From: Allomesorhizobium camelthorni
Lineage (GTDB): Bacteria > Pseudomonadota > Alphaproteobacteria > Rhizobiales > Rhizobiaceae
DNA: 64,000 nt
Assembly (NCBI RefSeq): GCF_011045125.1
Contig: NZ_JAAKZF010000022.1
Location: 17,351 to 81,350 of the forward strand
Direction: 5' to 3'
The translations under genes and the position numbers were made by a program. The notes under the pieces were generated by a model, which saw only the letters and a list, made by a program, of their open reading frames with translations, did not search any database and had not been told where the DNA came from. The first letter of the stretch is position 1; each line of letters opens with the position of its first letter. Below are positions 1 to 64,000 of the stretch, one piece after another.

Positions 1-2
1 AC

Positions 3-380
3 GTCGCGACGGGTCTGCACGACGTAGCGCCCTATCCGCTCTATCCCGGCATTCATTCGATGCCGCTCATGCAGTTCACGATGAATCGCGAGCGCTGGGA
101 CGCACTTTCGGCCGAAGACCAGAAGGCGCTCAGGGACTGGTGGTATGCAGCCATGGAGGACCTGACCAAGGTCGTGGACGAGCAGGACCAGGAAAAGGCC
201 GCCGCAGATTCCAAAGGCGGAAAGATTGAGGTCATAAACTGGGCGCCGGAAGACCGCGACCAGCTGCGCGAGGTGGCCCGTGCGGAATGGCTCAAATTCG
301 CCGAAAAGAGCGAGCTCGCCCGCGAAGCGCTGGATGCGAATCTGGCCTACATGAAAAAAATTGGCCTGCTCAAGGACTGA
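3..380 (+). CDS. TRAP transporter substrate-binding protein (DctP type), 3' part only
   Basis: The reading frame is open from the left edge of the window, so the N-terminal part including the signal peptide is missing. The visible 125 residues match the C-terminal end of DctP-family periplasmic receptors: a run around HSMPLMQFTMNRERWDAL followed by two amphipathic helices rich in Glu, Lys and Ala, ending in a short KKIGLLKD tail. Such receptors bind an organic acid in the periplasm and hand it to the DctQ/DctM membrane subunits. Both membrane subunits lie downstream at 1732-3559, so this is the receptor of that system. The ligand cannot be read from the fragment; the neighbouring lactonase and sugar-acid dehydratase suggest a sugar acid. 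Confidence 0.85.
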   Translation, partial: VATGLHDVAPYPLYPGIHSMPLMQFTMNRERWDALSAEDQKALRDWWYAAMEDLTKVVDEQDQEKAAADSKGGKIEVINWAPEDRDQLREVARAEWLKFAEKSELAREALDANLAYMKKIGLLKD

Positions 381-390
381 ATGAGCGGCC

Positions 391-420
391 TCTCCGGCCG
401 CCCCCTGGCGCGGCCGGAGA
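391..420 (+). promoter_or_regulatory. Hairpin just after the TRAP receptor gene
   Basis: Perfect 10-bp inverted repeat (TCTCCGGCCG / CGGCCGGAGA) with a 10-base loop, starting 10 bases after the receptor stop codon. No T-run follows, so it is unlikely to be a full intrinsic terminator. Hairpins here commonly stabilise the receptor mRNA or partly attenuate read-through so that the receptor is made in excess over the permease. Confidence 0.6.
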
Positions 421-544
421 TAGGCGCGGCAGCACAGCCGGCCCGCAGCATGGCTTTCCGTATGTGTTGGTTCGCTGGAGCTTCAAGTCGCCGCGCGGTG
501 ACTAAGGTTCTTTCGTATCGTCGAAACAGAGGAGGAAAATTGCT

Positions 545-1633
545 GTGGGAATGACACGCCGGGATATTCTGTCCCTCGGCAGCGCGGGGCTCGTTGCAGC
601 CGCTGCCGGCAAAGCATGGGGGCAGTCTCTCCCATTTAAGCCGAACCTGCGCTATCCGGACCCTGCAATAGAGATCCTGGACCCGAGCTTCGCCAAATAT
701 CGCATTTATGCAAGCTCCGTGGAACAGCTAGCGTCCGGGATGCGGTGGGCGGAAGGGCCGGCCTATTTCCCGGAGGGGCGCTACGTACTTGTCTCCGACA
801 TCCCCAACAATCGCATTATGAAATACGACGAGGTGAACAACACCTTCACCGTCTTCCGCTCTCCTGCCAATTTCGCCAATGGCAACACCCGCGACAAAGA
901 GGGTCGCCTGATCACCTGCGAGCATTCGGTGACGCGCCGCGTCGTGCGTGCGGAAAAGGACGGCACAATCACGGTCCTGGCCGACCAGTTCGACGGCAAG
1001 CGGCTCAATGCGCCGAACGACGTGGTGGTCAAGTCGGACGGAACGATCTGGTTCACCGATCCGCTTTTTGGCATCAACGGCAACTATGAGGGTGAGCCCG
1101 CGAAGCCGGATCAGGCAACAACGAATGTCTACCGCATCGGCGCCGATGGCAAGCTTACCGCCGTTGTCACCGATCTCGTGAATCCGAATGGGCTCGCCTT
1201 CTCGCCGGATGAAAAGAAACTCTATGTGGTGGAATGGAAGGGTACACCCAATCGCAGCATCTGGAGCTACGACATTTCAGCCGACGGCGCGGCATCCAAC
1301 AAGACGAAGCTGGTGGATGCCGCTGATTTCGGCGCGCTCGACGGAATCAAAGTGGACCGCGACGGCAATTTGTGGTGCGGCTATGGCAGCAATGGCGCTC
1401 TCAATGCAGAACCTTCCGATGTCGGCGGGCGCAAGATCTACACGCTGAAGGGCAAGCCGGAAGACCTTGACGGCGTGATGGTCTTCAATCCGCAAGGCAG
1501 GCCGATCGGCTTCATCCACCTGCCGGAACGCTGCGCCAATTTGACCTTTGGCGGACCAAAAGGCAACCGCCTCTACATGGCGAGCAGCCATTCGCTCTAT
1601 GCGATCTACGTCGAGACACAAGGCGCTGCGTGA
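545..1633 (+). CDS. SMP-30/gluconolactonase/LRE family protein, Tat-exported
   Basis: 362 residues. The N-terminus carries a twin-arginine signal (TRRDILSLGSAG, then an Ala-rich hydrophobic stretch), so the protein should be exported folded to the periplasm. The rest matches six-bladed beta-propeller SMP-30/gluconolactonases: WAEGPAYF near the start, NGNTRD, RLNAPNDVVVKSDGTIWFTD in the metal-site region, NPNGLAFSPDEKKLYV and LDGIKVDRDGNLW. The family hydrolyses sugar-acid lactones using a divalent metal. The GTG start was chosen because GGAGG lies 9 bases upstream; an ATG two codons later is possible. It sits between the TRAP receptor and permease genes, so it probably opens a lactone in the periplasm before uptake. 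The actual substrate is unknown. Confidence 0.85.
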   Translation: MGMTRRDILSLGSAGLVAAAAGKAWGQSLPFKPNLRYPDPAIEILDPSFAKYRIYASSVEQLASGMRWAEGPAYFPEGRYVLVSDIPNNRIMKYDEVNNTFTVFRSPANFANGNTRDKEGRLITCEHSVTRRVVRAEKDGTITVLADQFDGKRLNAPNDVVVKSDGTIWFTDPLFGINGNYEGEPAKPDQATTNVYRIGADGKLTAVVTDLVNPNGLAFSPDEKKLYVVEWKGTPNRSIWSYDISADGAASNKTKLVDAADFGALDGIKVDRDGNLWCGYGSNGALNAEPSDVGGRKIYTLKGKPEDLDGVMVFNPQGRPIGFIHLPERCANLTFGGPKGNRLYMASSHSLYAIYVETQGAA

Positions 1634-1681
1634 CCAGCTCAAATGATCCTTTTGCTGGTGCGGAGAAAGGACTGACCATTC

Positions 1682-1704
1682 GCCCGGCCGTCGCGCGGCC
1701 GGGC
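1682..1704 (+). promoter_or_regulatory. Hairpin between lactonase and dctQ genes
   Basis: Perfect 9-bp inverted repeat (GCCCGGCCG / CGGCCGGGC) with a 5-base loop and no T-run, 28 bases before the dctQ start. It is a candidate attenuator or mRNA-processing stem separating the periplasmic proteins from the membrane subunits. Confidence 0.5.
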
Positions 1705-1731
1705 ATCCCCATCGTGCGACCGGGAGGGATC

Positions 1732-2253
1732 ATGAGACACCTTCTTGCGCGCTATGCCTCGATCATGGACCGCTTCAGCGTCGTCGTCGGGCATGGCTGC
1801 TCAATTCTGTTCTTCGCCTGCATCATCGCCTCGGCGATCGAGGTGGCGATGCGCTATGGCTTTGATCGGCCGACCACGTGGTCGACCGAGCTTTCCATGA
1901 CCCTTTGTGCCACTGCCTGGGTGCTTGCAGTCGGTTATGTGACGGAGCGCAACCGGCACATTTCGATCACCATGCTGGAGATCGTCGTCGGTCCGCGCGT
2001 CTGGCGCTTTTTTCGTCTGGTCCAGCTCCTGGCTGCCGTCGCCGCGGTGTTCTTCCTTGCGCGCGCGGTCTGGGGGCCGGCAATGAAAGTCATCGCCCGG
2101 CCCGAATATTCCGGCACTGCGATGAACTCCCTGCAGCCGAGCTACCTGAAGGTGCTGCTGCTCGTGGGCTGCGTCTTCTATCTGATGCAGCTTGTCGCCA
2201 ACATCATCCGCTGGTTCCAGCGCACCGAGAAGGGGATCTCCGGTGGGCATTGA
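1732..2253 (+). CDS. dctQ: TRAP transporter small permease (DctQ)
   Basis: 173 residues with four hydrophobic segments, the size and topology of DctQ subunits. Typical features are the conserved WSTEL of the first loop, a short basic loop with TERNRHISI, and a C-terminal basic tail after the fourth segment. I chose the ATG at 1732 because GGGAGG lies just upstream; the frame is open from a GTG at 1630, but that would add a non-hydrophobic, GC-hairpin-encoded extension. DctQ couples the receptor to the large permease DctM in Na+-driven uptake. The stop codon overlaps the start of dctM, indicating translational coupling. Confidence 0.9.
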   Translation: MRHLLARYASIMDRFSVVVGHGCSILFFACIIASAIEVAMRYGFDRPTTWSTELSMTLCATAWVLAVGYVTERNRHISITMLEIVVGPRVWRFFRLVQLLAAVAAVFFLARAVWGPAMKVIARPEYSGTAMNSLQPSYLKVLLLVGCVFYLMQLVANIIRWFQRTEKGISGGH

Positions 2254-3559
2254 ATACATCACCCTGTTGATCGTCATTTCGCTGCTGGCGCTCATGGCCA
2301 TCGGGATCCCGCTGGGGATCACCACGCTTCTTGTCTCGCTCTGCACGGCGATCCTTTATTTCGGCGAGCGCGCCGGCTTCTTCATCGTCTCGGCGAACGT
2401 CACCGAGGTGCTGCACAAATACGAGTTGATCTCGGTTCCGTTCTTCGTCTTCATGGCAAATATTCTGGAGCGATCCGGAATCGCGCATTCGCTGTTCGAA
2501 TCGATGGCGATCATGGGCGGCCGTTTCCGTGGATCAGTCGGCGTCCAGACCTGCGTTGTCGCGGTGGTGCTGGCCGCAATGTCAGGCATTATGGGCGGCG
2601 AGATCGTGATGCTCGGCCTGATCGCACTGCCGCAGATGCTGCGGCTCGGCTACGACAAGAAGCTCGCGATCGGCATCATCTGTGCCGCCGGCGCGCTGGC
2701 GACGCTGATCCCACCATCGGTGGTGCTGATCGTCTATGGTCTTGCCGCGCAGGTTTCGATCACCAAGCTTTTTGCCGCCTCGATCGGCCCCGGATTGCTG
2801 CTTGCGTCGCTTTACATCATCTACATCCTGGTGCGCGTTCGTCTCAATCCGGCGCTTGCGCCGATCTACGACATTCCCGAGACGGGCCTACCCTTCGTAA
2901 AGCGATTGCCCTTCCTGAAAGGGGTGATCCTTCCGGCAATCCTGATCGGCGCGGTGCTCGGCGTGATCTATTCGGGCGTTGCCACCGTCACGGAGGCTGC
3001 GGCAGTCGGCGCCGTGGGCGCGGTCGTGATTGCCGCAATCCGCAGGGAACTCTCCTGGGTGAAGATGCGTGATGCCATGCGTCAGAGCGTGCTGACGGTG
3101 GGCTCGATCATCTGGCTCGTGCTGGGCGCCGTCGCGCTCATCGGTATCTACAACCGCATCGGCGGCGGCGACTTCCTGCGTGGACTGCTGACCTCGCTCG
3201 ACGTGTCGCCGATCTGGGTGATCGTGGTGATGATGCTGATCGTGATGGTGCTCGGCACCTTCCTGGAATGGATCGCGATCCTGTTCATCACGGTGCCGAT
3301 CTTTGCCCCCGTCGTGGTGGATCTGGGCTTCGACCCGATCTGGTTCGGCGTGCTTTTCGCTATGAATATCCAGATTTACTACCTCTCGCCGCCTTTTGGT
3401 CCGGCCTGCTTCTTCCTGAAGTCGGTCGCGCCCAAAGAGATCAGTCTGCAGGACATCTTTGCCGCCGTGCTTCCCTTCATCGCGCTTCAGGCGCTGGGTC
3501 TGATGCTGGTGCTGTTCTTCCCGCAGATCGCCCTCTTCATCCCGACATCTCTGAACTGA
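2243..3559 (+). CDS. dctM: TRAP transporter large permease (DctM)
   Basis: 438 residues, about twelve hydrophobic segments, matching the DctM subunit that carries substrate with Na+. Diagnostic stretches are VPFFVFMANILERSG, MSGIMGGEIVMLGLIALPQM and the C-terminal YYLSPPFGPACFFLKSVAP. The GTG start gives the usual short periplasmic N-terminus (GIEYITLLIVISLLALM), is preceded by AAGGGG, and overlaps the dctQ stop by 11 bases. In this subfamily the motif SPPFGPACFFLK replaces the more usual TPPFG. The operon continues without a gap into the small peptide gene and the dehydratase. Confidence 0.92.
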   Translation: MGIEYITLLIVISLLALMAIGIPLGITTLLVSLCTAILYFGERAGFFIVSANVTEVLHKYELISVPFFVFMANILERSGIAHSLFESMAIMGGRFRGSVGVQTCVVAVVLAAMSGIMGGEIVMLGLIALPQMLRLGYDKKLAIGIICAAGALATLIPPSVVLIVYGLAAQVSITKLFAASIGPGLLLASLYIIYILVRVRLNPALAPIYDIPETGLPFVKRLPFLKGVILPAILIGAVLGVIYSGVATVTEAAAVGAVGAVVIAAIRRELSWVKMRDAMRQSVLTVGSIIWLVLGAVALIGIYNRIGGGDFLRGLLTSLDVSPIWVIVVMMLIVMVLGTFLEWIAILFITVPIFAPVVVDLGFDPIWFGVLFAMNIQIYYLSPPFGPACFFLKSVAPKEISLQDIFAAVLPFIALQALGLMLVLFFPQIALFIPTSLN

Positions 3560-3569
3560 GGAGACCGTC

Positions 3570-3743
3570 ATGACCGATGAGCACGACGTCACCCGCGATC
3601 TGATGAAGGGGGACGAGGACATCTCGCCCTCGGAATTCGCCGCGGACGAGGCCAGCGAGCCGGACTTCGGCAACTGGCCCGAAATCGTGGGAGTGGTCGG
3701 TACGCTCCTGCTGATCTGGTTTACCTTCGCCTTCACTGGATAG
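3570..3743 (+). CDS. Small 57-residue C-tail membrane peptide
   Basis: A short open frame with a GAGGAG ribosome site 9 bases upstream of its ATG. It fits tightly between dctM (10-base gap) and the dehydratase gene (4-base gap), so it is almost certainly translated. The first about 37 residues are acidic and hydrophilic (for example GDEDISPSEFAADEASEPD). The last 20 form one hydrophobic helix, IVGVVGTLLLIWFTFAFTG. It has no recognisable domain. Its place directly after DctM suggests an accessory subunit or stabiliser of the TRAP transporter, but that is inference. Confidence 0.75.
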   Translation: MTDEHDVTRDLMKGDEDISPSEFAADEASEPDFGNWPEIVGVVGTLLLIWFTFAFTG

Positions 3744-3747
3744 GATC

Positions 3748-5481
3748 ATGACCCGTAGGACCTACGATCAACTGCGCTCCGCGCGCTGGATGGTGCCCGA
3801 TGACCAGCGTTCGTTCGGGCATCGCTCACGGACCATGCAGATGGGCTACGACCCTATCGACTGGGAAGGCCGCCCGATCATCGCGGTCATCAACACTTGG
3901 TCCGACGCCCAGCCCTGCCACATGCACTTCAAGGACCGGGTGGAATGGGTCAAGCGCGGCGTCCTGCAGGCGGGCGGCTTTCCGATGGAGCTTCCGGCGC
4001 TGTCGTTGTCGGAGAATTTTGTGAAGCCCACCACCATGCTCTACCGCAACCTGCTGGCGATGGAGACGGAGGAGCTTCTGCGCAGCCATCCCATCGACGG
4101 CGCCGTGCTGATGGGCGGCTGTGACAAGACCACGCCGGGCCTCGTGATGGGCGCGCTCAGCATGGGGTTGCCCTTCATCTACCTGCCCGCGGGGCCGATG
4201 CTGCGCGGCAACTACGCGGGCAAGCATCTCGGTTCGGGGACCGACGGCTTCAAATACTGGGACGAACGCCGCGCGGGCACGATCAGCAAGGAAGAATGGC
4301 AGGGCATCGAGGGCGGCATCGCCCGGTCCTATGGCCACTGCATGACGATGGGGACGGCCTCGACCATGACTGCAATCGCCGAGGCTATGGGCCTGACATT
4401 GCCCGGCGCCTCTTCGATCCCCGCCGCCGACGCGAGCCATCAGCGGATGAGCACCCAGTGCGGCCGCCGGATCGTCGACATGGTCTGGGAGGATCTGACG
4501 CCGAACCAGGTCGTCACCCCCGCCGCCGTGAACAATGCGGTGACGGTCGCCATGGCGACCGGCTGTTCGACCAACGCGATCATCCACCTGATCGCGATGA
4601 GCCGCCGCGCCGGCGTGCCGCTGGAGCTTGACGACCTCGACCGGATCGGCCGCACCACGCCGGTCATCGCGAACATCCGCCCCTCGGGCACGTCCTACCT
4701 GATGGAGGATTTCTACTACGCCGGCGGCCTGCGCGCGCTGATGAAGCAACTGGGCGACAAGCTTGACGGCTCGGCCATCACCGTCACCGGCAAGCCACTG
4801 ACCGATGGTCTGGAACAGGTCAAGATATGGAACGAGGACGTTATCCGGCCCCTGTCGAACCCGGTCTATCACGAAGGCTCGCTAGCGGTGCTGAAGGGCA
4901 ACCTCGCGCCCGACGGAGCGGTGATCAAGCCCGCAGCCTGCGATCCGAAATTCCACCGGCACTCGGGCCCCGCGCTGGTGGCCGACAGCTATCCCGAGTT
5001 GAAGAGAATCATCGACGACCCGGACTACCCGATGACGCCCGATACGGTGCTTGTGCTGCGCAACGCAGGGCCGCAGGGCGGGCCGGGGATGCCGGAATGG
5101 GGCATGATCCCGATGCCCAAGGCGCTTCTGAAGATCGGGCTGCGCGACATGGTGCGGATTTCGGACGCGCGGATGTCAGGCACCTCGTTCGGAGCCTGTG
5201 TGCTGCATGTCGCACCGGAGGCATTCGTCGGCGGCCCGCTGGCGCTTCTGGAGACCGGCGACACGGTTGAACTCGACATTCCGGACCGCCGCCTGAACAT
5301 GTTGGTCTCCGATGAGGAGCTTGCGGCCCGCCGCAACGCCTGGACCGCGCCCGCGCCACGCTACGAGCGGGGCTACGGGTTCATGTTCTCCAAGCACATT
5401 GAACAGGCGGACAAGGGCTGCGACTTCGATTTCCTCAAGACCGAATTCGGCCGGGTGGTCGATGAACCGGCGATCAACTGA
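3748..5481 (+). CDS. IlvD/Edd-family sugar-acid dehydratase (arabinonate dehydratase-like)
   Basis: 577 residues, typical of pentonate/hexonate dehydratases of the IlvD/Edd family, which remove water from an aldonic acid to give a 2-keto-3-deoxy acid using an Fe-S cluster and Mg2+. The three expected cluster cysteines are present: C57 (SDAQPCHMH), C125 (LMGGCDKTTPG) and C198 (SYGHCMTMGTAS). The C-terminal SDARMSGTSFG active-site loop is also intact. The spacing matches [2Fe-2S] L-arabinonate dehydratases better than branched-chain IlvD, and no isoleucine/valine genes are nearby. Together with the TRAP transporter, the lactonase and the following RraA-like gene it points to sugar-acid catabolism. 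The exact sugar acid is not determined. Confidence 0.88.
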   Translation: MTRRTYDQLRSARWMVPDDQRSFGHRSRTMQMGYDPIDWEGRPIIAVINTWSDAQPCHMHFKDRVEWVKRGVLQAGGFPMELPALSLSENFVKPTTMLYRNLLAMETEELLRSHPIDGAVLMGGCDKTTPGLVMGALSMGLPFIYLPAGPMLRGNYAGKHLGSGTDGFKYWDERRAGTISKEEWQGIEGGIARSYGHCMTMGTASTMTAIAEAMGLTLPGASSIPAADASHQRMSTQCGRRIVDMVWEDLTPNQVVTPAAVNNAVTVAMATGCSTNAIIHLIAMSRRAGVPLELDDLDRIGRTTPVIANIRPSGTSYLMEDFYYAGGLRALMKQLGDKLDGSAITVTGKPLTDGLEQVKIWNEDVIRPLSNPVYHEGSLAVLKGNLAPDGAVIKPAACDPKFHRHSGPALVADSYPELKRIIDDPDYPMTPDTVLVLRNAGPQGGPGMPEWGMIPMPKALLKIGLRDMVRISDARMSGTSFGACVLHVAPEAFVGGPLALLETGDTVELDIPDRRLNMLVSDEELAARRNAWTAPAPRYERGYGFMFSKHIEQADKGCDFDFLKTEFGRVVDEPAIN

Positions 5482-5523
5482 CACAACAAGCCGCAGTCCC
5501 GTCTGGGCCGCGGCTCCGGCAAC

Positions 5524-6270
5524 ATGAACGAAGCGAGGCCGATGATGACAAACTATATTCTTTCAGATGAAACCCGCGCGAAGCTGATAAAAGTGTCCAC
5601 CGCCTCGGTGGCGACGGCGCTCTACAAGAGGGGCCTTCGCAACCAGTTCGTCCAGAATGTCCGGCCCGTGGCCTGGAAGGGTGTCAACATGGTCGGTCAG
5701 GCCTTCACACTGCGTTACATTCCGGCACGCGAGGACCGCAACCCGATCACCGTCTTTCGCAACGCCGATCATCCGCAGCGGGTCGCGGTCGAAACCTGTC
5801 CGTCCGGCTGGGTTCTGGTGATGGACAGCCGCAAGGATGCGCGCGCGGCCTCGGCCGGCTCGATCCTCATAACCCGCCTTGCCGTTCGCGGCTGCGCGGG
5901 CGTGGTCTCAGATGGAGGCTTCCGGGATGCGGAAGGGATCGGCAGGCTCGACATGCCCGCCTATCACCAGCGTCCGTCCGCGCCAACCAATCTGACTCTG
6001 CACGAGGCGCTCGACATGAACGTGCCGATTTCCTGCGGCGATGCACCCGTCTTCCCGGGCGACGTGATGCTCGGCGACGGCGACGGCGTGATGGTCATCC
6101 CGGCCTACCTGGCAGACGAGATCGCCGAGGAATGCGCCGGCATGGAGAGCTTTGAGGATTTCGTGCTCGAGCAGGTCCTGGACGGAGCCGCGATCATCGG
6201 CCTTTACCCGCCGACGACGCAGAAGGCGCAGGCCGATTATGCGGAATGGCGCAAGAAGACCAGCCGATAA
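5524..6270 (+). CDS. RraA-like family protein (aldolase/decarboxylase fold)
   Basis: 248 residues of the RraA/dimethylmenaquinone-methyltransferase-like family. The family motif GVVSDGGFRDAEGI carries the conserved Asp-Gly and Arg-Asp that in related pyruvate aldolases bind metal and substrate. Members in catabolic operons act as 4-hydroxy-4-methyl-2-oxoglutarate-type aldolases or oxaloacetate decarboxylases rather than RNase E inhibitors. Following the dehydratase, it could cleave or process a keto-deoxy acid. The start is uncertain: ATGs at 5524, 5542 and 5545 are in frame, and a GCGAGG sequence favours the later two. It is the last gene of the operon. Confidence 0.8.
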   Translation: MNEARPMMTNYILSDETRAKLIKVSTASVATALYKRGLRNQFVQNVRPVAWKGVNMVGQAFTLRYIPAREDRNPITVFRNADHPQRVAVETCPSGWVLVMDSRKDARAASAGSILITRLAVRGCAGVVSDGGFRDAEGIGRLDMPAYHQRPSAPTNLTLHEALDMNVPISCGDAPVFPGDVMLGDGDGVMVIPAYLADEIAEECAGMESFEDFVLEQVLDGAAIIGLYPPTTQKAQADYAEWRKKTSR

Positions 6271-6479
6271 GCTGTTCCAACCACCCGCACTAAGTTCGCT
6301 GCCGCGTCAGAGTAAATACTGCCGCGAGATTGCTCCGCATCCTCTGTCGGATGTAGATTCGCTTCCGGATTGCGCGGGGTGGCAACGCGCTCGGCGTCAT
6401 TGCAAACAGAACCGCAAACGCGCCTTGGCAGCCTGGGGTTCAACACGACCATCGACAACTGCCGCGAGCCGTAAAGCTA

Positions 6480-6821
6480 TGCAGCGTTCGCCGACTCCTC
6501 ATCCTGAATTTGTACGCTGACAATGCGTGATTCTGATCGAGCGCGGAGCGCGTCAGCGAGGTCATGTGCTTGAAATGCTTGTGGAAGGCGGTGAGGTTCA
6601 TCGCCGCCGCCGCAAGACGCTCGGTTGGCACGCGCGACCGATACTCGGCCCTGAGGATCGCGATGGCTGCGGCGAGACGGCTTGCGTGGCTGTCCGGATC
6701 CGCAAGCGTGCGCAAGGCGGCGCCATGCTTTCCCGACAGCAGCCAAAAATGCAGTTCCAGCATGATTCCGGGGCGCAGGAGCGGCGCGGCATCGGGACGA
6801 GGCGAACAACAACAAACCACC
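6480..6821 (-). pseudogene. AraC-family regulator remnant (YqhC-like, AraC_N type)
   Basis: On the minus strand, about 100 residues resemble the middle of AraC_N-type regulators: a segment LELHFWLLSGKHGAALR followed by a first helix-turn-helix (ERLAAAAMNLTAFHKHFKH, then MTSLTRSAL). The expected SPLQYQK recognition segment is lost through a frameshift, the second helix-turn-helix and C-terminus are absent, and the N-terminal sensor half is cut off where the 167-bp inverted-repeat element starts. There is no intact start or stop. I read it as a dead regulator gene. The remaining sequence of 6271-6479 shows no gene. Confidence 0.6.
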
Positions 6822-6988
6822 GATAGTGTTGAAAAAGTCCGCAACCGAGGCCGTAGGGCTGCGCAGATAGAATTTCTTTCCGCAAATGGACTACCTGGGA
6901 ATCTTGATTCCAGCAGTACGCTCGGCGAGGAATGCCTTTCTACTTCAGGGGCATGCCCTCCGGAACACCGGATTTTTTCAACACTATC
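6822..6988. mobile_element. 167-bp MITE-like element with 20-bp terminal inverted repeats
   Basis: The ends are GATAGTGTTGAAAAAGTCCG (6822-6841) and its complement CGGATTTTTTCAACACTATC (6969-6988), matching at 19 of 20 positions. The element is flanked on both sides by CACC (6818-6821 and 6989-6992), a clean 4-bp target duplication. The interior has no transposase. Ends of this kind with 4-bp duplications fit a non-autonomous derivative of an IS5-like or IS1182-like element; the family assignment is inference. It abuts the AraC remnant. From 6993 to 7159 I see no gene. Confidence 0.75.
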
Positions 6989-7159
6989 CACCCATAGCCA
7001 TCATCAGACCGCTCTCTGAACTCTGAAGCGCACGCACTGTTCTATCCCGATCGGTTAGGCTTTGCCGTCGGACATTCACAAATGGCCAGGATGAATGAAG
7101 CCGTTCCAATGAGACACGCCACCGCTTTCATCCGCCTTAGAAAGATTTGAGCCACCGGA

Positions 7160-7612
7160 TCACGGGATTGTCCTGTCCAGATCCTGCAGGTTGTCATGGA
7201 TTTGCTTCAAGGCGTTCTTGAGCCAGGCGACCTCATTATGGCTGAACGTCTTGATGCCGACTTCTTCGAAATGCGCGGCTATCGGCATGAGGTCGTCGAC
7301 GAGCTTTTCACCCGCCTTGGTCAGATCGATCCGGACCGTTCGGCCATTGTCTTCGGGGCGCACGCGAGAGACCAGGCCCTTCCGTTTCATTGCAGTGACA
7401 AGCCGCGAGAGCGTAGAGATCTCGACCGTGACCATGGCGCTGAGATCGCTCAGCCGCTGGGCGCCTTCCTGCCGAAGAACTGCCATGACGCGGTACATAG
7501 GAAGAGTGAGGTCGTGCGCCGCGAGCTTCCGCGAAAACAGTTCCCCCATCCTGACGCCGACACGGTTCAGGAGGTATGGGAATGAGCTCGTGAAGCGGTA
7601 GGGCATTTTCAT
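7160..7612 (-). CDS. MarR-family transcriptional regulator of the resorcylate cluster (GraR-like)
   Basis: About 150 residues with the MarR winged-helix core: RVMAVLRQEGAQRLSDLSAM, the recognition helix VEISTLSRLVTAMKRKGLVSR, and the wing RPEDNGRTVRIDLTKAG. The ATG at 7612 was chosen; an in-frame TTG at 7618 and ATG at 7606 are alternatives and none has a good ribosome site. It is divergent from the degraded TRAP genes and the gra-type catabolic genes. MarR regulators of aromatic pathways normally repress until an aromatic acid binds. A 12-bp motif shared by the two promoters of this region (7692-7703 and 8938-8949) is its likely operator. Confidence 0.85.
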   Translation of the reverse strand: MKMPYRFTSSFPYLLNRVGVRMGELFSRKLAAHDLTLPMYRVMAVLRQEGAQRLSDLSAMVTVEISTLSRLVTAMKRKGLVSRVRPEDNGRTVRIDLTKAGEKLVDDLMPIAAHFEEVGIKTFSHNEVAWLKNALKQIHDNLQDLDRTIP

Positions 7613-7933
7613 TGACAATTGTTGCGCGAATCGAGATTAGCGCCCGCCGCGCCGGCATGCAATCACGGCGCAAATATTATATTTGCAAAATTTGCATTTA
7701 CAATGTTTATGCTATGCGGGTGTGATAACGCGCTTGATCCTCGTCGCGGCGTTGCCTGCGCGAGCGCACAAGGGAGGACGCCTTGCTTGCATCGTATGGC
7801 GGGAAGCAAAGCGCGCGTGCCTAAGCGCTGCGTGCCGATAGACGCGACCTCTCTTCACGTGCTGCGGAGATGCGGTTTCGTGCCTTGCGCCGGGGGAGCA
7901 GGCGACTCGGGTCCAACAGGATGGGAGGGTTCC
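7613..7933. promoter_or_regulatory. Divergent control region between MarR gene and former TRAP operon
   Basis: An AT-rich stretch at about 7670-7715 carries the motif TTGCATTTACAA (7692-7703), which recurs inverted before the flavin reductase gene. A TTGACAATTG sequence lies beside the MarR start. GGGAGG at 7923-7928 is the ribosome site of the broken dctP. The remaining bases (about 7720-7920) show no convincing gene. Confidence 0.5.
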
Positions 7934-8196
7934 ATGTTCAACTAGAAAAGCATGATTATGGCTGCGTTCGCGGTCGGATTGAGCGCGGCCGGCGTGGTTG
8001 CGCAGGAATTTACGCTGAAGGTCGCTTCGCCGACCAACAACGACGTCATCCTGAAGTGGATGGAGACCTTCAAGGCCAGCGCCGAGGAAGGCTCCAAGGG
8101 AAGCGTCGAAGTTCAGCTCTATCCCGCCAACCAGCTTGGCCAGGCCGCATCGCCGAAAGGCTGATCGACCTCGTGCGCGCCTCCATCGGCCGCGTG
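7934..8196 (+). pseudogene. Broken TRAP receptor gene (dctP remnant)
   Basis: After a good GGGAGG site the frame begins ATG-TTC-AAC-TAG, so codon 4 is a stop. Reading on gives a receptor signal peptide (AAFAVGLSAAGVVAQ) and mature start (EFTLKVASPTNNDVILKWME, then VEVQLYPANQLGQAA). The frame then breaks near 8150: the homologous continuation (RIAERLIDLVRASIG) is in another frame. All of the receptor after the first about 85 residues is gone. It was probably the aromatic-acid importer of the gra-type cluster. Confidence 0.8.
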
Positions 8197-8295
8197 CCGG
8201 GCAAGCTTCCGCTCACATCGTGGCGATGCTCGCCGCCTACTGTGTTTGGGAAGGCCGCCGGCGTCACGACGACACCGCCCCTGTAAGCTTCAAGG

Positions 8296-8931
8296 GATTT
8301 CTTTCGTGCGCTGCGGTGCGGCATCTGGGCCATGGGTGTGCCGATCATCATTCTGGGCGGCATCTATGGCGGCGTGTTCTCGCCGACGGAGGTGGCAGCC
8401 GTCGCCTGCCTCTACGCAGCCTTCGTCACGATGGTCGTCATGCGCGAGCTCACGCCCTGGCGCGTGGTGGATGCAGCGGCGAATACGGTCCGCTTCACGG
8501 CGCAAATCCTGATCATCGTCGCCTGCGCGGGGTGTTCTCCAGGGTCGTCACAGTGAATCAGGTTCCTGCAACCCTCGTCAGCTGGATCACCGAAGCGCAA
8601 TTGCCGGTCCGGCTTCTTCTGCTCGGGATCGATCCGCTGTCCGCGATCCTGCTCTTGACGCCGCTGCCGGTGCCGCTGATCGTGGCGGCCGGCATTGATC
8701 CGGTGTATTTCGGCATGATCGTTACCGTCAATCTGGCGATCGGCCTGTTCACACCGCCCTTCGGCATCAACATCTTCGTCATGCAGTCGCTCTTCGGGAT
8801 GCCGCTGTCGGCCATTTATCGCGGCGTGGTACCCTTCCTCGTCATCTACCTGGCTGCCGCTGGCGCTGGTCACTTACGTGCCCGCGATCTCGCAGTTCGG
8901 TGTCCAGCTCCTCACGCATCAATTGTGTTGA
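8296..8931 (+). pseudogene. Broken TRAP large permease gene (dctM 3' remnant)
   Basis: The C-terminal half of DctM is recognisable across several frames: GVPIIILGGIYGGVFSPTE and the following helix, then after a frameshift near 8530 ILLLTPLPVPLIVAAGIDPV and IGLFTPPFGINIFVMQSLFG, then another shift to LVTYVPAISQFG before a stop at 8929-8931. The receptor C-terminus, DctQ and the DctM N-terminus have been deleted between 8196 and 8296. At least two indels make it non-functional. The stop codon overlaps the -35 region of the next operon. Confidence 0.85.
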
Positions 8932-8975
8932 CAACATTTGTAAATGCAATCATTGTATTTGTTGAGATAGGGAGG
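8928..8975 (+). promoter_or_regulatory. Promoter and operator of the gamma-resorcylate operon
   Basis: TTGACA at 8928-8933 is followed by the motif TTGTAAATGCAA (8938-8949) in the spacer and an ATTGTATTT-like -10 region at about 8952-8960. The 12-bp motif is the exact reverse complement of TTGCATTTACAA at 7692-7703. Between -35 and -10 a bound repressor would block polymerase. A short TGTTG-A-CAACA inverted repeat overlaps the -35. Confidence 0.6.
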
Positions 8976-8986
8976 AGGAAGCCCTC

Positions 8987-9496
8987 ATGACCTTGACAGT
9001 CGCTCCAAACGAAACCGTAGAGACAAACTTTCGCGCCATGATGCGGAAGTTCCCTGCCACCGTCACGGTCGTCACTGGCCGCAATGACGGGGTTGATCAT
9101 GGGATGACGGTGACGGCCGTCACCTCGGTCTCGATGGATCCGCCGTCGCTGGTGGTCTGTCTCAACAACCGGACCTACCTGCACGAAATGCTGCTTGAGC
9201 AGCCGAACTTCGCGGTGAACGTGCTGACGCAGAAGCAGCGGCCTCTCTCCGACGCGTTCAGCGGCAAGGTCGCGCCGGAGGACAGGTTCCGGCCGGACGA
9301 ATGGGAGCGCCACTCATCCGGCGTCGTCATGCTTGCAGGCGCGCATGCGCGGGTGGTCTGCCGGCGCGTCGCCGCGGTTCCCTACGGAACCCACACCCTT
9401 TTCATCGGCCAGGTGATTGACGCCTTCGTGGACGATGTGACCCGGCCTCTTCTCTACGAGGACGCGCGGTACTGCGTTTCGCAGCCCGCGGCCTGA
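8987..9496 (+). CDS. graD: Flavin reductase component of resorcinol hydroxylase
   Basis: 169 residues of the DIM6/NTAB flavin reductase family, with the conserved MTVTAVTSVSMDPPSLVVCL segment that binds the flavin phosphate and a C-terminal LLYEDARY tail. It supplies reduced FAD/FMN from NADH to a separate oxygenase. The oxygenase gene follows 28 bases downstream, and the later genes complete the resorcinol pathway, so this is the reductase of a two-component resorcinol hydroxylase (GraD of the Rhizobium gra cluster, named from context). GGGAGGAGG precedes the ATG. Confidence 0.85.
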   Translation: MTLTVAPNETVETNFRAMMRKFPATVTVVTGRNDGVDHGMTVTAVTSVSMDPPSLVVCLNNRTYLHEMLLEQPNFAVNVLTQKQRPLSDAFSGKVAPEDRFRPDEWERHSSGVVMLAGAHARVVCRRVAAVPYGTHTLFIGQVIDAFVDDVTRPLLYEDARYCVSQPAA

Positions 9497-9524
9497 GTCC
9501 CGCAATCTATTTCAGGAGGAACCC

Positions 9525-10757
9525 ATGACACTTGGCGCTATCGAGGCCAGGAGGGAGGACGTTGCCGTCATCGGCGGGAGCCTTAAGGACCGCGTGGCGG
9601 AACTGTTCCCTCTCATTCGGCAGCGGGCGTTGGCAACCGAGCGCGCGCGGCGCGTGCCGGCGGCCAACATCGCCGCTCTGCGCGAGATGGGCTATTTCGA
9701 CGTGGTGAAGCCTGCCGCCTATGGCGGTTCGCCGCGGCCTTTCGCCGAACTCGTCGATGCGAACATCGAGCTTTCCGCCGCCTGCGCCTCCACCGGCTGG
9801 GTCGCAGGCCTGCTTTCGGCGCATCAATGGCTGCTCGCCATGTTCCCGAAAGAGGCGCAGGACGACGTCTGGGACGAAAATCCCGGCGCGCTCTTGTGCG
9901 GCTCCTATGCGCCCACCTCCATGGCCGAGCGCGTCGAAGGCGGCTATCGCCTCAATGGACGCTGGTCCTTCGCCAGCGGCTGCGACAATGCGCAATGGTC
10001 GCTGTGCGCGGCCATCCTTCCCACTCGTGGCGAGGAGAAGCCGGTTCCCGCGTTCCTGCTCGTTCCGGCGCACGAATACATGATTGACGATACATGGGAG
10101 GTGGTGGGCCTCGCCGGTACGGGGTCGAAGACCCTCGTGCTCGACAATGTGGTGGTGCCGGAGCACCGCGTGCTCACCTTCCCGCAGGCTACCAGCGGCA
10201 GGACGCCGGGTGCCAAGGTCTATCCGCGTCAGGGGCTGTTCAACATGCCCTTGCTGACGGGTATCCCTTCCTGCCTGGCTTCAGCTGCCGTAGGCGCTGC
10301 CAAGGGGGCGCTGGAAAGCTACGTCGCCTCGATCTCAACGCGCGTTACGCGCGGCGCGGTGGCCGGCGGCAACAATCGCATGGCCGAGTTTCCCACCATC
10401 CAGCTTCGCGTCGCGGAAGCGGCGGCGAGCGTCGATGCCGCGCGCGAAATCCTGCTGCGCGATGTCGCGCACGCCGAGGCATTGGCCGGGTCAGGGGCCG
10501 GGTCGGGGAATGCGTTCTCGGTGGAGGACCGCCTTGTCAGCCGTCGTGGCCAGGCTTTCGCCGTGAGTCTTGCGCTGCGCGCCGTGGAGGCGCTCAACGC
10601 CTCGACCGGCGGCACGGGGCTCAACCTGGAGAATCCCGTCCAGCGTGCCTGGCGCGACGCCAACGCCGTCGGTCGCCACATCAGCATGAACTGGGATGCC
10701 GTCGGCACCATGATCGGCCAGCACATGCTCGGCCTCGAACCCAAGGGTCAGTACTGA
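9525..10757 (+). CDS. graA: Oxygenase component of resorcinol hydroxylase (acyl-CoA dehydrogenase fold)
   Basis: 410 residues with the acyl-CoA dehydrogenase fold of class D flavin monooxygenases (HpaB/HsaA type). The N-terminal helical part has ALREMGYFDVVKPAAYGG and ASTGWVAGLLSAHQW; the middle beta domain has GGYRLNGRWSFASGCDNAQW; the C-terminal helices end with the active-site region ISMNWDAVGTM. Using reduced flavin from the adjacent reductase it would hydroxylate resorcinol to hydroxyquinol (1,2,4-trihydroxybenzene). The assignment rests on family plus position beside the decarboxylase that makes resorcinol. AGGAGG precedes the ATG. Confidence 0.85.
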   Translation: MTLGAIEARREDVAVIGGSLKDRVAELFPLIRQRALATERARRVPAANIAALREMGYFDVVKPAAYGGSPRPFAELVDANIELSAACASTGWVAGLLSAHQWLLAMFPKEAQDDVWDENPGALLCGSYAPTSMAERVEGGYRLNGRWSFASGCDNAQWSLCAAILPTRGEEKPVPAFLLVPAHEYMIDDTWEVVGLAGTGSKTLVLDNVVVPEHRVLTFPQATSGRTPGAKVYPRQGLFNMPLLTGIPSCLASAAVGAAKGALESYVASISTRVTRGAVAGGNNRMAEFPTIQLRVAEAAASVDAAREILLRDVAHAEALAGSGAGSGNAFSVEDRLVSRRGQAFAVSLALRAVEALNASTGGTGLNLENPVQRAWRDANAVGRHISMNWDAVGTMIGQHMLGLEPKGQY

Positions 10758-10789
10758 CCCGCGCTCGAACGCACCTCAAGGGAGGAAAC

Positions 10790-11764
10790 ATGCAAGGCAA
10801 GATCGCGCTCGAGGAGCATTTCGCCATTCCCGAAACGCTGATGGACTCGGCCGGCTTCGTGCCGGGGGACTATTGGACGGAATTGCAGAGGCGGCTGCTC
10901 GACATCCAGGACACGCGGCTGAGGCTTATGGACCAGCACGGGATCGATATGATGATCCTGTCGCTGAACGCGCCTGCCGTTCAGGCCATCCCCGACACCG
11001 GCAGGGCCCTCGAAATTTCACGCCGCGCCAATGATGCGCTGGCCGAGGAGTGCGCCAAGCGCCCCGACCGGTTCCGCGCCTTTGCAGCCCTGCCGCTGCA
11101 GGACCCGGAAGCGGCATCACGCGAGCTGGAGCGCTGCGTCAAGGATCTCGGCTTCGTCGGCGCACTGGTGAATGGCTTCAGCCAGCGCAGCGACACCAGC
11201 GATCTGCTCTACTACGATCTGCCGCAATATCGCAGCTTCTGGGCCACGCTCGCCGCGCTCAACATGCCGTTCTACCTGCATCCGCGCAATCCATTGCCGC
11301 AGGACAGCCGCATCTATGAGGGCCATCCGTGGCTGATGGGTCCCACCTGGGCCTTCGCGCAGGAAACGGCGGTGCACGCGCTGCGGCTGATGGGCTCGGG
11401 CCTGTTCGACGAGCATCCAGGCCTACAGATCATCCTCGGCCACATGGGCGAGGGCCTGCCCTATATGATGTGGCGCATCGACAACCGCAATGCGTGGGTG
11501 AAAGTGCCGCCGAAATACCCGGCCAAGCGGCGCATCGCGGATTATTTCAACGAGAACTTCTACATCACCACCTCGGGCAACTTCCGCACCCAGACGCTGA
11601 TCGACGCGATGCTGGAAATCGGCTCGGACCGCATCCTCTTCTCCACCGACTGGCCGTTCGAGAACATCGATCATGCAGCCGACTGGTTCGACAGCGCCAC
11701 CATCTCGGAGGCGGACCGCGTCAAGATCGGCCGCACCAACGCAAAGGCGCTGTTCAAGCTGTAA
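10790..11764 (+). CDS. graF: Gamma-resorcylate (2,6-dihydroxybenzoate) decarboxylase
   Basis: 324 residues of the amidohydrolase-fold decarboxylases, starting MQGKIALEEHFAIPE as in gamma-resorcylate decarboxylases. All expected metal and catalytic residues are at the known positions: E8, H10, H164 (FYLHPRNP), H218 (LGHMGE) and D287 (STDWPFE). The enzyme removes CO2 from 2,6-dihydroxybenzoate to give resorcinol, reversibly and without organic cofactor. The ATG at 10790 is preceded by GGGAGG; the open frame runs far upstream but only as an overlap with the oxygenase gene. It feeds the two-component hydroxylase encoded just before it. Confidence 0.93.
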   Translation: MQGKIALEEHFAIPETLMDSAGFVPGDYWTELQRRLLDIQDTRLRLMDQHGIDMMILSLNAPAVQAIPDTGRALEISRRANDALAEECAKRPDRFRAFAALPLQDPEAASRELERCVKDLGFVGALVNGFSQRSDTSDLLYYDLPQYRSFWATLAALNMPFYLHPRNPLPQDSRIYEGHPWLMGPTWAFAQETAVHALRLMGSGLFDEHPGLQIILGHMGEGLPYMMWRIDNRNAWVKVPPKYPAKRRIADYFNENFYITTSGNFRTQTLIDAMLEIGSDRILFSTDWPFENIDHAADWFDSATISEADRVKIGRTNAKALFKL

Positions 11765-11775
11765 GGAGACGAGGA

Positions 11776-12660
11776 ATGACGGCCAGGCGATATCCGCTCT
11801 TCTCCGAAGAGACCTCCGCGGAGGTGGTCAATGCGCGCATGGGCGCGGACGCGGATCCGCGGCTGCGCGAAGTGATGGCGGCGATCGTCCGCCATCTTCA
11901 TGCGGCGGTGAAGGAAGTGGAGCCGACGCATGAGGAATGGCTGGCGGCCATCGAGTTCCTCACCAGGACCGGCCACATGTGCACGGACTGGCGGCAGGAG
12001 TTCATTCTGCTGTCGGACGTACTCGGCGTGTCCATGCTGGTCGATGCGATCAACCATCGCCGCCCATCCGGCGCCACGGAAAACACGATCCTCGGACCGT
12101 TCTACGTGCCTGAGGCTCCCAGATACGAGCGCGGCACGAATATCTGTCTCGACGGCAAGGGCGAGCCGCTGGTCGTGGGCGGCAGCGTGCGCGACACGGA
12201 GGGAAAGCCGATCGAGGGCGCGCTCATCGACGTCTGGCAGACCAATGACGACGGCTTTTACGACGTGCAGCAGAAGGGCGTGCAGCCGGACTGGAACCTG
12301 CGCGGCGTCTTCACCACGGACGCTGACGGCAGCTATCGCTTCCGCTCCGTCAAGCCGCGCTATTATCCCATCCCGGATGACGGGCCGGTGGGCAAGCTGC
12401 TGGGCCAGCTCGGGCGGCACCCAAACCGCGCGGCGCACATCCATTTCATCGTTACCGCGCCGGGCTACGAACCACTCATCACCCACATCTTCCCGCCTGA
12501 CTGCGAATATCTCGACCAGGACGCTGTGTTCGGCGTAAAGGAGAGCCTGATCGCGGATTTCCGGCGTATCGAGGAGCCCGGAACGGACGAAGATGCTGGT
12601 CTCGCGGGGCCCTTCTGGAGCGTGAATTGGGACTTCGTACTGACGAGGTCAGGTGGCTGA
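11776..12660 (+). CDS. graB: Hydroxyquinol 1,2-dioxygenase
   Basis: 294 residues of the intradiol ring-cleavage dioxygenases: N-terminal helical dimerisation domain (MCTDWRQEFILLSDVLGVS) and catalytic beta-sandwich. The four non-haem Fe(III) ligands are visible: Y162 (GFYDVQ), Y197 (RYYPIP), H221 and H223 (AAHIHF). The length and TENTILGPFY motif match hydroxyquinol rather than catechol enzymes. It opens hydroxyquinol between the ortho hydroxyls to maleylacetate. The ATG at 11776 has GGAGACGAGG upstream. The end overlaps or abuts the maleylacetate reductase start. Confidence 0.92.
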   Translation: MTARRYPLFSEETSAEVVNARMGADADPRLREVMAAIVRHLHAAVKEVEPTHEEWLAAIEFLTRTGHMCTDWRQEFILLSDVLGVSMLVDAINHRRPSGATENTILGPFYVPEAPRYERGTNICLDGKGEPLVVGGSVRDTEGKPIEGALIDVWQTNDDGFYDVQQKGVQPDWNLRGVFTTDADGSYRFRSVKPRYYPIPDDGPVGKLLGQLGRHPNRAAHIHFIVTAPGYEPLITHIFPPDCEYLDQDAVFGVKESLIADFRRIEEPGTDEDAGLAGPFWSVNWDFVLTRSGG

Positions 12661-12661
12661 C

Positions 12662-13717
12662 ATGCAGGCATTCACCTATACAGGCCTTCCCACAAGGGTC
12701 ATCTTCGGCATTGGCACGCTTGACAAGCTCACCGCCGAGGTAGAGCGCCTCGGCGTCTCGCGCGCGCTCGTGCTCTCCACGCCCCGTCAGCGGGAAATGG
12801 TGGAGGATGCGGCGCGGCGCCTCGGGGCGCTTGCCGCCGGCATCTTCTCAGAAGCGGCCATGCACACGCCCGTAGACGTGACCGAGCGGGCAATGCGGGA
12901 GGTGGAGCGCTGCGGCGCGGACGGCATTGTCGCAATCGGCGGCGGATCGACCACCGGACTCGGCAAGGCAATTGCGCTGCGCACGAACCTGCCGCAGCTT
13001 GTGGTGCCCACCACCTATGCGGGCTCGGAAATGACGCCGATCCTCGGGGAGACGGAGCACGGCCGCAAGACCACATTGCGCAACCCGAAGGTGCTTCCCG
13101 AAACGGTCATCTATGACGTGTCGCTGACGCTCGAGCTGCCTGTGAAGCTTTCCGCCGTCAGCGGCATGAACGCTATCGCCCATGCGGTGGAGGCGCTTTA
13201 CGCGCAGGACCGCAACCCTGTGGTCGACCTCATGGCCGATGAAGGGCTCGCCGCGCTCGCCAGGGCGCTGCCGGGCATCGTAGCGAAACCCGACGATCTC
13301 GATGCGCGGTCGGATGCGCTTTATGGCGCTTGGCTCTGCGGCATCTGCCTCGGCTCGGTCGGCATGGCTCTGCATCACAAGCTCTGCCACACGCTGGGCG
13401 GTATGTTCGATCTTCCCCACGCGGAAACGCACGCAGTCATCCTGCCCCATGCGATGCGCTACAACACGAACGCGGCACCTGCGGCGGCGGCCAAGGTGGC
13501 GCGCGCTCTCGGGGCAGGGGACGCCGCAAGGGGTTTGCAGGATCTCGCGCGCCGCGTTGGCGCACCGGTGTCGCTCAGGGAGATCGGCATGACCGCGGAG
13601 GGTATCGAGCCGGCGGTAGCGCAAGCGATGTCGAACCCGTATTGGAACCCCGAGCCGCTCGTCGAGACCCGCATCCGTGAACTTCTGGAGCGCGCGTTCC
13701 ATGGCTCAGATGCGTGA
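12662..13717 (+). CDS. graC: Maleylacetate reductase
   Basis: 351 residues of the iron-alcohol dehydrogenase superfamily. The start FTYTGLPTRVIFGIGT is typical of maleylacetate reductases, followed by the dinucleotide-binding GIVAIGGGSTTGLGKAIA, the VVPTTYAGSEMTPILGETE segment, and the histidine cluster (HHKLCHTLGG, LPHAETHAVILPH) where other family members bind metal. It reduces maleylacetate to 3-oxoadipate with NAD(P)H, the last dedicated step of the resorcinol branch. The ATG at 12662 follows the dioxygenase stop by one base; a GTG at 12653 would overlap it and is equally possible. Confidence 0.92.
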   Translation: MQAFTYTGLPTRVIFGIGTLDKLTAEVERLGVSRALVLSTPRQREMVEDAARRLGALAAGIFSEAAMHTPVDVTERAMREVERCGADGIVAIGGGSTTGLGKAIALRTNLPQLVVPTTYAGSEMTPILGETEHGRKTTLRNPKVLPETVIYDVSLTLELPVKLSAVSGMNAIAHAVEALYAQDRNPVVDLMADEGLAALARALPGIVAKPDDLDARSDALYGAWLCGICLGSVGMALHHKLCHTLGGMFDLPHAETHAVILPHAMRYNTNAAPAAAAKVARALGAGDAARGLQDLARRVGAPVSLREIGMTAEGIEPAVAQAMSNPYWNPEPLVETRIRELLERAFHGSDA

Positions 13718-13751
13718 GAGCAGTCGACCACGCAGGGAATATCCGCGTGGT

Positions 13752-14561
13752 CTATTTCGCGTCGGCCATGGTCATGGGGGCGAAGGAAAGCTCCTTGCAG
13801 AAGGCAATGAGGCGCGTAACGGCTTCCGATCCCGGCTGGACCAAAATGGGGTCGGTGCCAATCAAGGTCGCCACGGCCTGCGCTTCTCCCTGCCAGTCGA
13901 GGATGGGAGCAGCGATGGCAACAAGGCCGGGAATGAATCTGCCTTCTACCGAGGCGTAACCCTGGGCGCGAATGGTCTCGACCAGCTTATCGATATCCCG
14001 CTGCGTTGGCACGAGATCCGAAGCGATTGCCGGGTTCTTGCGGGCGTGGCGCATCTCGGCCTCGCGGATCGCTCGGAGTGGCGCGGGCGGCGCCCAGGCG
14101 AGGAAGGCGCGGCCCGTGGCGGAATTGAGCAGGGGCAAGGTGGTGCCAAGGCCCATCGAAGTCACGGTAGGCGATGCCGCGCGCTCCCAGCGGATCACCG
14201 TCGCACCCTGATTTCCCCAGACGGAGAGCAGGGCCGTCAGACCCGACTCCGTGCACAGATCGGGCAAGGCGTCGGAGGCACGGTTGACGAAATCATGCCG
14301 GGCAAGTGCCGAAAGGCCGAGGGTGACCGCGCCAGGACCGAGATCGTATTTCCCGGAGCGGCCGGCCTGTTCCACAAGACCCGCATGCTGGAAGGAGGCG
14401 AGGTAACGGTGAACCTTGCTGGGCGGCATGCGGCACTCGCGGGCGAGCTCCGACAGCGACGCCGGTCCGCGGCGTTCCATCATGGCGCCGAGGAGCCGCA
14501 ATGCCGCGTCGAGCGATTGGATGCCGCCCGTCTGCCCTTCGCCCTTATCGCCCCTGGCCAT
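13752..14561 (-). CDS. IclR-family transcriptional regulator
   Basis: 269 residues. The N-terminal winged helix reads IQSLDAALRLLGAMMERRGPASLSELA in two parts, then the recognition helix CRMPPSKVHRYLASFQHAGLVEQ. A C-terminal GAF-like effector domain follows (TLPLLNSATGRAFLA, then ASVEGRFIPGLVAIAAPILDW). IclR proteins control aromatic-acid operons by binding a pathway acid. The ATG at 14561 overlaps the 3' end of the thioesterase gene by 17 bases; the frame is open further upstream but only as overlap. It is convergent with the maleylacetate reductase gene (34-base gap) and probably governs the divergent fusion-gene operon. Confidence 0.88.
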   Translation of the reverse strand: MARGDKGEGQTGGIQSLDAALRLLGAMMERRGPASLSELARECRMPPSKVHRYLASFQHAGLVEQAGRSGKYDLGPGAVTLGLSALARHDFVNRASDALPDLCTESGLTALLSVWGNQGATVIRWERAASPTVTSMGLGTTLPLLNSATGRAFLAWAPPAPLRAIREAEMRHARKNPAIASDLVPTQRDIDKLVETIRAQGYASVEGRFIPGLVAIAAPILDWQGEAQAVATLIGTDPILVQPGSEAVTRLIAFCKELSFAPMTMADAK

Positions 14562-14961
14562 TGTCTTCCACCATTCTGCGCAATGCTTCGATTTCCGCGG
14601 CGACCATACCGTTATCGGTGCGCTTGAACAGCGCCCGCAACTCGCTCCCCACAACCGTGATGTGGCCGCCGACGCGCCCTTCATAGGAAAGACGCAGGGT
14701 TTTGCGGCCCCATTCCTCGACGGAAAGGGTGAGGGTCAGGACATCGCCGTCGCGCATCGGCCGACGGAATTGGGCGCCAGCCTCCATTAGCCCCAGGCCA
14801 ATGGCTCCCAGTCTTTCGCAGAGCGCGCCATGCCCGCCGAAACGCCTGAGCCAGTCATGGAAGGTGCGGTCGAACCACGCGTAAACGTGCGGATAAAAGA
14901 CGATGCCGGCGGGGTCGCAATCGCCAAAACTGATCGCCCAATCAAGGCTGTGCACCGTCAT
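14545..14961 (-). CDS. Hotdog acyl-CoA thioesterase, probably gentisyl-CoA thioesterase
   Basis: 138 residues of the 4-hydroxybenzoyl-CoA thioesterase family, with the diagnostic start SFGDCDPAGIVFYPHVYAWF containing the catalytic Asp, and a hotdog core ending in ELRALFKRTDNGM. I chose the ATG at 14961, preceded by GGAG; in-frame upstream ATGs lack a better site. It is divergent from the CoA-ligase/hydroxylase fusion gene, so its expected job is to release the hydroxylated aromatic acid (gentisate, if the substrate is salicylate) from CoA for ring cleavage. The substrate is inferred from context only. Confidence 0.85.
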   Translation of the reverse strand: MTVHSLDWAISFGDCDPAGIVFYPHVYAWFDRTFHDWLRRFGGHGALCERLGAIGLGLMEAGAQFRRPMRDGDVLTLTLSVEEWGRKTLRLSYEGRVGGHITVVGSELRALFKRTDNGMVAAEIEALRRMVEDNGQGR

Positions 14962-15049
14962 AATTTTCTGCTCCATAAAAAGCATTGCATAATCTGGAAA
15001 ATAACCTATCCTTCTAGTCTCGGTCTGTCGAGTGAGTTTGGGAGGAGGC
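14962..15049. promoter_or_regulatory. Divergent promoter region between thioesterase and fusion gene
   Basis: An 88-base AT-rich gap with AAAAAGCATTGCATAATC at 14977-14994. It must hold promoters for both directions and the probable IclR operator. GGAGGAGG sits directly before the fusion gene start. No clear palindrome was identified. Confidence 0.45.
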
Positions 15050-17794
15050 ATGGCTAGGCTGTCCAGCGTCGAGATCTTGGGCGGAGGCCCCGCGGGGCTC
15101 TATGCAGCGATCCTGTTGCGACGTTTCCTGTCGGACGCGCGGGTGCGCGTGACCGAGCAAAATCCAGAGGGCGCGACCTTCGGCTTCGGTGTGGTCTTCT
15201 CTGACCAGGCGCTGGATTTCCTCAAGGCCGACGATCCCGAGACCCATGATCTTGTGACGCCGCGCATGGAGCGCTGGCGGAACATGACGCTGAACCTGCC
15301 CGCTGGGCAGGTGATCCTCGACGGCGTCGGATTTGCCGCCGTCGGCCGGCTGGAGTTGATCGAGATCCTGCGCAAGCGGGCCGAAGCGGTCGGCGTGGAA
15401 ATGCGCTTCTCGTACACAGTGACCGCGCTTGACGAATTGCAGGCGGATCTGATCATCGGGGCGGATGGGCTGAACTCCCTGGTCCGCCGTTCGCGCGAGG
15501 CGGAATTCGCGCCGGTGCTTGAGCACTTCAGCAACCGCTTCGCATGGTTCGGCACGGAACGCCCCTTCGACACGCTGACCCAGACCTTCGTGGAGACCGA
15601 GAAGGGGGCGCTGAACGCGCATCACTACCGGTTCGCCCCGAACCGCAGCACCTTCATCGTTGAATGCGATGAGGCCACCTTCGGCGCATACGGCTTCTCG
15701 GACATGGACGAGACGCAGAGCGCGCGGCTGTGTGAAACGATCTTTACCGACGTTCTGGAAGGCGCGCCGCTGATCACTAACAAGTCGATGTGGCGGCAGT
15801 TTCCAAGGCTATGGTGCCAAAACTGGGTCGCCGGACGGCATGTGCTTTTGGGCGACGCCGCCCATACCGCGCATTTCTCGATCGGTTCCGGCACCCGGCT
15901 GGCGATGGAGGATGCCATCGCGCTCGTCCGCTCGCTGGCCGCGCATGACGATATCGATGAGGCGCTGGTCGCCTACCAGGCCGAGCGGCAGCCGGTCGCC
16001 AGGAAGATTGTCGACGCCGCCAACACCTCTGCGAATTGGTATGAGAGCTTCGCCGCCAAGATGGCCCTGCCGCCAGTCGATTTCGCTTTCGACTACCTGA
16101 CGCGATCCGGCCGCATGGACATGGAGCGTCTGCGCAAGATCGCGCCGGGCTTCATGGCCCGCTACGAGGCCGAGAAGGCAGCGGTTGGCAGCGCGCTCGC
16201 CGACCCGGTGAAGGACGATGCGCCCGGTGCCGTCGAGATCGGCTTTGACAGGGCGGCACACCCGAACTGCTCGGCCATCCTGTGGAACAATCTCGCCCGC
16301 AATGCGGACAAGCCCGCGGTGATTGGGCCGGCTGGTACGCTGACCTATGCCGAACTGGTGGCCGAGGCGGCGCGGTGGGGCAACGCCTTCATCGCCGCCG
16401 GGCTGAAGCGCGGAGACCGCATCCCGTTCTTTCTCGATGACACACCGGTCTATCCCGCGGCCTTCTTCGGGGCGGTGCGGGCCGGTTTCGTGCCCGTGCT
16501 GCTCAATATCCAAACCACGCCCGACGTTCTGAATTTCTTCCTGCAGGACACCGGCGCACGGATCGCCCTATGCGAGGCGTCCCTGGCGGACCGTTTCGGG
16601 CCGGAGACGCTGAAGGGCACCGCGCTGGAACAGGTGGTGATCGCGAACGGCACGGCCGAGGGGGCAGGGCGCATCGCAGCCGCCGACTTCCTCGCCGGCC
16701 AGCCGCAGACGCTCGACTGTGCCGACACCGGCCCGGACGACATGGCGTTCTGGATGTACTCCTCCGGCTCCACCGGTCGGCCCAAGGGCATCGTGCACCT
16801 GCATCACGACATGGCCTATACGCAGGCGTCCTTCGGTGAGCACGTCTTGAAGCTGCGTCCCGACGACATCTGCTTCTCGGTTCCGAAGATCTTCTTCGCC
16901 TATGGTTTCGGGAATGCGATCACCTTTCCCTTCTCGATCGGCGCGACCGCGCTTCTGCTGCCGGGCCAGCCTCGCCCCAACGCTGTGCTGGACGCGATCG
17001 AGCGTTTTCGTCCCACGGTGCTCTTTGGCCTGCCGACGCTTTACACCGCACTGGCGCGGGCCGAGGACGTGGAGGCGCGCGACTTGAGTTCGCTGCGCCA
17101 GTCCATGTCGGCGGCGGAAATCCTGTCGCAAGAAATCTATGTCTCCTGGAAGGCGCTGACGGGTCACGGCCCCACCGAGGGATTGGGTTCGACGGAGATG
17201 CTGCACATCTATCTTTCGAATAGCCTCGACGATCACCGGATCGGTTCTGCCGGCGCGTGCGTGCCAGGCTATGAGGTGCGCCTCGAGACGCCCGACGGCA
17301 AGCCGGCCGGTCCCGGCGAGGAAGGCGTGATGTTCGTGCGCGGCCATTCCTCGGCACCCTGCTACTGGAACCGGCCGGACAAGACCCGCGACACCATGCG
17401 GGGCGATTGGCTCTACACCGGCGACCGCTTCATCGAGAAGGACGGCTATTACTACTTCCAGGGGCGCGCCGACGAGCTGATCAAGGTGTCGGGCCAGTGG
17501 GTCTGGCCGCTGGAGGTGGAGCGCTGCCTTAACGAGCACCCCGACGTGCACGAATGCGCCGTCATGGCGCATGAAATGGCAGACCGCCGGATGACGCTGA
17601 GAGCCGTGGTGCGGTTGCGTGATGGCAAGGCCGGGAGCGAGGAGCAGAGCGAAGCCCTGCGCGCCTACATCAAGTCGCGGCTGCAGCCATACAAATATCC
17701 GCGCATCGTCGAGTACGTCGCCGACCTGCCCAAGACCGGCACCGGCAAAATAGACCGGCAGGTATTGCTGCGGGTGAAAGAGAAAAGTTTGTGA
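15050..17794 (+). CDS. Fusion of salicylyl-CoA 5-hydroxylase-like flavoprotein and aryl-CoA ligase
   Basis: 914 residues in one uninterrupted frame. Residues about 1-390 are an FAD monooxygenase of the salicylyl-CoA 5-hydroxylase/anthraniloyl-CoA monooxygenase type: GGGPAGLYAA near the start, TFGFGVVFSDQAL, GADGLNS and GDAAHTAHFSIGSGTRLAME. Residues about 400-914 are an AMP-forming benzoate-CoA-ligase-type enzyme: YSSGSTGRPKGIVHLHHD (P-loop, about residue 570), LGSTEMLHIY, YTGDRF, the hinge GRADELIKVSGQWVWPLEVE and the catalytic lysine in PKTGTGKID. Known relatives join the hydroxylase to an OYE-like domain instead. The chain could activate an aryl acid and hydroxylate the thioester. The adjoining thioesterase and gentisate genes indicate salicylate to gentisyl-CoA. 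The ATG follows GGGAGG. Confidence 0.88.
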   Translation: MARLSSVEILGGGPAGLYAAILLRRFLSDARVRVTEQNPEGATFGFGVVFSDQALDFLKADDPETHDLVTPRMERWRNMTLNLPAGQVILDGVGFAAVGRLELIEILRKRAEAVGVEMRFSYTVTALDELQADLIIGADGLNSLVRRSREAEFAPVLEHFSNRFAWFGTERPFDTLTQTFVETEKGALNAHHYRFAPNRSTFIVECDEATFGAYGFSDMDETQSARLCETIFTDVLEGAPLITNKSMWRQFPRLWCQNWVAGRHVLLGDAAHTAHFSIGSGTRLAMEDAIALVRSLAAHDDIDEALVAYQAERQPVARKIVDAANTSANWYESFAAKMALPPVDFAFDYLTRSGRMDMERLRKIAPGFMARYEAEKAAVGSALADPVKDDAPGAVEIGFDRAAHPNCSAILWNNLARNADKPAVIGPAGTLTYAELVAEAARWGNAFIAAGLKRGDRIPFFLDDTPVYPAAFFGAVRAGFVPVLLNIQTTPDVLNFFLQDTGARIALCEASLADRFGPETLKGTALEQVVIANGTAEGAGRIAAADFLAGQPQTLDCADTGPDDMAFWMYSSGSTGRPKGIVHLHHDMAYTQASFGEHVLKLRPDDICFSVPKIFFAYGFGNAITFPFSIGATALLLPGQPRPNAVLDAIERFRPTVLFGLPTLYTALARAEDVEARDLSSLRQSMSAAEILSQEIYVSWKALTGHGPTEGLGSTEMLHIYLSNSLDDHRIGSAGACVPGYEVRLETPDGKPAGPGEEGVMFVRGHSSAPCYWNRPDKTRDTMRGDWLYTGDRFIEKDGYYYFQGRADELIKVSGQWVWPLEVERCLNEHPDVHECAVMAHEMADRRMTLRAVVRLRDGKAGSEEQSEALRAYIKSRLQPYKYPRIVEYVADLPKTGTGKIDRQVLLRVKEKSL

Positions 17795-17800
17795 CATCGC

Positions 17801-17815
17801 CGGGCCGGAGGCCCG
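17801..17815 (+). promoter_or_regulatory. Short hairpin after the fusion gene
   Basis: CGGGCC-gga-GGCCCG, a perfect 6-bp stem with a 3-base loop, six bases after the fusion-gene stop. Two further small GC stems follow before the receptor gene (CCGGCATGCCGG; GAGCC-ggga-GGCTC). With no T-run they are more likely processing or attenuation stems than terminators. Confidence 0.4.
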
Positions 17816-17903
17816 ATGGGTCGAACACGAGCCGGCATGCCGGTGAGCCGGGAGGCTCCGTGCAACGGTTCGCCAGGCAGTTCTTATCAACGGGAGGAAT
17901 GAA

Positions 17904-18869
17904 ATGAAGATCAGCAGCTATTTATTCGCAGCCGGCCTGGCGCTCGGGCTCACCGTGCCCGCCGCCGCGCAGGTCAGCTCCATTGCGACCCCGCCGCAGG
18001 GATCGGTATGGAACACCATGTCGTCGGTCATCGCCGGTCAGGCGCGTGAAAGCAGCGACCTGCGCATGGTGGTGCAGCCTTACGGCGGCAATGCACAGAT
18101 GATGCAGGCCCTGAACGAAGGCATCGCGGAATTCGCGCTCAATGATGTCAATGACGCCATTTCGGCGGTCGCGGGCAGCGGCGAATATAGCGCTGCGATG
18201 CCCAATCTGCGTGCCGTAGCGCGCATCAATCCCTTCCCGGTAGGGCTTTACGTGAAGGAAAGTTCCGGGTTGACCGCGGTAGCGGATCTCACAGGCAAAA
18301 GCGTGCCCTCGGGCTGGGACGGCTTTCCCATCGCGCGATCCCACATCACCGCCATCCTCGCCGCCGGTGGGCTGACCTGGGATGACGTCAGCCAGGTCCC
18401 GGTGCCGGAACTGATCCGCGGCTCGGATGACATGGCTTCCGGGCGTGTCGACAGCGCGTTCTTCGCCGTCGGCGGACCGAAGGTTGCGGAGATCGACGCC
18501 TCGGTCGGCGGCGTGCGGTTTCTGACCGTCGAAGCCAATGAAGAGAACCTTGCGAAGATTCGGGCGGTCCGCCCGGCCTTCTACTTCTCCGAAGTTACCC
18601 CCGCCCCGCCGCGCGTGGGCGTCAAGGAGCCGATGATGTTCGTGACCTGGGACAATGTCCTCGTCGCGGGCAGCCACGTGCCGGATGAGCAGGTGAAGCG
18701 CTTCTTGTCCGTCGTCTTCGACAACATCGAAGCGATCGGCAATGCCTACCCGCCGCTCAAGGCCCTCAATCTCGAGACCGCCTACAAGAGCTACCCCGGA
18801 TTGGAATACCACCCTGGCGCCATCGCCTTCTTCGAAGAGCGCGGTGTCGAGCAGTCGGACTCCGAATAA
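17904..18869 (+). CDS. TAXI-family TRAP transporter solute receptor
   Basis: 321 residues with a cleavable signal peptide (SSYLFAAGLALGLTVPAAAQ) and the TAXI-type receptor pattern: the early IATPPQGSVWNTMSSVIAGQ segment, VVQPYGGNAQMMQALNEGIAEFALND, and VADLTGKSVPSGW in the hinge region. TAXI receptors serve TRAP transporters with a single fused membrane protein, which follows at 18933. Placed between the aryl-CoA ligase fusion and the gentisate genes, it most likely binds the aromatic acid fed into this pathway. GGGAGG lies just upstream of the ATG. Confidence 0.9.
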   Translation: MKISSYLFAAGLALGLTVPAAAQVSSIATPPQGSVWNTMSSVIAGQARESSDLRMVVQPYGGNAQMMQALNEGIAEFALNDVNDAISAVAGSGEYSAAMPNLRAVARINPFPVGLYVKESSGLTAVADLTGKSVPSGWDGFPIARSHITAILAAGGLTWDDVSQVPVPELIRGSDDMASGRVDSAFFAVGGPKVAEIDASVGGVRFLTVEANEENLAKIRAVRPAFYFSEVTPAPPRVGVKEPMMFVTWDNVLVAGSHVPDEQVKRFLSVVFDNIEAIGNAYPPLKALNLETAYKSYPGLEYHPGAIAFFEERGVEQSDSE

Positions 18870-18884
18870 TCTTTAGCTTTGCGA

Positions 18885-18905
18885 GGGGCGGCTTCACGCC
18901 GCCCC
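18885..18905 (+). promoter_or_regulatory. Hairpin after the TAXI receptor gene
   Basis: Perfect 8-bp stem GGGGCGGC / GCCGCCCC with a TTCAC loop, 15 bases after the receptor stop and 27 bases before the permease start. As with the receptor genes ending at 380 and 26352, the stem probably sets receptor mRNA above permease mRNA. Confidence 0.6.
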
Positions 18906-18932
18906 GGTCGACCTGGATCGGGAGGGCATAGC

Positions 18933-20897
18933 GTGACCGAAAACATCCCGCAAATCGCATCCGGAACCCCGGAAGATGTGAGCGGACCGGCATGGGTCCG
19001 GCGCCTGGTCCATGCGCTCGCCGGCACCCTGACCCTGGTCGCCGTGGCGCAGGCTGCCGATCTGCCGTCCCGGCTCGGCTACTCGTACTATACCGAGCAG
19101 TTCCTGGCGGTGATCCTCGGCTTGAGCCTTGGGCTCGTGTTCCTTGTCCGCCGGGCACGGCAGTCGGAAGACGCAACCAATGCGCCGCCAATCCCCGATC
19201 TGGTCCTTGCCGCGCTCGGCCTCGGCCTTTCCTTCTATGTCGCCTGGGCCTATCCGGTTCTTCTGGGCAGCGCCATGTCCTTGCCTTGGGACGCGCTTGC
19301 CGTCGGCGGCTTGCTGTTTCTCCTCGTGCTGGAGGGGCTGCGTAGAACGGTGGGCATGACGCTCGTGGTCGTCGTGCTGGCGATCGTGATTTACGGGCTT
19401 ATCGGCCATCTGGTGCCAGGCATCCTGCAAACCCGCGAGGTTCAGGCGCCGCGCATGGCCGTCTATCTCGCCTTCGATCCAAACGGCCTGTTCGGAATAA
19501 CGCTCAACGTCGCCGCGACCGTCGTCGTCGCCTTTATCCTGTTCGGGCAGCTTTTGTTGCGCTCGGGCGGCGCCGATTTCTTCAATGACATCGCGCTCGC
19601 CACCATGGGCCACAGGCGCGGCGGCTCCGCGAAGATCTCCATCGTTGCATCGGCCCTGTTCGGCTCCATCTCGGGCGTGGTCGTGTCGAACATCGTTGCG
19701 ACCGGCGTGGTGACGATCCGGCTGATGATCAATTCCGGCTTCCGCCGCACCACGGCGGCCGCCGTGGAAGCGGTGGCCTCAACCGGCGGGCAGATCGCGC
19801 CGCCTGTTATGGGCGCAGTGGCCTTCCTGATGGCCGATATCCTGCAAAAACCCTATTCGGAAATCGTGGTAGCAGCGATCGTGCCTGCGCTGCTCTACTA
19901 CGTCGCGCTCTATGTGCAGGCCGATCTGCAAGCAGCCAAGCACAATATCAGGCCGGTGGAGGGCGAGGAGATCCCGCCCGTGGGCCGCGTCCTGTCGCGC
20001 GGATGGGTTTTCGCACTGCCTTTTGCGGCGATCGTTGCCGCGCTGTTCTGGTTCAACCAGCGGGCCGAGACAGCGGCTCTGTGGGGTGGCGGTGCGGCCC
20101 TGTTGATCGGGCTTTTCATGGGCTACGGCAAGTCCCGCATGTCGATGCGCGACCTCTGGCGTGCCGCCGTCGAAAGCGGTCAGTCGATCATCGACATCAT
20201 CATGATCTCAGCGGCTGCCGGTTTCATCATCGGCGTGCTGAATGTCACCGGTCTCGGATTTGCCGTGACGTTCGCTCTGGTCGACCTGGGGCAGGGCAAC
20301 TTGTTCTTGCTGTTGCTCATTTCCGCTGCGGTCTGCCTCGTGCTCGGCATGGGCATGCCCACCGTGGGCGTCTACCTGCTTCTCGCCGTGCTCGTCGCCC
20401 CCTCGCTGATCGAGACGGGCGTGGAGCCCATCGCCGCCCATCTCTTCATCTTCTATCTCGGCATGATGTCGATGGTGACGCCGCCCATCGGCATCGGCGC
20501 TTTCTTCGCCGCCTCCATCGCCAAGGCTCCGCCGCTCGCGACGGCCTTCGAGTCGATGCGCTTCGGCTGGACTGCCTATATCATCCCCTTCCTCTTCGTC
20601 TTCTCGCCCGCCCTGCTCTTGATCGGCGATCCGGTCGAAATCGCAATCGCGGTCACGACGGCGATCCTTGGGGTCTATGCGATCTCGAGCGGTTTCGTTG
20701 GCTGGCTGCATGGCCCCGCCGGCATCGTCCGGCGCATCCTGACGGGGCTTGCAGGCGCGGCGCTGTTGCTGCCGCCGGGAATTCTCGGAGCCGCAACGCT
20801 CTGGATCAACGCGGCGGGCTTTGCCGCGCTGGCTCTGCTCTGGCTGCTGGGGCGAGACAGGCAAAGCGCCGTTTCCGTTCCCCACCCTGCGCAATGA
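18933..20897 (+). CDS. TRAP transporter fused permease (DctQM type, TAXI system)
   Basis: 654 residues, roughly sixteen hydrophobic segments. An N-terminal four-helix DctQ-like part (residues about 25-190) is joined to a DctM-like part. Typical DctM stretches are SGVVVSNIVATGVVTIRLM, STGGQIAPPVMGAVAFLMAD, GMGMPTVGVYLLLAVL and SMVTPPIGIGAFFAASIAKA. GTG at 18933 follows GGGAGGGCATA; the upstream open frame includes the hairpin and is unlikely to be coding. The fused arrangement is the norm for TAXI systems. Function: Na+-coupled uptake of the receptor's ligand, inferred here to be salicylate or a related acid. Confidence 0.92.
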   Translation: MTENIPQIASGTPEDVSGPAWVRRLVHALAGTLTLVAVAQAADLPSRLGYSYYTEQFLAVILGLSLGLVFLVRRARQSEDATNAPPIPDLVLAALGLGLSFYVAWAYPVLLGSAMSLPWDALAVGGLLFLLVLEGLRRTVGMTLVVVVLAIVIYGLIGHLVPGILQTREVQAPRMAVYLAFDPNGLFGITLNVAATVVVAFILFGQLLLRSGGADFFNDIALATMGHRRGGSAKISIVASALFGSISGVVVSNIVATGVVTIRLMINSGFRRTTAAAVEAVASTGGQIAPPVMGAVAFLMADILQKPYSEIVVAAIVPALLYYVALYVQADLQAAKHNIRPVEGEEIPPVGRVLSRGWVFALPFAAIVAALFWFNQRAETAALWGGGAALLIGLFMGYGKSRMSMRDLWRAAVESGQSIIDIIMISAAAGFIIGVLNVTGLGFAVTFALVDLGQGNLFLLLLISAAVCLVLGMGMPTVGVYLLLAVLVAPSLIETGVEPIAAHLFIFYLGMMSMVTPPIGIGAFFAASIAKAPPLATAFESMRFGWTAYIIPFLFVFSPALLLIGDPVEIAIAVTTAILGVYAISSGFVGWLHGPAGIVRRILTGLAGAALLLPPGILGAATLWINAAGFAALALLWLLGRDRQSAVSVPHPAQ

Positions 20898-20949
20898 CGC
20901 ATCGACCGCAGCAACATTGCTAACTGGCTTCAACAACAAGGAGACACGA

Positions 20950-21645
20950 ATGTCCTACGTCTTTTCTCCCGCACCGGTCGCGACGGTGGCAGTCGCCGAC
21001 AACCCGGACAGGTTTCCGGTGCGGCGCATCTTCTGTGTCGGGAGGAATTACGCCGCCCATGCCCGCGAGATGGGCAAGGACCCGGAGCGCGAACTGCCGT
21101 TCTTCTTCAGCAAGCCGGCAGACACGGTCGTGGATGCGGGCGAGACCGTTACCTATCCGCCGCAGACGGAGAACTTCCATTACGAGGCGGAACTGGTCGT
21201 GGCGATCGGCACGGGCGGGCGCAACATTCCCGAGGCGGATGCACTGACGCATGTCTGGGGCTATGCCATCGGCAACGACCTGACCCGGCGCGACCTGCAA
21301 CTCCAGGCGCGCGACAAGGGACGGCCCTGGGATTTCGGAAAGGCCTTCGACCGCTCCGCCGTTATCGGCCCGGTTCATCCGGTGGCGACCGTCGGGCATC
21401 TGGACAAGGGCGCGATCCGGCTCACCGTGAACGGCGAGACCAGGCAGGACGCGGATCTGACCGAGCTGATCTGGTCGGTGCCCGAGATCATCTCGTTCCT
21501 GTCGCATTCCATTGCGCTCGCGCCGGGCGACCTGATCATGACCGGTACGCCGGCAGGCGTGGGCGCGCTGGTGCCGGGCGACGTATGCGTGGTGAGCATC
21601 GAAGGGCTGGGCGAGATCGCTACCCAGATCGGCCCCAGAGGATAA
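20950..21645 (+). CDS. Fumarylacetoacetate hydrolase family protein, probable fumarylpyruvate hydrolase
   Basis: 231 residues, the short FAH-family size of NagK-like fumarylpyruvate hydrolases. Motifs: IFCVGRNYAAHAREMG, the metal-ligand segment FHYEAELVVAIGTGG, the YAIGNDLTRRDLQ loop, and the C-terminal DLIMTGTPAGVGAL. It hydrolyses fumarylpyruvate to fumarate and pyruvate, the final step of the gentisate route. AAGGAG precedes the ATG at 20950; the long upstream open frame is only an overlap with the permease gene. The isomerase and dioxygenase of the same pathway follow directly. Confidence 0.88.
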   Translation: MSYVFSPAPVATVAVADNPDRFPVRRIFCVGRNYAAHAREMGKDPERELPFFFSKPADTVVDAGETVTYPPQTENFHYEAELVVAIGTGGRNIPEADALTHVWGYAIGNDLTRRDLQLQARDKGRPWDFGKAFDRSAVIGPVHPVATVGHLDKGAIRLTVNGETRQDADLTELIWSVPEIISFLSHSIALAPGDLIMTGTPAGVGALVPGDVCVVSIEGLGEIATQIGPRG

Positions 21646-21647
21646 CG

Positions 21648-22295
21648 ATGACCCTGACGCTGCACAATTTCTTCCGCTCCTCGACCTCCACGCGGCTGCG
21701 CGCGGCGCTGAACCTCAAGGGCCTTGACTACGACTACGTGCCCTATGTCCTGCGGCGGGGAGACACGCGCAAGCCGGAGTACCTGGCGATGAACCCGGCC
21801 GGCCTCGTGCCGACGCTGGAGCGCCCCGACGGCACTTATCTGACGCAATCGCTGGCGATTATCGAGTGGCTGGAGGAAACCCATCCCGAGCCCGCCCTTC
21901 TGCCGTCCGATCCCGATGGCAGGGCGCGGGTCAGGGCGCTGGCGCTGATGATCGCCTGCGAGGTCCATCCGCTCAACAATCTCCGGGTGCTGGGCTATCT
22001 GGCAGACCGCTTCGGCGCCGATGAGGCGGCGCAAAAGGAATGGTTCACCCACTGGGTTGAAACCACCTTCGATGCCCTTGAAAAGATGTTGTCGTCGGAC
22101 CCGAGGACCGGCGCATTCTGCCATGGCGACGCGCCGGGGCTCGCCGACCTCTGCCTTTACGCGCAGGTCTGGAACAATCGCCGCTTCGACATCGGCACGT
22201 CGGCGTGGCCGACGATCGGCCGCATCTTCGAGCGGCTGGACGCAATCCCCGCCTTCAGTGATGCCGCACCCCCCAACCAGCTGGACGCTACCTGA
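21648..22295 (+). CDS. Glutathione S-transferase family, probable maleylpyruvate isomerase (NagL-like)
   Basis: 215 residues with the zeta-class GST layout: thioredoxin-like N-terminal domain (HNFFRSSTSTRLRAALNLKG with the active-site Ser cluster, NPAGLVPTLE and QSLAIIEWLEE), then a helical C-terminal domain (FCHGDAPGLADLCLY). Zeta-type GSTs in gentisate clusters isomerise maleylpyruvate to fumarylpyruvate with glutathione. The gene starts two bases after the hydrolase stop, so the two are coupled. A second, unrelated isomerase candidate lies at 23424, which makes the division of work uncertain. Confidence 0.85.
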   Translation: MTLTLHNFFRSSTSTRLRAALNLKGLDYDYVPYVLRRGDTRKPEYLAMNPAGLVPTLERPDGTYLTQSLAIIEWLEETHPEPALLPSDPDGRARVRALALMIACEVHPLNNLRVLGYLADRFGADEAAQKEWFTHWVETTFDALEKMLSSDPRTGAFCHGDAPGLADLCLYAQVWNNRRFDIGTSAWPTIGRIFERLDAIPAFSDAAPPNQLDAT

Positions 22296-22323
22296 CACCA
22301 ATTCGCAACCAGGAGGACGCGCG

Positions 22324-23424
22324 GTGCTCGACAAAGAAGAAGACACTCCCGCCAACGAAATGCAACCCGAGGACACACCTGAGCTGCGCGCGCTCTACAA
22401 GGGCTTCGAGGAGCAACATCTGCTGCCGCTCTGGACCCAGCTCGGCGACCTGATGCCGATCCATCCCAGGCCGCGGGCCGTGCCGCATGTCTGGAAATGG
22501 GCGGACCTGCTGCCGTTGGCGGAGCGGTCCGGCGAGCTTGTGCCGGTCGGGCGGGGCGGCGAGCGGCGGGCCATCGGCCTGGCCAACCCGGGGCTTGGCG
22601 GCCATGCTTATGTCAGCCCGACGCTCTGGGCCGCAATCCAGTATCTCGGCCCCCGGGAGACCGCTCCCGAGCACCGCCATGCGCAGAACGCCTTCCGCTT
22701 CGTGGTCGAGGGGGAGGGTGTCTGGACCGTGGTCAATGGCGATCCGGTGCGCATGAGCCGCGGCGATCTGCTCTTGACCCCTGGCTGGCATTTCCACGGT
22801 CATCACAATGACACCGACAAACCCATGGCCTGGATCGACGGGCTCGACATCCCCTTTGCGCAGCAGAACGATGTCGGCTTCTTTGAGTTCGGATCGGGCC
22901 GGGTGACCGACTACGCCACGCCGCGCTTCTCGCGAGGCGAGCGGCTCTGGTGCCATCCGGGCCTGCGTCCCCTGTCCGGGCTTCGCGACACCGTCAGCTC
23001 GCCCATCGGCGCCTATCGCTGGGAGCACACGGACCGCGCCCTGACCGAGCAGCTCCTGTTGGAAGAAGAAGGGCAGCCCGCGACGGTGGAGCAGGGCCAT
23101 GCGGCCATCCGCTACGTCAATCCCACGACCGGCGGCGATGTCATGCCGACGATCCGCTGCGAGTTCCATCGCCTGCGCGCCGGCACGCAAACGCCAACGC
23201 GGCGGGAGGTGGGCTCGTCCGTCTTCCAGGTGTTCGAGGGAGGGGGCGCCGTCGCCATCGATGGGGTGACGCATAAGCTCAATATCGGCGATCTGTTCGT
23301 AATTCCGTCCTGGGTGCCGTGGTCCCTTCAGGCCGAAACCCAATTCGATCTGTTCCGCTTCTCCGATGCCCCGATCATGGAGCGGCTGAACTTCGCGCGC
23401 ACCCACATCGAGGGCAGCGATTGA
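22324..23424 (+). CDS. Gentisate 1,2-dioxygenase
   Basis: 366 residues, a bicupin of the gentisate/salicylate 1,2-dioxygenase family. The first cupin carries the Fe(II) ligands in APEHRHAQNAFRFVVEGEG and LTPGWHFHGHHNDT. The second cupin (residues about 255-355) lacks a full ligand set, as is usual. It cleaves gentisate between the carboxyl- and hydroxyl-bearing carbons to maleylpyruvate. GTG at 22324 is preceded by AGGAGG with 7-base spacing; the upstream frame overlaps the GST gene. Salicylate 1,2-dioxygenase activity is possible in this family, but the upstream CoA genes favour gentisate. Confidence 0.92.
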   Translation: MLDKEEDTPANEMQPEDTPELRALYKGFEEQHLLPLWTQLGDLMPIHPRPRAVPHVWKWADLLPLAERSGELVPVGRGGERRAIGLANPGLGGHAYVSPTLWAAIQYLGPRETAPEHRHAQNAFRFVVEGEGVWTVVNGDPVRMSRGDLLLTPGWHFHGHHNDTDKPMAWIDGLDIPFAQQNDVGFFEFGSGRVTDYATPRFSRGERLWCHPGLRPLSGLRDTVSSPIGAYRWEHTDRALTEQLLLEEEGQPATVEQGHAAIRYVNPTTGGDVMPTIRCEFHRLRAGTQTPTRREVGSSVFQVFEGGGAVAIDGVTHKLNIGDLFVIPSWVPWSLQAETQFDLFRFSDAPIMERLNFARTHIEGSD

Positions 23425-24233
23425 TGGCTGAGAGCATCGAAGAGGCGCGCGCCTCCCTTCGAGCCAGGCAGGGCAATGGCGCCCGATACGACGCGGCCGC
23501 CGCACCCGCCCACCAGCTCGATTGGGCGCGGCGCGGCACGGCCTATTTCGCACGCCTCCTCAACGAGCTGTCGGACCGCGATCTCGATGCGCCGTCGGCG
23601 CTGCCGAGGCTGTCCCGGCGCCACGTCATTGCGCATGTCGGCTACCACGCCCGGTTTTTAAGCGAAATCGTCGCTTGGGCCCGGACAGGGCAGGAGGCGC
23701 CGTTTCCAAAGGCGGCGCAGGTATCGATGAGCGACGTCGCCCTCGGGGCCAGCCTGCCGTCGCGCGCGCTCCGCTATCTCTTTGATCATTCCGAAGTCCA
23801 CCTCAATGTCGAATGGCGCGACTTGAGCGATGCCGTCTGGGGCGCTTCGGTTCAGGATGTGGCGGGCCGGCGCATTGCGCTGCGCGAGACGCCGGTAATC
23901 CGCGCCCGTGCGCTATGGCTCCACGCGGTGGATCTGGGAGCGGGCAGCCGGTTTGCCGACATGCCGCCTGACTTCATAGATGCCTTGATCCGGCACCATG
24001 CGGCGGCTTATTCCGGCAAGGTCGCTTTCGCGCTTTCCTTCTCAGACCGGCCGGAACCGCTCGTAATCGGGGACGCGCCCGAGATCACGATCACGGGACA
24101 AGCGACGGACGTCGCCCGATGGCTCTGCAGCCGGGGCGTTCGGGAACTGCAGATAGCCGGCGGCACGCTCGCTGAAGCGCCTTGCTCAACTCTCGGCCTT
24201 ATTGACGCGGTCGATCCCTGGCCCGCGGTCTAG
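23424..24233 (+). CDS. DinB-superfamily maleylpyruvate isomerase-like protein
   Basis: 269 residues. The N-terminal four-helix bundle resembles mycothiol-dependent maleylpyruvate isomerases (SRRHVIAHVGYHARFLSEIV with a metal His), followed by ARALWLHAVDLGAGSRFAD, which corresponds to the second metal segment, and an alpha/beta SCP2-like C-terminal part. In the actinobacterial enzymes the second segment is E-x-x-x-H; here the Glu position reads Ala, so one ligand may be missing. The ATG overlaps the dioxygenase stop (TGATG), so the gene belongs to the operon. Proteobacteria lack mycothiol, so its thiol cofactor, if any, would differ. Confidence 0.75.
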   Translation: MAESIEEARASLRARQGNGARYDAAAAPAHQLDWARRGTAYFARLLNELSDRDLDAPSALPRLSRRHVIAHVGYHARFLSEIVAWARTGQEAPFPKAAQVSMSDVALGASLPSRALRYLFDHSEVHLNVEWRDLSDAVWGASVQDVAGRRIALRETPVIRARALWLHAVDLGAGSRFADMPPDFIDALIRHHAAAYSGKVAFALSFSDRPEPLVIGDAPEITITGQATDVARWLCSRGVRELQIAGGTLAEAPCSTLGLIDAVDPWPAV

Positions 24234-24467
24234 TTGGGCGGCATTGCGAAGCCTTTTGGGAGGCCGCCGACTTCGCGGCTCGCGCTGCCAGTCACGCCAA
24301 GCAGATATCTGGAGACTGTTGCTCACGAAACGTGGAGGGTTCAACACGATCCGCTGCTCGCGGTAGGGGCCGGCGAGAATGTTGTGCACACTTCGTCGAT
24401 AACGACCGCCGTTCTCCGGCCCGCCTTGCTATTCCGTTCGATGTCGCCGTGCGGTGGTCGATCCGCC
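24234..24467. other. Convergent intergenic gap, no gene seen
   Basis: 234 bases between the end of the gentisate operon (plus) and the end of the uronate operon (minus). No open frame, strong hairpin or repeat was recognised. Confidence 0.5.
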
Positions 24468-26288
24468 TCACCCCTGCGCCTTCATGTCGAATACCGAAAC
24501 CACGCGCCCCTCGGCGCGGAAGAACCGACGCAACTCGTCGACATCGGGACACTCGGGAGCGGGGGGTACGTCGCCATCCGATCGCGGTTCGGCGAGAACC
24601 GCGCATGCGAGCAGGGTCGTTCCAGCCTCGACCACCCCGCGCAGTTGTGGCAGCAGGGTCCGCGCCGCCATCACGTTCGTGTTGGAAAGCGGGCTGATGA
24701 CCTGGGCGGCGCGCGCGTCATAGCCGACGATCACGCTCACGTCCTGGGCTGTTGCGACCTCGGCGCGGCCGGCGGAAACGGCTTCGCTCCAGGCCCCGAA
24801 ATCGGGTTTGGGAACTGCAAAGCCGCCCTCGACGACCTCCAGTCGGCGCGGGGTAGTCACTTCGTGAAGCCGGACATGCCACCGTCCCGTCGGCACGAGC
24901 CAGGTCTGGACGATGACGTCCTCATAGGGCCGCCATCTCGCGTAGATGCGATCGCCGGCGATCAGCGCCGCCTCGCTGCTTTCGCGCATGCGCAAATGCA
25001 GGCCATCCTCGGACAACCCGAGCATGCCGTCGCAGGCTGCGCTCGGAAAGTGCCGGTCGTTGCCCTCGAGCGAAAATCCGTAGCGCGTCGAGTAGGCAAA
25101 TTTCCCGTATTTTTCCGGCGTGCCGCGCCACCGGGCGTATTCCTGGCCTGATGCCAGCGCCACGACGTGACCGGGAAGATGTTGCGCCACCATGCCTGGC
25201 TCTGGCAGGGCAACCGGGCTTTCGAAAGTTTCGGGGCCTTCTTCCGCGCAAGCCCAGAACGGATGATCTCCCGGAAGCGCCAGCGGCAGAAATGCCTTCA
25301 TCGCCCAATAGGGCGACCCGGCGGAATTGTAGCCCTCGCTGATCATGAGATTGGGATAGGCATAGCCGATGGAGAGCACGCCATCGCGGTCGAACATCGG
25401 CTGCCTTGCCCACCAGCGCAAATTGCGTAGGTAGTAGCCCTTGATCTGCCCCCAGGGAAGCGCTTCAACGCTGGCGAAGGCGAGCGCGCCCCAGAAGCCG
25501 GCGTGGGCGAAACGGTAGGTCAAGCTTCGGCCGAAGGGCAGGGCCGATCCATCCGGAGCGTACCAGTGCCGGATCGAGCGGGCGAACTCCCCGGCCCGCT
25601 CGCGATACCGCGCCGCGCGCTCCTTGTCGCCCGAGAGCGCGGCGTAGATCAGCCCGTAGTAGTGAAACGCAAAGGGAATATAGTGGTCCGCGCTGCGGAT
25701 CGGTCCGTCGCGATACCAGCCATTGCCGATTGCAAAGCCCTCCAGACCGTCGAGATAGGCCTCCCGCTTCCTTGGATCCACCTCGACGCCGCAATGCGCC
25801 AGCCCCAGATCGATCAGCACCCGGAAGAATTTCCAGTTGCTGTCGACGAACTCATGCTCGCGCCCGCTGATGAGATAGGCGGCAATCCGTCGCTTTGCGG
25901 CGGCGTCCAGCGGGTCCCACAGTTGGCCCTTCGCGATGCGCAGCGAAAAACCGATAGCCGCCAATTCCACCTGGCGCTGGTCGATGTCGGAAATGTCGCC
26001 CCAATAGTCGGAGTGATCGGGATCGGTCCCGTTGCTCAGTCCCTCTCGATATCGTGCCCAGTGCTCGAAGTCGCCGCCGCCAGCGACCAGCGGCGCTATG
26101 CCCCAGAGCGGACGGGCGAAACCTTCGAGCTCGGCCGCCGCCTGGTCGAAATGCGCCGCGGCTGCGCTCAGGCGCACCCGCGCCGCGGAGGCCGAGAAAT
26201 GAGGAAGGAGCGGCGAAAAGAGCGCGCCAACCGCGCGCTGGACGTCGGCGCGGGTGCGGAACTGATTGCCGGCGAGGGGATTTTGCAT
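24468..26288 (-). CDS. DUF2264 domain protein, putative cytoplasmic glycoside hydrolase
   Basis: 606 residues without a signal peptide. The first about 350 residues show the DUF2264 (alpha/alpha)-barrel pattern: GFARPLWGIAPLVAGGG, HSDYWGDISDIDQRQVELAA, DSNWKFFRVLIDLGLA, GWYRDGPIRSADHYIPFAF and SEGYNSAGSPYWAMKAF. The rest is beta-rich. Proteins of this family occur in polysaccharide-utilisation clusters together with GH88, and some act on glucuronic-acid-terminated glycans. Here it is the last gene of a uronate operon, after the ABC receptor and a stable hairpin. No strong ribosome site was seen before the ATG. Confidence 0.8.
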   Translation of the reverse strand: MQNPLAGNQFRTRADVQRAVGALFSPLLPHFSASAARVRLSAAAAHFDQAAAELEGFARPLWGIAPLVAGGGDFEHWARYREGLSNGTDPDHSDYWGDISDIDQRQVELAAIGFSLRIAKGQLWDPLDAAAKRRIAAYLISGREHEFVDSNWKFFRVLIDLGLAHCGVEVDPRKREAYLDGLEGFAIGNGWYRDGPIRSADHYIPFAFHYYGLIYAALSGDKERAARYRERAGEFARSIRHWYAPDGSALPFGRSLTYRFAHAGFWGALAFASVEALPWGQIKGYYLRNLRWWARQPMFDRDGVLSIGYAYPNLMISEGYNSAGSPYWAMKAFLPLALPGDHPFWACAEEGPETFESPVALPEPGMVAQHLPGHVVALASGQEYARWRGTPEKYGKFAYSTRYGFSLEGNDRHFPSAACDGMLGLSEDGLHLRMRESSEAALIAGDRIYARWRPYEDVIVQTWLVPTGRWHVRLHEVTTPRRLEVVEGGFAVPKPDFGAWSEAVSAGRAEVATAQDVSVIVGYDARAAQVISPLSNTNVMAARTLLPQLRGVVEAGTTLLACAVLAEPRSDGDVPPAPECPDVDELRRFFRAEGRVVSVFDMKAQG

Positions 26289-26305
26289 GTTCGGAATGCC
26301 GGGAT

Positions 26306-26335
26306 GCGGGGGCCGGCGATCGGGACCGGCCCCGC
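26306..26335 (-). promoter_or_regulatory. Hairpin after the ABC receptor gene
   Basis: GCGGGGGCCGG and CCGGCCCCGC pair around a GCGATCGGGA loop between the receptor stop and the DUF2264 start. No T-run. It can stabilise the receptor message or reduce read-through into the last gene. Confidence 0.55.
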
Positions 26336-26351
26336 GTTCTTGTTTGTTGTG

Positions 26352-27605
26352 CTAGTTGATGTCGGCGACGCCGGCATTCATCTCGGCGATGCCGTCGTCG
26401 ATCGGCGTGTTGTTGGTCATGATTGCGTCATGCACGCGGTTCAGCACAAGCTCGTATTCGGCTGCCTTCAGGTCCACCGGCATCTCGAGATAGGTGGCCG
26501 TGGTAGTCAGAGCCCCGGCGCTGGCGGGGTCCGCAGGAAAGCCCGGCGTGGAGGCGATCAGCTTGACGGACTTCTCGTCGCGCAGTGCCGGAACAGTTCC
26601 GGTGCCCGCAACGATCGCGGCGCCCTCGGGCCCGGAAACCCAGGCGACGAAATCCTTGGCCGCATCGATCTGCTTGGAATTCGCGTTTACGCCCAGCGAC
26701 GTCACCTGACCGGCCGTCGCGCCCGCCGCGATCCCTTCAGGATGCGGGAATTTTACAATCCCCCAATTCTTCGCGGTCGATTCGCCCGACGCGACCTTGG
26801 CGATCTGTGTGCCGATGAACCACGTTCCCATCGGCAGCATGGCGATCTCGCTGGCGAACCAGGGACCCGAGTAGTGAGTCTGCGACGTCTTCAGCGAGGC
26901 GTAGGAGCGGACGATGCCGTCCTCCTGAAGTGCAAGGGCGCGCTCGTACCAAGGCTTGAGGAAGCCGTAATCCTTGGCAACGAGCGTGTGCTCGCCGCTC
27001 TGGATCGCCGGGAGCTGCACGGTGGAGCGCCAGGTGTGCAAATGCGCGCCGAAAATCTTGTCCGGCCCGAAGCCCTTTGTGACGGCGCGCGCCGTCTCGT
27101 CGAACTGGGTCCAGGTCATGTCGTTGGTCGGGTAGGGGACGCCGGCCGCATCGAACGCGTCCTTGTTATAGTAGACGATCCAGAAGTCGGTGCGCATCGG
27201 CAGACCGTATATACCGCCGTCGACGGTCAGCGACTCGATCAGCCCGCCATAGCCGGAGGTGTCGGCCGGACGGATATCGGCCAGGTTGAGCAGCCGGCCG
27301 GTGTTGACCATCTGCGCATAGCCGGGGACGTCCTTGATCGAGACGATGTCGATATCGCCGCCGCTACCGGTCAACTGGGTCATGACCATCTGGTTGTAAT
27401 CCGCGGAGCCGAGATCGGTATGTTCAATCTTCACATCTGGGTGGGCCGCCTCATAGGCGCTGATCAGCGGTTTGTAGTACGCAACCTTATCCCAGTCCCA
27501 CAGGGACCAGTTGAGGGTCACCTGCTCCGCCATGGCCTGGCCATGGGCAAGCAGCACGCCTGCCGCGGCGAGTACCGCGGACTTGATCAAGCTCATTTTG
27601 GTCAT
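26352..27605 (-). CDS. ABC transporter sugar-binding protein (family 1)
   Basis: 417 residues. Signal peptide LIKSAVLAAAGVLLAHGQAMA, then a periplasmic receptor of the maltose-binding cluster: TLNWSLWDWDKVAYYKPLI, AYEAAHPDVKIEHT, GLPMRTDFWIVYYNKDAFDAAG and FVAWVSGPEGAAIVAGTGT. The ATG at 27605 was chosen because GGAGG is 6-10 bases upstream; earlier in-frame ATGs would extend past it. With the permeases at 30712-32513 and the ATPase at 28393 it forms a complete importer. The cargo is inferred to be an unsaturated or uronic-acid oligosaccharide from the cytoplasmic enzymes encoded alongside. Confidence 0.9.
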   Translation of the reverse strand: MTKMSLIKSAVLAAAGVLLAHGQAMAEQVTLNWSLWDWDKVAYYKPLISAYEAAHPDVKIEHTDLGSADYNQMVMTQLTGSGGDIDIVSIKDVPGYAQMVNTGRLLNLADIRPADTSGYGGLIESLTVDGGIYGLPMRTDFWIVYYNKDAFDAAGVPYPTNDMTWTQFDETARAVTKGFGPDKIFGAHLHTWRSTVQLPAIQSGEHTLVAKDYGFLKPWYERALALQEDGIVRSYASLKTSQTHYSGPWFASEIAMLPMGTWFIGTQIAKVASGESTAKNWGIVKFPHPEGIAAGATAGQVTSLGVNANSKQIDAAKDFVAWVSGPEGAAIVAGTGTVPALRDEKSVKLIASTPGFPADPASAGALTTTATYLEMPVDLKAAEYELVLNRVHDAIMTNNTPIDDGIAEMNAGVADIN

Positions 27606-27632
27606 TTTCTTCTCCTCCATCATTTTGAACAA

Positions 27633-28367
27633 TTACGCCGACTGCGTTGCCGGTCTTCCCGCTTTCCCTTCCCCGGCGGCGCTCCCGGTGTGCGAGAAGC
27701 CGAATTCGACTCCCTTGAGCACGGCAAAGCTTGTAACCAGAGCGCCGAGGGAGAAATTGACCAGCACCGGTAGAAAGACCGATGCGGGATAGAAAAGGAC
27801 GTGGGCGAGCCAGAGCAGCGCCACGAACAGGAGCGCCGCCAGGCCCGGAAGGGGCCGCGCCAGCATGCCGGTCGCCGCGACCTTCGCCATATCGCGCAAC
27901 GATCCGTGATTCCCCAGCGCCAGCACGACGAAGAGATGTGCGAGCCCGAGTGGCAGGAGAATTGCAACCACGACGGCGACCGTGAACGGCGCCACGAACA
28001 GAAGGTCTGCCTTGGCCGCCTCCGCGTAAGTGCGGACGGCGAGAACGACCAGCGCCCCGGCGCCGCAGAACGAGAGGCCTAGCAGGGTTGCGGTCAGGAA
28101 TCGTGACCGGAACGCGCTCCAGAAGTCGCGTAGCAGGTAGACGTTGCGGTCCTCGATCATCGCCAGGCAGATGGCGACCGTCGCCATGTAGGCGGCCGGC
28201 AGTGTGACGAGTGGAAGCGAGAAGGCGATAAACAGGAGATTGAGCTTGATCAGCTCCCACCACTCGCGGCCGAGCACATGTGCGAGAAGGCGCATGCCCA
28301 CGGGCTTGGGAGCATCCTTCGGGATGCCCGGCCCTTCGCGAAAGTAGAAATTGTAGACCCAGTTCAT
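27633..28367 (-). CDS. YesL-like membrane protein (DUF624)
   Basis: 244 residues with about five or six hydrophobic segments. The start (MNWVYNFYFREGPGIPKDAP) and LIKLNLLFIAFSLPLVTLPAA are typical of the YesL/DUF624 family, which is found beside carbohydrate ABC transporters, for example in the Bacillus rhamnogalacturonan cluster. Its molecular role is not known; an accessory function for the importer is likely. It lies between the ATPase and receptor genes of one operon. Confidence 0.85.
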   Translation of the reverse strand: MNWVYNFYFREGPGIPKDAPKPVGMRLLAHVLGREWWELIKLNLLFIAFSLPLVTLPAAYMATVAICLAMIEDRNVYLLRDFWSAFRSRFLTATLLGLSFCGAGALVVLAVRTYAEAAKADLLFVAPFTVAVVVAILLPLGLAHLFVVLALGNHGSLRDMAKVAATGMLARPLPGLAALLFVALLWLAHVLFYPASVFLPVLVNFSLGALVTSFAVLKGVEFGFSHTGSAAGEGKAGRPATQSA

Positions 28368-28392
28368 GCCCGTTGGTTCCTTGCGCCTGGTT

Positions 28393-29502
<1,110 letters not shown>

Positions 29503-29529
29503 CTTGCTATCTCTCTCTCGTCCCGGCCG

Positions 29530-30708
29530 TCACCAATACGGGGTCCAGTCGCGCGAAAGGCGCGTCAGACCCTCGAAATAGTAGTAGTCGCCCCAGGTCA
29601 CGCACTCGTCGACGCCCTCGCCGCGGCACCTGTTGAACGGTGTCTTCTTTGAATAGGTCGCGTGCAGCAGCAGGCCGTTGGAAACGGCCGGGTCCCGTAC
29701 CGCGTAGTTGCGCCACAGGCTGCCCAGCATCCGCGCGGCGAGCTCGCGCAGATCGCGCGCCCGCTCCGGCCCGACCATTCCCGCCATATCGAGAAGGCCG
29801 CAAGCGACGATCGCTGCCGACGAGGAATCGCGCGGCTCGTCCCCCTCCGTGAAGGTGAGGTCCCAATAAGGCACTAGGTCGTCGGGAAGGCGCTTCAGGT
29901 AGAAGCCGAGCAGGTTCTCGAATGCCTCGAGATAGACTTCCTGCCGCTCGTAGCGATAGCAAAAGGCCATGCCGGCAATGCCCCAGGCCTGACCGCGCGT
30001 CCAGGCACTCTCGTCGCGAAAGCCCTGTTGGGTCGCGCCACGAACAGGGGCGCCGGTTTCGGGGTCCATATAGAAGGTGTGGTGCGTCGAGTGATCGGCC
30101 CGGATGGAGTGCGCAAGCGTAGTGTGAGCGTGCGCCAGCGCCTTCTCTCGGTATCGGGGATCGCCCGTTTCCCCGCTGGCCCAGTGGAGCAGCGGGAGGT
30201 TCAGCAGGCAGTCGATGATGAAGCGATAGTTGTCCGGCTCCCCCATCCGCCCCCAAGCCTGGATGAACTGGCCCTTTTCGTGGAAACGCTCCATCAGCTG
30301 GTCGGCCGCAAGAAGTGCGGCGTTGCGGGCATCCTCGTCGCAGACCAGCTTCCATGCCGCAACGCAGCTGGGCGAATAGAGAAAACCCATGTCGTGATGG
30401 TCGGTGGCGATTCGGTTCTCGATGCGGTGCAGGAAGCTCTGGACCTGGATCTGCGCAGCGTAGCGAAACACCTTGTCGCCGGTAACTTCATAGGCGAGCC
30501 AGATCGAGCCGGGCCAGAAGCCGGCGGTCCACTGGTCGTTAGGCACCGCCGGATAAAAATTGCTCACGCTCGAATGGTTCTGCGCCGAGTAGGTGAAGGC
30601 CGGCAGGTTGCGCCGGACCTGAGAAACAGAGGTGCGGATCGCGGACGAAATCTCGTCATCGGTGATCGCCGCAATGGCGGAGGCAGGACGGGCGGCCGTC
30701 TGAAGCAT
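29530..30708 (-). CDS. Glycoside hydrolase family 88, unsaturated uronyl hydrolase
   Basis: 392 residues with no signal peptide, so cytoplasmic. GH88 hallmarks: WTAGFWPGSIWLAYEVTGD, DHHDMGFLYSPS (first catalytic Asp region), DNYRFIIDCLLNLPLLHWA (second Asp), HHTFYMDPETGAPVRGATQQG and WTRGQAWGIAGMAF. The enzyme hydrates the 4,5-double bond of the unsaturated uronic acid left at the non-reducing end by lyases, releasing it from the oligosaccharide. Next to a heparinase II/III-like lyase and an importer, it processes imported lyase products. Confidence 0.92.
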   Translation of the reverse strand: MLQTAARPASAIAAITDDEISSAIRTSVSQVRRNLPAFTYSAQNHSSVSNFYPAVPNDQWTAGFWPGSIWLAYEVTGDKVFRYAAQIQVQSFLHRIENRIATDHHDMGFLYSPSCVAAWKLVCDEDARNAALLAADQLMERFHEKGQFIQAWGRMGEPDNYRFIIDCLLNLPLLHWASGETGDPRYREKALAHAHTTLAHSIRADHSTHHTFYMDPETGAPVRGATQQGFRDESAWTRGQAWGIAGMAFCYRYERQEVYLEAFENLLGFYLKRLPDDLVPYWDLTFTEGDEPRDSSSAAIVACGLLDMAGMVGPERARDLRELAARMLGSLWRNYAVRDPAVSNGLLLHATYSKKTPFNRCRGEGVDECVTWGDYYYFEGLTRLSRDWTPYW

Positions 30709-30711
30709 GAA

Positions 30712-31569
30712 TTATCCCTTGATCCCGGTCGAGGCGATGCCCTCGACGAAGAAGCGTTGAAGAGCGAGAAAGACGATGAGCACCGGAATGAGGGAGACGA
30801 CCGAGGCGGCCATGATCAGCCCGTATTCCTGCGTATATTGGGTGACGAACATCCGGATGCCGATCTGGATGGTCTTGAGCTCGGTCTTGGTCAGGTAGAT
30901 CAGGGGTCCGAGGAAGTCGTTCCAGGTGTTCACAAATGTGAAAATCGTCAGCGTGGAGAGCGCCGGCATCGACAGCGGCAGCATGATGCGCCACCAGATG
31001 CCATATTCGCTCATCCCGTCGATGCGCGCTGCTTCGCACAACTCGTCCGGGATCGACATGTAGAACTGGCGCATCAGGAACACGCCGAAGGCGGTGAATG
31101 CCTGCAGGCAGATGAGCGCCAAATGGGTGTTGTTCAGCCCGAATTCTCGCATCAACAGAAACTGAGGCACCATGTAGACCTGCCAGGGCATGGCGATCGT
31201 GGCGATGTAGGCGAGAAACAGCGCGTTACGGTAAGGGAAGCGCAGCTTGGCGAAGGCGTAGGCGGCAAAGCTTGAGGTGAAGAGCTGCAGCAGCGTGACG
31301 ATGACCGTCAGCTTCGTCGTGTTCCAGACGAAAAGCGCGAGCGGGATCTTGGTCCAGATGTCGATGTAGTTCCGCCAGCGCGGCTCGGCCGGTATCCACT
31401 CGATCGGAAAAGCGAAGACGTCCCTGTCCAGCTTGAGCGAGGCCGACAGCATCCACACGATGGGAGTAAGCATGGTCAAAGTGACCAGAATGGCCACCGC
31501 ATAGGTCAGGATGAGCCCCCAGTTCACCCGGCGGCGGGGACGGCGGAGCGGTGTCGTGGCCGCGCTCAT
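30712..31569 (-). CDS. Sugar ABC transporter permease (MalG type)
   Basis: 285 residues, six hydrophobic segments. The start region is basic (RRPRRRVNWG) and the EAA loop is EAARIDGMSEYGIWWRIMLP, followed by FVNTWNDFLGPLIYL. The C-terminus GIASTGIKG is typical of MalG subunits. The gene overlaps the upstream permease by four bases and nearly abuts the GH88 gene, so all are cotranslated. Confidence 0.93.
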   Translation of the reverse strand: MSAATTPLRRPRRRVNWGLILTYAVAILVTLTMLTPIVWMLSASLKLDRDVFAFPIEWIPAEPRWRNYIDIWTKIPLALFVWNTTKLTVIVTLLQLFTSSFAAYAFAKLRFPYRNALFLAYIATIAMPWQVYMVPQFLLMREFGLNNTHLALICLQAFTAFGVFLMRQFYMSIPDELCEAARIDGMSEYGIWWRIMLPLSMPALSTLTIFTFVNTWNDFLGPLIYLTKTELKTIQIGIRMFVTQYTQEYGLIMAASVVSLIPVLIVFLALQRFFVEGIASTGIKG

Positions 31570-32513
31570 GCCGTGTCCTCATCGCGGTCCTGCGTCCAGC
31601 GGAACTGGACGATGGTGATGACGAGCACGAGCAGGAACAGCACCAGCGCCACCATGCTCGAATAGCCGAGGTCCCAGGAGATGAACGCCTCGTTGTAGAT
31701 GTGATAGACAAGCACGAGCGTCGACGTGCCCGGTCCGCCCTGGGTGATCATGAAGATCTGGTCGAACACCTTGAACGACTGGATGATCAGCATCACAGAG
31801 ACGAAGAAGGTGGTCGGCGCCAACTGCGGCAGGGTGACGAACCGGAATTTCTGCCCGCCCGATGCACCGTCGATGTCCGCCGCCTCGTACAGCTCCGAGC
31901 TGATTCCCTGGAGGCCGGCAAGGTAGATCACCATGAAGTAGCCCATGTTCTTCCAGACCGAGAACATGATCACCGTGGCCATGGCCCAATGCCGGTCCGC
32001 CGCCCAGCCGGGCAGGTCCGACGGATCGACCCCCAATGTGTAGAGGACCATGTTCACCGGCCCGAATTCGGGGTGGAACATCATGTTCCAGACGACCGCG
32101 ACCGCGACGAGGGAGGCCACGTAGGGAAAGAAGGCGACCGTCCGGAAGAAATTGCGCCCGAAGATCTTCTGGTTGAGCAGGACGGCCAGGGCCAGCGAGC
32201 ATATCAGGGTCAGGGGGACGACGAAGCCGGTATAGATGATCGTGTTCCAGAACGCGGCGTGAAAGACCCTGTCCGAAAACAGCTTCCAGAAATTGTCCAG
32301 TCCCGCGAACCGGATGGGGTTGCTGCCGTCCCAGTGCATGAAGGCAAGGGCGAAGGCGAAAACGATCGGCCCGAGCGTGAAGACGGCGAAGCCGATGAAG
32401 TTGGGGGCAATGAACGAATAGGCAGTGAGTGCGTTCAGCACCTTGCGCCAGCGCCTTGAGATCGGCGCGCGCGCCGGCAGGGGTCTCGTCGGGGTGTCCG
32501 CGATGACACTCAC
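31566..32513 (-). CDS. Sugar ABC transporter permease (MalF type)
   Basis: 315 residues, six hydrophobic segments. EAA loop ELYEAADIDGASGGQKFRFV with downstream LPQLAPTTFFVSVMLIIQSF. The GTG start follows GGAGG. It forms the heterodimeric channel with the MalG-type subunit that follows with a 4-base overlap. Confidence 0.93.
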   Translation of the reverse strand: MSVIADTPTRPLPARAPISRRWRKVLNALTAYSFIAPNFIGFAVFTLGPIVFAFALAFMHWDGSNPIRFAGLDNFWKLFSDRVFHAAFWNTIIYTGFVVPLTLICSLALAVLLNQKIFGRNFFRTVAFFPYVASLVAVAVVWNMMFHPEFGPVNMVLYTLGVDPSDLPGWAADRHWAMATVIMFSVWKNMGYFMVIYLAGLQGISSELYEAADIDGASGGQKFRFVTLPQLAPTTFFVSVMLIIQSFKVFDQIFMITQGGPGTSTLVLVYHIYNEAFISWDLGYSSMVALVLFLLVLVITIVQFRWTQDRDEDTA

Positions 32514-32528
32514 TCGGCCCGCCTCCCT

Positions 32529-34367
32529 TCAAGCGATCCTGAGCCGCAGCTCGCGCCGGGCGATTGGCACCAGAACGCGGTAGATGCGCTCGGGCCAAGC
32601 CAGCCGTAGCCCGGGGTCCGCTATTTCGATCTCCTCGACACGCGGAAGCCCCGCGCCGGCGAGCAGGATTTCACCGCGGTCGCCGACGTCGATGCGCCCA
32701 TCTGAAAGCACCGGCTTTTCGCACAGCATCAGCGAAAGCTCGGCCTGCCGCGCACCGGCATATCTGTCGACGATCTCGACCGCTCCGCCCTTGGTGAGCC
32801 GCAGCGTGCGACGGTAATGCGAAAGCAGGGCCCCCTCGGGATAGGCCCCGGCGATGTCCATGCTGATCGATGACACGGCGTCGCCGAGGGCGACCTCGAC
32901 ATCGCGCGCGGCGAACGCTTCGCCGACTTGCTGCCCGACCCCTTCGAAGCTCGGCAGGTTGTGGAATGCGGACTGCATGGTCCAGATCTCGTAGCGCTGC
33001 GGCGAGAAGGTTTTGGCCGTGTATGTTTCCACGCCCACATCGATGAGAAGGGGCAGTCCGTCCTTGTAGACCGTCACGCTTCCGACATCGTTGTGGTTGT
33101 GCCCGTCGCCATTGTCGCCTGCCTTGGCGGCGACGACGAAGCGGACGTCGCGCGCGACGAACAAGCCGCAACTGGGATAGTAGATATCCGGTTTCTCAAC
33201 GGGGCTCGGCTCAAAAGCCGACATTTCCCCAGCCGTCGAGATCGCCAGCAGCCGGTAGTAGAGATTGATCTCCTCCGGCAGTTCCGGCCTTTCGTTGCGG
33301 GCGGCGTCGGCTGCGGCGAAGGCGCAAAGCGCCTGCGATCCGACGGCCTTGCCGAACAGGAACTCCCGCGCGCCGCAAGGCTCCAGCACCGCCGATGCAT
33401 CGGCGAAGTTGATGTAGTAGGGGCCTAGCACGTGGGCGTGGAGGACGAACTCCGCCATGTTGCGGATTTTCGGCGCGCGCCAGAGATTAGAGAACACGTT
33501 CGGCGCGACCGTATCCATCACCGTGAGCGCGCCGAACAGGCAGAGCGCGGCATGGCGATAATAGAACGCGCCCTCGTCGCAGGCCCCGTCCTCGCCGTAG
33601 CCCTTGAGAAAGGCATCGAGGCTGTGCGCCGCCTTGGTGATGACGGCCCGGCGCACCGCCTGATCGGTCGGGCGCGTGAAGGTGCTGAGCAGGACGTTCT
33701 GCGTGCACCAGGGCGTCCAGTTTATCATCGGCTCGTCGCCATTGCCCATCCACCAGAAGTGGCGATCGAGATAGGGGCGGGTGATCCGCGTCTCTACTTC
33801 CTGGTCGATCCGTGCGACGATGGCGGGGCTGACGGCGTCGAGCACGTCGCCAAGGATTGACGCTATCACCGCGAGTTGGGCACCGGTTTCCGCCGCAAAG
33901 AGATCGATCACAGGCCGGGCCGAGTCGGGTAGCGGATCGCGCGCTTGTTCGCGTTCTTGCGCGTTGTGCGCAGGCAGCTGCCAGCCGCTTTCCTCGCAGA
34001 CTAGGTAAATCCCGTCGATCAGCGCGTCGACAAACCGCGCGCGCCCTTCGACCGCCTCCGCCAGCGCAAGCGTGTTTAGGCGCCGCCGGCGCGCGAAATA
34101 GTCGCGTTCATAGCCGACACGGTCCCCGGTCAGGGTGAAGGCGCGATAGCCCTGTGCGGTGAGAACCGGCCACGGCGACCGGAGTTCCGCCTCGGCGTCG
34201 GCGATCAGCCGGGATCTCATGATTTCGGGCAAGCCGGTCCAGAACGGACGATCGGCGGAGGCGGGCGCCGGCGCGAACAGAGGCAGGATGTCGCCAAGCC
34301 CTTGCAGGCAGCAGGCGACCCGGGGCCCTGGCTCGGCGCGCTGGAAGATTTCCGCCACGCTGGACAC
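32529..34367 (-). CDS. Heparinase II/III-family oligosaccharide lyase, cytoplasmic
   Basis: 612 residues without signal peptide. A helical toroid N-terminal part (FWWMGNGDEPMINWTPWCTQN; GYGEDGACDEGAFYYRHA) is followed by the heparinase II/III beta domain with the conserved GDNGDGHNHNDVGSVTVYKDG and the FHNLPSFEG segment. Relatives cleave uronic-acid polysaccharides or oligosaccharides by beta-elimination. GTG at 34367 has GGGAGG upstream. As first gene of the operon behind the LacI-type control region it presumably breaks imported oligosaccharides to units for the GH88 enzyme. The polymer (alginate, glycosaminoglycan-like, plant uronan) cannot be told from sequence alone. Confidence 0.85.
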   Translation of the reverse strand: MSSVAEIFQRAEPGPRVACCLQGLGDILPLFAPAPASADRPFWTGLPEIMRSRLIADAEAELRSPWPVLTAQGYRAFTLTGDRVGYERDYFARRRRLNTLALAEAVEGRARFVDALIDGIYLVCEESGWQLPAHNAQEREQARDPLPDSARPVIDLFAAETGAQLAVIASILGDVLDAVSPAIVARIDQEVETRITRPYLDRHFWWMGNGDEPMINWTPWCTQNVLLSTFTRPTDQAVRRAVITKAAHSLDAFLKGYGEDGACDEGAFYYRHAALCLFGALTVMDTVAPNVFSNLWRAPKIRNMAEFVLHAHVLGPYYINFADASAVLEPCGAREFLFGKAVGSQALCAFAAADAARNERPELPEEINLYYRLLAISTAGEMSAFEPSPVEKPDIYYPSCGLFVARDVRFVVAAKAGDNGDGHNHNDVGSVTVYKDGLPLLIDVGVETYTAKTFSPQRYEIWTMQSAFHNLPSFEGVGQQVGEAFAARDVEVALGDAVSSISMDIAGAYPEGALLSHYRRTLRLTKGGAVEIVDRYAGARQAELSLMLCEKPVLSDGRIDVGDRGEILLAGAGLPRVEEIEIADPGLRLAWPERIYRVLVPIARRELRLRIA

Positions 34368-34424
34368 GTTTCCTCCCGTCAGGCTGGTCGGCGAATTCTG
34401 GCATCGAAATCAGCCAGCGTTGTG

Positions 34425-34486
34425 TTGCGAAGTCAAGGAAAATTTGCGATAAGTCGCAACATTGCGAAACTAACGCAAAGTTGCGT
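34425..34486. promoter_or_regulatory. Cluster of TTGCG half-sites, probable LacI-family operators
   Basis: In the 196-base gap between the divergent heparinase and LacI genes, TTGCG-type half-sites occur at 34425, 34444, 34454 (inverted), 34462, 34474 (inverted) and 34481. Two form inverted repeats: TTGCGA-taag-TCGCAA (34444-34459) and TTGCG-aaactaa-CGCAA (34462-34478). CGCAA/TTGCG is the usual half-site core of LacI-family regulators. The clustered sites fit control of both the uronate operon and the regulator gene. Confidence 0.7.
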
Positions 34487-34563
34487 CCCTGCCCGCCTTG
34501 TGCAGGGCTTTCAGAACCGGTACCCGATTGCGATGATCGCAGCTACATTAGGAGGGGGCGCTG

Positions 34564-35601
34564 ATGGCCGAGCATGATGCGCCTGCCGGCGAGGATACGG
34601 TCGTCGCATCGCCTGGCCGGGTTACCCTGCGCGATATTGCTGATGCCGTGGGTGTTTCGATCAGCACTGCATCTCGGGCCCTCAATGGCGCGCCCGGCAT
34701 TTCCGACGCGATGCGCTCGCGCGTCCAAGTGGCAGCGGAGCGCCTCAACTATGCCGGCGCGTCGGCGGGCTATTCTTCGATAACCGTACTTTACGACGTG
34801 CATCTCACCGAGAGTGGTGCTGAGTTCATGCAGGCCGTGCAACGCGGCATGGAGAGGAAGGCGCGCGAACTGGGCATCAATCTCTCCATGAAACTCGTCG
34901 GCCCCTCCGGCATGGCGCGGCTGACGCCTGACGACGAGACGGCGGGCTATCTGCTTCTGTCAATGCAGCCGGAGGCCCTGATCCAGCTCTTGTCCGAGCG
35001 GGCCATCCCGGCCGTCATCGTCAACGGCCGCGAACCGCTCATGCGGCTGGACGCCGTCGCGCCGGCCAACCGGACCGGCGGCTATCTCGCCGCTTGTCAT
35101 CTTCTGGAGCTTGGGCACAGGAAAATCCTCGCGCTGGGCCATTCTCCACGCCCGACAATCCGCGACCGCATGGCCGGCAACCGCAAGGCCATGCAGGAGG
35201 CCGGGGTGGAGGCCAGCGCCGATCTGGTGATCGATCTGGAGGCTATGCGCACCAACCTGGCCTACCACGCGATCAGACAGCGTCTGGAATCCAGGGGCAG
35301 CTGCGACTTCACGGCCATCCTGTGCTGCAATGATTCCTGCGCTTTCGGCGCCATAGCCGCGCTGACGGAGGCAGGGCTAAGCGTTCCCGGCGACGTATCG
35401 GTGGTTGGGTTCGATGACATTCCGACGGCCGCCCTGAACTCGGTGACATTGACGACCATACGTGTTGAAACCGAGGACATCGGCGCGCGAAGCGTCAATC
35501 GCCTCATCGAACGGATCAGGTCCCAGGACCAGCTGGTGACCTATACGGAGACTGCCGTGAAGCTGGTGGTCCGCGACTCGACCGGTCCGTTGAAGAAATA
35601 G
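34564..35601 (+). CDS. LacI-family transcriptional regulator
   Basis: 345 residues. The N-terminal helix-turn-helix and hinge read VTLRDIADAVGVSISTASRALNG and SRVQVAAERLNY in order, followed by a periplasmic-binding-protein-like effector domain (CCNDSCAFGAIAALTEAGL, then SVVGFDDIPTAALNSVTLTTI). It is divergent from the uronate operon and is its probable repressor, released by an oligosaccharide or a keto-deoxy sugar. GGAGGGGG precedes the ATG. No other uronate genes follow it. Confidence 0.92.
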   Translation: MAEHDAPAGEDTVVASPGRVTLRDIADAVGVSISTASRALNGAPGISDAMRSRVQVAAERLNYAGASAGYSSITVLYDVHLTESGAEFMQAVQRGMERKARELGINLSMKLVGPSGMARLTPDDETAGYLLLSMQPEALIQLLSERAIPAVIVNGREPLMRLDAVAPANRTGGYLAACHLLELGHRKILALGHSPRPTIRDRMAGNRKAMQEAGVEASADLVIDLEAMRTNLAYHAIRQRLESRGSCDFTAILCCNDSCAFGAIAALTEAGLSVPGDVSVVGFDDIPTAALNSVTLTTIRVETEDIGARSVNRLIERIRSQDQLVTYTETAVKLVVRDSTGPLKK

Positions 35602-35709
35602 TGATGCCTTCAACGGCGCCATCAAGACCCTCAATCTCAACGTCAAGCCCCCGCTTCGAGCGCGTCGAAAACCCCTCCGACAAGGTCCCCAGTTCCGCAT
35701 GTTCTCCGG

Positions 35710-35897
35710 TGTGAACAAGCACCGAATGTTAACCCTCTAGCCAAAAAGGTCTCAAATACATGACTTTGCTGACAAATTCGCAACGCCGGTGGGGTCGTCA
35801 TCGACGCCGGTCGTGACCCACTGACTCCACATTTCGTAACGGCAAATCAAGGCTTTACGCGGCTCCGGCGAGGGGCAACATTCGGTGCCGATTCACA
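35710..35897. repeat. 188-bp segment with 28-bp imperfect terminal inverted repeats
   Basis: The left end (35710-35737) starts TGTGAACAAGCACCGAATGT and the right end (35870-35897), read inversely, starts TGTGAATCGGCACCGAATGT; 23 of 28 positions match. The interior has no gene. The ends resemble those of IS21-type elements, so this may be a non-autonomous or internally deleted copy, but no target duplication is visible. It lies within the 338-base gap 35602-35939, which otherwise shows nothing, and ends 43 bases before the LysR start. Confidence 0.55.
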
Positions 35898-35939
35898 GGA
35901 GTATGCCGTCACGAGGGATTGCTTTGAAAAAGGAATGAA

Positions 35940-36851
35940 ATGGGCCGCCAAAACACATTCGATGGGTTATCCGAGTTTTTAGCTGTTGCGAAGCGGCAGA
36001 GCGTCCGAAAGGCTGCACTCGACCTTGAAGTGACGCCGGGAGCGGTCAGCCAGGCGCTGCAGAAGCTTGAGCGGCGTCTGGGAGCCTCGCTCTTCCACCG
36101 CACGACACGGCGCATATCGTTGACAGAGGCAGGGGAGATCCTGCTTGCAAAAATTGCTCCTGCAGCGCAACTCATCGAGACGAGCCTGGGGGAGACGCTC
36201 CATTCTTCAAACGAACCGTCCGGCACTTTGAAGCTCATCGTCGAGCGCCTTGCGTTGCCCCATGTCATAGAGCCGATACTACCGGCTTTTCGCGAAGCTT
36301 GGCCGAACGTAAAGATCGACATAACTGTAAGCAACAAGCATGATGACTTCATCGCCGACGGTTACGACGCAGGCATCCTCATCGGATCCTATATCGCCAA
36401 GGAGATGATCGCGGTAAGGCTTTCGCCGCCCTTCAAATGGGCGGTCTTCGGGTCACCCGGTTACTTCAGGGAACATGGACGTCCTCAGGTGCCGAGTGAT
36501 CTCACTAAACATCAGTGTATCCGGTACCGCCGGCCGGGGAAGGGCGACATCTATCGCTGGGAGTTTCTCGAAGACGGACAAAATGTCAGCATCGAGCCAA
36601 ACGGGCCTCTGACGGTGAACGATGGCCAGCTCATGCAGAACATCGCCTCCCAAGGCTTGGGCCTGATCTATTCATCAACATTTCACGCATCGAGAAAGCT
36701 TGCAGATGGCCAGCTTGAACCAGTCCTGCTTGACTATTCACCAGGGAGCGATGGGCTCTTTCTATACTTTACGAAAACAGCGCAAAACCAGCCGAAGCTG
36801 CGTGCGTTCATTGACACCTGTTCCCAACTAAGGCGGTCGTTGGCTGCTTAA
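35940..36851 (+). CDS. LysR-family transcriptional regulator
   Basis: 303 residues. Winged helix FLAVAKRQSVRKAALDLEV and TPGAVSQALQKLERRLG, with HRTTRRISLTEAGE, then an effector domain (FDVE-type sites are less clear; DFIADGYDAGILIGSYIAKE, VPSDLTKHQCIRYR). This architecture is close to the CrgA/DhcR-like subgroup. The gene stands alone between repeat-flanked DNA and a decayed cytochrome gene, so its targets are unknown. It reads intact. Confidence 0.88.
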   Translation: MGRQNTFDGLSEFLAVAKRQSVRKAALDLEVTPGAVSQALQKLERRLGASLFHRTTRRISLTEAGEILLAKIAPAAQLIETSLGETLHSSNEPSGTLKLIVERLALPHVIEPILPAFREAWPNVKIDITVSNKHDDFIADGYDAGILIGSYIAKEMIAVRLSPPFKWAVFGSPGYFREHGRPQVPSDLTKHQCIRYRRPGKGDIYRWEFLEDGQNVSIEPNGPLTVNDGQLMQNIASQGLGLIYSSTFHASRKLADGQLEPVLLDYSPGSDGLFLYFTKTAQNQPKLRAFIDTCSQLRRSLAA

Positions 36852-36965
36852 CCAGCGACAGCTCAACTCCCACAGGCCCAAAGAACCGGCGTGAAAAATC
36901 TTGCGCGCCGATTAACGGCCCAAATGATGCAAGCCTGCACCGCGAGGCGTTGCGTCGTGAAGGTC

Positions 36966-37209
36966 TCATGGGGCAGCAAGCGTTTTGAGATACGCGATGA
37001 TGTCCGACCGATCATCCAGTCTCACAACACTTGTGGTCATGCGGGTGCCCCGCAACATCCTGGCTGGACCCGACAAGTAGGCATCGAGCGTCTCATCAGT
37101 TCTAGATTACGCTCGAATTCACGATGGCCGTGGAATAACGATAGCCCTCCCCAGCGCCGGCGTTCCGGCCGAACACGCCATTCAAAGCGGGTCCCGACTT
37201 GTTTTGATC
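36966..37209 (-). pseudogene. Cytochrome c C-terminal fragment
   Basis: On the minus strand, sequence reading NKSGPALNGVFGRNAGAG, then YRYSTAIVNSSVI, then (after an amber codon and frame change near 37107) TDETLDAYLSGPARMLRG and DDRSDIIAYLKTLAAP with a TGA stop at 36966-36968. This is the distal two thirds of a class I cytochrome c, including the axial Met region (GTRM). The haem-binding CxxCH part is missing; the fragment stops at the 39-bp direct repeat. Such cytochromes accompany Mo hydroxylases like the one at 39545-42170, so the fragment may be its lost electron acceptor. Confidence 0.7.
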
Positions 37210-37248
37210 CTCAGTCGCCGGCGCAAGAGGCCCGTTAACCCATCTAGC
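37210..37248. repeat. 39-bp direct repeat, copy 1
   Basis: Starts CCTCAGTCGCCGGCGC and ends TAACCCATCTAG. It matches 39510-39548 in the same orientation at 37 of 39 positions (differences at 37226 and 37236). It abuts the cytochrome c fragment. The pair brackets the BCCT gene and the IS110 remnant. Confidence 0.85.
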
Positions 37249-37266
37249 CGTCCGGCCGGCCATTTT

Positions 37267-38853
37267 TCAGCGCGGTTCCGACTGAAGCGTCTTCCAGGTC
37301 GCCACCATCATGAGCAGCAGCAGTAGGGCGAAGGGGAAGCCGGTGGCGATGGCGCTCGCCTGAAGCGCGGCGAGCCCGCCGCCGAGCAGCAGCGCAATGG
37401 CGACAAGGCCTTCGAACGTGGCCCAGAAGACGCGTTGCGCCACCGGAGCGTCGACCTTGCCGCCTGCGGTGATGGTGTCGATGACCAACGAGCCCGAATC
37501 GGACGATGTGACGAAGAACACGATCACCAGCACGATGCCGATAAGGGAGGTCAGCCCCGCCAGCGGCAGCGGCTCCAGCATCCGGAACAGCGACAGTTCA
37601 GGCGTGTAGGCCACGACCGTCTCCTGCACGCCCTGATAACCGTCGTTCAGGAATTGCGAAAGCGCGGTGCCACCAAAGGCCGTCATCCAGAAGATCGACG
37701 CGATCGTTGGGATGAGCAGCACGCAAACGATGAATTCGCGCACCGTGCGGCCTCTCGATATGCGGGCGATGAACATGCCGACGAAAGGCGACCAGGAGAT
37801 CCACCAGGCCCAGTAGAAGGTGGTCCAGCCATGCACGAACTCGTCGTCGGTTCGCCCAAAGGGATTGGACAGCGCAGGCAGATGGGTCACGTAGGACCAG
37901 GTGTTGCTAAAGAAGCCGGTGGCGATTTCCCCGGTCGGTCCGAGGGCGAAGACGAAAGCCACCAGCAGCACGGCGAGGACCATGTTGATCTCGGACAGGC
38001 GCTTGACGCCCGCGTCGAGGCCGGCGACGACCGAACCCAGCGCGACGGCCGTGATGCCGGTGATGAGCAGAACCTTCATCGTATCCGTCACCGGGACGCC
38101 GTAGAGGAAATTGAGGCCGGCCAGCGCCTGTTCCGCGCCAAAGCCGAGTGATGTCGCCAGGCCGAAGAGCGTGGCGAAGACGGCCATGGTGTCGATGACA
38201 TGGCCGATCCAGCCGCGAACGCGCTCGCCGAAAATCGGATAGAAGGCGGAGCGCACCGACAGGGGCATGCCCTTGTTGTAGGCGGCCAAAGCCAGCGACA
38301 GGCCGACGACGGCGTAGATCGCCCACGGGTGCAGGCCCCAGTGGTAGATGGTGGCTGCCATGGCGGCTTCGCGCGCGGCCTCGACCGCGCCGGCATTCAC
38401 CGCGCCGTCGGCAACCGGGCCGGCGATTCCCAGGGGCGGGTTGTTGAAGTGATACATCGGCTCCAGCACGCCGAAGAACATCAGCCCGATGCCCATGCCG
38501 GCGGCGAAAAGCATCGAGAACCAGCCGGCATAGCCGAAATCCGGAACGGCGTCGGCTCCGCCGATGCGCACGCGCCCCAGCGGCGACAGGACAACAGCGA
38601 GGCAAAACAGGACGAACAGATTGCCTGCTATAATGAACAGCCAGTCGAAGGTGGAGGTGAGCCATACGCGCAGGTCGCCAAGCGCCGGGCCGACGGAATC
38701 CCTGAAGATCAGGGTGAAGATGACGAAGCCGACGATGACTACCGCCGAGACGAAGAAGACCGGATTGTGAATGTCCAGCCCCAGAACCCGGATGTTGTCC
38801 TGGCCGGCTTCGAGGCCATGTTCCTCGGTCGCGGTCGTTTCAACAGATGACAT
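37267..38853 (-). CDS. BCCT-family betaine/choline/carnitine transporter
   Basis: 528 residues, about twelve hydrophobic segments. BCCT signatures: SMLFAAGMGIGLMFFGVLEPMYHF, HWGLHPWAIYAVVGLSLA and the tryptophan-rich segment FVHGWTTFYWAWWISWSPFVGMFIARISRGRT (given here as one region of the C-terminal half). The segment after that has the usual TDS-like site SSDSGSLVIDTI. It imports quaternary ammonium compounds by Na+ or H+ symport. ATG at 38853 follows GGGAGGGAAG; the frame continues upstream without a site. It has no catabolic partners nearby and lies between 39-bp direct repeats, suggesting that it came with a rearrangement. Confidence 0.92.
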   Translation of the reverse strand: MSSVETTATEEHGLEAGQDNIRVLGLDIHNPVFFVSAVVIVGFVIFTLIFRDSVGPALGDLRVWLTSTFDWLFIIAGNLFVLFCLAVVLSPLGRVRIGGADAVPDFGYAGWFSMLFAAGMGIGLMFFGVLEPMYHFNNPPLGIAGPVADGAVNAGAVEAAREAAMAATIYHWGLHPWAIYAVVGLSLALAAYNKGMPLSVRSAFYPIFGERVRGWIGHVIDTMAVFATLFGLATSLGFGAEQALAGLNFLYGVPVTDTMKVLLITGITAVALGSVVAGLDAGVKRLSEINMVLAVLLVAFVFALGPTGEIATGFFSNTWSYVTHLPALSNPFGRTDDEFVHGWTTFYWAWWISWSPFVGMFIARISRGRTVREFIVCVLLIPTIASIFWMTAFGGTALSQFLNDGYQGVQETVVAYTPELSLFRMLEPLPLAGLTSLIGIVLVIVFFVTSSDSGSLVIDTITAGGKVDAPVAQRVFWATFEGLVAIALLLGGGLAALQASAIATGFPFALLLLLMMVATWKTLQSEPR

Positions 38854-39092
38854 GCTTCCCTCCCTGAGCTTTCGCCGTGCGTCGGTTCGGCCATCGGCGC
38901 ACATGACCGTTCGCAAAGTGACTCGGTTATCCGAGCGTCATGGTCCTGATTGCGACATCGATACGACAATTGCGACCTGGTGTAGGGCTCTGGCGCAGCA
39001 AAACCATACGTGGAGTTGCACCGAACGGTACAAGCCGACCCACGAAGCCCGGTCGGGCTTGCGCCGTCGGCTGCTCGCTAGGATGATGCCGG

Positions 39093-39504
39093 CTAAAGGA
39101 CCAAAGCCGATGCGACTCCTGCGGACGACGATGCTAATCGCGGCGCTCGCGACAGTAGCGCCGGCCTCAGCTTATACTGTCTTTCCGGACCGTGACGACG
39201 ATCCTTCGAGATGCGACCCGTCACGTCGGTCTCGCCCGACTGGCACTTCTTTGGCGTCAGGCCGAAAAGGTCGCCCACCATGCGGGACGAGCGAAACCGC
39301 GCCGGGTCGTCAACGGCCGAGAATGTTGGAGCGACCAAAACCCCGACACCCGGCACGCTCATCAACAACGCAGACACTGGAGCATTCCAATGACACATCA
39401 ATCCCGGCATAGTAGTCCACGGTCGTCTCTCCTTGATGTTTGGCGCTGGCCCCGGCCATGACGCCGTTCACACCGTCATTGTGAGAGACGACCGCCTCGA
39501 CCAA
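39093..39504 (-). mobile_element. IS110-family transposase remnant, internally deleted
   Basis: Two pieces of an IS110 transposase survive in different frames on the minus strand: the N-terminal DEDD start DYYAGIDVSLECSSVCVVDE (about 39345-39410) and the C-terminal Transposase_20 part (SVPGVGVLVAPTF, DDPARFRSSRMVGDLFGLTPKK, GETDVTGRISK; about 39150-39380). The central coiled region is deleted and the C-terminus is frameshifted. The element is dead. It abuts the second 39-bp repeat. The gap 38854-39092 shows no gene. Confidence 0.8.
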
Positions 39505-39509
39505 CCCCT

Positions 39510-39548
39510 CCTCAGTCGCCGGCGCGAGAGGCCCGCTAACCCATCTAG
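39510..39548. repeat. 39-bp direct repeat, copy 2
   Basis: Second copy of the sequence at 37210-37248. Its last bases include the stop codon of the Mo-hydroxylase large subunit (39545-39547, minus strand), and it adjoins the IS110 remnant on the other side. Confidence 0.85.
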
Positions 39549-41703
39549 GCCTTCAGGTCTTCGGTATTGACTGGCAGTGTTCGCACACGCCTCCCTGTTG
39601 CCGAGAAGATCGCATTCGTGACGGCTGGAAACACCGCCGATGTCGCCGCTTCACCTATTCCTCCTGGTGGCTCGACGCTCGGGACGATATGGGTTTCAAC
39701 GAGTGGTGCCTCGTCGATGCGAAGCGGCAGGTAATTGTCAAAATTGCTTTGCTCGACGCGGCCGTCCTTGAAGGTAATCGCGCCATACAGAGCCGCTGTC
39801 AGGCCGTACAAGGCTCCGCCTTCCATCTGGGCCGCAATCGTATCGGGATTCACTGTCAGTCCGCAGTCCACAGCGGTCACGATACGTGTAACCCTGACAG
39901 CGCCGTCGGCCTCGACAGCGGCGTCGGCAATCATTGCGAGATAGGAGCCGAATGCGAACTGCACGGCGACACCACGGCCCTGCCGGGCCGATAGTGGCTT
40001 ACCCCACTCGGCCTTCTCTGCAGCCAGTTCCAGGACCCTCAACGCACGAGGATTTTCCGTCAGCAATCGTTTGCGGTAGTCGACCGGATCGGCTTTCGCT
40101 GCAGCAGCGAGTTCGTCGATGAAACTCTCGACCACAAAGACGTTGTGGGAAGGCCCGACACCGCGCCACCAACTCGTGAGAACACCTTGTGGCTCGACCT
40201 GGTTGAACTCGACCTGGATTGCCGAAAGCCTGTATGGCGGATGGGCCGCTCCCTCCACGCCATCGGGATCCACGCCGTTCTGCATTACGGGTGGCGCGAT
40301 CCGGGCAAAAATCGACGATCCGGAGACGCGATGCATCCAGGCGACAGGGTTTCCCTGCTCGTCAATCCCGCCTGACATTCGATCGTAGTAGTACGGGCGG
40401 TAGTAGCCGTGCTGAACATCTTCCTCGCGGCTCCAGATAATTTTGACCGGGCTGTCGACGTGCATCGCAACCTCCACAGCGTGGACGATGCCGTCGACTT
40501 CGAGGCGGCGGCCGAAACCACCGCCGACAATATGATTGTTGATGATGATCTTCTCCGGCTCCAGGCCGGTGACTGTCGCGGCAGCCGCTTTGGCCGCAGA
40601 GAGGTTCTGGGTCCCGACCCAGAGCTCGCAGGCATCCTCACGCACGTGCACCGTGCAATTCATCGGCTCCATTGCCGTGTGGGAAAGAAAAGGCAATTGG
40701 TAAACGGCGTCGATCCGCTGCGCTGCGCTTGCCAGCGCCTTTGTCACATCGCCTTCGCTGCGTGCAATGGCGCCGGGTTTGTGTGATTCCTGATCCAGAT
40801 GTCGTACGATGTCGGCGCTGGACACCTGTGCGTTAGGACCGTCATCCCATTCGATCGAAGCTGCCGCGAGCCCCTTCTTGGCCGCTCCGGTGTGATCCGC
40901 CACGACCGCCACGGCGCTATCCGTCAGCACGACCTGGCGCACCCCATTGATCGCGAGCGCGGCCTGCTCATTTACCGACTTCGGCTTGCCGCCAAGAACC
41001 GGAGATATAGCTATTGCGGCAATCCTGGTCCCATCAGGAAATGCGTCGATGCCATACCTGAGCGACCCGTTGACCTTTCCCGGCGTATCCAGCCGCTTTG
41101 CTGACGTTCCCAGGAGCTTGAAATCCTCCGGAGACTTGAGCGTAACGTTTTCCGGGGCAGGAGCGGGGATCGACGCAGCAATGTCGACCAACTCGCCATA
41201 GGCCAGCTTCCGGTCTCCAGAGTTGCTGAGGACAAAGCCATTCTCGGCGCGACAGGTTGCCGGATCGACGTTCCACTCCTTTGCTGCAGCCTGAATGAGT
41301 AGGGTGCGTGCCGTCGCACCGGCCGTGCGCAAGGGTGTCCAGAACGCGCGTATCGACGTAGAACCGCCCGTCATCTGACGCCCGAGCATCGGATGGGCGT
41401 ACAGGGTCTCATCGAGGGGAGCATGTTCGAGCTTTACATCGTCAAGTGCGACTTCCAGCTCTCGGCGAGCAGCATTGCGTGGGCGGTGTAGATTCCTTGG
41501 CCCATTTCCACTTGCGGCATGACCAGTGTAACAAGGCCTTTCCGGTCGATGCGAATGAAAGCATTGGGAGCGAAGTCCGTGGCAGCTTCCGCAGACAGGT
41601 ACGGGCCAAGCGCGAGATTGACCACGAGACCACCTCCCAGCGCAGCGCTGGCCTTCAGGAAAAGGCGGCGGTTCAGCTGTGGGCCGAGAGCACTGCTTGA
41701 CAT
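39545..41703 (-). pseudogene. Xanthine dehydrogenase-family Mo-binding subunit (IorB-like), frameshifted
   Basis: About 720 residues in two frames. The N-terminus starts at ATG 41703 with a twin-arginine signal (NRRLFLKASAALGGG) and runs to QVEMGQGIYTAHAMLLAE. The expected continuation (ELEVALDDVKLEHAPLDETL) is in the next frame because one G is missing near 41459-41464 (GAGAG instead of GAGGAG). The rest is intact: GRQMTGGSTSIRAFW, NNHIVGGGFGRRLEVDG, ARQGRGVAVQFAFGSYLA, and the C-terminal PPGGIGEAATSAVFPAVTNA with the catalytic Glu. The family oxidises aldehydes or N-heterocycles with molybdopterin. Either a real null mutation or a sequencing error. Confidence 0.8.
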
Positions 41704-41717
41704 GGTCTTGTCTCCCG

Positions 41718-42170
41718 TTACGCGCTTGCACGTTTGATGGCGGCGCGAATGCGCTGATACGTCCCGCAGCGACAGACGTTGCCTGACATTGCGTTGTCTA
41801 TGTCGTCGTCCGTCGGCTTCGGGGTTTCGTTTAGCAATGCTGCGGCAGACATCAGCTGTCCTGACTGACAGTAACCGCATTGAGGGACTTCAAGCTCGAT
41901 CCACGCGTCCTGTAGCGCCTTCCCAAGCGCAACGGTATGTAAAGCTTCGATCGTCGTGATCTGGCTTTCTGCGACGCTTTCCATGGGAGTGACGCAAGAA
42001 CGAGTGGGCACGCCATCAACGTGGACGGTGCAGGCTCCACAAAGTGCTTGTCCGCACCCGAACTTGGTACCGGTCATACCAAGGACGTCCCGTAGCACCC
42101 AGAGGAGCGGGGTGTCGCCGTCTACATCCACAGTGTAAGTGCCGTCGTTGATTTGGACCGAAAATGTCAT
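41718..42170 (-). CDS. (2Fe-2S)-binding subunit of a Mo hydroxylase (IorA-like)
   Basis: 150 residues with two iron-sulfur motifs. The plant-ferredoxin-type site is [20 protein letters not shown] plus SCVTP, and the second is QCGYCQSGQ with [15 protein letters not shown]. It transfers electrons from the molybdenum subunit encoded 14 bases downstream to an acceptor such as cytochrome c. The ATG at 42170 was chosen (GGAG about 8 bases upstream); the frame is open further but does not resemble the family. No FAD subunit is present, as in isoquinoline 1-oxidoreductase-type enzymes. Confidence 0.9.
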
Positions 42171-42696
42171 TCGTGTACTCCGATTTCGACCACTAGCGCC
42201 CGGCCGAACATGATTATTCTGATGACCGAAATAAACATGCGATCGCTGTACTGCATGTATAGCTGCGCTGAACAATCCGCCGGCATCTGGCCTCCTTCAG
42301 CCACGCGAAAACCCATGTCTTCGAAGCTGAGCCTATGGTTGGGTCGTTTTGGTCGTCGGTCCTGCAATTCGAGCGCGTGCGATCGTGGTTCAGCAGAATA
42401 CCGGCCGGCCCGGTCCAATTCGAGCTGATGGCTGACGCGCGGTCCAGCTTGCCCGCGTGGCTGGACGCGCAGCTGCTTGGGCCGGCATCCGAAACCCTAC
42501 ACAAAAGCGGACAATGGCTACGATACGACCGAGTGCCCGCCGATTATTTTGGCGTATGCGTTCGAATCCCGCCCGGTTCGCCAGCCTGCCGATCACCGCG
42601 TGACACAAAGCGGCATGGCCAACTGCCATTTCGCGCTATGGCGCCTGATCTTCAAATGACGAAAGCCGCGGATCTCGTGCTGCTCCCGAATGCTCG
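42171..42696. other. 526-base gap without a supported gene
   Basis: Between the Mo-hydroxylase operon start and the 3' end of the LysR gene. Open frames up to about 150 codons exist on the plus strand, but none resembles a known family or has a ribosome site. The promoter of the Mo-hydroxylase operon must lie at the left end. Confidence 0.5.
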
Positions 42697-43578
42697 TCAC
42701 TTTGACCGTGGTTGCTCGGTTTTTCGAACATGGTCGACGAGCATCGTGACAAAGGCGGTCACCTTGGGCGGGCGGAAGCGGGCCGTCGGGTAAACGACAT
42801 GGATGCCGCCAGCCGGCAGCGACCACTCCGGCAGGACACAGACGAGCGATTCCGCTTCGACATGCCCGGCGATCAGAAAATCCGGCAGCACAGACAGCCC
42901 GGCGCTGGCGAGCGTCGCTGCAAGCACGGCGGGCGTACTATCGATCGCCAGTGCCGGACGCATGCGGATCGTGCGGTCGAAATCCTCCTTGGTAAAGTGC
43001 CAGACAATGGGCTCCCGAAGCGCGGCATTCGCAATGAACGGCGCGCTGGAGAGGTTGTCCGGATCGCTGATACGCAGCATCGCCGCAACATCCGGTGCGG
43101 CGACCAAATATTGGCGGAACGAGCCGATCCGCCTCGACTGAAGGTTGGAATCATCGAGCCAGCCGACCCGGATCGAGAGATCGATCTGGTTGGCGATCAG
43201 GTCGATACGCGCATCCGACAGCCTCAGGTCGACCTGGCAGGCGGGATAGCGCCGCGAGAATGCGGCAGCGAGCGGCGCTATGGCCGAGGCGCCATAATCG
43301 TTGGGTGCAGCTATCCGCAGCACGCCGGTGGGTTCGGCATTGGAGCGGCCGATTTCGCTGAACGCGTCTTCCGCTTCGCGCAGAATCAAGACGCTACGGG
43401 TGTGAAGCAGTCGGCCAGCTTCCGTGGGCTCGACGCGGCGTGTCGTCCGCATCAGAAGCGTCGTCTTCAACTCATCCTCAAGCCGGGTCACTTGCTGGCT
43501 GACGACCGTCTTGGTGATCCCGAGCCTCTCGGCAGCGCGCGTGAACGAACCAGTATCCACCACAGCGCGCGCAGCCAA
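42697..43578 (-). CDS. LysR-family regulator, probably truncated at the N-terminus
   Basis: About 293 residues: winged helix VVDTGSFTRAAERLGITKTV and VSQQVTRLEDELKTTLLMRT, effector domain with LDLIANQIDLSIRV-like spacing (IDLIANQIDLSIRVGWLDDS) and a C-terminal PTARFRPPKVTAFVTMLVDH. The usual about 12 residues before VVDTGSF are missing. Only a TTG (43578) without ribosome site could start it, and upstream the frame runs straight into DNA that on the other strand encodes a DsbA-family tail. The 5' end therefore appears to have been lost at a recombination junction near 43580; expression is doubtful. Confidence 0.7.
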   Translation of the reverse strand: MAARAVVDTGSFTRAAERLGITKTVVSQQVTRLEDELKTTLLMRTTRRVEPTEAGRLLHTRSVLILREAEDAFSEIGRSNAEPTGVLRIAAPNDYGASAIAPLAAAFSRRYPACQVDLRLSDARIDLIANQIDLSIRVGWLDDSNLQSRRIGSFRQYLVAAPDVAAMLRISDPDNLSSAPFIANAALREPIVWHFTKEDFDRTIRMRPALAIDSTPAVLAATLASAGLSVLPDFLIAGHVEAESLVCVLPEWSLPAGGIHVVYPTARFRPPKVTAFVTMLVDHVRKTEQPRSK

Positions 43579-43582
43579 CCGG

Positions 43583-43738
43583 AACCGGATCGAGGCGGCA
43601 CAGGCTGAGATGCGCCGTTTCGGTGCGCGTGGGGTACCGACCCTTATCGTCGGACGGGGCCGGGACGCCCGCGTCGTCAGTTCGAGCGCGCTCTATAGCG
43701 GTGCCGATGCCCTGATCGCGAGTCTTCGCGCCGCATGA
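43583..43738 (+). pseudogene. DsbA/HCCA-isomerase-family C-terminal fragment
   Basis: About 51 residues, NRIEAAQAEMRRFGARGVPT onward with LIVGRGRDARVVSSSAL and ADALIASL, ending in TGA at 43736-43738. The GVPT cis-proline segment and following strand are those of DsbA-family thioredoxin-fold proteins. The N-terminal CxxC half is gone; to the left the sequence becomes the antisense of the LysR gene. It is a tail fragment fused to the LysR 5' region. Confidence 0.65.
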
Positions 43739-43771
43739 GTGAGAATAGCTTAGATTTTAAGGAGTGACCAA

Positions 43772-44098
43772 GTGACCGACACTGCATTTCCGGCAACTGG
43801 CCATGTCTATAAGGCCGACTATGGCGACCCTGTCTTTCGCGTCGCTTTCGATACCGACGGCAAGACGCTGCGCTGGGCGCCGTTCGCTGCCGCCGATTTC
43901 GACGCCGAGGCAGCAACCGAGACCTATCAGGCCACCTTCATCCGACCCGGCGTCTTCATGGTGACTTGGAGAGAAGCGGACGGCACCACCGTGAGCCATG
44001 TCGAGGATTTCGAGAACGCGACGGTGCACGCCGCAATCACCATGCCCGATCACCAATTCCTGACACTCACGGGCAGGTGGACCGGCTGTGCTGAATAA
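43772..44098 (+). CDS. MoaF-like small protein
   Basis: 108 residues resembling the MoaF/adenylylsulfate-reductase-linked beta-barrel (lipocalin-like) domain: YKADYGDPVFRVAFDTDGKT, TYQATFIRPGVFMVTWREAD, HVEDFENATVHAAI and the GRWTG ending. The name comes from a gene in Klebsiella molybdenum-related loci; the biochemical role is unknown. GTG at 43772 follows AAGGAG. The MBL-fold gene starts 23 bases downstream, so they form an operon. Confidence 0.75.
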   Translation: MTDTAFPATGHVYKADYGDPVFRVAFDTDGKTLRWAPFAAADFDAEAATETYQATFIRPGVFMVTWREADGTTVSHVEDFENATVHAAITMPDHQFLTLTGRWTGCAE

Positions 44099-44121
44099 CC
44101 CTTTACGAGAAGGAGATGCAT

Positions 44122-45021
44122 ATGCTTACGAGAAGAAAGCTGCTGACCATGACCATCGCGACGACCGCCATCGGTGCCATAGCCCCCTCGGGCCTGCTCC
44201 GCGCTGCCGGTACGGCACTCGACTGGAAGCACATTCCGGCTGGCGAGAACGGTTTCTTTCGCGCCACGGTGCTGCTGTCCGGGCCGACCGAAGCCATCCT
44301 GATCGATGGCGGCTTCACGCTTGCCGACGGGCGCGCCGTTGCCGAATTGATCAAAGCCGGGGGCAAGAAGCTGACCACGATCTATGTCAGCGTCAACGAT
44401 CCCGATTATTACTTCAGCCTGCGCCCCGTGACCGACGCTTTCCCGGATGCCAAAGTCATCGCCGCCCCTGATACGGTCGAGGCGATCAAGGGCAATGTGG
44501 CGACCAAGGTCGAGGTCTGGGGCAAGCAACTCAAGGAGAATGGCCCGCAATCCGTCGACGAGGCCGTCGTTCCCGCCGCCTCGGACCTGACCACGCTAGG
44601 CGTCGATGGCGAGACCGTCGAGATCGTCACCGTCGCGGACATGCATGACCGCCGCTATCATTGGGTGCCGTCGCTCAAGGCAGTCTTCGGCGGCACGCTG
44701 GTCTATGGCGGGCTGCACCCCTGGATCGCCGATATGCCGAAGCCCGAGGACCGAGCGGCGTGGATTCGCGCGCTGGACGAAATCACATCCCGCCAGCCGC
44801 AGATTGTCGTCCCGGGCCACATGCCGCCGGACTGGCCGACCGATGCCTCCGGCGTCGCCTTCACGCGTGATTATCTCGTCGCCTACGAGGAGGAGTTCGC
44901 CAAGGCCGCAAACGGCGATGCGCTGATCGCGGCGATGAAAGAGCGCTACCCGGGGGCCGGCCTGGAGATCGCGCTGGAAATCGGCGCGAAGGTCGCCAAG
45001 GGCGAGGTGAAGTGGGGCTGA
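44122..45021 (+). CDS. MBL-fold protein with altered metal motif, exported
   Basis: 299 residues. An N-terminal twin-arginine-like signal (TRRKLLTMTIATTAIGAIAP) is followed by a metallo-beta-lactamase fold: NGFFRATVLLSGPTEAILID, DGGF, the region IYVSVNDPDYYFSLRPVTDA and the C-terminal GTLVYGGLHPWIADM and VVPGHMPP. Where active enzymes have H-x-H-x-D-H, this protein reads V-N-D-P-D-Y, so at least two zinc ligands are lost; the later His residues remain. ATG at 44122 is chosen because AGGAG ends 6 bases upstream, while the ATG at 44116 would touch it. The function is unknown; a non-hydrolytic or single-metal role is possible. Confidence 0.8.
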   Translation: MLTRRKLLTMTIATTAIGAIAPSGLLRAAGTALDWKHIPAGENGFFRATVLLSGPTEAILIDGGFTLADGRAVAELIKAGGKKLTTIYVSVNDPDYYFSLRPVTDAFPDAKVIAAPDTVEAIKGNVATKVEVWGKQLKENGPQSVDEAVVPAASDLTTLGVDGETVEIVTVADMHDRRYHWVPSLKAVFGGTLVYGGLHPWIADMPKPEDRAAWIRALDEITSRQPQIVVPGHMPPDWPTDASGVAFTRDYLVAYEEEFAKAANGDALIAAMKERYPGAGLEIALEIGAKVAKGEVKWG

Positions 45022-45135
45022 TGTAGCCAGAATTCGAACTGGTGCGGGGGACTTAGGACGGGTCCTCCGAAGAAACGGCCGGAACCGTCTGGCCGTTCTC
45101 TCCCCGGGTGTGGAGACTTTTGCTGATCCGCCGGA

Positions 45136-45606
45136 TCAAGCGTCTGCGGTGTTGGAACAACCTCGTAGTTGGCGTAGCCAGCCGGCATACTCGGCACCGA
45201 TTGCCCCGAGGCTTGTCCATTTCTCGGACGTCTCATTGCGGACGAGCAACAAAGGCTTTCCGTCAGGCGGTGGCGGCGCATTCTGACTGTCAATCGGACC
45301 ATCCAGGGACATCACCGGTTCGGTCGCCGGCGCCAGAAGATCGGATTGAGCTATGATATCGCCTGCCGCGACATTCCCTTTGATTACTTCAATGATGCGG
45401 AACTGATCCTGCTGGTCCGAAGCAACGGCCAACACTGCCTCGTCGGCGGAGTCCAGTCTTTGCCCAGGCGTGATAACCGTTCCCGAGAAACAGATTGCGC
45501 AGGCCTGGGCCTGGGCCATGAAAGCAAGAATCAGCACGCCGAGACTGAACAGCAGCGACAGCATTCGTGTGGATAGCAATCTCGCTGGCAACAGATCAAT
45601 CTCCAT
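45136..45606 (-). CDS. Exported hypothetical protein, possibly truncated
   Basis: 156 residues with an N-terminal hydrophobic signal (LLSLLFSLGVLILAFMAQA) followed by a cysteine pair (ACAICFSG) and VITPGQRLDSADEAVLA. The later part RIIEVIKGNVAAGDII and LLLVRNETSEKWTSLGAIGA forms a small beta domain. The end GCSNTADA looks abrupt, so the gene may have lost a longer C-terminus. I do not recognise a named domain. It lies next to a DUF3604 fragment, in a decayed stretch. The true start may be one of the inner Met codons (45561 region). Confidence 0.55.
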   Translation of the reverse strand: MEIDLLPARLLSTRMLSLLFSLGVLILAFMAQAQACAICFSGTVITPGQRLDSADEAVLAVASDQQDQFRIIEVIKGNVAAGDIIAQSDLLAPATEPVMSLDGPIDSQNAPPPPDGKPLLLVRNETSEKWTSLGAIGAEYAGWLRQLRGCSNTADA

Positions 45607-45644
45607 GGGAAGCGGGTCAGGCCGACGGAACAGCCGGACCCGCT

Positions 45645-45872
45645 TTAGCCAAGCTCTTTGATGGTCTGGCCTTTTGCGTATTTGTAAGCGTCGGCTGGCG
45701 TCGTCTTGGTGTTGCTAAAGATGTAGGCGTCGAACGACCAGCCCGTATGGACGTGCGTCTCGCCGAAATATGCCTGCCTCTCTTGAGAATATGCTGTCGC
45801 TTGGATCAGCAAGTAAGCCGTCGAGGCAAGCATCGAAACCTCCTCATCTGAATTGCGCGTACCTTTGTGCAA
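45645..45872 (-). pseudogene. DUF3604 protein N-terminal fragment
   Basis: About 75 residues. After a short hydrophobic start the sequence SQERQAYFGETHVHTGWSFDAYIFSNTKT and ADAYKYAKGQTI (two separated parts of one stretch) matches the start of DUF3604 proteins, which usually exceed 600 residues and carry a PHP-like metal site beginning with the HVHT motif. The frame ends soon after, so only the first tenth of the gene remains. DUF3604 genes often sit beside DUF1254 genes such as the one at 45950. Confidence 0.7.
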
Positions 45873-45949
45873 TCGTCCGACTGTGATCAGTGGCTATTCG
45901 CGATGATGGTGGACCATGGGATCCGTGCCCCATGGTCAAGAGGCCAAAG

Positions 45950-47497
45950 TCAGGGGACGAGTTCGATCTCGCTCGGTCGCCAGGTCTTGTCGATCCAGGG
46001 CTCCAATGGCCCGTACATCCGCAGGAGCGGGAACCAGCTCTTGCCGGAGACGGTCTGAAGCCAATTGCCCTCCTTGCCTTCCGGCGCATTGGGAGCAAAA
46101 TAGACGTCGTAAGACCCGTCCGCGTTCTGCTTCATTCCCTCGGTCTGGCTGCCAACCGTCGGGAACTTCTGGCTCGTCTGGAGTTGCGACCGGGTCTGGC
46201 TGTCGTAAAGCGTGACGGCCCAAAAATCATTCACCGGCACGTTCGGCGGCAGATGCAGCCTATAGGTCTTGGACCCGTCAAGCGGCTTCTTGTCGGCATC
46301 GAGACTGGCCATGGCGTAGTCCGACCCCGCCCCGGCCGTTGTGACCGCCATGGAAGGGGTCACGCCGGCAGCATTGAAGTAGAACAGAGCCCTCGCACTG
46401 AGGTTCATGGCCCCATCCGCCTCGAACGAGGTGTTCTTGTTCGCATATCCCATAATCCAGGCACTGTCGGTGTCAGGATAGATCTGGACCCCGCCAATCC
46501 GCGGATAGGCGGTGATAACGCGCGCGGTTGCGTTGCCGAGCGTGCCCGCTTCGGCCAACAGCTTCTTCATTCGCTCATCGGGCTCGAACTTCCGGCCCTT
46601 GACGATGCCGATCGAAGCGATTTCGCCGCGCACTTCGGGCCCGATCGCGTCGATGGGCTCGCGCTGGATGATCGCGTCGAGGATCTCGAAGTATTTCAGG
46701 TCGTTCGGAAAAACGGTGTTGAAAGACTTCCCCGACACATTGACGTATTCGGTCGGCGGGGGGTTGCCGGCGTCCTTGAGCGGGTAAATCTTGAGGCCCA
46801 TGGTGATGTTCTCGACCGCCGGCTCCAGGCCGTCCTTGATGAAGCCGCGTAGGAACAGGAAGTTCCTGTTGGTCGAGGGCTTCAGCAGGAAATATCCGTC
46901 AGGCACATCGCCAGCGTAGCCCGGTGGCAGCACGAGATACTTGCCGCCCTTGCCCTTGTCCGGACCGGTGACGCCGATATTGCCGACAAATCTCTGCCAG
47001 GAATCATCGAGAAAACCGAGCATCCCGGGCGGCACTTCGATGACCGTCGGGCCGTCCTTGGCGAGATCCGTCCCCGAATACGCATAAAGCGTCGAGGTGT
47101 TCGCCGTCACGACAACGGTCGCTGAATCCATCAACTGCTCGAATACGGCGATCTTGTTCGGCGCGTCCGCGCCTGCCCTGGCAAATCCGTCGAGAATGTA
47201 GTTGATCGACACGGCGCCGAGATTGTCGAGATAGACGTCTGTGGCGCGCATCCTGTCGAGGTTGTCGTAAACGGTCTCGACTGTGTTGCCGATCGGTATG
47301 CCGTCGAAGAACTCTAACGTGCCGATCGAAGTATCGACCTTGTCGGGGATCGAGATCGATTCCAGTTCCGCTTCCGTGACATCCGCTGCCGCAAACTGCG
47401 GCGACCCCACGGCGACAAGGGCTGAAGCGACCAGAGCTCCTCCGAGTTTCGTCGCGAGTGACCTGTTTTCCGAGATAGGGTTGCTCGAGCGTTTCAT
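45950..47497 (-). CDS. DUF1254/DUF1214 exported protein, copy 1
   Basis: 515 residues. Signal peptide region KLGGALVASALVAVGSPQFAAA, then a DUF1254 domain (about 50-190; IGNTVETVYDNLDRMRATDV, NTSTLYAYSGTDL) and a C-terminal DUF1214 domain (about 370-510; YRLHLPPNVPVNDFWAVTLY, DSQTRSQLQT, SWFPLLRMYGPLEPW). It ends in the conserved TWRPSEIELV tail. The family is periplasmic or envelope-associated, widespread in Rhizobiales, without a known reaction. AGGAGG precedes the ATG at 47497. A paralogue lies at 48758 and a scrap of a third at 47597. Confidence 0.9.
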   Translation of the reverse strand: MKRSSNPISENRSLATKLGGALVASALVAVGSPQFAAADVTEAELESISIPDKVDTSIGTLEFFDGIPIGNTVETVYDNLDRMRATDVYLDNLGAVSINYILDGFARAGADAPNKIAVFEQLMDSATVVVTANTSTLYAYSGTDLAKDGPTVIEVPPGMLGFLDDSWQRFVGNIGVTGPDKGKGGKYLVLPPGYAGDVPDGYFLLKPSTNRNFLFLRGFIKDGLEPAVENITMGLKIYPLKDAGNPPPTEYVNVSGKSFNTVFPNDLKYFEILDAIIQREPIDAIGPEVRGEIASIGIVKGRKFEPDERMKKLLAEAGTLGNATARVITAYPRIGGVQIYPDTDSAWIMGYANKNTSFEADGAMNLSARALFYFNAAGVTPSMAVTTAGAGSDYAMASLDADKKPLDGSKTYRLHLPPNVPVNDFWAVTLYDSQTRSQLQTSQKFPTVGSQTEGMKQNADGSYDVYFAPNAPEGKEGNWLQTVSGKSWFPLLRMYGPLEPWIDKTWRPSEIELVP

Positions 47498-47596
47498 GTT
47501 TCGACCTCCTATATTTTCGTCCGTGGTTGCCTGCATTTGTTGCTCATCGGCATGACCACCGGCGCGGCGCGGCGTCCGCCGCGGCACTAACCAGCT

Positions 47597-47640
47597 CTAT
47601 TTCTGCACCAGCTCGATCTCGCTCGGCCGCCAGCTCTTGC
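47597..47640 (-). pseudogene. Scrap of a third DUF1254 gene (last 13 codons)
   Basis: Reads KSWRPSEIELVQK then TAG on the minus strand, the conserved C-terminal tail of DUF1214 domains (compare SWRPSEIELVN at the end of copy 2 and TWRPSEIELVP at the end of copy 1). Nothing upstream continues it; the HAD gene's 3' end follows within 40 bases. It is a deletion scar. Confidence 0.8.
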
Positions 47641-47677
47641 AAGTTGCTACTACTTGCCGATGTTGGAGATGCTTGCC

Positions 47678-48700
47678 TCACTTCATCGGCGGAAAGATCG
47701 TGGCCCAGTCGTTCTTCATGCTGATCACATTCCAGCCGCTCCTGGTGGCCTGGTCCATCAGCGCCTGGGTGAAGGCGCCGAAATGCGTTTCCGGCTCGCC
47801 ATTCGCGGGTCCGTAGGCGTACTCCCGGTCCGCGTCGTCATGAAAGACCAGCATCATCAGGCGTTTGCCGTCGCCAGCGGCGGTCCATTCCAGCATCTGG
47901 ATGTCCCCGTCGGTGTTTCCGAAGGCGGCAATCGGCAGCTTGCCGATATGGGCGTTTATGCCAACCGGCTTGCCGCCTTCGTTATCGACGAATGCGACCT
48001 CAGGGAGACGCATCAGCATCGGCTTGCCGTCGACCATCTCGAACTTGGTCTTGATCGACGAGCCGACGACTTGCTCGGTCGGGATGCCGTAGACCGCCTC
48101 CGTCATCGGCCGCATGAACTCGATGCCGCCGCCCGAGACGATGAAGGTCTTGAACTCGTTCGCGCGCAGGTAGTCCATCAGATCGAGCATCGGCTGGTAG
48201 GCGAGATCGGTGTAGGCGCGGTCGAACCTCGGATGTCTGGCCGTCTTGTACCAATCGGTGACGATCTTCTCGAAATCCGCGGTGCTCATCCCGGCATGGG
48301 TGGCCGCGATGATCTCCATGAACCCCTTCTCGCCGCCCTTCGCCAAGGCCTCCATGTCGTTCTCGATCGCGAACTTGAACGGCTCGGTGTTCTGCCATTC
48401 GGGATGCTCGGGCGCCATCGCCTTGAGCCGGTCGATCGCAAAGGCGAGCTGGGTGTAGATCGGGTGCTCTGGCCAAAGCGTGCCGTCGTTGTCGAAAGTA
48501 GCGATGCGGTCGCCGGGGGCCACGTAGTCGGGGCCGCCCTCCTCAGTGACGGCCTCGACGAAGGCAATGATCGCCTGCTTGTTCGCACCGTCGTTCCAGG
48601 ATGGCAGGGGGTCGGTCTGCGCCGCCGATGGCGGGGCCAGCAGAATGCCCGCGACCAGCACCGGGATGGCGCGGCGGATGAGTGGAGAATGAAACGTCAT
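47678..48700 (-). CDS. HAD-superfamily phosphatase-like protein, exported
   Basis: 340 residues. Signal peptide (IRRAIPVLVAGILLAPPSAAQ), then HAD motifs: motif I ATFDNDGTLWPE (nucleophile Asp), motif II FIVSGGGIEFMR, motif III region KPVGINAHIGK, and motif IV FGNTDGDIQMLEW. The phosphoserine-phosphatase-like layout suggests a periplasmic phosphomonoesterase. Members of this family regularly sit beside DUF1254 genes. ATG at 48700 is preceded by AGGAG. It lies 57 bases after the stop of DUF1254 copy 2 in the same direction. Confidence 0.88.
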   Translation of the reverse strand: MTFHSPLIRRAIPVLVAGILLAPPSAAQTDPLPSWNDGANKQAIIAFVEAVTEEGGPDYVAPGDRIATFDNDGTLWPEHPIYTQLAFAIDRLKAMAPEHPEWQNTEPFKFAIENDMEALAKGGEKGFMEIIAATHAGMSTADFEKIVTDWYKTARHPRFDRAYTDLAYQPMLDLMDYLRANEFKTFIVSGGGIEFMRPMTEAVYGIPTEQVVGSSIKTKFEMVDGKPMLMRLPEVAFVDNEGGKPVGINAHIGKLPIAAFGNTDGDIQMLEWTAAGDGKRLMMLVFHDDADREYAYGPANGEPETHFGAFTQALMDQATRSGWNVISMKNDWATIFPPMK

Positions 48701-48757
48701 CGTGGGTCTCCTAAATCGGCGAGCCGGCCTGCGATGTTCCGCAGGCCGGCTCACGGG

Positions 48758-50380
48758 TCAGTTCACGAGCTCGATTTCGCTCGGCCGCCAGCTCTTGTCG
48801 AAGAACGACGGCAGCGGGCTGTAGAGGCGCAGGATGGTGAACCAGCCCTTCTCGGGGTCGGTCTGGACCCAGTTTCCGCGATCGACGCCGTCCGGCTGTT
48901 CAGGGCTGAACCAGACCGTGGTCGAGCCGTCCTCGGCCGCCGCCGCCGCCGGCGAGGGGTAGGATTGCGATCCGGCGCGCGGGTATTTCTGCGGCGTCTG
49001 CAGCATCGAGCGGGTCTGGTTGTCATAGAGCGTGAAGGACCAGAACGCCTCGGCCGGGATGTCCTTGGGCAGCGTCACTTTGTAGGTCTTCGCGCCGTCG
49101 AACACGTCGCCCTTGGCATCGAGAAAAGCCATCAGATACTGCGATCCGACGCCGGGGATGTTCATGATCATGCCGGGGCTGTCGAGCGTGTAGCCGTAGT
49201 AGAAGGCCGTGCGCGAATCGAGGGTGCGGGCACCGGTCGGTGGCAGCGGTTTGAATTCGCCATCCTCAAATGCGGGCGGCGGGGTTTCGAAGAAGGCGCC
49301 GCCCTCCCAGAGCATGCTGCCCCACTGCGAGCCCTCATAGTAGGCCCAGTCCGGGTGGGCCACGTAGGGGCGCCAGTTCAGCACCCGGCCGGCCGCCTGG
49401 CCGACGGCGGCGGCGTCGGTGAGGATCTTCTTCATCCGCTCGTCGGGCGCGAATTCCTGGCCCTTGACGATGCCGATGGCGGCAAGCTGGCCGGAAAGCT
49501 CCACGTCATAGCTGGTGGCGGGCTCGGCCTGGACGTTCTCGTTGATCCACTCGTAGAAGCCGAAATCGCTGGGAGGGATGGTGTTCATCGACACGCCACT
49601 GATCTCGACGAATTTGGTGTCGGGGATCTTCGCATTTCCCCCGAGGCGCACCGCGCCGGTCAGCGCCTGAGCGATGCTGGTGCCGTAACCGCCCGCCGCG
49701 TAGGGATAGATCTTCAGGTTCGCCTTGATGTTCTCAACCGCAGGCTTTGGATCGTCATTCACCAGATAGGCGCGCGAGGCATAGAGCGCCCGGTTGGTCT
49801 TCGAATGGGCGACGAAATATCCGCCCTCGGGCAGCGGTCCGTCGTAATCGGGTCCGACGATCACATATTTGCCGCCCTGTCCGCGATCCGGGCCTGGGCC
49901 GCCGACGTCAATGATCCACGAGAACCACATGTCGTTGATGGTGCCCACGCCATTTGACGGCTGTTCGATCACCATCGGCCCCTTCGAGAGGTCGATGACC
50001 GAGATGTAATAGACGGTGTCGGCGTTGCCGGTCAGGAACAGGTTCGCCGAGTCCGCCAGTTCGGACGTTATGACGACGTCATTGTAGTCGGCGCCAACGC
50101 TCTGGAACCCCTTGTGGAACCCGAGGGCCGAAGCACCGCGAAAGCTGTTGTTGTAGACGTTGAGCGCGCGGGTGAAGTCGAGCGCGTCGAACACCTTCTG
50201 CGCGGTCTCAACACTCGGAGCGCCGTCCTTGAACTCCAGCGTGCCGATGCTCGTCTCGATCCTGTCGGGTGCACCGAGCGACTTCACCACGTCCTCCGAG
50301 ACGTCGGCGTGGGCGATCCCGACGCAGGCGATAGTTGCCAAGGCCGCGGCGGAGCGAAGTAGATCTCGCTTCGTCAACAT
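48758..50380 (-). CDS. DUF1254/DUF1214 exported protein, copy 2
   Basis: 540 residues. Twin-arginine-free signal (RDLLRSAAALATIACVGIAHA), DUF1254 domain (about 40-170; VETAQKVFDALDFTRALNVY, GNADTVYYISVIDLS) and DUF1214 domain (about 400-535; YKVTLPKDIPAEAFWSFTLY, DNQTRSMLQTPQ, GWFTILRLYSPLPSFF), ending SWRPSEIELVN. Clearly paralogous to copy 1 but with an insertion around residues 330-400 (GSQWGSMLWEGGAFFE). AGGAG precedes the ATG at 50380. It is followed by the HAD gene and preceded by an outer-membrane-type protein. Confidence 0.9.
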   Translation of the reverse strand: MLTKRDLLRSAAALATIACVGIAHADVSEDVVKSLGAPDRIETSIGTLEFKDGAPSVETAQKVFDALDFTRALNVYNNSFRGASALGFHKGFQSVGADYNDVVITSELADSANLFLTGNADTVYYISVIDLSKGPMVIEQPSNGVGTINDMWFSWIIDVGGPGPDRGQGGKYVIVGPDYDGPLPEGGYFVAHSKTNRALYASRAYLVNDDPKPAVENIKANLKIYPYAAGGYGTSIAQALTGAVRLGGNAKIPDTKFVEISGVSMNTIPPSDFGFYEWINENVQAEPATSYDVELSGQLAAIGIVKGQEFAPDERMKKILTDAAAVGQAAGRVLNWRPYVAHPDWAYYEGSQWGSMLWEGGAFFETPPPAFEDGEFKPLPPTGARTLDSRTAFYYGYTLDSPGMIMNIPGVGSQYLMAFLDAKGDVFDGAKTYKVTLPKDIPAEAFWSFTLYDNQTRSMLQTPQKYPRAGSQSYPSPAAAAAEDGSTTVWFSPEQPDGVDRGNWVQTDPEKGWFTILRLYSPLPSFFDKSWRPSEIELVN

Positions 50381-50447
50381 TTGCCGTACTCCTTTATTGT
50401 TCGATGAGTTATCGCTTCGTTTCGCGCCGGCAGGCGCGCAGGTCTTC

Positions 50448-51263
50448 TCATTTTTTCGGAAACAGGAACGTGATCCCGGTGCGGAAGCCGAAGTCCTCGG
50501 GTCCGCCCACGGGACTTTCGGCCCAATAACGGACACCGGCGAAGAGGCTGATCGGCTGCTTGTCGATGACAACAAGCTTCGCGACCTGGAAGTTGATCGG
50601 GACCGACCATGCCTCGGCCTCCCAATTGTAGGTGCTCTCGGTGTTGAGAGTGAAAGTCCACGCGTCCTTTGTGGTGTACGAGACGAAGGGCTGCAGGAAG
50701 GTCGAACTGATATCGCTGCGGGCCTCGTCGCCGGCGAATGACCAGATGTGGTTGGCCAGCATGCCGACCGTCCATCCGTCGAATTGCTTCAGGACAACTG
50801 CGGTCGGTCCGGCTCCCCATTTTTCGCCGCCGAGAAAATCATCGGTTGCGGTCGGGAACAGGAACACCGGACCGGCTCCCCAGATGATGCCGCCTTCTGT
50901 CGGGGCCTTGGGCGAGAAGAACAGGCTCTGGGTGATGTCGCCAAGGCCGAACTGGTCGCCTGACGGGCCCGCTATGTCTTCTTGCCAGACGATCGGCACT
51001 ATGGTGCGGGATATCAGGTTCCAGTCGTCGTTGAGCGTGATCGGGATGACAGGCTGGACATTGACGAACGCCTTTTCGCCGTCGTTCGGGCCGTACCCGC
51101 TGTCGTAGTTGAACTGGAACGGCACGCTGATCAGCGAGGCGATCGGGTTCGACAGCTTCTTGGCGAGTTCCTGCGTGTCGTCCTGGGCCCACGCGGCGGT
51201 GGCAAACAGCAAGGCCGGAACGAGGAGAGCCGCCATCTGCATTGCTCGGTGGCCAGGATCCAT
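50448..51263 (-). CDS. Outer-membrane transporter-like protein (neuromedin U-type annotation)
   Basis: 271 residues. Signal peptide (AALLVPALLFATAAWAQ), then alternating beta-strand sequence: ASLISVPFQFNYDSGYGPND, FVNVQPVIPITLNDDWNLIS, LGDITQSLFFSPKAP and a C-terminal GFRTGITFLFPKK, compatible with a 12-strand barrel of the type often labelled 'transporter' or 'neuromedin U'. The start is uncertain: ATG 51263, 51242 or 51236, none with a strong ribosome site. It lies upstream of the DUF1254 copy 2 gene in the same orientation, so it is probably the first or second gene of that operon. Confidence 0.75.
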   Translation of the reverse strand: MDPGHRAMQMAALLVPALLFATAAWAQDDTQELAKKLSNPIASLISVPFQFNYDSGYGPNDGEKAFVNVQPVIPITLNDDWNLISRTIVPIVWQEDIAGPSGDQFGLGDITQSLFFSPKAPTEGGIIWGAGPVFLFPTATDDFLGGEKWGAGPTAVVLKQFDGWTVGMLANHIWSFAGDEARSDISSTFLQPFVSYTTKDAWTFTLNTESTYNWEAEAWSVPINFQVAKLVVIDKQPISLFAGVRYWAESPVGGPEDFGFRTGITFLFPKK

Positions 51264-51286
51264 GCGGGAACCATTCGCCGTCGGGA

Positions 51287-51592
51287 TCACCGATCCGGCC
51301 GCGGCTTCACCACAACGTCCTTGTCCAGCAGCGCGGCTCCGACTTCCGCGACCAATCGATCTACCAATTCCTGCCATTCGGCTCTCCTTGCCTCTCGCAG
51401 CCCCGATGGGACCCCGTCGACCCTCGACAGCGCCAACTCGGCTTCCGCGAGTTCCTCGCACATGTCGCAAAAGGCCTCGCTTCGGGCCATCAGCCTGCGG
51501 ATCGCGAGTTCAAATTGCGGATATCGGCGAAGTGCCGCCGAAAGCGCTTCTCGCTTGTTAGACCCGCTTTCCGGTGCCATGGCGCGATCCAT
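51287..51592 (-). CDS. Small helical hypothetical protein
   Basis: 101 residues, mostly charged helix (ALRRYPQFELAIRRLMARSE, CDMCEELAEAELALSRVD, EWQELVDRLVAEVGAALLD), with a CDMC cysteine pair in the middle and no signal peptide. I do not recognise a family. It lies 23 bases upstream of the transporter-like gene in the same direction and downstream of the palindrome region shared with the divergent regulator, so it may be the first gene of the DUF1254 operon. No clear ribosome site; the ATG four codons in is an alternative. Confidence 0.5.
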   Translation of the reverse strand: MDRAMAPESGSNKREALSAALRRYPQFELAIRRLMARSEAFCDMCEELAEAELALSRVDGVPSGLREARRAEWQELVDRLVAEVGAALLDKDVVVKPRPDR

Positions 51593-51658
51593 TGATTGCG
51601 CCAGACTAGGCCTAGACTGTTGATGATGCGACCAGCAGTATGTAAGTTACGTGGGCGA

Positions 51659-51675
51659 CCATGTAATTTACATGG
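51659..51675. promoter_or_regulatory. Palindrome between the DUF1254 operon and the TPR regulator
   Basis: CCATGTAA-T-TTACATGG, a perfect 8-bp inverted repeat in an AT-rich gap, with related TTAC elements nearby (GTAAGTTACG at 51642-51651; CTTACTTAAGAACTTAC at about 51696-51712). It lies in the divergent promoter region and is a good candidate operator for the membrane-anchored regulator. Confidence 0.6.
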
Positions 51676-51734
51676 AAAAAGGCCGACAACGGTCGCTTAC
51701 TTAAGAACTTACTAAAGAACAAACGGGGGTTTCG

Positions 51735-53453
51735 GTGGTCCAGGCGGAAGCACCCGCGGCAAGGGAGCGGGGTCTCCCTGCGGAGGACTGTCGCGCCCAG
51801 CTTCACCGGATCTTGAACAGCGCCGACTTTGAGGCGACTGACCGCGAGCACCGTTTCCTCAGTCATGTGGTGGAAGAGACGCTGTCGGGACGCGGCGGCC
51901 GGATCAAGGCCTACTCGATCGCCGTCGAAGTGTTCGGCCGCGACGCATCCTTCGACCCTCAGTCGGATCCGATTGTCCGCATCGAGGCCGGCCATCTGCG
52001 TCGCTCGCTCGAGCGATACTATTTCACGGCGGGACAATCCGACGCAATTCTCATCACGATTCCGAAGGGCGGCTATGTCCCGTCCTTCTCGCTTCGACCG
52101 CAGCCGCCCGTTGCGGACGTACCGGAAACCTCCGTTGCTTCGGTTGCCGCTGCAATCTCAGCACGGCCGAAGGCGGCCGGGCTGTGGATAGGGCTTCTGG
52201 CGCTGGTTGCAGCAATGGCGATGGCTGCCGGCGCATGGTGGTGGAATCCGCCACAAACCAGCCCGGGCGCGCCCAAAATCCCCCGCGTGCTGGTCGAGAA
52301 GTTTGACGACCTGACCGGCACGCAAGCCTCGGCGGCCATAACGAGTGGATTGGCGCAGGAAGTCGCCGGGCAGCTTTCCAAGTTCAGAGACATCGTCGTC
52401 CTCCAGTCGGTCGAAACCGCACCAGGCAAAGAGACCTTGCCGCCGCGCTTCGTTCTTTCCGGAAGCGTAAATCTGGAACCGGACGCCTTCCGCCTTCAGG
52501 TAAGTTTTCGCAACCGGGCCGACGGCTCGATCCTTTGGGCAAACAGCTACAACGGACAAACGAAGGTCTCCGGAATTCTGGACGCCCAGGCCGACATAGC
52601 CCGGAACGTGGCGACAAGCCTTGCCCAATCCTATGGCGTGATTTCCCAGGCGGACGCGGCGCTGAATGTTTCGAATCCTCCCGACGATTGGGCTGCCTAC
52701 TCCTGCACGCTTTCCTACTATGCGTACCGGGTGAGCCTCGACCCCAAGGCCCGTGCTGAAGTGCGCGCGTGCCTGGAGAAGGCGGTCGAGCGGTTTCCGA
52801 ATTATGCGACGGCCTGGGCCTTGCTGGCGCATGTCACTATCGACGAAGTCCGATTCAGTTTTCCGGCTGACCCTGCCTCGTCACCGGCGGTCGGTCGTGC
52901 CTTGGCCATCGCCCGCCACGCGGTGGAGTTGGATCCTCGCAACGTGCGCGCCCTGCACGCCGAAATGTCCGCGCTTTTCTTCAGCAAGGAATTTGATGCG
53001 GGGAGGCGGGTGGGCGAGCAGGCTCTGGCGATCAATCCGAACGACACCGAACTCATGGGGGGCTTCGGGGCGCGCCTGGCCTTGTCAGGACGCTGGGACG
53101 ACGGTTGCCCGTTGGTGGAAGAGGCGCGTGACCGCAACCCGGGCCCGTTCGCGTACTACGAGTCTATACTGGCGCTATGCTCCTATTTCGGCGGGGATTA
53201 TGCGAAGGCCGCCATGTGGATCAAGAAGACAGCCGTTCCGAAAAATCCGCTCTACCACGCGATTGCGGCCGCGATCTTCGGCGAAGGCGGATACGAAATC
53301 GATGCCGAGCGCGAACGTGCCTGGCTGGAAGAAAATGAGCCGGCTTTGGTCAGGAACTTGCGGTTGGAGGTCTCGACGAGGCTTGCCCGTTCGGAAGACG
53401 CCGAGTTTTTCATTGGCTCGCTGAAGAAGGCTGGCCTCGCCATCGAGGACTGA
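51735..53453 (+). CDS. Membrane-anchored DNA-binding/TPR regulator
   Basis: 572 residues. Residues about 20-115 form the N-terminal domain common to alphaproteobacterial TPR 'adenylate-cyclase-like' proteins (REHRFLSHVVEETLSGRG, IKAYSIAVEVFGRD, DPIVRIEAGHLRRSLERYY, IPKGGYVPSF), thought to be a winged DNA-binding domain. One transmembrane helix follows (about 147-170, LWIGLLALVAAMAMAAGAWW). The periplasmic side has a FlgO/TolB-like alpha/beta domain (about 180-300) and TPR-like helices (about 330-540). The layout is that of a ToxR-like one-component membrane sensor. It is divergent from the DUF1254 operon and faces a palindrome. The GTG start is weakly supported. Confidence 0.8.
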   Translation: MVQAEAPAARERGLPAEDCRAQLHRILNSADFEATDREHRFLSHVVEETLSGRGGRIKAYSIAVEVFGRDASFDPQSDPIVRIEAGHLRRSLERYYFTAGQSDAILITIPKGGYVPSFSLRPQPPVADVPETSVASVAAAISARPKAAGLWIGLLALVAAMAMAAGAWWWNPPQTSPGAPKIPRVLVEKFDDLTGTQASAAITSGLAQEVAGQLSKFRDIVVLQSVETAPGKETLPPRFVLSGSVNLEPDAFRLQVSFRNRADGSILWANSYNGQTKVSGILDAQADIARNVATSLAQSYGVISQADAALNVSNPPDDWAAYSCTLSYYAYRVSLDPKARAEVRACLEKAVERFPNYATAWALLAHVTIDEVRFSFPADPASSPAVGRALAIARHAVELDPRNVRALHAEMSALFFSKEFDAGRRVGEQALAINPNDTELMGGFGARLALSGRWDDGCPLVEEARDRNPGPFAYYESILALCSYFGGDYAKAAMWIKKTAVPKNPLYHAIAAAIFGEGGYEIDAERERAWLEENEPALVRNLRLEVSTRLARSEDAEFFIGSLKKAGLAIED

Positions 53454-53730
53454 CTCCCTCCTGGCTCAGCCCAATTCCGCCTGTAGGTTACAGTAAATTA
53501 CCTCCCGCTCCGAAGCAGAATGCGCCAACCTCCAGATCGGCCAAGCACGCTGGGACAACCACCTGCCAAATGGAGAGAGACAATCGCACGAGCGCGGAAG
53601 CGAGCGCACTCGACACGCCGGGCGGGCGAACTGATCACCATCCGGCTCCGGTGCAGATGAAGTTCTAAAACGCCGGGTATTCCGACCAGACCTACCCGCA
53701 GTGCCGCAAATTCAATTGAGGGAGTTATCA

Positions 53731-54153
53731 ATGGCAACTCGTAACATGCTTGCAGGAGCGGTCCTGATGGCCGCCTTCGGCGCGGCCGGCATTGCCCATG
53801 CGCAGACGATCAGCTTTGCCGATGCCGCGACCGCCCTGACCCAGGACTGCGGCGCGGACATCAAGAAGCTCTGCAGAGGCATCAATCTCGGCAACCATCA
53901 GATCCAGACGTGCCTGGAAAAGCATCAGGCGAAGGTGTCGCCAACTTGCATCTCCACCCTGGCCGACATCACCGTTTCGATCGAGCGGCGGCTCGCGGCG
54001 CAAGCCGGCGTTTTCAAGGTATGCGGCGCGGATGCGGCGACATTGTGCAAGGGCGTCAAGGGTGAGGCGCACCTCCTTCAATGCCTCATCAAGACCAAGC
54101 GCATCGACAGCCAGAAGTGCAATCAAGCAATAACCGACGCCGGATGGCGCTGA
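53731..54153 (+). CDS. Exported cysteine-rich repeat protein (GLG1-like)
   Basis: 140 residues. Signal peptide (LAGAVLMAAFGAAGIAHAQ), then two similar units of about 55 residues with regularly spaced cysteines: DCGADIKKLCRGINLGN with TCLEKH and TCISTL, and VCGADAATLCKGVKGEA with QCLIKTK and KCNQAI. This C-x(6)-C...C...C pattern resembles the cysteine-rich GLG1 repeat family. All eight mature cysteines can pair, as expected in the periplasm. GAGGGAG precedes the ATG. The OmpA-like gene follows 25 bases later. The upstream gap 53454-53730 shows no gene, only TTAC-rich repeats near 53486-53505. Confidence 0.82.
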   Translation: MATRNMLAGAVLMAAFGAAGIAHAQTISFADAATALTQDCGADIKKLCRGINLGNHQIQTCLEKHQAKVSPTCISTLADITVSIERRLAAQAGVFKVCGADAATLCKGVKGEAHLLQCLIKTKRIDSQKCNQAITDAGWR

Positions 54154-54178
54154 GCCGGTCCGAAGGGGAGAAGCAAAA

Positions 54179-54748
54179 ATGTTCTTACGTCGAAGCTTTG
54201 CCGGCCTGACGCTGGCCCTCATATTCGCCGCTGGCTCCGCCGAGGCTCAACAACTCAGCGACCACCAACTGATCCAGAGCCTGGGCAAGGTCAAGGCGGC
54301 CGCGCCGGCCATTGACATCACCCTTTTGATCGACGAGGCGAATGCCAATGTCGGAAAGGGCGTCGCCGGCCTGCCGAACTGGAGCCAGCTTACACACCTT
54401 CCGCAGTTTGCGGTCGAGATCGATTTCGAGAATAATTCGATTGCGATCGAGCCTGAATCCTATCGGACGATCGGACTGATCGCCGATGCGCTCCACCATC
54501 CGCTGCTGCGCCACTACAAGTTCCTTGTCGTGGGGCACACTAACGCCACCGGCAAGCCCGAGCACAATCTCGAACTCAGCCTCAAGCGCGCCGACTCCAT
54601 CATGACCGCCCTGGCAACCACATTCGCGGTGCCGGCAAACCGTCTCGTCGCCATTGGCGTCGGGCAAGAACTGCCGCTCGCCTCAACCGACCCGAAAGCC
54701 GCAGTCAATCGGCGGGTACAGCTCATCAATCTTGGACTGGTGGAATAA
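54179..54748 (+). CDS. OmpA-like peptidoglycan-associated protein
   Basis: 189 residues. Signal peptide (FAGLTLALIFAAGSAEAQ), a short linker, then a C-terminal OmpA domain: VEIDFENNSIAIEPESYRTI, FLVVGHTNATGKPEHNLELS, KRADSIMTALATTF and VPANRLVAIGVGQELPLAS, with the peptidoglycan-binding Asp/Arg region partly changed (HTNATGKPEHN in place of HTDxxGxxxYN). AGGGGAG precedes the ATG. It anchors the envelope to peptidoglycan, presumably together with the other exported products of this cluster. Confidence 0.88.
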   Translation: MFLRRSFAGLTLALIFAAGSAEAQQLSDHQLIQSLGKVKAAAPAIDITLLIDEANANVGKGVAGLPNWSQLTHLPQFAVEIDFENNSIAIEPESYRTIGLIADALHHPLLRHYKFLVVGHTNATGKPEHNLELSLKRADSIMTALATTFAVPANRLVAIGVGQELPLASTDPKAAVNRRVQLINLGLVE

Positions 54749-54810
54749 ATCGCTCCGACGAAGCAAAAAAATGCGCGAATGTTCATGTCAGAAGTCATAT
54801 GGAGGCTGCA

Positions 54811-55584
54811 ATGAGATGTCGTGTCGGCAAAGCTGGAATTTTAATGGCCCTGTTCCTGGCTTCCTTTTCGGTCGAAAGGGCCTTCGCACAGGCTGAAGTC
54901 GAGGCAGACGCCGCCAAGGTTCTTGGCGCAATGTCCGAGTATCTTGGTTCGCTCCAACGCTTCTCAGTCGACTACGACGTGGAGACGGAGGTCGTGTCCT
55001 ACGACGGGCAGAAGCTTCAGTTCGCCAGCTCGGGTGAGATAAAAGTGCAAAGGCCCGACAAGCTTCACGCATCCCGCAAAGGCGCGATTGCCGACCTGGA
55101 GCTGATCCTCGACGGCAGCGCGCTGACGCTCTACGGTAAAAAAGCGAATACGTTCTTCCAACTGCCCGCCACAACCATCGACCAAGCTGTCGATGCCCTT
55201 CGCAACGATGTTGGTTTCGATGCGCCCGGAGCCGACCTTCTCTCCGAGAAGCCCTTGCAGCACGCTGAAACGGATACCGCCAGCGGCACGCACGTCGGCA
55301 TGGCGTTTCTCGACGGCGTTCAGGTCCACCATCTCGCTTTCCGAGGCAGGGAGGTCGACTGGCAGCTTTGGGTGAGCGACGGCGAAAAACCCTTGCCGCT
55401 CAAATATGTCATTACAAGCAAATGGGTTGCAGCCTCTCCCGAATATTCGATCGAGTTCAGAAACTGGAACACCGCGCCGTCGATTGATGACTCCAGCTTC
55501 GTCTTCAAACCTTCAAAGGATGCCAAGAAGCTCGAAACGTTTTCCGTTGACGAGATCGGCGAAATCGAGATGGTCAAGGAGTGA
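54811..55584 (+). CDS. DUF2092 exported protein
   Basis: 257 residues. Signal peptide (GILMALFLASFSVERAFAQ), then a LolA/LppX-like beta half-barrel of the DUF2092 family: LGAMSEYLGSLQRFSVDYDV, SGEIKVQRPDKLHASRKGA, TLYGKKANTFFQLPAT, VHHLAFRGREVDWQLWVSDG, and a C-terminal FVFKPSKDAKKLE. Such folds bind lipid or hydrophobic ligands, but no function is established. ATG at 54811 is preceded by GGAGG, whose first bases overlap an upstream ATG. The next gene starts at its stop codon. Confidence 0.88.
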   Translation: MRCRVGKAGILMALFLASFSVERAFAQAEVEADAAKVLGAMSEYLGSLQRFSVDYDVETEVVSYDGQKLQFASSGEIKVQRPDKLHASRKGAIADLELILDGSALTLYGKKANTFFQLPATTIDQAVDALRNDVGFDAPGADLLSEKPLQHAETDTASGTHVGMAFLDGVQVHHLAFRGREVDWQLWVSDGEKPLPLKYVITSKWVAASPEYSIEFRNWNTAPSIDDSSFVFKPSKDAKKLETFSVDEIGEIEMVKE

Positions 55585-55589
55585 TGACG

Positions 55590-55910
55590 ATGAGACTCAC
55601 ACTTCGCAATACAGCTATTTTTGCTTTGTCCTTGCTGACGTTCATCGAGGTCGATCCGGTGTCAGTCGTGACAAACGGTTCTCTTGTGCCGGATGCGAAT
55701 GCCCGGATAGGACGCCCTGCCACTCCGGGCAGCGTCGCTGGCGTGGCCCGCCGCACGACCCGGCGGACTGTTCGTCGGTCGGCAATCTACATCAGCGCGC
55801 TCCCTGCGGGCTGCGCACGGGTAACCGTCTACGGCACATTGGTTTGGCGATGCGGCGGGACCTATTATCAGTCCTCAGGGTCGAGATACGTCGTCGTCTA
55901 TGTGGACTAG
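55590..55910 (+). CDS. Small exported basic protein
   Basis: 106 residues with an N-terminal hydrophobic segment (NTAIFALSLLTFIEV), an Arg/Thr-rich middle (ARRTTRRTVRRS) and a C-terminal YISALPAGCARVTVYGTLVW with YYQSSGSRYVVVYVD. The two-cysteine, Tyr-rich end resembles small uncharacterised exported proteins seen near DUF2092 genes. The ATG at 55590 is 8 bases from AAGGAG; ATG 55584 overlaps the DUF2092 stop. The stop overlaps the start of the DUF900 gene, so the three are translationally coupled. Confidence 0.75.
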   Translation: MRLTLRNTAIFALSLLTFIEVDPVSVVTNGSLVPDANARIGRPATPGSVAGVARRTTRRTVRRSAIYISALPAGCARVTVYGTLVWRCGGTYYQSSGSRYVVVYVD

Positions 55911-57246
55911 CGGCCGCTCCCGAAGCTCTCTCGATCGCGTTGGTTCGGCTTCCCTTGCTGGACGCGCCGAAAGAATTTTGGCGGCCGTTGTCCTGCTCGC
56001 CCTTCTGGAGGGCTGCGCCAGCCGCCCGACGGGTGTCCTGTCGCCAGTAGCCGACACCTCTCCGACTAACAGCACGGTCGAAATGCTGGTTGCGACAACT
56101 CGCGGCCGGGCTTCGAAACCCGGCGAGATGTTCGCCGGGGAACGCGGAATGACACCGTCCTTCGCGGAGATCACCGTGTCGATTCCGCCGGACGATGTCC
56201 GCAAGATTGGCGAGGTCGCCTGGCCAAAGAAACTGCCCTCGAATCCCGCTACCGATTTTGCGACCCTGCGGGCGGAGGAAGTCTCTCGGGATACGGCCGA
56301 AAATTGGCTCAAGACGTCTGTTTCGCAGAGTTCGGATCGCAGCGTCCTTGTCTTCATCCACGGCTTCAACAACCGGTTCGAGGACTCGGTCTATCGTTTC
56401 GCCCAAATCGTTCACGATTCCGGGACGCGCAGCGTTCCCGTGCTGGTCACCTGGCCGTCGCGGGGGAGTCTTCTCGCCTATGGATACGACCGCGAAAGCA
56501 CCAACTATACGCGCAACGCATTGGAGAACCTGTTTCAGTATCTAGCGCGTGATCCCGACGTTAAAGAAGTTTCCGTCCTGGCCCACTCGATGGGAAACTG
56601 GCTGGCGCTGGAGTCTCTTCGGCAGATGGCGATCCGCAATGGCCGTCTCCCGCCAAAATTCAAGAACGTCATGCTGGCAGCGCCCGACGTCGACGTCGAC
56701 GTTTTCCGGTCGCAGATCGCCGACATGGGAGCTCCGCGCCCACAATTTACGCTGTTTGTCTCGCGTGACGATCGGGCCTTGGCGGTATCGCGGCGCGTCT
56801 GGGGAGATGTGGCCCGGCTGGGTTCGATCGATCCGGAGCAGGAGCCATACAGGACCGAGCTCGCGGCCAACGACATCACGGTCATCGATCTTACCAAGAT
56901 CCAAGCTGGCGATGATCTTCATCACAGCAAATTTGCCGAGTCGCCCGAGATCGTGCAACTCATCGGCACCCGCCTCTCGAGCGGCCAGGCGTTGAGCGAC
57001 AATCGGCTGGGCCTTGGGGACCACATCGTCACCGCGACTGCGGGTGTGGCGCATGCGGCAGGCACTACGGCGGGACTGGTGATTGCCGCTCCGGTCGCGG
57101 TGGTCGACCAGAATACGCGGGACAACTTTGCCAACCACGTGGGAGCGCTGGCCGCAACTGTGCCTGGTGGACCAGCAAACGAGAACCCGGTCAGCACCGA
57201 TTGCAATTCCAGGAAAGCCGCCGCGACCAAGGTATGTGACCGGTAA
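55900..57246 (+). CDS. DUF900 alpha/beta-hydrolase lipoprotein
   Basis: 448 residues. An N-terminal hydrophobic segment ends in a lipobox (VVLLALLEGC), so the protein is probably lipid-anchored. The hydrolase domain has SVLVFIHGFNNRFEDSVYRF (oxyanion region), VPVLVTWPSRGSLLAYGYD, the nucleophile elbow VLAHSMGNWLALESL, and an acid/His end (DDLHHSKFAESPEIVQLI). The last 90 residues are Ala/Val-rich and unmatched. DUF900 enzymes are esterase- or lipase-like with unknown substrates. The ATG overlaps the upstream stop by 11 bases. Confidence 0.88.
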   Translation: MWTSGRSRSSLDRVGSASLAGRAERILAAVVLLALLEGCASRPTGVLSPVADTSPTNSTVEMLVATTRGRASKPGEMFAGERGMTPSFAEITVSIPPDDVRKIGEVAWPKKLPSNPATDFATLRAEEVSRDTAENWLKTSVSQSSDRSVLVFIHGFNNRFEDSVYRFAQIVHDSGTRSVPVLVTWPSRGSLLAYGYDRESTNYTRNALENLFQYLARDPDVKEVSVLAHSMGNWLALESLRQMAIRNGRLPPKFKNVMLAAPDVDVDVFRSQIADMGAPRPQFTLFVSRDDRALAVSRRVWGDVARLGSIDPEQEPYRTELAANDITVIDLTKIQAGDDLHHSKFAESPEIVQLIGTRLSSGQALSDNRLGLGDHIVTATAGVAHAAGTTAGLVIAAPVAVVDQNTRDNFANHVGALAATVPGGPANENPVSTDCNSRKAAATKVCDR

Positions 57247-57269
57247 CAAGCTACAATTGGAGGGGAATT

Positions 57270-58061
57270 ATGAAATTTGGCCTGGCTTCTACTCTCGCCT
57301 GTGTCGGCCTGCTGTTTGCCGGTGGGGCCAAAGCTGCCGACGTTTATTCGCCTGTGACGCCGGAAACCCAACAAGTCGTGACCGAGCAGGGCTGGACGTT
57401 CTCGGCCGCCCCTTATTTCTGGGCGGCGGGCATATCCGGGGACGTCGGGCAGTTCGGGCTGCCGCCAGTCGAGGTCGATGCGAGTTTCGGCGACATCTTC
57501 GATCACCTGGATTTTGGGGCCATGGCGATCGGCGAGGCGCGATACGACCGCTACAGCATCTTCGGCGACATCATGTACTCCAAGATCTCCGGCTCCACCG
57601 GAACGCCACGAGGCATTCTTGCCTCAAGCGTCGAGGTATCCTCGGAAACATTTGCCGGGTTGATCGGGGCCGGCTACGCGCTCCTTGAAGACACTTCCGG
57701 ACGGCTTGAAGTCGTCGGCGGGGCCAGGGTGTGGTCGGTCGACACCGACATCTCCTTCAGCGGCGGCATTCTCGACGGCGTCTCGCGAAGTGACGGCGCG
57801 ACCTGGGTGGATGCCGTGGCGGGCCTTCGAGGAAATTACGCGATCACACCCCAGATCTATTTGACCGGATGGGGCCTAGTTGGGGCAGGTGGAGCCGATA
57901 TCGACTGGGACGTCGCTGGGGCAGTCGGCTACCGCTTCAACGAGAAGATTTCGGCGGTGGCAGGTTACCGCGCCCTGGGCGTCGACTACAGCAACGACGA
58001 CGGATTTATCTTCGATGTCGTCCAGCAAGGTCCAATTCTCGGAATGGTGGTGCAATTTTAA
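57270..58061 (+). CDS. Outer-membrane beta-barrel protein
   Basis: 263 residues. Signal peptide (STLACVGLLFAGGAKAA) and eight or more amphipathic strands: GWTFSAAPYFWAAGISGDVG, MAIGEARYDRYSIFGDIMYS, LEVVGGARVWSVDTDISF, VAGLRGNYAITPQIYLTGWG, AVGYRFNEKISAVAGYRALG, with C-terminal GPILGMVVQF ending in the Phe typical of Bam-assembled barrels. GGAGGGG precedes the ATG. It closes the exported-protein cluster 53731-58061. Confidence 0.88.
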   Translation: MKFGLASTLACVGLLFAGGAKAADVYSPVTPETQQVVTEQGWTFSAAPYFWAAGISGDVGQFGLPPVEVDASFGDIFDHLDFGAMAIGEARYDRYSIFGDIMYSKISGSTGTPRGILASSVEVSSETFAGLIGAGYALLEDTSGRLEVVGGARVWSVDTDISFSGGILDGVSRSDGATWVDAVAGLRGNYAITPQIYLTGWGLVGAGGADIDWDVAGAVGYRFNEKISAVAGYRALGVDYSNDDGFIFDVVQQGPILGMVVQF

Positions 58062-58753
58062 GGTGGCGAAGCTCCAGACCGCTGCGACTCCGCGTTTGCC
58101 TTCGGCCGCGATTGGCCGGGACTGCCAAGGGCCGGTGGATGACCGTTATCCCATCGCAAAATTGCCGCTCAACTAGCAGACCGGAATGTCTGCAGTTGGC
58201 GCTTCTTTCGCGTTTCTCGCAAGGGAAGGTAAGGCAGAAAACCGCCCGATTGGTACTAGAACGCCCGATTGCGGTGTAATCCGAGCCGATCCGCCGGCCG
58301 GCTTGGTCGCGCCATGTGTGGACGTTGGAGGCGATCGTTCTCAGTGGCTGCTACCCGGCCTTTTCCTGCCTTACGTGACGACGACATTTTGCAAGCCCTA
58401 AAAAAGAACGGCAAGCGGCCTCATGCTTTTTGGCACGTGCAAGGCGAGTCAAAGGGCATTGCCACGTCTGCCGTGCCGGAAAACTTACGCCTCGGACACC
58501 TTCGACTATTAAAGTACGTGCCTTCGCTGAAATGGGCCGGCGCGACGATTGCTATGACAAAAGGCTCATTGCGGATGATAGGGTGTTGTATTGTCGCGCT
58601 AGCCCATATGGCAGCTTGTCGCTGCTGCGGAGGCAGCCATGCAACCAGAATCGGGCTGGTGCGTAATTCCGCCGGCCTGATTTTGTATGCTGGCCCATAT
58701 CGCAATTCGACGCATCGAGATGTCGCAATCGGAATCGGGAACGCAGATTACGC
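58062..58753. other. 692-base gap without a supported gene
   Basis: Open frames on both strands reach 60-160 codons, but none has a ribosome site or a recognised family. The stretch 58550-58750 is lower in GC than its surroundings and could be remnant DNA. No terminal repeats were found. Confidence 0.45.
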
Positions 58754-59923
58754 ATGATTGTCCCTCACAATTCGACCGGGCAGCCCTGGCGCCGTCCGAT
58801 GCCGGCCCGCGATCCCAACGAGGTGCACCGGCAGGCATCATTTCTGGAACTGTTCTTCGACTTGTGCTTCGTCATCGCTGTCGCCCAAGCGGCCTCATCG
58901 CTGCACCACGCGTTGGCTGAGGAGCATTTCGCAGCCGGCATCCTCAGTTATCTGACCGTATTCTTCGCAATCTGGTGGGCCTGGATGAATTTCACCTGGT
59001 TCGCCTCTTCGTACGACAATGATGACGTACCCTACCGGGTCGCGGCGATGGTGCAGATTGTGGGCGCGCTGATCCTGGCGGCCGGGGTGCCACGCGCCTT
59101 TGAGATCCACCAGTTCGATGTCGTCTTTCTAGGCTATGCCGTCATGCGCGTGGGGCTGGTCGCTCTGTGGCTGCGCGCCGCCATGGGCGATACGGCCCGG
59201 CGTATCACCGCTCTGCGCTACGCTGGCGGCATCTCCGCAGCTATGATCGGCTGGGCAGTCATGCTTTTCTCCGGCGAATGGCCGCTTTGGGGCTGGTGGC
59301 TCATGGCGGCCGTCGAAATGACGGTGCCGATCTGGGCGGAACGCGGCGGCAACACACCCTGGCATCCTCACCATATTGCTGAGCGTTACGGGCTGTTCAC
59401 GATCATCGTGCTGGGCGAGTCTGTCCTTGCCACCACGCTCGCCGTCCAGTCAGCCCTTGGCGATCAGGGAGCCTCGCCCGCACTGCTCCGGATCATAGGA
59501 GGTGGACTGCTCATCGTTTTTTCCCTCTGGTGGTTGTATTTCGCCAAACCGGCGCAACGGTTCCTAACGTCCAACCGACTGGCGTTCCTATGGGGCTACG
59601 GCCATTATTTCATCTTTGCATCGGTAGCTGCCGTGGGTGCCGGTCTCGCCGTAAATGTTGACCACGTCACCGGCCATTCGGCGTTGAGCAATACAGCGGC
59701 GGGAGCGGCGGTCACGGTGCCTGTGGCCGTCTATCTCTTTGTTTTGTGGATGCTGCATATCCGGCCCCATCGGACGGGTCTTGCCTCTGCCCTCCTGTTT
59801 CTGGCCACCGTCGCTGTGATCCTTGTGGCCACGTTCAGCCCTTGGCCAATTCCGATTGCTGGCTTGGCGACCGCGGCTTTGGTAGCCATTTCTGTCGCTC
59901 TGTCAGCCCATCTACAGCGATAG
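58754..59923 (+). CDS. ltrA: Low-temperature-requirement A (LtrA) family membrane protein
   Basis: 389 residues with about eleven hydrophobic segments. The LtrA start HRQASFLELFFDLCFVIAVA, the loop HHALAEEHFAAGILSYLTV, WWAWMNFTWFASSYDNDD and ERYGLFTIIVLGESVLATT are diagnostic. The family was named for a Listeria gene needed at low temperature; its biochemical role is unknown. The ATG at 58754 gives a short basic lead; ATG 58799 is an alternative. The gene is monocistronic. Confidence 0.9.
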   Translation: MIVPHNSTGQPWRRPMPARDPNEVHRQASFLELFFDLCFVIAVAQAASSLHHALAEEHFAAGILSYLTVFFAIWWAWMNFTWFASSYDNDDVPYRVAAMVQIVGALILAAGVPRAFEIHQFDVVFLGYAVMRVGLVALWLRAAMGDTARRITALRYAGGISAAMIGWAVMLFSGEWPLWGWWLMAAVEMTVPIWAERGGNTPWHPHHIAERYGLFTIIVLGESVLATTLAVQSALGDQGASPALLRIIGGGLLIVFSLWWLYFAKPAQRFLTSNRLAFLWGYGHYFIFASVAAVGAGLAVNVDHVTGHSALSNTAAGAAVTVPVAVYLFVLWMLHIRPHRTGLASALLFLATVAVILVATFSPWPIPIAGLATAALVAISVALSAHLQR

Positions 59924-60205
59924 GTTACCGGCAACGTCGGAATCGATCGCCGCACGCACTTTGGAAGACAGCCGCAAGGTGACTCAGAAGCCGGCAGCGC
60001 ATCGCGTGCCGATTTTGCAACGGCGGGGGTTCCGCATCCCGAGGCGCCAAATCCGCTGCTCTTCGCCTAACCCAAATTCGCCTTCCCGACCGTCACCATC
60101 GCCGGTGGCGGCGACGCGAGTGCCGCGATCGCGTGACGTCACGGAGGTCGGCAACGGGTCACGACCGGCCGATGCGGCCGGCTGCCTTGCACGTCGTTCC
60201 TGACA

Positions 60206-60682
60206 TCACCCGGCGACGCCGTCAGACCTCGAAAGGAGGTTCAATTCGGAGCGAAGATGATTCGGGTCGGACAGCGCCGTTTCGATCGCCGCATGGAGAT
60301 GCCTCCAGATCGGCGCCGCCTCGGCCAGAACCGCCCGGCCGGCTGGCGTCAGCCGCAGCAGTCGGGCGCGCCTGTCCGTCAGATCGGGCGCCGTCTCGAC
60401 GAGGCCACGACGCTCCAGCGGCTTGAGATTGGCAGTCAAGGTCGTCCTGTCCATCGCCAGCAGCGCCGCCACGCTGCCGAGGTTCGGCGGTTTCGGCCGA
60501 TTGAGCGACATGAGGAGAGAGAACTGCCCGCTGGTGATGCCGGCGGGCTTCAGCGCGACATCGAAACGGCGTGCGAGTGCGCGTGCCGCCCTCTGCGTAT
60601 GCAGGCACAGGCAGGTGTCACGCACCAGAAGGGTGGTTTCGAAGGCAAGGTCGGCAGGAGCGTGCATCTGAAGGGTTGACAT
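60206..60682 (-). CDS. MarR-family transcriptional regulator
   Basis: 158 residues with the MarR fold: AGITSGQFSLLMSLNRPKPP, LGSVAALLAMDRTTLTANLK (recognition helix), PLERRGLVETAPDLTDRRAR (wing) and a C-terminal dimerisation helix. An N-terminal CLCLHTQ cysteine pair could respond to oxidants. It is divergent from two VOC-family genes at 60774 and 61205, separated by a 91-base gap holding a perfect palindrome. The gap 59924-60205 on its 3' side shows no gene. Confidence 0.88.
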   Translation of the reverse strand: MSTLQMHAPADLAFETTLLVRDTCLCLHTQRAARALARRFDVALKPAGITSGQFSLLMSLNRPKPPNLGSVAALLAMDRTTLTANLKPLERRGLVETAPDLTDRRARLLRLTPAGRAVLAEAAPIWRHLHAAIETALSDPNHLRSELNLLSRSDGVAG

Positions 60683-60697
60683 CCATAGACTCCTTAC

Positions 60698-60709
60698 GTT
60701 GATATCAAC
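60698..60709. promoter_or_regulatory. GTTGATATCAAC palindrome, MarR operator candidate
   Basis: A perfect 12-bp palindrome 15 bases upstream of the MarR start and 64 bases before the VOC gene. TTGATATCAA cores are common MarR-family sites. It probably controls both directions. Confidence 0.65.
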
Positions 60710-60773
60710 ATAGATGCGGAAGGGTCAATCGACGGCCGCTTTCCCAAGGATCTGACGTAGAAGGAAGCGGATC

Positions 60774-61169
60774 GTGTCCACGATGCAGCCATTCCTCATG
60801 TTCCAGGGCGGCCATGCCGAAAAGGCGATGAACTTCTATGTCTCGCTGTTCGACGACAGCGAGGTTCTCGAGGCCACGCGCTGGCAGAAGGGCGAGCAGG
60901 GCGCTGAGGGCAGCATCAAACTGGCCCGCTTCAGGGCCGCCGGGCAGAGCGTGCTGGCCAGCGATAGCCCGGTAAAGCACGCCTTCGACTTCACGCCATC
61001 CTGGTCCTTCTTCGTCGACTGCGCGTCGAACGAGGAGCAGAGGCGGCTTGTCGCCGAACTGTCGGATGGTGGCGGGGTACTGATGCCGCTGGACGATTAC
61101 GGTTTCAGCAAGCGCTTCGCCTGGGTCACCGACCGCTTCGGCGTGTCCTGGCAGCTCAATCTCCCCTGA
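60774..61169 (+). CDS. VOC/PhnB-like protein, first copy
   Basis: 131 residues of the PhnB/3-demethylubiquinone-methyltransferase-like VOC family: MQPFLMFQGGHAEKAMNFYV, FDDSEVLEATRW, FFVDCASNEEQRRLVAELSD and FAWVTDRFGVSWQLNLP. Such proteins form metal-binding dimers, but many lack known reactions. The GTG start follows AAGGAAG; the ATG three codons later also fits. It lies divergent from the MarR gene, with a second VOC gene 35 bases downstream. Confidence 0.85.
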   Translation: MSTMQPFLMFQGGHAEKAMNFYVSLFDDSEVLEATRWQKGEQGAEGSIKLARFRAAGQSVLASDSPVKHAFDFTPSWSFFVDCASNEEQRRLVAELSDGGGVLMPLDDYGFSKRFAWVTDRFGVSWQLNLP

Positions 61170-61204
61170 CGCGCGTCGCAGCACCAATCAAAAAGGAGAC
61201 GACC

Positions 61205-61651
61205 ATGAAGATCGTGACCAGCCTGAGCTTCCAGGGCCAGTGCCGCGAGGCATTCGAATTCTACGCCAAGGTCCTGGGCGGAAAGATCACCGCCGCCATG
61301 CCCTATGGCGATGCGCCTCCCGGCATGCCGATCACTGATGAAAAGTACAAGAATTGGCTGATGCACTGCTGGCTCGATGTCGGGGACCAGGCGCTGATGG
61401 GTGCCGACATGGACGCCGGATGGGCACCCAACATCGACAAACCCAAGAACGGCTTCGACGTCACCCTGCACACCGAGGACAAGGCCGAAGCCCAACGCTG
61501 GTTCGATCAACTGTCTGAAGGCGGCAAGGCCGTCATGCCATTTGGCGAGACCTTCTGGTCGCCCGGCTTCGGCTCCCTGATCGACGGGTTCGGCGTCCCG
61601 TGGATGGTCAACGTCATTCCATCGGCTGACTGGAGGCCGTCGCAGGGCTGA
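61205..61651 (+). CDS. VOC/PhnB-like protein, second copy
   Basis: 148 residues: SLSFQGQCREAFEFYAKVLG, KITAAMPYGDAP, DVTLHTEDKAEAQRWFDQLS and GSLIDGFGVPWMVNVIP. This is the other common PhnB-like type, homologous in fold to its neighbour but not a recent duplicate. AAGGAG precedes the ATG. The pair is presumably controlled by the divergent MarR. Confidence 0.87.
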   Translation: MKIVTSLSFQGQCREAFEFYAKVLGGKITAAMPYGDAPPGMPITDEKYKNWLMHCWLDVGDQALMGADMDAGWAPNIDKPKNGFDVTLHTEDKAEAQRWFDQLSEGGKAVMPFGETFWSPGFGSLIDGFGVPWMVNVIPSADWRPSQG

Positions 61652-62060
61652 TCCCATGCCCAAAAAACACTGATAGAAGAATGCAACCGGATGTAGGCAC
61701 CGGCGGCGGGTCCTTTTGGGCGTTAACGAGTTCGTCAACGGTGTGAACCGGCGCAAAGTGTGACCTCACATGCCGTTGAGATTCAACAGGTTATCGGTGC
61801 CGATCGGCGCGGAGACCCCCCGCCGATTAACACCAATGTAATCCGGTCGCGGGCGAGCTTGCGTTTTTCAGCGGGATACCGCCTCGGGTGACCTAATCGC
61901 ATCGCCCTCGTGTACACTCAGGTGGCCAAATGCGGGCTCAAGTTTCTGCTTCGGAGAGCTTGTGTCGCAATTCAGTGTGCTTTTGGATATGGTATGGCAA
62001 CTACTTTAGCGGTCGGTCCAACGGGGCAATGGACCGACTTGTAGCGAAAAGTATAGCAAA
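61652..62060. other. 409-base gap without a gene
   Basis: No coding frame is supported. Near 61742 the sequence GTGTGAACCGGCGCAAAGTG resembles the ends of the repeat element at 35710-35897, and 61788-61800 shares CGGTGCCGAT with it, which may be a trace of an IS21-type end. The promoter of dusA lies in the AT-richer right part. Confidence 0.4.
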
Positions 62061-63053
62061 ATGAATAACTTAGATAGACGCTTCTGCGTTGCACCGATGA
62101 TGGACTGGACGGACCGTCACTGCCGGTTCTTTCACCGGCAGCTGACGCGGCGTGCGTTGCTCTATACGGAAATGGTCGTCGCCGACGCGGTCATCAAGGG
62201 CGCGCGCGAGCGCCTGCTCGGCTTTCATCCCAACGAGCACCCGGTGGCGTCGCAACTCGGCGGGTCAGACCCGGCGAAGCTCGCCGAAGCGGCCGCGATC
62301 GGCGAGGCGTTCGGCTACGACGAGATCAACCTCAATGTCGGCTGCCCGTCCGACCGGGTTCAGTCGGGCACATTCGGGGCCTGCCTGATGAAGACGCCAC
62401 ACCTCGTCGCCGAAGGCGTGGCTGCCATGAAGGCGGCGACGAAAATTCCGGTGACGGTGAAGTGCCGCATCGGCGTTGACGACCAGGATCCGGAAGAGGC
62501 GCTCGACACGATCGCCGAGGCGGTTTTCACCGCCGGCGCCGACGCGTTGTGGGTGCACGCGCGCAAAGCCTGGCTCGAAGGGCTTTCGCCGAAGGAGAAT
62601 CGCGATATCCCGCCGCTCGACTACGGCCGCGTATACCGGCTGAAGCAGAAGCATCCGGGCCGATTCATCGGTATCAATGGCGGCATCCAGTCGCTGGAGG
62701 AGGCCGTCGGTCATCTCGCCCACACCGATGGCGTGATGCTCGGCCGCGCCGCCTATCACACTCCCGGCATTCTCGCCGGCGTGGACGCGCTGGTTTCAGG
62801 CGAGCCGCAGGCGGAGTTCGATTTCGCAGCGCTGGTCGAGACGATGGCGGATTATGCCGCCAGCCATATTGCAGCCGGCGGCCGTCTCGGCCACATCACG
62901 CGCCATATGGTCGGCCTGTTCCACGGACTGCCCGGAGCGCGCCGCTTCCGCCAGATTTTGTCAACCGACGCCAACCGGCCAGGCGCCGGACCGGAAGTGC
63001 TGCGCGAGGCATTTGCCGTGGTCGATCTCGAGGGCCTTCGCCAAGCCGCCTGA
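62061..63053 (+). CDS. dusA: tRNA dihydrouridine(20/20a) synthase DusA
   Basis: 330 residues. FMN-binding TIM barrel of Dus enzymes: VAPMMDWTDRHCRFFHRQL, the catalytic cysteine C95 in INLNVGCPSDRVQSGTFGAC, KIPVTVKCRIGVDDQD, LWVHARKAWLEGLSPKEN and GVMLGRAAYHTPG. The SPKENR segment and the C-terminal HITRHMVGLFHGLPGARRFR are specific for DusA. It reduces U20/U20a in tRNA with NADPH. Probably core chromosome. Confidence 0.95.
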   Translation: MNNLDRRFCVAPMMDWTDRHCRFFHRQLTRRALLYTEMVVADAVIKGARERLLGFHPNEHPVASQLGGSDPAKLAEAAAIGEAFGYDEINLNVGCPSDRVQSGTFGACLMKTPHLVAEGVAAMKAATKIPVTVKCRIGVDDQDPEEALDTIAEAVFTAGADALWVHARKAWLEGLSPKENRDIPPLDYGRVYRLKQKHPGRFIGINGGIQSLEEAVGHLAHTDGVMLGRAAYHTPGILAGVDALVSGEPQAEFDFAALVETMADYAASHIAAGGRLGHITRHMVGLFHGLPGARRFRQILSTDANRPGAGPEVLREAFAVVDLEGLRQAA

Positions 63054-63133
63054 CTCCGCCAAACTTCTCCATCTGATTTACAATGCCGGCCACGCGGGTT
63101 AGCGACGGTCCGGTCTTTTCTCGGGGATGACGG

Positions 63134-63964
63134 ATGCCGGCGTTGGATATGGGTTGGGGTGAGATCGCCGGTTTCGCCGCCGCGATTGCCGCGGCGGGTG
63201 TGATCTCCGGACTTCTGGCCGGCTTGTTCGGTATTGGCGGCGGCGCGGTCATCGTGCCGGTATTCTATCAGGTGTTCGGCCTGTTCGGCGTCGATGAAAG
63301 CGTGCGCATGCATGTCTCGGTCGGGTCTTCGCTGGCCATCATCGTTCCTACAGCGTTCCGGTCCTTCATGGCGCACAAGGCGCGCGGCGCGGTCGACATG
63401 GACCTCCTGAAGTCGTTCCTGATCCCGGTGCCGGCGGGTGTTGTGCTGGCCTCGCTCGCCGCCGCCTCGATATCCAGTGAGGAACTGCGCATGATTTTCG
63501 CGGTGCTGGCGCTGCTCTTCGGCATCCGCCTCCTGTTCAACCGCGAAAGCTGGCGGCTCGGCGGCCACCTTCCCGGCAACCCCTGGCGCGCGCTGACCGG
63601 AATGGTGATCGGCTTCTTCTCGACCCTGATGGGCATTGGCGGCGGCATCATGAACGGCACTTTCATGGCGCTCTACGGCCGGCCGATGCATCAGGCGGTG
63701 GCGACCTCATCGGGCGTCGGCCTGCTGATCGCCGTACCGGGCACCGTCGGCTACATCTGGGCGGGGTGGGCCAATCCGGACCTGCCGATCGCCTCGACCG
63801 GCTATATCAATTGGATTGCCGTGGCGCTGGTCATCCCGATCGCTTTGATAGTCACGCCCTATGGCGTGCAACTCGCCCACTGGCTGAAGAGACGCCACCT
63901 CGAAATCGGTTTTGGGCTGTTCTGCCTGTTCGTATCGGCGCGATTCTTTATGAGCCTGGCTTAG
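63134..63964 (+). CDS. TauE/SafE-family sulfite exporter-like membrane protein
   Basis: 276 residues with eight hydrophobic segments in two repeats: ISGLLAGLFGIGGGAVIVPV near the N-terminus and MVIGFFSTLMGIGGGIMNGT in the second half, the duplicated GIGGG motif of TauE/SafE. RMHVSVGSSLAIIVPTAFRS follows the first. It exports or imports small organic sulfur anions or carboxylates; the substrate is not shown by the sequence. It lies 80 bases after dusA. Confidence 0.92.
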   Translation: MPALDMGWGEIAGFAAAIAAAGVISGLLAGLFGIGGGAVIVPVFYQVFGLFGVDESVRMHVSVGSSLAIIVPTAFRSFMAHKARGAVDMDLLKSFLIPVPAGVVLASLAAASISSEELRMIFAVLALLFGIRLLFNRESWRLGGHLPGNPWRALTGMVIGFFSTLMGIGGGIMNGTFMALYGRPMHQAVATSSGVGLLIAVPGTVGYIWAGWANPDLPIASTGYINWIAVALVIPIALIVTPYGVQLAHWLKRRHLEIGFGLFCLFVSARFFMSLA

Positions 63965-64000
63965 GGTCTGTTGATATTCAGGTAATGCCGGCCTGCAAAC

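Follow-up and report, generated by a model that had tools for sequence, protein, structure and literature searches.

A fused hydroxylase-ligase gene in Allomesorhizobium camelthorni and its predicted role in the conversion of salicylate to gentisyl-CoA

In a 64,000-nucleotide stretch of Allomesorhizobium camelthorni DNA (hereafter the window), we identified a gene at positions 15050..17794 of the plus strand that encodes an FAD-dependent hydroxylase and an AMP-forming aryl-CoA ligase as one protein of 914 amino acids. Comparative sequence analysis makes it likely that this protein converts salicylate via salicylyl-CoA to gentisyl-CoA, and that it goes back to a single fusion of two overlapping genes that one clade later separated again. 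Salicylate is a plant defence signal. The two-step enzyme is widespread, and database entries name only one of its two functions ('benzoate-CoA ligase family protein'), so that annotation probably misses part of the salicylate catabolism of rhizobia and roseobacters. Among the papers listed in the open literature, no description of a hydroxylase-ligase fusion was found, and the fusion is unmentioned in the available passages of PMC9219206, PMC13215587, PMC11109138, PMC11264262, PMC10306065, PMC13280823, PMC6460240, PMC11335346, PMC12521323, and PMC3534580.

Reading frame and domain content of the fused protein

The frame runs uninterrupted through 914 codons from ATG at 15050 to the stop codon at 17792-17794, and is also open upstream to a GTG at 15032, a start that would give 920 amino acids. 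As the original prediction had proposed, it combines an FAD monooxygenase with a complete ligase domain, and the Pfam domains FAD_binding_3 (residues 127-323), AMP-binding (413-773), and AMP-binding_C (822-900) were all detected above their cut-offs. The N-terminal CehH-like domain (residues 1-370; 15050..16159, plus strand) was assigned by profiles, including PF01494, and by the GxGxxG, DG, and GD motifs of group A flavoprotein hydroxylases, which are present as GGGPAGLY (15080-15103), GADGLNS (15458-15478), and GDAAHTAHF (15851-15877). The C-terminal CehG-like ligase domain (residues 396-914; 16235..17791, plus strand) contains the P-loop (16757-16789), the hinge (17462-17485), and the C-terminal lysine, Lys900 (17747-17749); this lysine and most P-loop positions are invariant in all 53 fused sequences compared. 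A further motif pattern, STE, matched 34 of 119 rows and was too strict.

The best named family for the hydroxylase half is the bifunctional salicylyl-CoA 5-hydroxylase/oxidoreductase (NF006101). The score of 380.9 falls short of the whole-protein cut-off of 1078, and the match covers only residues 7-377, corresponding to model positions 3-385 of 768. The systems described by this family, including anthraniloyl-CoA monooxygenase/reductase, share a homologous N-terminal FAD hydroxylase with the window protein, but carry an OYE-type reductase in place of its AMP-binding half. This contrast had been anticipated, and the same genome indeed encodes the other form: a protein scoring 1295.5 against the same cut-off and 40% identical to the window hydroxylase, located near genes for a kynureninase, an enoyl-CoA hydratase, and a benzoate-CoA-ligase-like protein just below its cut-off. 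Since all displayed Foldseek and VIA-align rows were matches to the ligase half, only sequence comparison was used to place the hydroxylase half. By this measure the closest solved structure is VioD (PDB 8gqr, 3c4a), an enzyme of violacein biosynthesis that, unlike the window protein, has no ligase. A hydroxylase relative without a ligase was also seen in 16 of 86 loci.

The ligase half matched the benzoate-CoA ligase profile TIGR02262 at 486.6 bits (cut-off 375.25) over residues 411-906. Solved structures of this family (PDB 4eat, 2v7b, 4wv3) are 35-39% identical to it and represent free-standing enzymes, whereas the window ligase is fused. A search for phage counterparts returned distant ligases only.

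Full-length joined proteins are widespread, and the idea of a rare fusion was not supported. A database search with the whole chain, which the original prediction had called for, found all three domains in each of the best 120 of 7983 scored homologues, with 94-100% query coverage, and ten other genomes of the same family also carry the joined full-length form. An independent copy on a Sinorhizobium sojae plasmid is 94.9% identical over its full length. Both halves are under purifying selection: against Nitratireductor luteus, the hydroxylase has a dN/dS of 0.066 and the ligase one of 0.062. The 120 homologues, the S. sojae copy, and the dN/dS values together exclude chance or sequencing error. 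We give practically no credence to an assembly or sequencing artefact, which the independent copies already contradict: the pair does stand as two genes in some database records, but the junction stays in frame and the joined form extends over the full length in the best 120 of 7983 homologues and the ten same-family genomes.

Predicted pathway and gene neighborhood

A CoA-mediated route of salicylate catabolism is known. Zhou and colleagues reportedly described it in 2021 (doi 10.1111/mmi.14771) in Rhizobium sp. X9, where CehG is said to act as salicylyl-CoA ligase, CehH as salicylyl-CoA hydroxylase, and CehI as gentisyl-CoA thioesterase. The same three activities are predicted here for the window genes, with the difference that CehG and CehH are separate proteins whereas the window encodes one chain. 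Separate genes annotated as cehH and cehG are present in Salipiger abyssi, and Agrobacterium tumefaciens Sta004 has annotated cehH, cehG, and cehI genes in the operon layout of the window; these names presumably go back to the Rhizobium sp. X9 proteins. Our comparisons used the annotated Sta004 genes rather than the X9 sequences, and gave 72% identity between the hydroxylase half and cehH, 74% between the ligase half and cehG, and 52% between the window thioesterase and cehI. Because of the 72% and 74% identities, formation of gentisyl-CoA from salicylate is the most likely activity, and the earlier proposal on the identity and joint task of the two halves is supported by domains, profiles, and these homologues alike. 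The ligase half would join CoA to salicylate, and the hydroxylase half would then convert salicylyl-CoA to gentisyl-CoA. In Streptomyces, salicylate is likewise activated, hydroxylated as a CoA ester, and directed into the gentisate route by the sdgA and sdgC products, although the activating enzyme and the hydroxylase are separate proteins there. The sdgC gene is named in the available passages of PMC13215587 and PMC6460240.

The genes around the fusion suggest how gentisyl-CoA may be processed further. Divergently oriented upstream are a 4HBT hotdog thioesterase (14545..14961, minus strand, ATG start inferred), identified by Pfam 4HBT and by likeness to 4-hydroxybenzoyl-CoA thioesterase in the PDB, and an IclR-family regulator assigned by family profiles (13752..14684, minus strand), which adjoins the fusion in related loci. 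Downstream on the plus strand follow a TAXI-type TRAP solute-binding protein (17904..18869, TIGR02122), a fused TRAP permease with an unsettled start codon (18927..20897, TIGR02123), a FAH-family hydrolase predicted from family profiles to be fumarylpyruvate hydrolase (20950..21645), a MaiA-type predicted maleylpyruvate isomerase (21648..22295, TIGR01262 above cut-off), a gentisate 1,2-dioxygenase-like cupin (22324..23424), and a second maleylpyruvate isomerase-like protein (23424..24233, MDMPI_N). Judging from these families, their proximity, and the cehI-cehH-cehG operon annotated in relatives, the thioesterase would free gentisate from gentisyl-CoA, which would leave gentisate to be cleaved and broken down by the downstream-encoded dioxygenase, isomerase, and hydrolase. 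The solute-binding protein is a candidate importer of aromatic acids, its substrate being a guess.

The cluster recurs in Nitratireductor sp. OM-1 with a fused gene and in Pseudosulfitobacter with separate genes, but this neighborhood is not universal. Among 19 fused loci (18 scanned loci and the window), five of which are represented by stretches shorter than 20 kb, a dioxygenase match is found in 13, a thioesterase match in 12, the FAH hydrolase in 11, and the TRAP permease in five. In two fused loci (L079 and L094) the sole dioxygenase is a distant one (34%), and no gentisate genes were found near the Rhizobium leguminosarum copies within the loci scanned.

These neighbors demand only that the product be gentisate, which leaves some room for another hydroxybenzoate as the main substrate. 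For all three hydroxybenzoyl-CoA isomers the new hydroxyl would be para to the old one; thus 6-hydroxylation of 3-hydroxybenzoyl-CoA, or 1-hydroxylation of 4-hydroxybenzoyl-CoA with side-chain migration, would by general chemistry also give gentisyl-CoA. The ligase half also resembles the 3-hydroxybenzoate-CoA ligase HbdA (371.1 bits, below the profile cut-off of 1000). A by-eye comparison of its pocket residues with BadA did not single out a substrate, and no gene naming the substrate was found among clustered unknown neighbor genes from 25 loci. Against these alternatives, the separate homologues with 72-74% identity bear the annotations salicylyl-CoA hydroxylase and salicylyl-CoA ligase, and the best named family of the hydroxylase half also points to salicylyl-CoA. 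Hence we regard a different main substrate as improbable and retain salicylate.

Origin of the fusion and the channelling question

In deeper relatives outside the fused clade, hydroxylase and ligase are encoded by separate genes that also stand in hydroxylase-ligase order, and the ligase frame is shifted by one. The 80 scanned loci contain 39 overlapping pairs, with an overlap of exactly four bases in 38 and of 11 bases in one. The short junction of the window protein (residues 371-395; 16160..16234, plus strand) lies at the ATGA overlap site of these separate genes. Measured between two anchors, junction length is 0 mod 3 in all 21 fused rows and 2 mod 3 in all 13 measurable overlapping pairs of 41; the commonest fused length is 57 and the shortest overlapping length is 56. 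A net one-base change at the ATGA overlap would thus join the two frames, and the tree suggests that a net +1 (or -2) change fused the genes once.

In 12 loci the genes stand apart again with a gap. The main tree was built from both domains with 50 rows. These gap-type rows group as one clade in all of its 1000 bootstrap trees; 973 trees unite them with the fused rows, and none has the fused rows as a clade without them (AU test p 4.4e-13). Such a fused-only clade was rejected weakly by the hydroxylase domain taken singly (AU p 0.038) and with p 2.4e-4 by the ligase domain. In the 50-row tree, support is low at several points along the path within the fused clade; earlier trees used smaller sets, one of them in a quick version. 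Because the gap-type clade is nested inside the fused group, a single fusion of two overlapping genes, followed by a split in one branch, is the likely history; in that branch the ligase would have gained its own ribosome-site-like stretch. This re-separated clade contains all annotated cehGH genes that could be placed on the tree, in contrast to the fused gene of the window, as well as the operon of the well-studied salicylate 1,2-dioxygenase (SDO) of Pseudaminobacter salicylatoxidans. Related bacteria thus hold overlapping, fused, and re-separated versions, a natural series for the effect on flux of fusing consecutive enzymes.

The original prediction saw in the hydroxylase-then-ligase order a means of passing the CoA ester between the halves. 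This was not borne out, since the separate overlapping genes of deeper relatives share the order, which is therefore older than the fusion. The short junction between conserved domain ends, and the retention of the fusion across many lineages under purifying selection, would suit channelling of the ligase product into the hydroxylase site. However, one clade returned to separate genes while retaining the pathway genes, and the AlphaFold model (from 53 sequences; mean pLDDT 85.5, with good domains) leaves the domain placement unfixed (pTM 0.56). A channel between the active sites may exist, but channelling as the main role of the fusion appears unlikely to us; most likely, the fusion is beneficial because both enzymes are made at a fixed 1:1 ratio and their active sites lie close together.

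Residue 106 of the dioxygenase and direct salicylate cleavage

The window dioxygenase (GTG start at 22324 inferred; stretch analyzed 22330-23421) is 84% identical to the P. salicylatoxidans SDO (PDB 2phd, mutant 3nst), whose gene neighbors are the re-separated form of the window fusion. SDO has Gly106, whereas the window enzyme has Ala106; its motif WAAIQYLGP is shared with the G106A chain 3nst. Gly106 is reported to permit salicylate cleavage, and according to the available passages of PMC11109138 the G106A mutant oxidizes gentisate and not salicylate. Because of Ala106 and this reported behavior, the window enzyme most likely needs gentisate as its substrate, by analogy with the mutant. It could be argued instead that the dioxygenase cleaves salicylate directly and the fused protein handles a different compound, for which support has been cited from passages of PMC10306065. 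With alanine at position 106, the lack of salicylate conversion reported for the mutant in the passages of PMC11109138, and isomerase and hydrolase genes that suit the gentisate route, we consider this very improbable.

In an operon 98.4% identical to that of SDO, the encoded dioxygenase has three residue differences from SDO, one of them Ala in place of Gly106. Because of this operon, and the place of the SDO operon in the re-separated clade, direct salicylate cleavage looks like a recent one-residue shortcut. We somewhat favor the fuller account that cleavage by SDO arose as a recent Ala106-to-Gly short-circuit within a transferred salicylyl-CoA operon, whose ligase and hydroxylase had earlier become one polypeptide through a one-base frame change before separating again; the window protein would then be the enzyme of that lineage that has stayed fused and takes salicylate to gentisyl-CoA. 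The Gly106/Ala106 operon pair suggests how direct cleavage arose, and can be tested by single substitutions in both directions. The window dioxygenase scored 269.5 against TIGR02272, below the cut-off of 442.1, and the P. salicylatoxidans SDO was itself deposited as gentisate 1,2-dioxygenase.

Architecture and distribution of the fused enzyme

The gene at 15050..17794 on the plus strand forms one uninterrupted frame of 914 codons. Pfam and NCBIfam models place an FAD hydroxylase at its N-terminus and a complete AMP-forming benzoate-CoA-ligase domain at its C-terminus, and every motif listed in the original prediction was found in the sequence. The fused enzyme is thus real, as had been observed, and it is also widespread. 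A database search with the full chain scored 7983 homologues, and the best 120 of these all carry PF01494, PF00501 and PF13193, with 71-95% identity and 94-100% query coverage; where named by their sources, these homologues are usually called 'benzoate-CoA ligase family protein'. Within the family to which the host belongs, matches were identified in 22 of 297 genomes: 11 (including the present one) encode the full-length fusion, one the hydroxylase alone, and ten two adjacent separate pieces, with a four-base overlap in eight and a gap in two. Relative to the 95% identical copy of Nitratireductor luteus, dN/dS is 0.066 in the hydroxylase, 0.124 in the junction (25 codons) and 0.062 in the ligase. 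The low values in the hydroxylase and ligase indicate that selection maintains both halves.

The same genome encodes a second hydroxylase of this family, whose partner is an OYE domain (NF006101, 1295.5 against a cut-off of 1078) rather than a CoA ligase. Nearby genes encode a kynureninase (288.2 against 246.4), an enoyl-CoA hydratase and a benzoate-CoA-ligase-like protein (372.0, slightly below 375.25), and this neighbourhood looks like that of an anthranilate pathway, which requires reduction of the ring. It fits the inference that each hydroxylase has the partner domain suited to what becomes of its CoA ester.

Gene neighbourhood and predicted salicylate catabolism

On one side, the fused gene is flanked by minus-strand genes for an IclR regulator and a 4HBT thioesterase (14545..14961), and on the other by plus-strand genes for a TAXI-type TRAP transporter, an FAH-type hydrolase, MaiA, a cupin dioxygenase (22324..23424) and an MDMPI protein (Pfam, NCBIfam). 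The same gene order is found in Nitratireductor sp. OM-1, with the gene fused, and in Pseudosulfitobacter, with hydroxylase and ligase separate; in Phaeobacter inhibens P88, these two are also separate, and FAH and MaiA have one additional gene between them. Among 19 fused loci (18 from the genome scan described below and the window; five stretches are shorter than 20 kb), we found IclR in 17, the dioxygenase in 13, the thioesterase in 12, FAH in 11, MDMPI in ten, MaiA in eight and a TRAP permease in five. The fused copies of Rhizobium leguminosarum (L009, L072) lie in a different setting, with no gentisate genes within the stretch examined, and another role is possible for them; phosphopantetheine-binding and ferritin-like proteins are encoded close to L009.

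A 2021 paper on Rhizobium sp. X9 is said to describe three separate enzymes, the ligase CehG, the hydroxylase CehH and the thioesterase CehI, whereas the window has ligase and hydroxylase in one chain. In the layout of the window, cehH and cehG are annotated on a Salipiger abyssi plasmid record, and cehI, cehH and cehG on one of Agrobacterium tumefaciens Sta004. The hydroxylase half is 72% identical to annotated cehH and the ligase half 74% identical to annotated cehG, and this similarity is the best evidence that salicylate would be the substrate. Most likely, the ligase half would convert salicylate to salicylyl-CoA, the hydroxylase half would convert this to gentisyl-CoA, and the thioesterase would release gentisate for ring cleavage. 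Architecture, conservation, gene neighbourhood, tree and residue 106 are direct observations; the substrate, the sequence of steps and any benefit of fusion are predictions. The CoA route itself is already known: PMC11335346 cites the 2021 paper on Rhizobium sp. X9, whose subject is the CoA-mediated breakdown of salicylate. Our literature search, with subscription papers outside its scope, found the fused form described nowhere among the matches listed. As far as could be searched, it is an undescribed arrangement of a known pair.

At 21648..24233, the operon combines MaiA-type and mycothiol-type (MDMPI) isomerase genes, unusual for an alphaproteobacterium, and the MDMPI-type gene recurs in related loci. 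An apparent gamma-resorcylate pathway occupies 8987..13717 (flavin reductase, HsaA-like monooxygenase, a decarboxylase region annotated as tsdA in Rhizobium anhuiense, intradiol dioxygenase and maleylacetate reductase). Beside it, a TRAP DctM permease model is matched at 8136..8990 over its C-terminal part only (model positions 280-389 of 405), which looks like a remnant. A Sinorhizobium sojae plasmid matches 82% of 7000..26300.

Overlapping, fused and probably re-separated genes

We scanned the named genomes with a hydroxylase profile and kept the best 80 loci, of which 18 are fused, 39 overlapping and seven separated by a gap, while 16 have no ligase nearby. The overlap is exactly four bases in 38 of the 39 overlapping pairs and eleven in the other; the ligase starts at ATGA in 38 and GTGA in one. 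Between two conserved anchors, junction length is divisible by three in every fused row (21 of 21); among 41 overlapping pairs, 28 lack the anchor and the other 13 all give 2 mod 3. Fused junctions are most often 57 bases long; overlapping ones start at 56. Adding a net single base at the overlap, or removing two, would place both genes in one frame. On this account, the hydroxylase comes first because the separate genes already stood that way. Five hydroxylase relatives without a ligase gene (L111, L128, L134, L138, L140) have other neighbouring genes in common; in Bradyrhizobium sp. Gha (L122), the ligase gene is seemingly absent between the hydroxylase and isomerase/dioxygenase genes, and close relatives differ.

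In trees of the hydroxylase, of both domains and of each domain alone, the 'fused' label requires two changes. In the final tree (50 rows, both domains), the twelve gap-type rows are monophyletic with full bootstrap support (1000 of 1000), near-duplicates among them being L178 with L075 and L179 with L159. Fused and gap rows group together in 973 of 1000 and fused rows excluding gap rows in none, and the AU test rejects a fused-only clade (p 4.4e-13; for single domains with 33 rows, p 0.038 for the hydroxylase and 2.4e-4 for the ligase). Five loci added after the first tree (L158 and L159, then L178, L179 and L181) all landed in the gap clade. Another gap row, L136, groups with an overlapping pair in an older lineage, outside the twelve. 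Without fission, about seven independent fusions would be required, judging from a branching order with some weak nodes. In each of the 12 gap-clade rows, the 20 bases preceding the ligase start include a GGAG- or AGGA-type stretch.

The hydroxylase-first order had been suggested to let the CoA ester pass from the ligase half to the hydroxylase half. As a reason for the order this was not supported, since the gene order is older than the fusion and one clade later split the fused gene. The ester may still be channelled, and the structure model leaves the relative placement of the domains unfixed; the older order and later fission argue against channelling being necessary or having set the order. 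The larger interest lies in the series of overlapping, fused and re-separated genes and its tie to the emergence of direct cleavage of salicylate.

Residue 106 of the dioxygenase

The window dioxygenase shares 84% identity with the salicylate 1,2-dioxygenase (SDO) of Pseudaminobacter salicylatoxidans, which has Gly at residue 106. According to PMC11109138, the G106A mutant of SDO oxidised gentisate but neither salicylate nor 1-hydroxy-2-naphthoate (Ferraroni 2013). Among the closest 120 listed homologues, representatives of 90% clusters, residue 106 is Ala in 119 and Gly in one, the entry named P. salicylatoxidans (P0121); all 120 agree at 12 other active-site positions. The dioxygenase at L159 (genome G735) is identical to P0121 over its length and differs from PDB 2phd at one position. 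Its neighbours are gap-separated hydroxylase and ligase genes, the thioesterase, IclR, FAH, MaiA and MDMPI. The operon of A. tumefaciens Sta004 has 98.4% DNA identity to that of L159 across 7.8 kb. Their dioxygenases share all but three of 368 residues, the exceptions being positions 5 and 368 and position 106, where L159 has Gly and Sta004 has Ala. Given this contrast and the 119 alanines, Gly106 looks like a recent, derived state.

Dioxygenases of the close group have Ala106 in all loci read except L159, several of these loci being repeats. Distant dioxygenases (31-37% identical) near the other loci, which have Gly in the aligned column, speak against a simple family-wide rule, as does the glycine form reported among the metagenomic hits of PMC11109138. 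L159 and L179 share the 98.4% identical 7.8 kb stretch across two genera of Rhizobiaceae sensu lato; this similarity points to a recent transfer of the whole operon.
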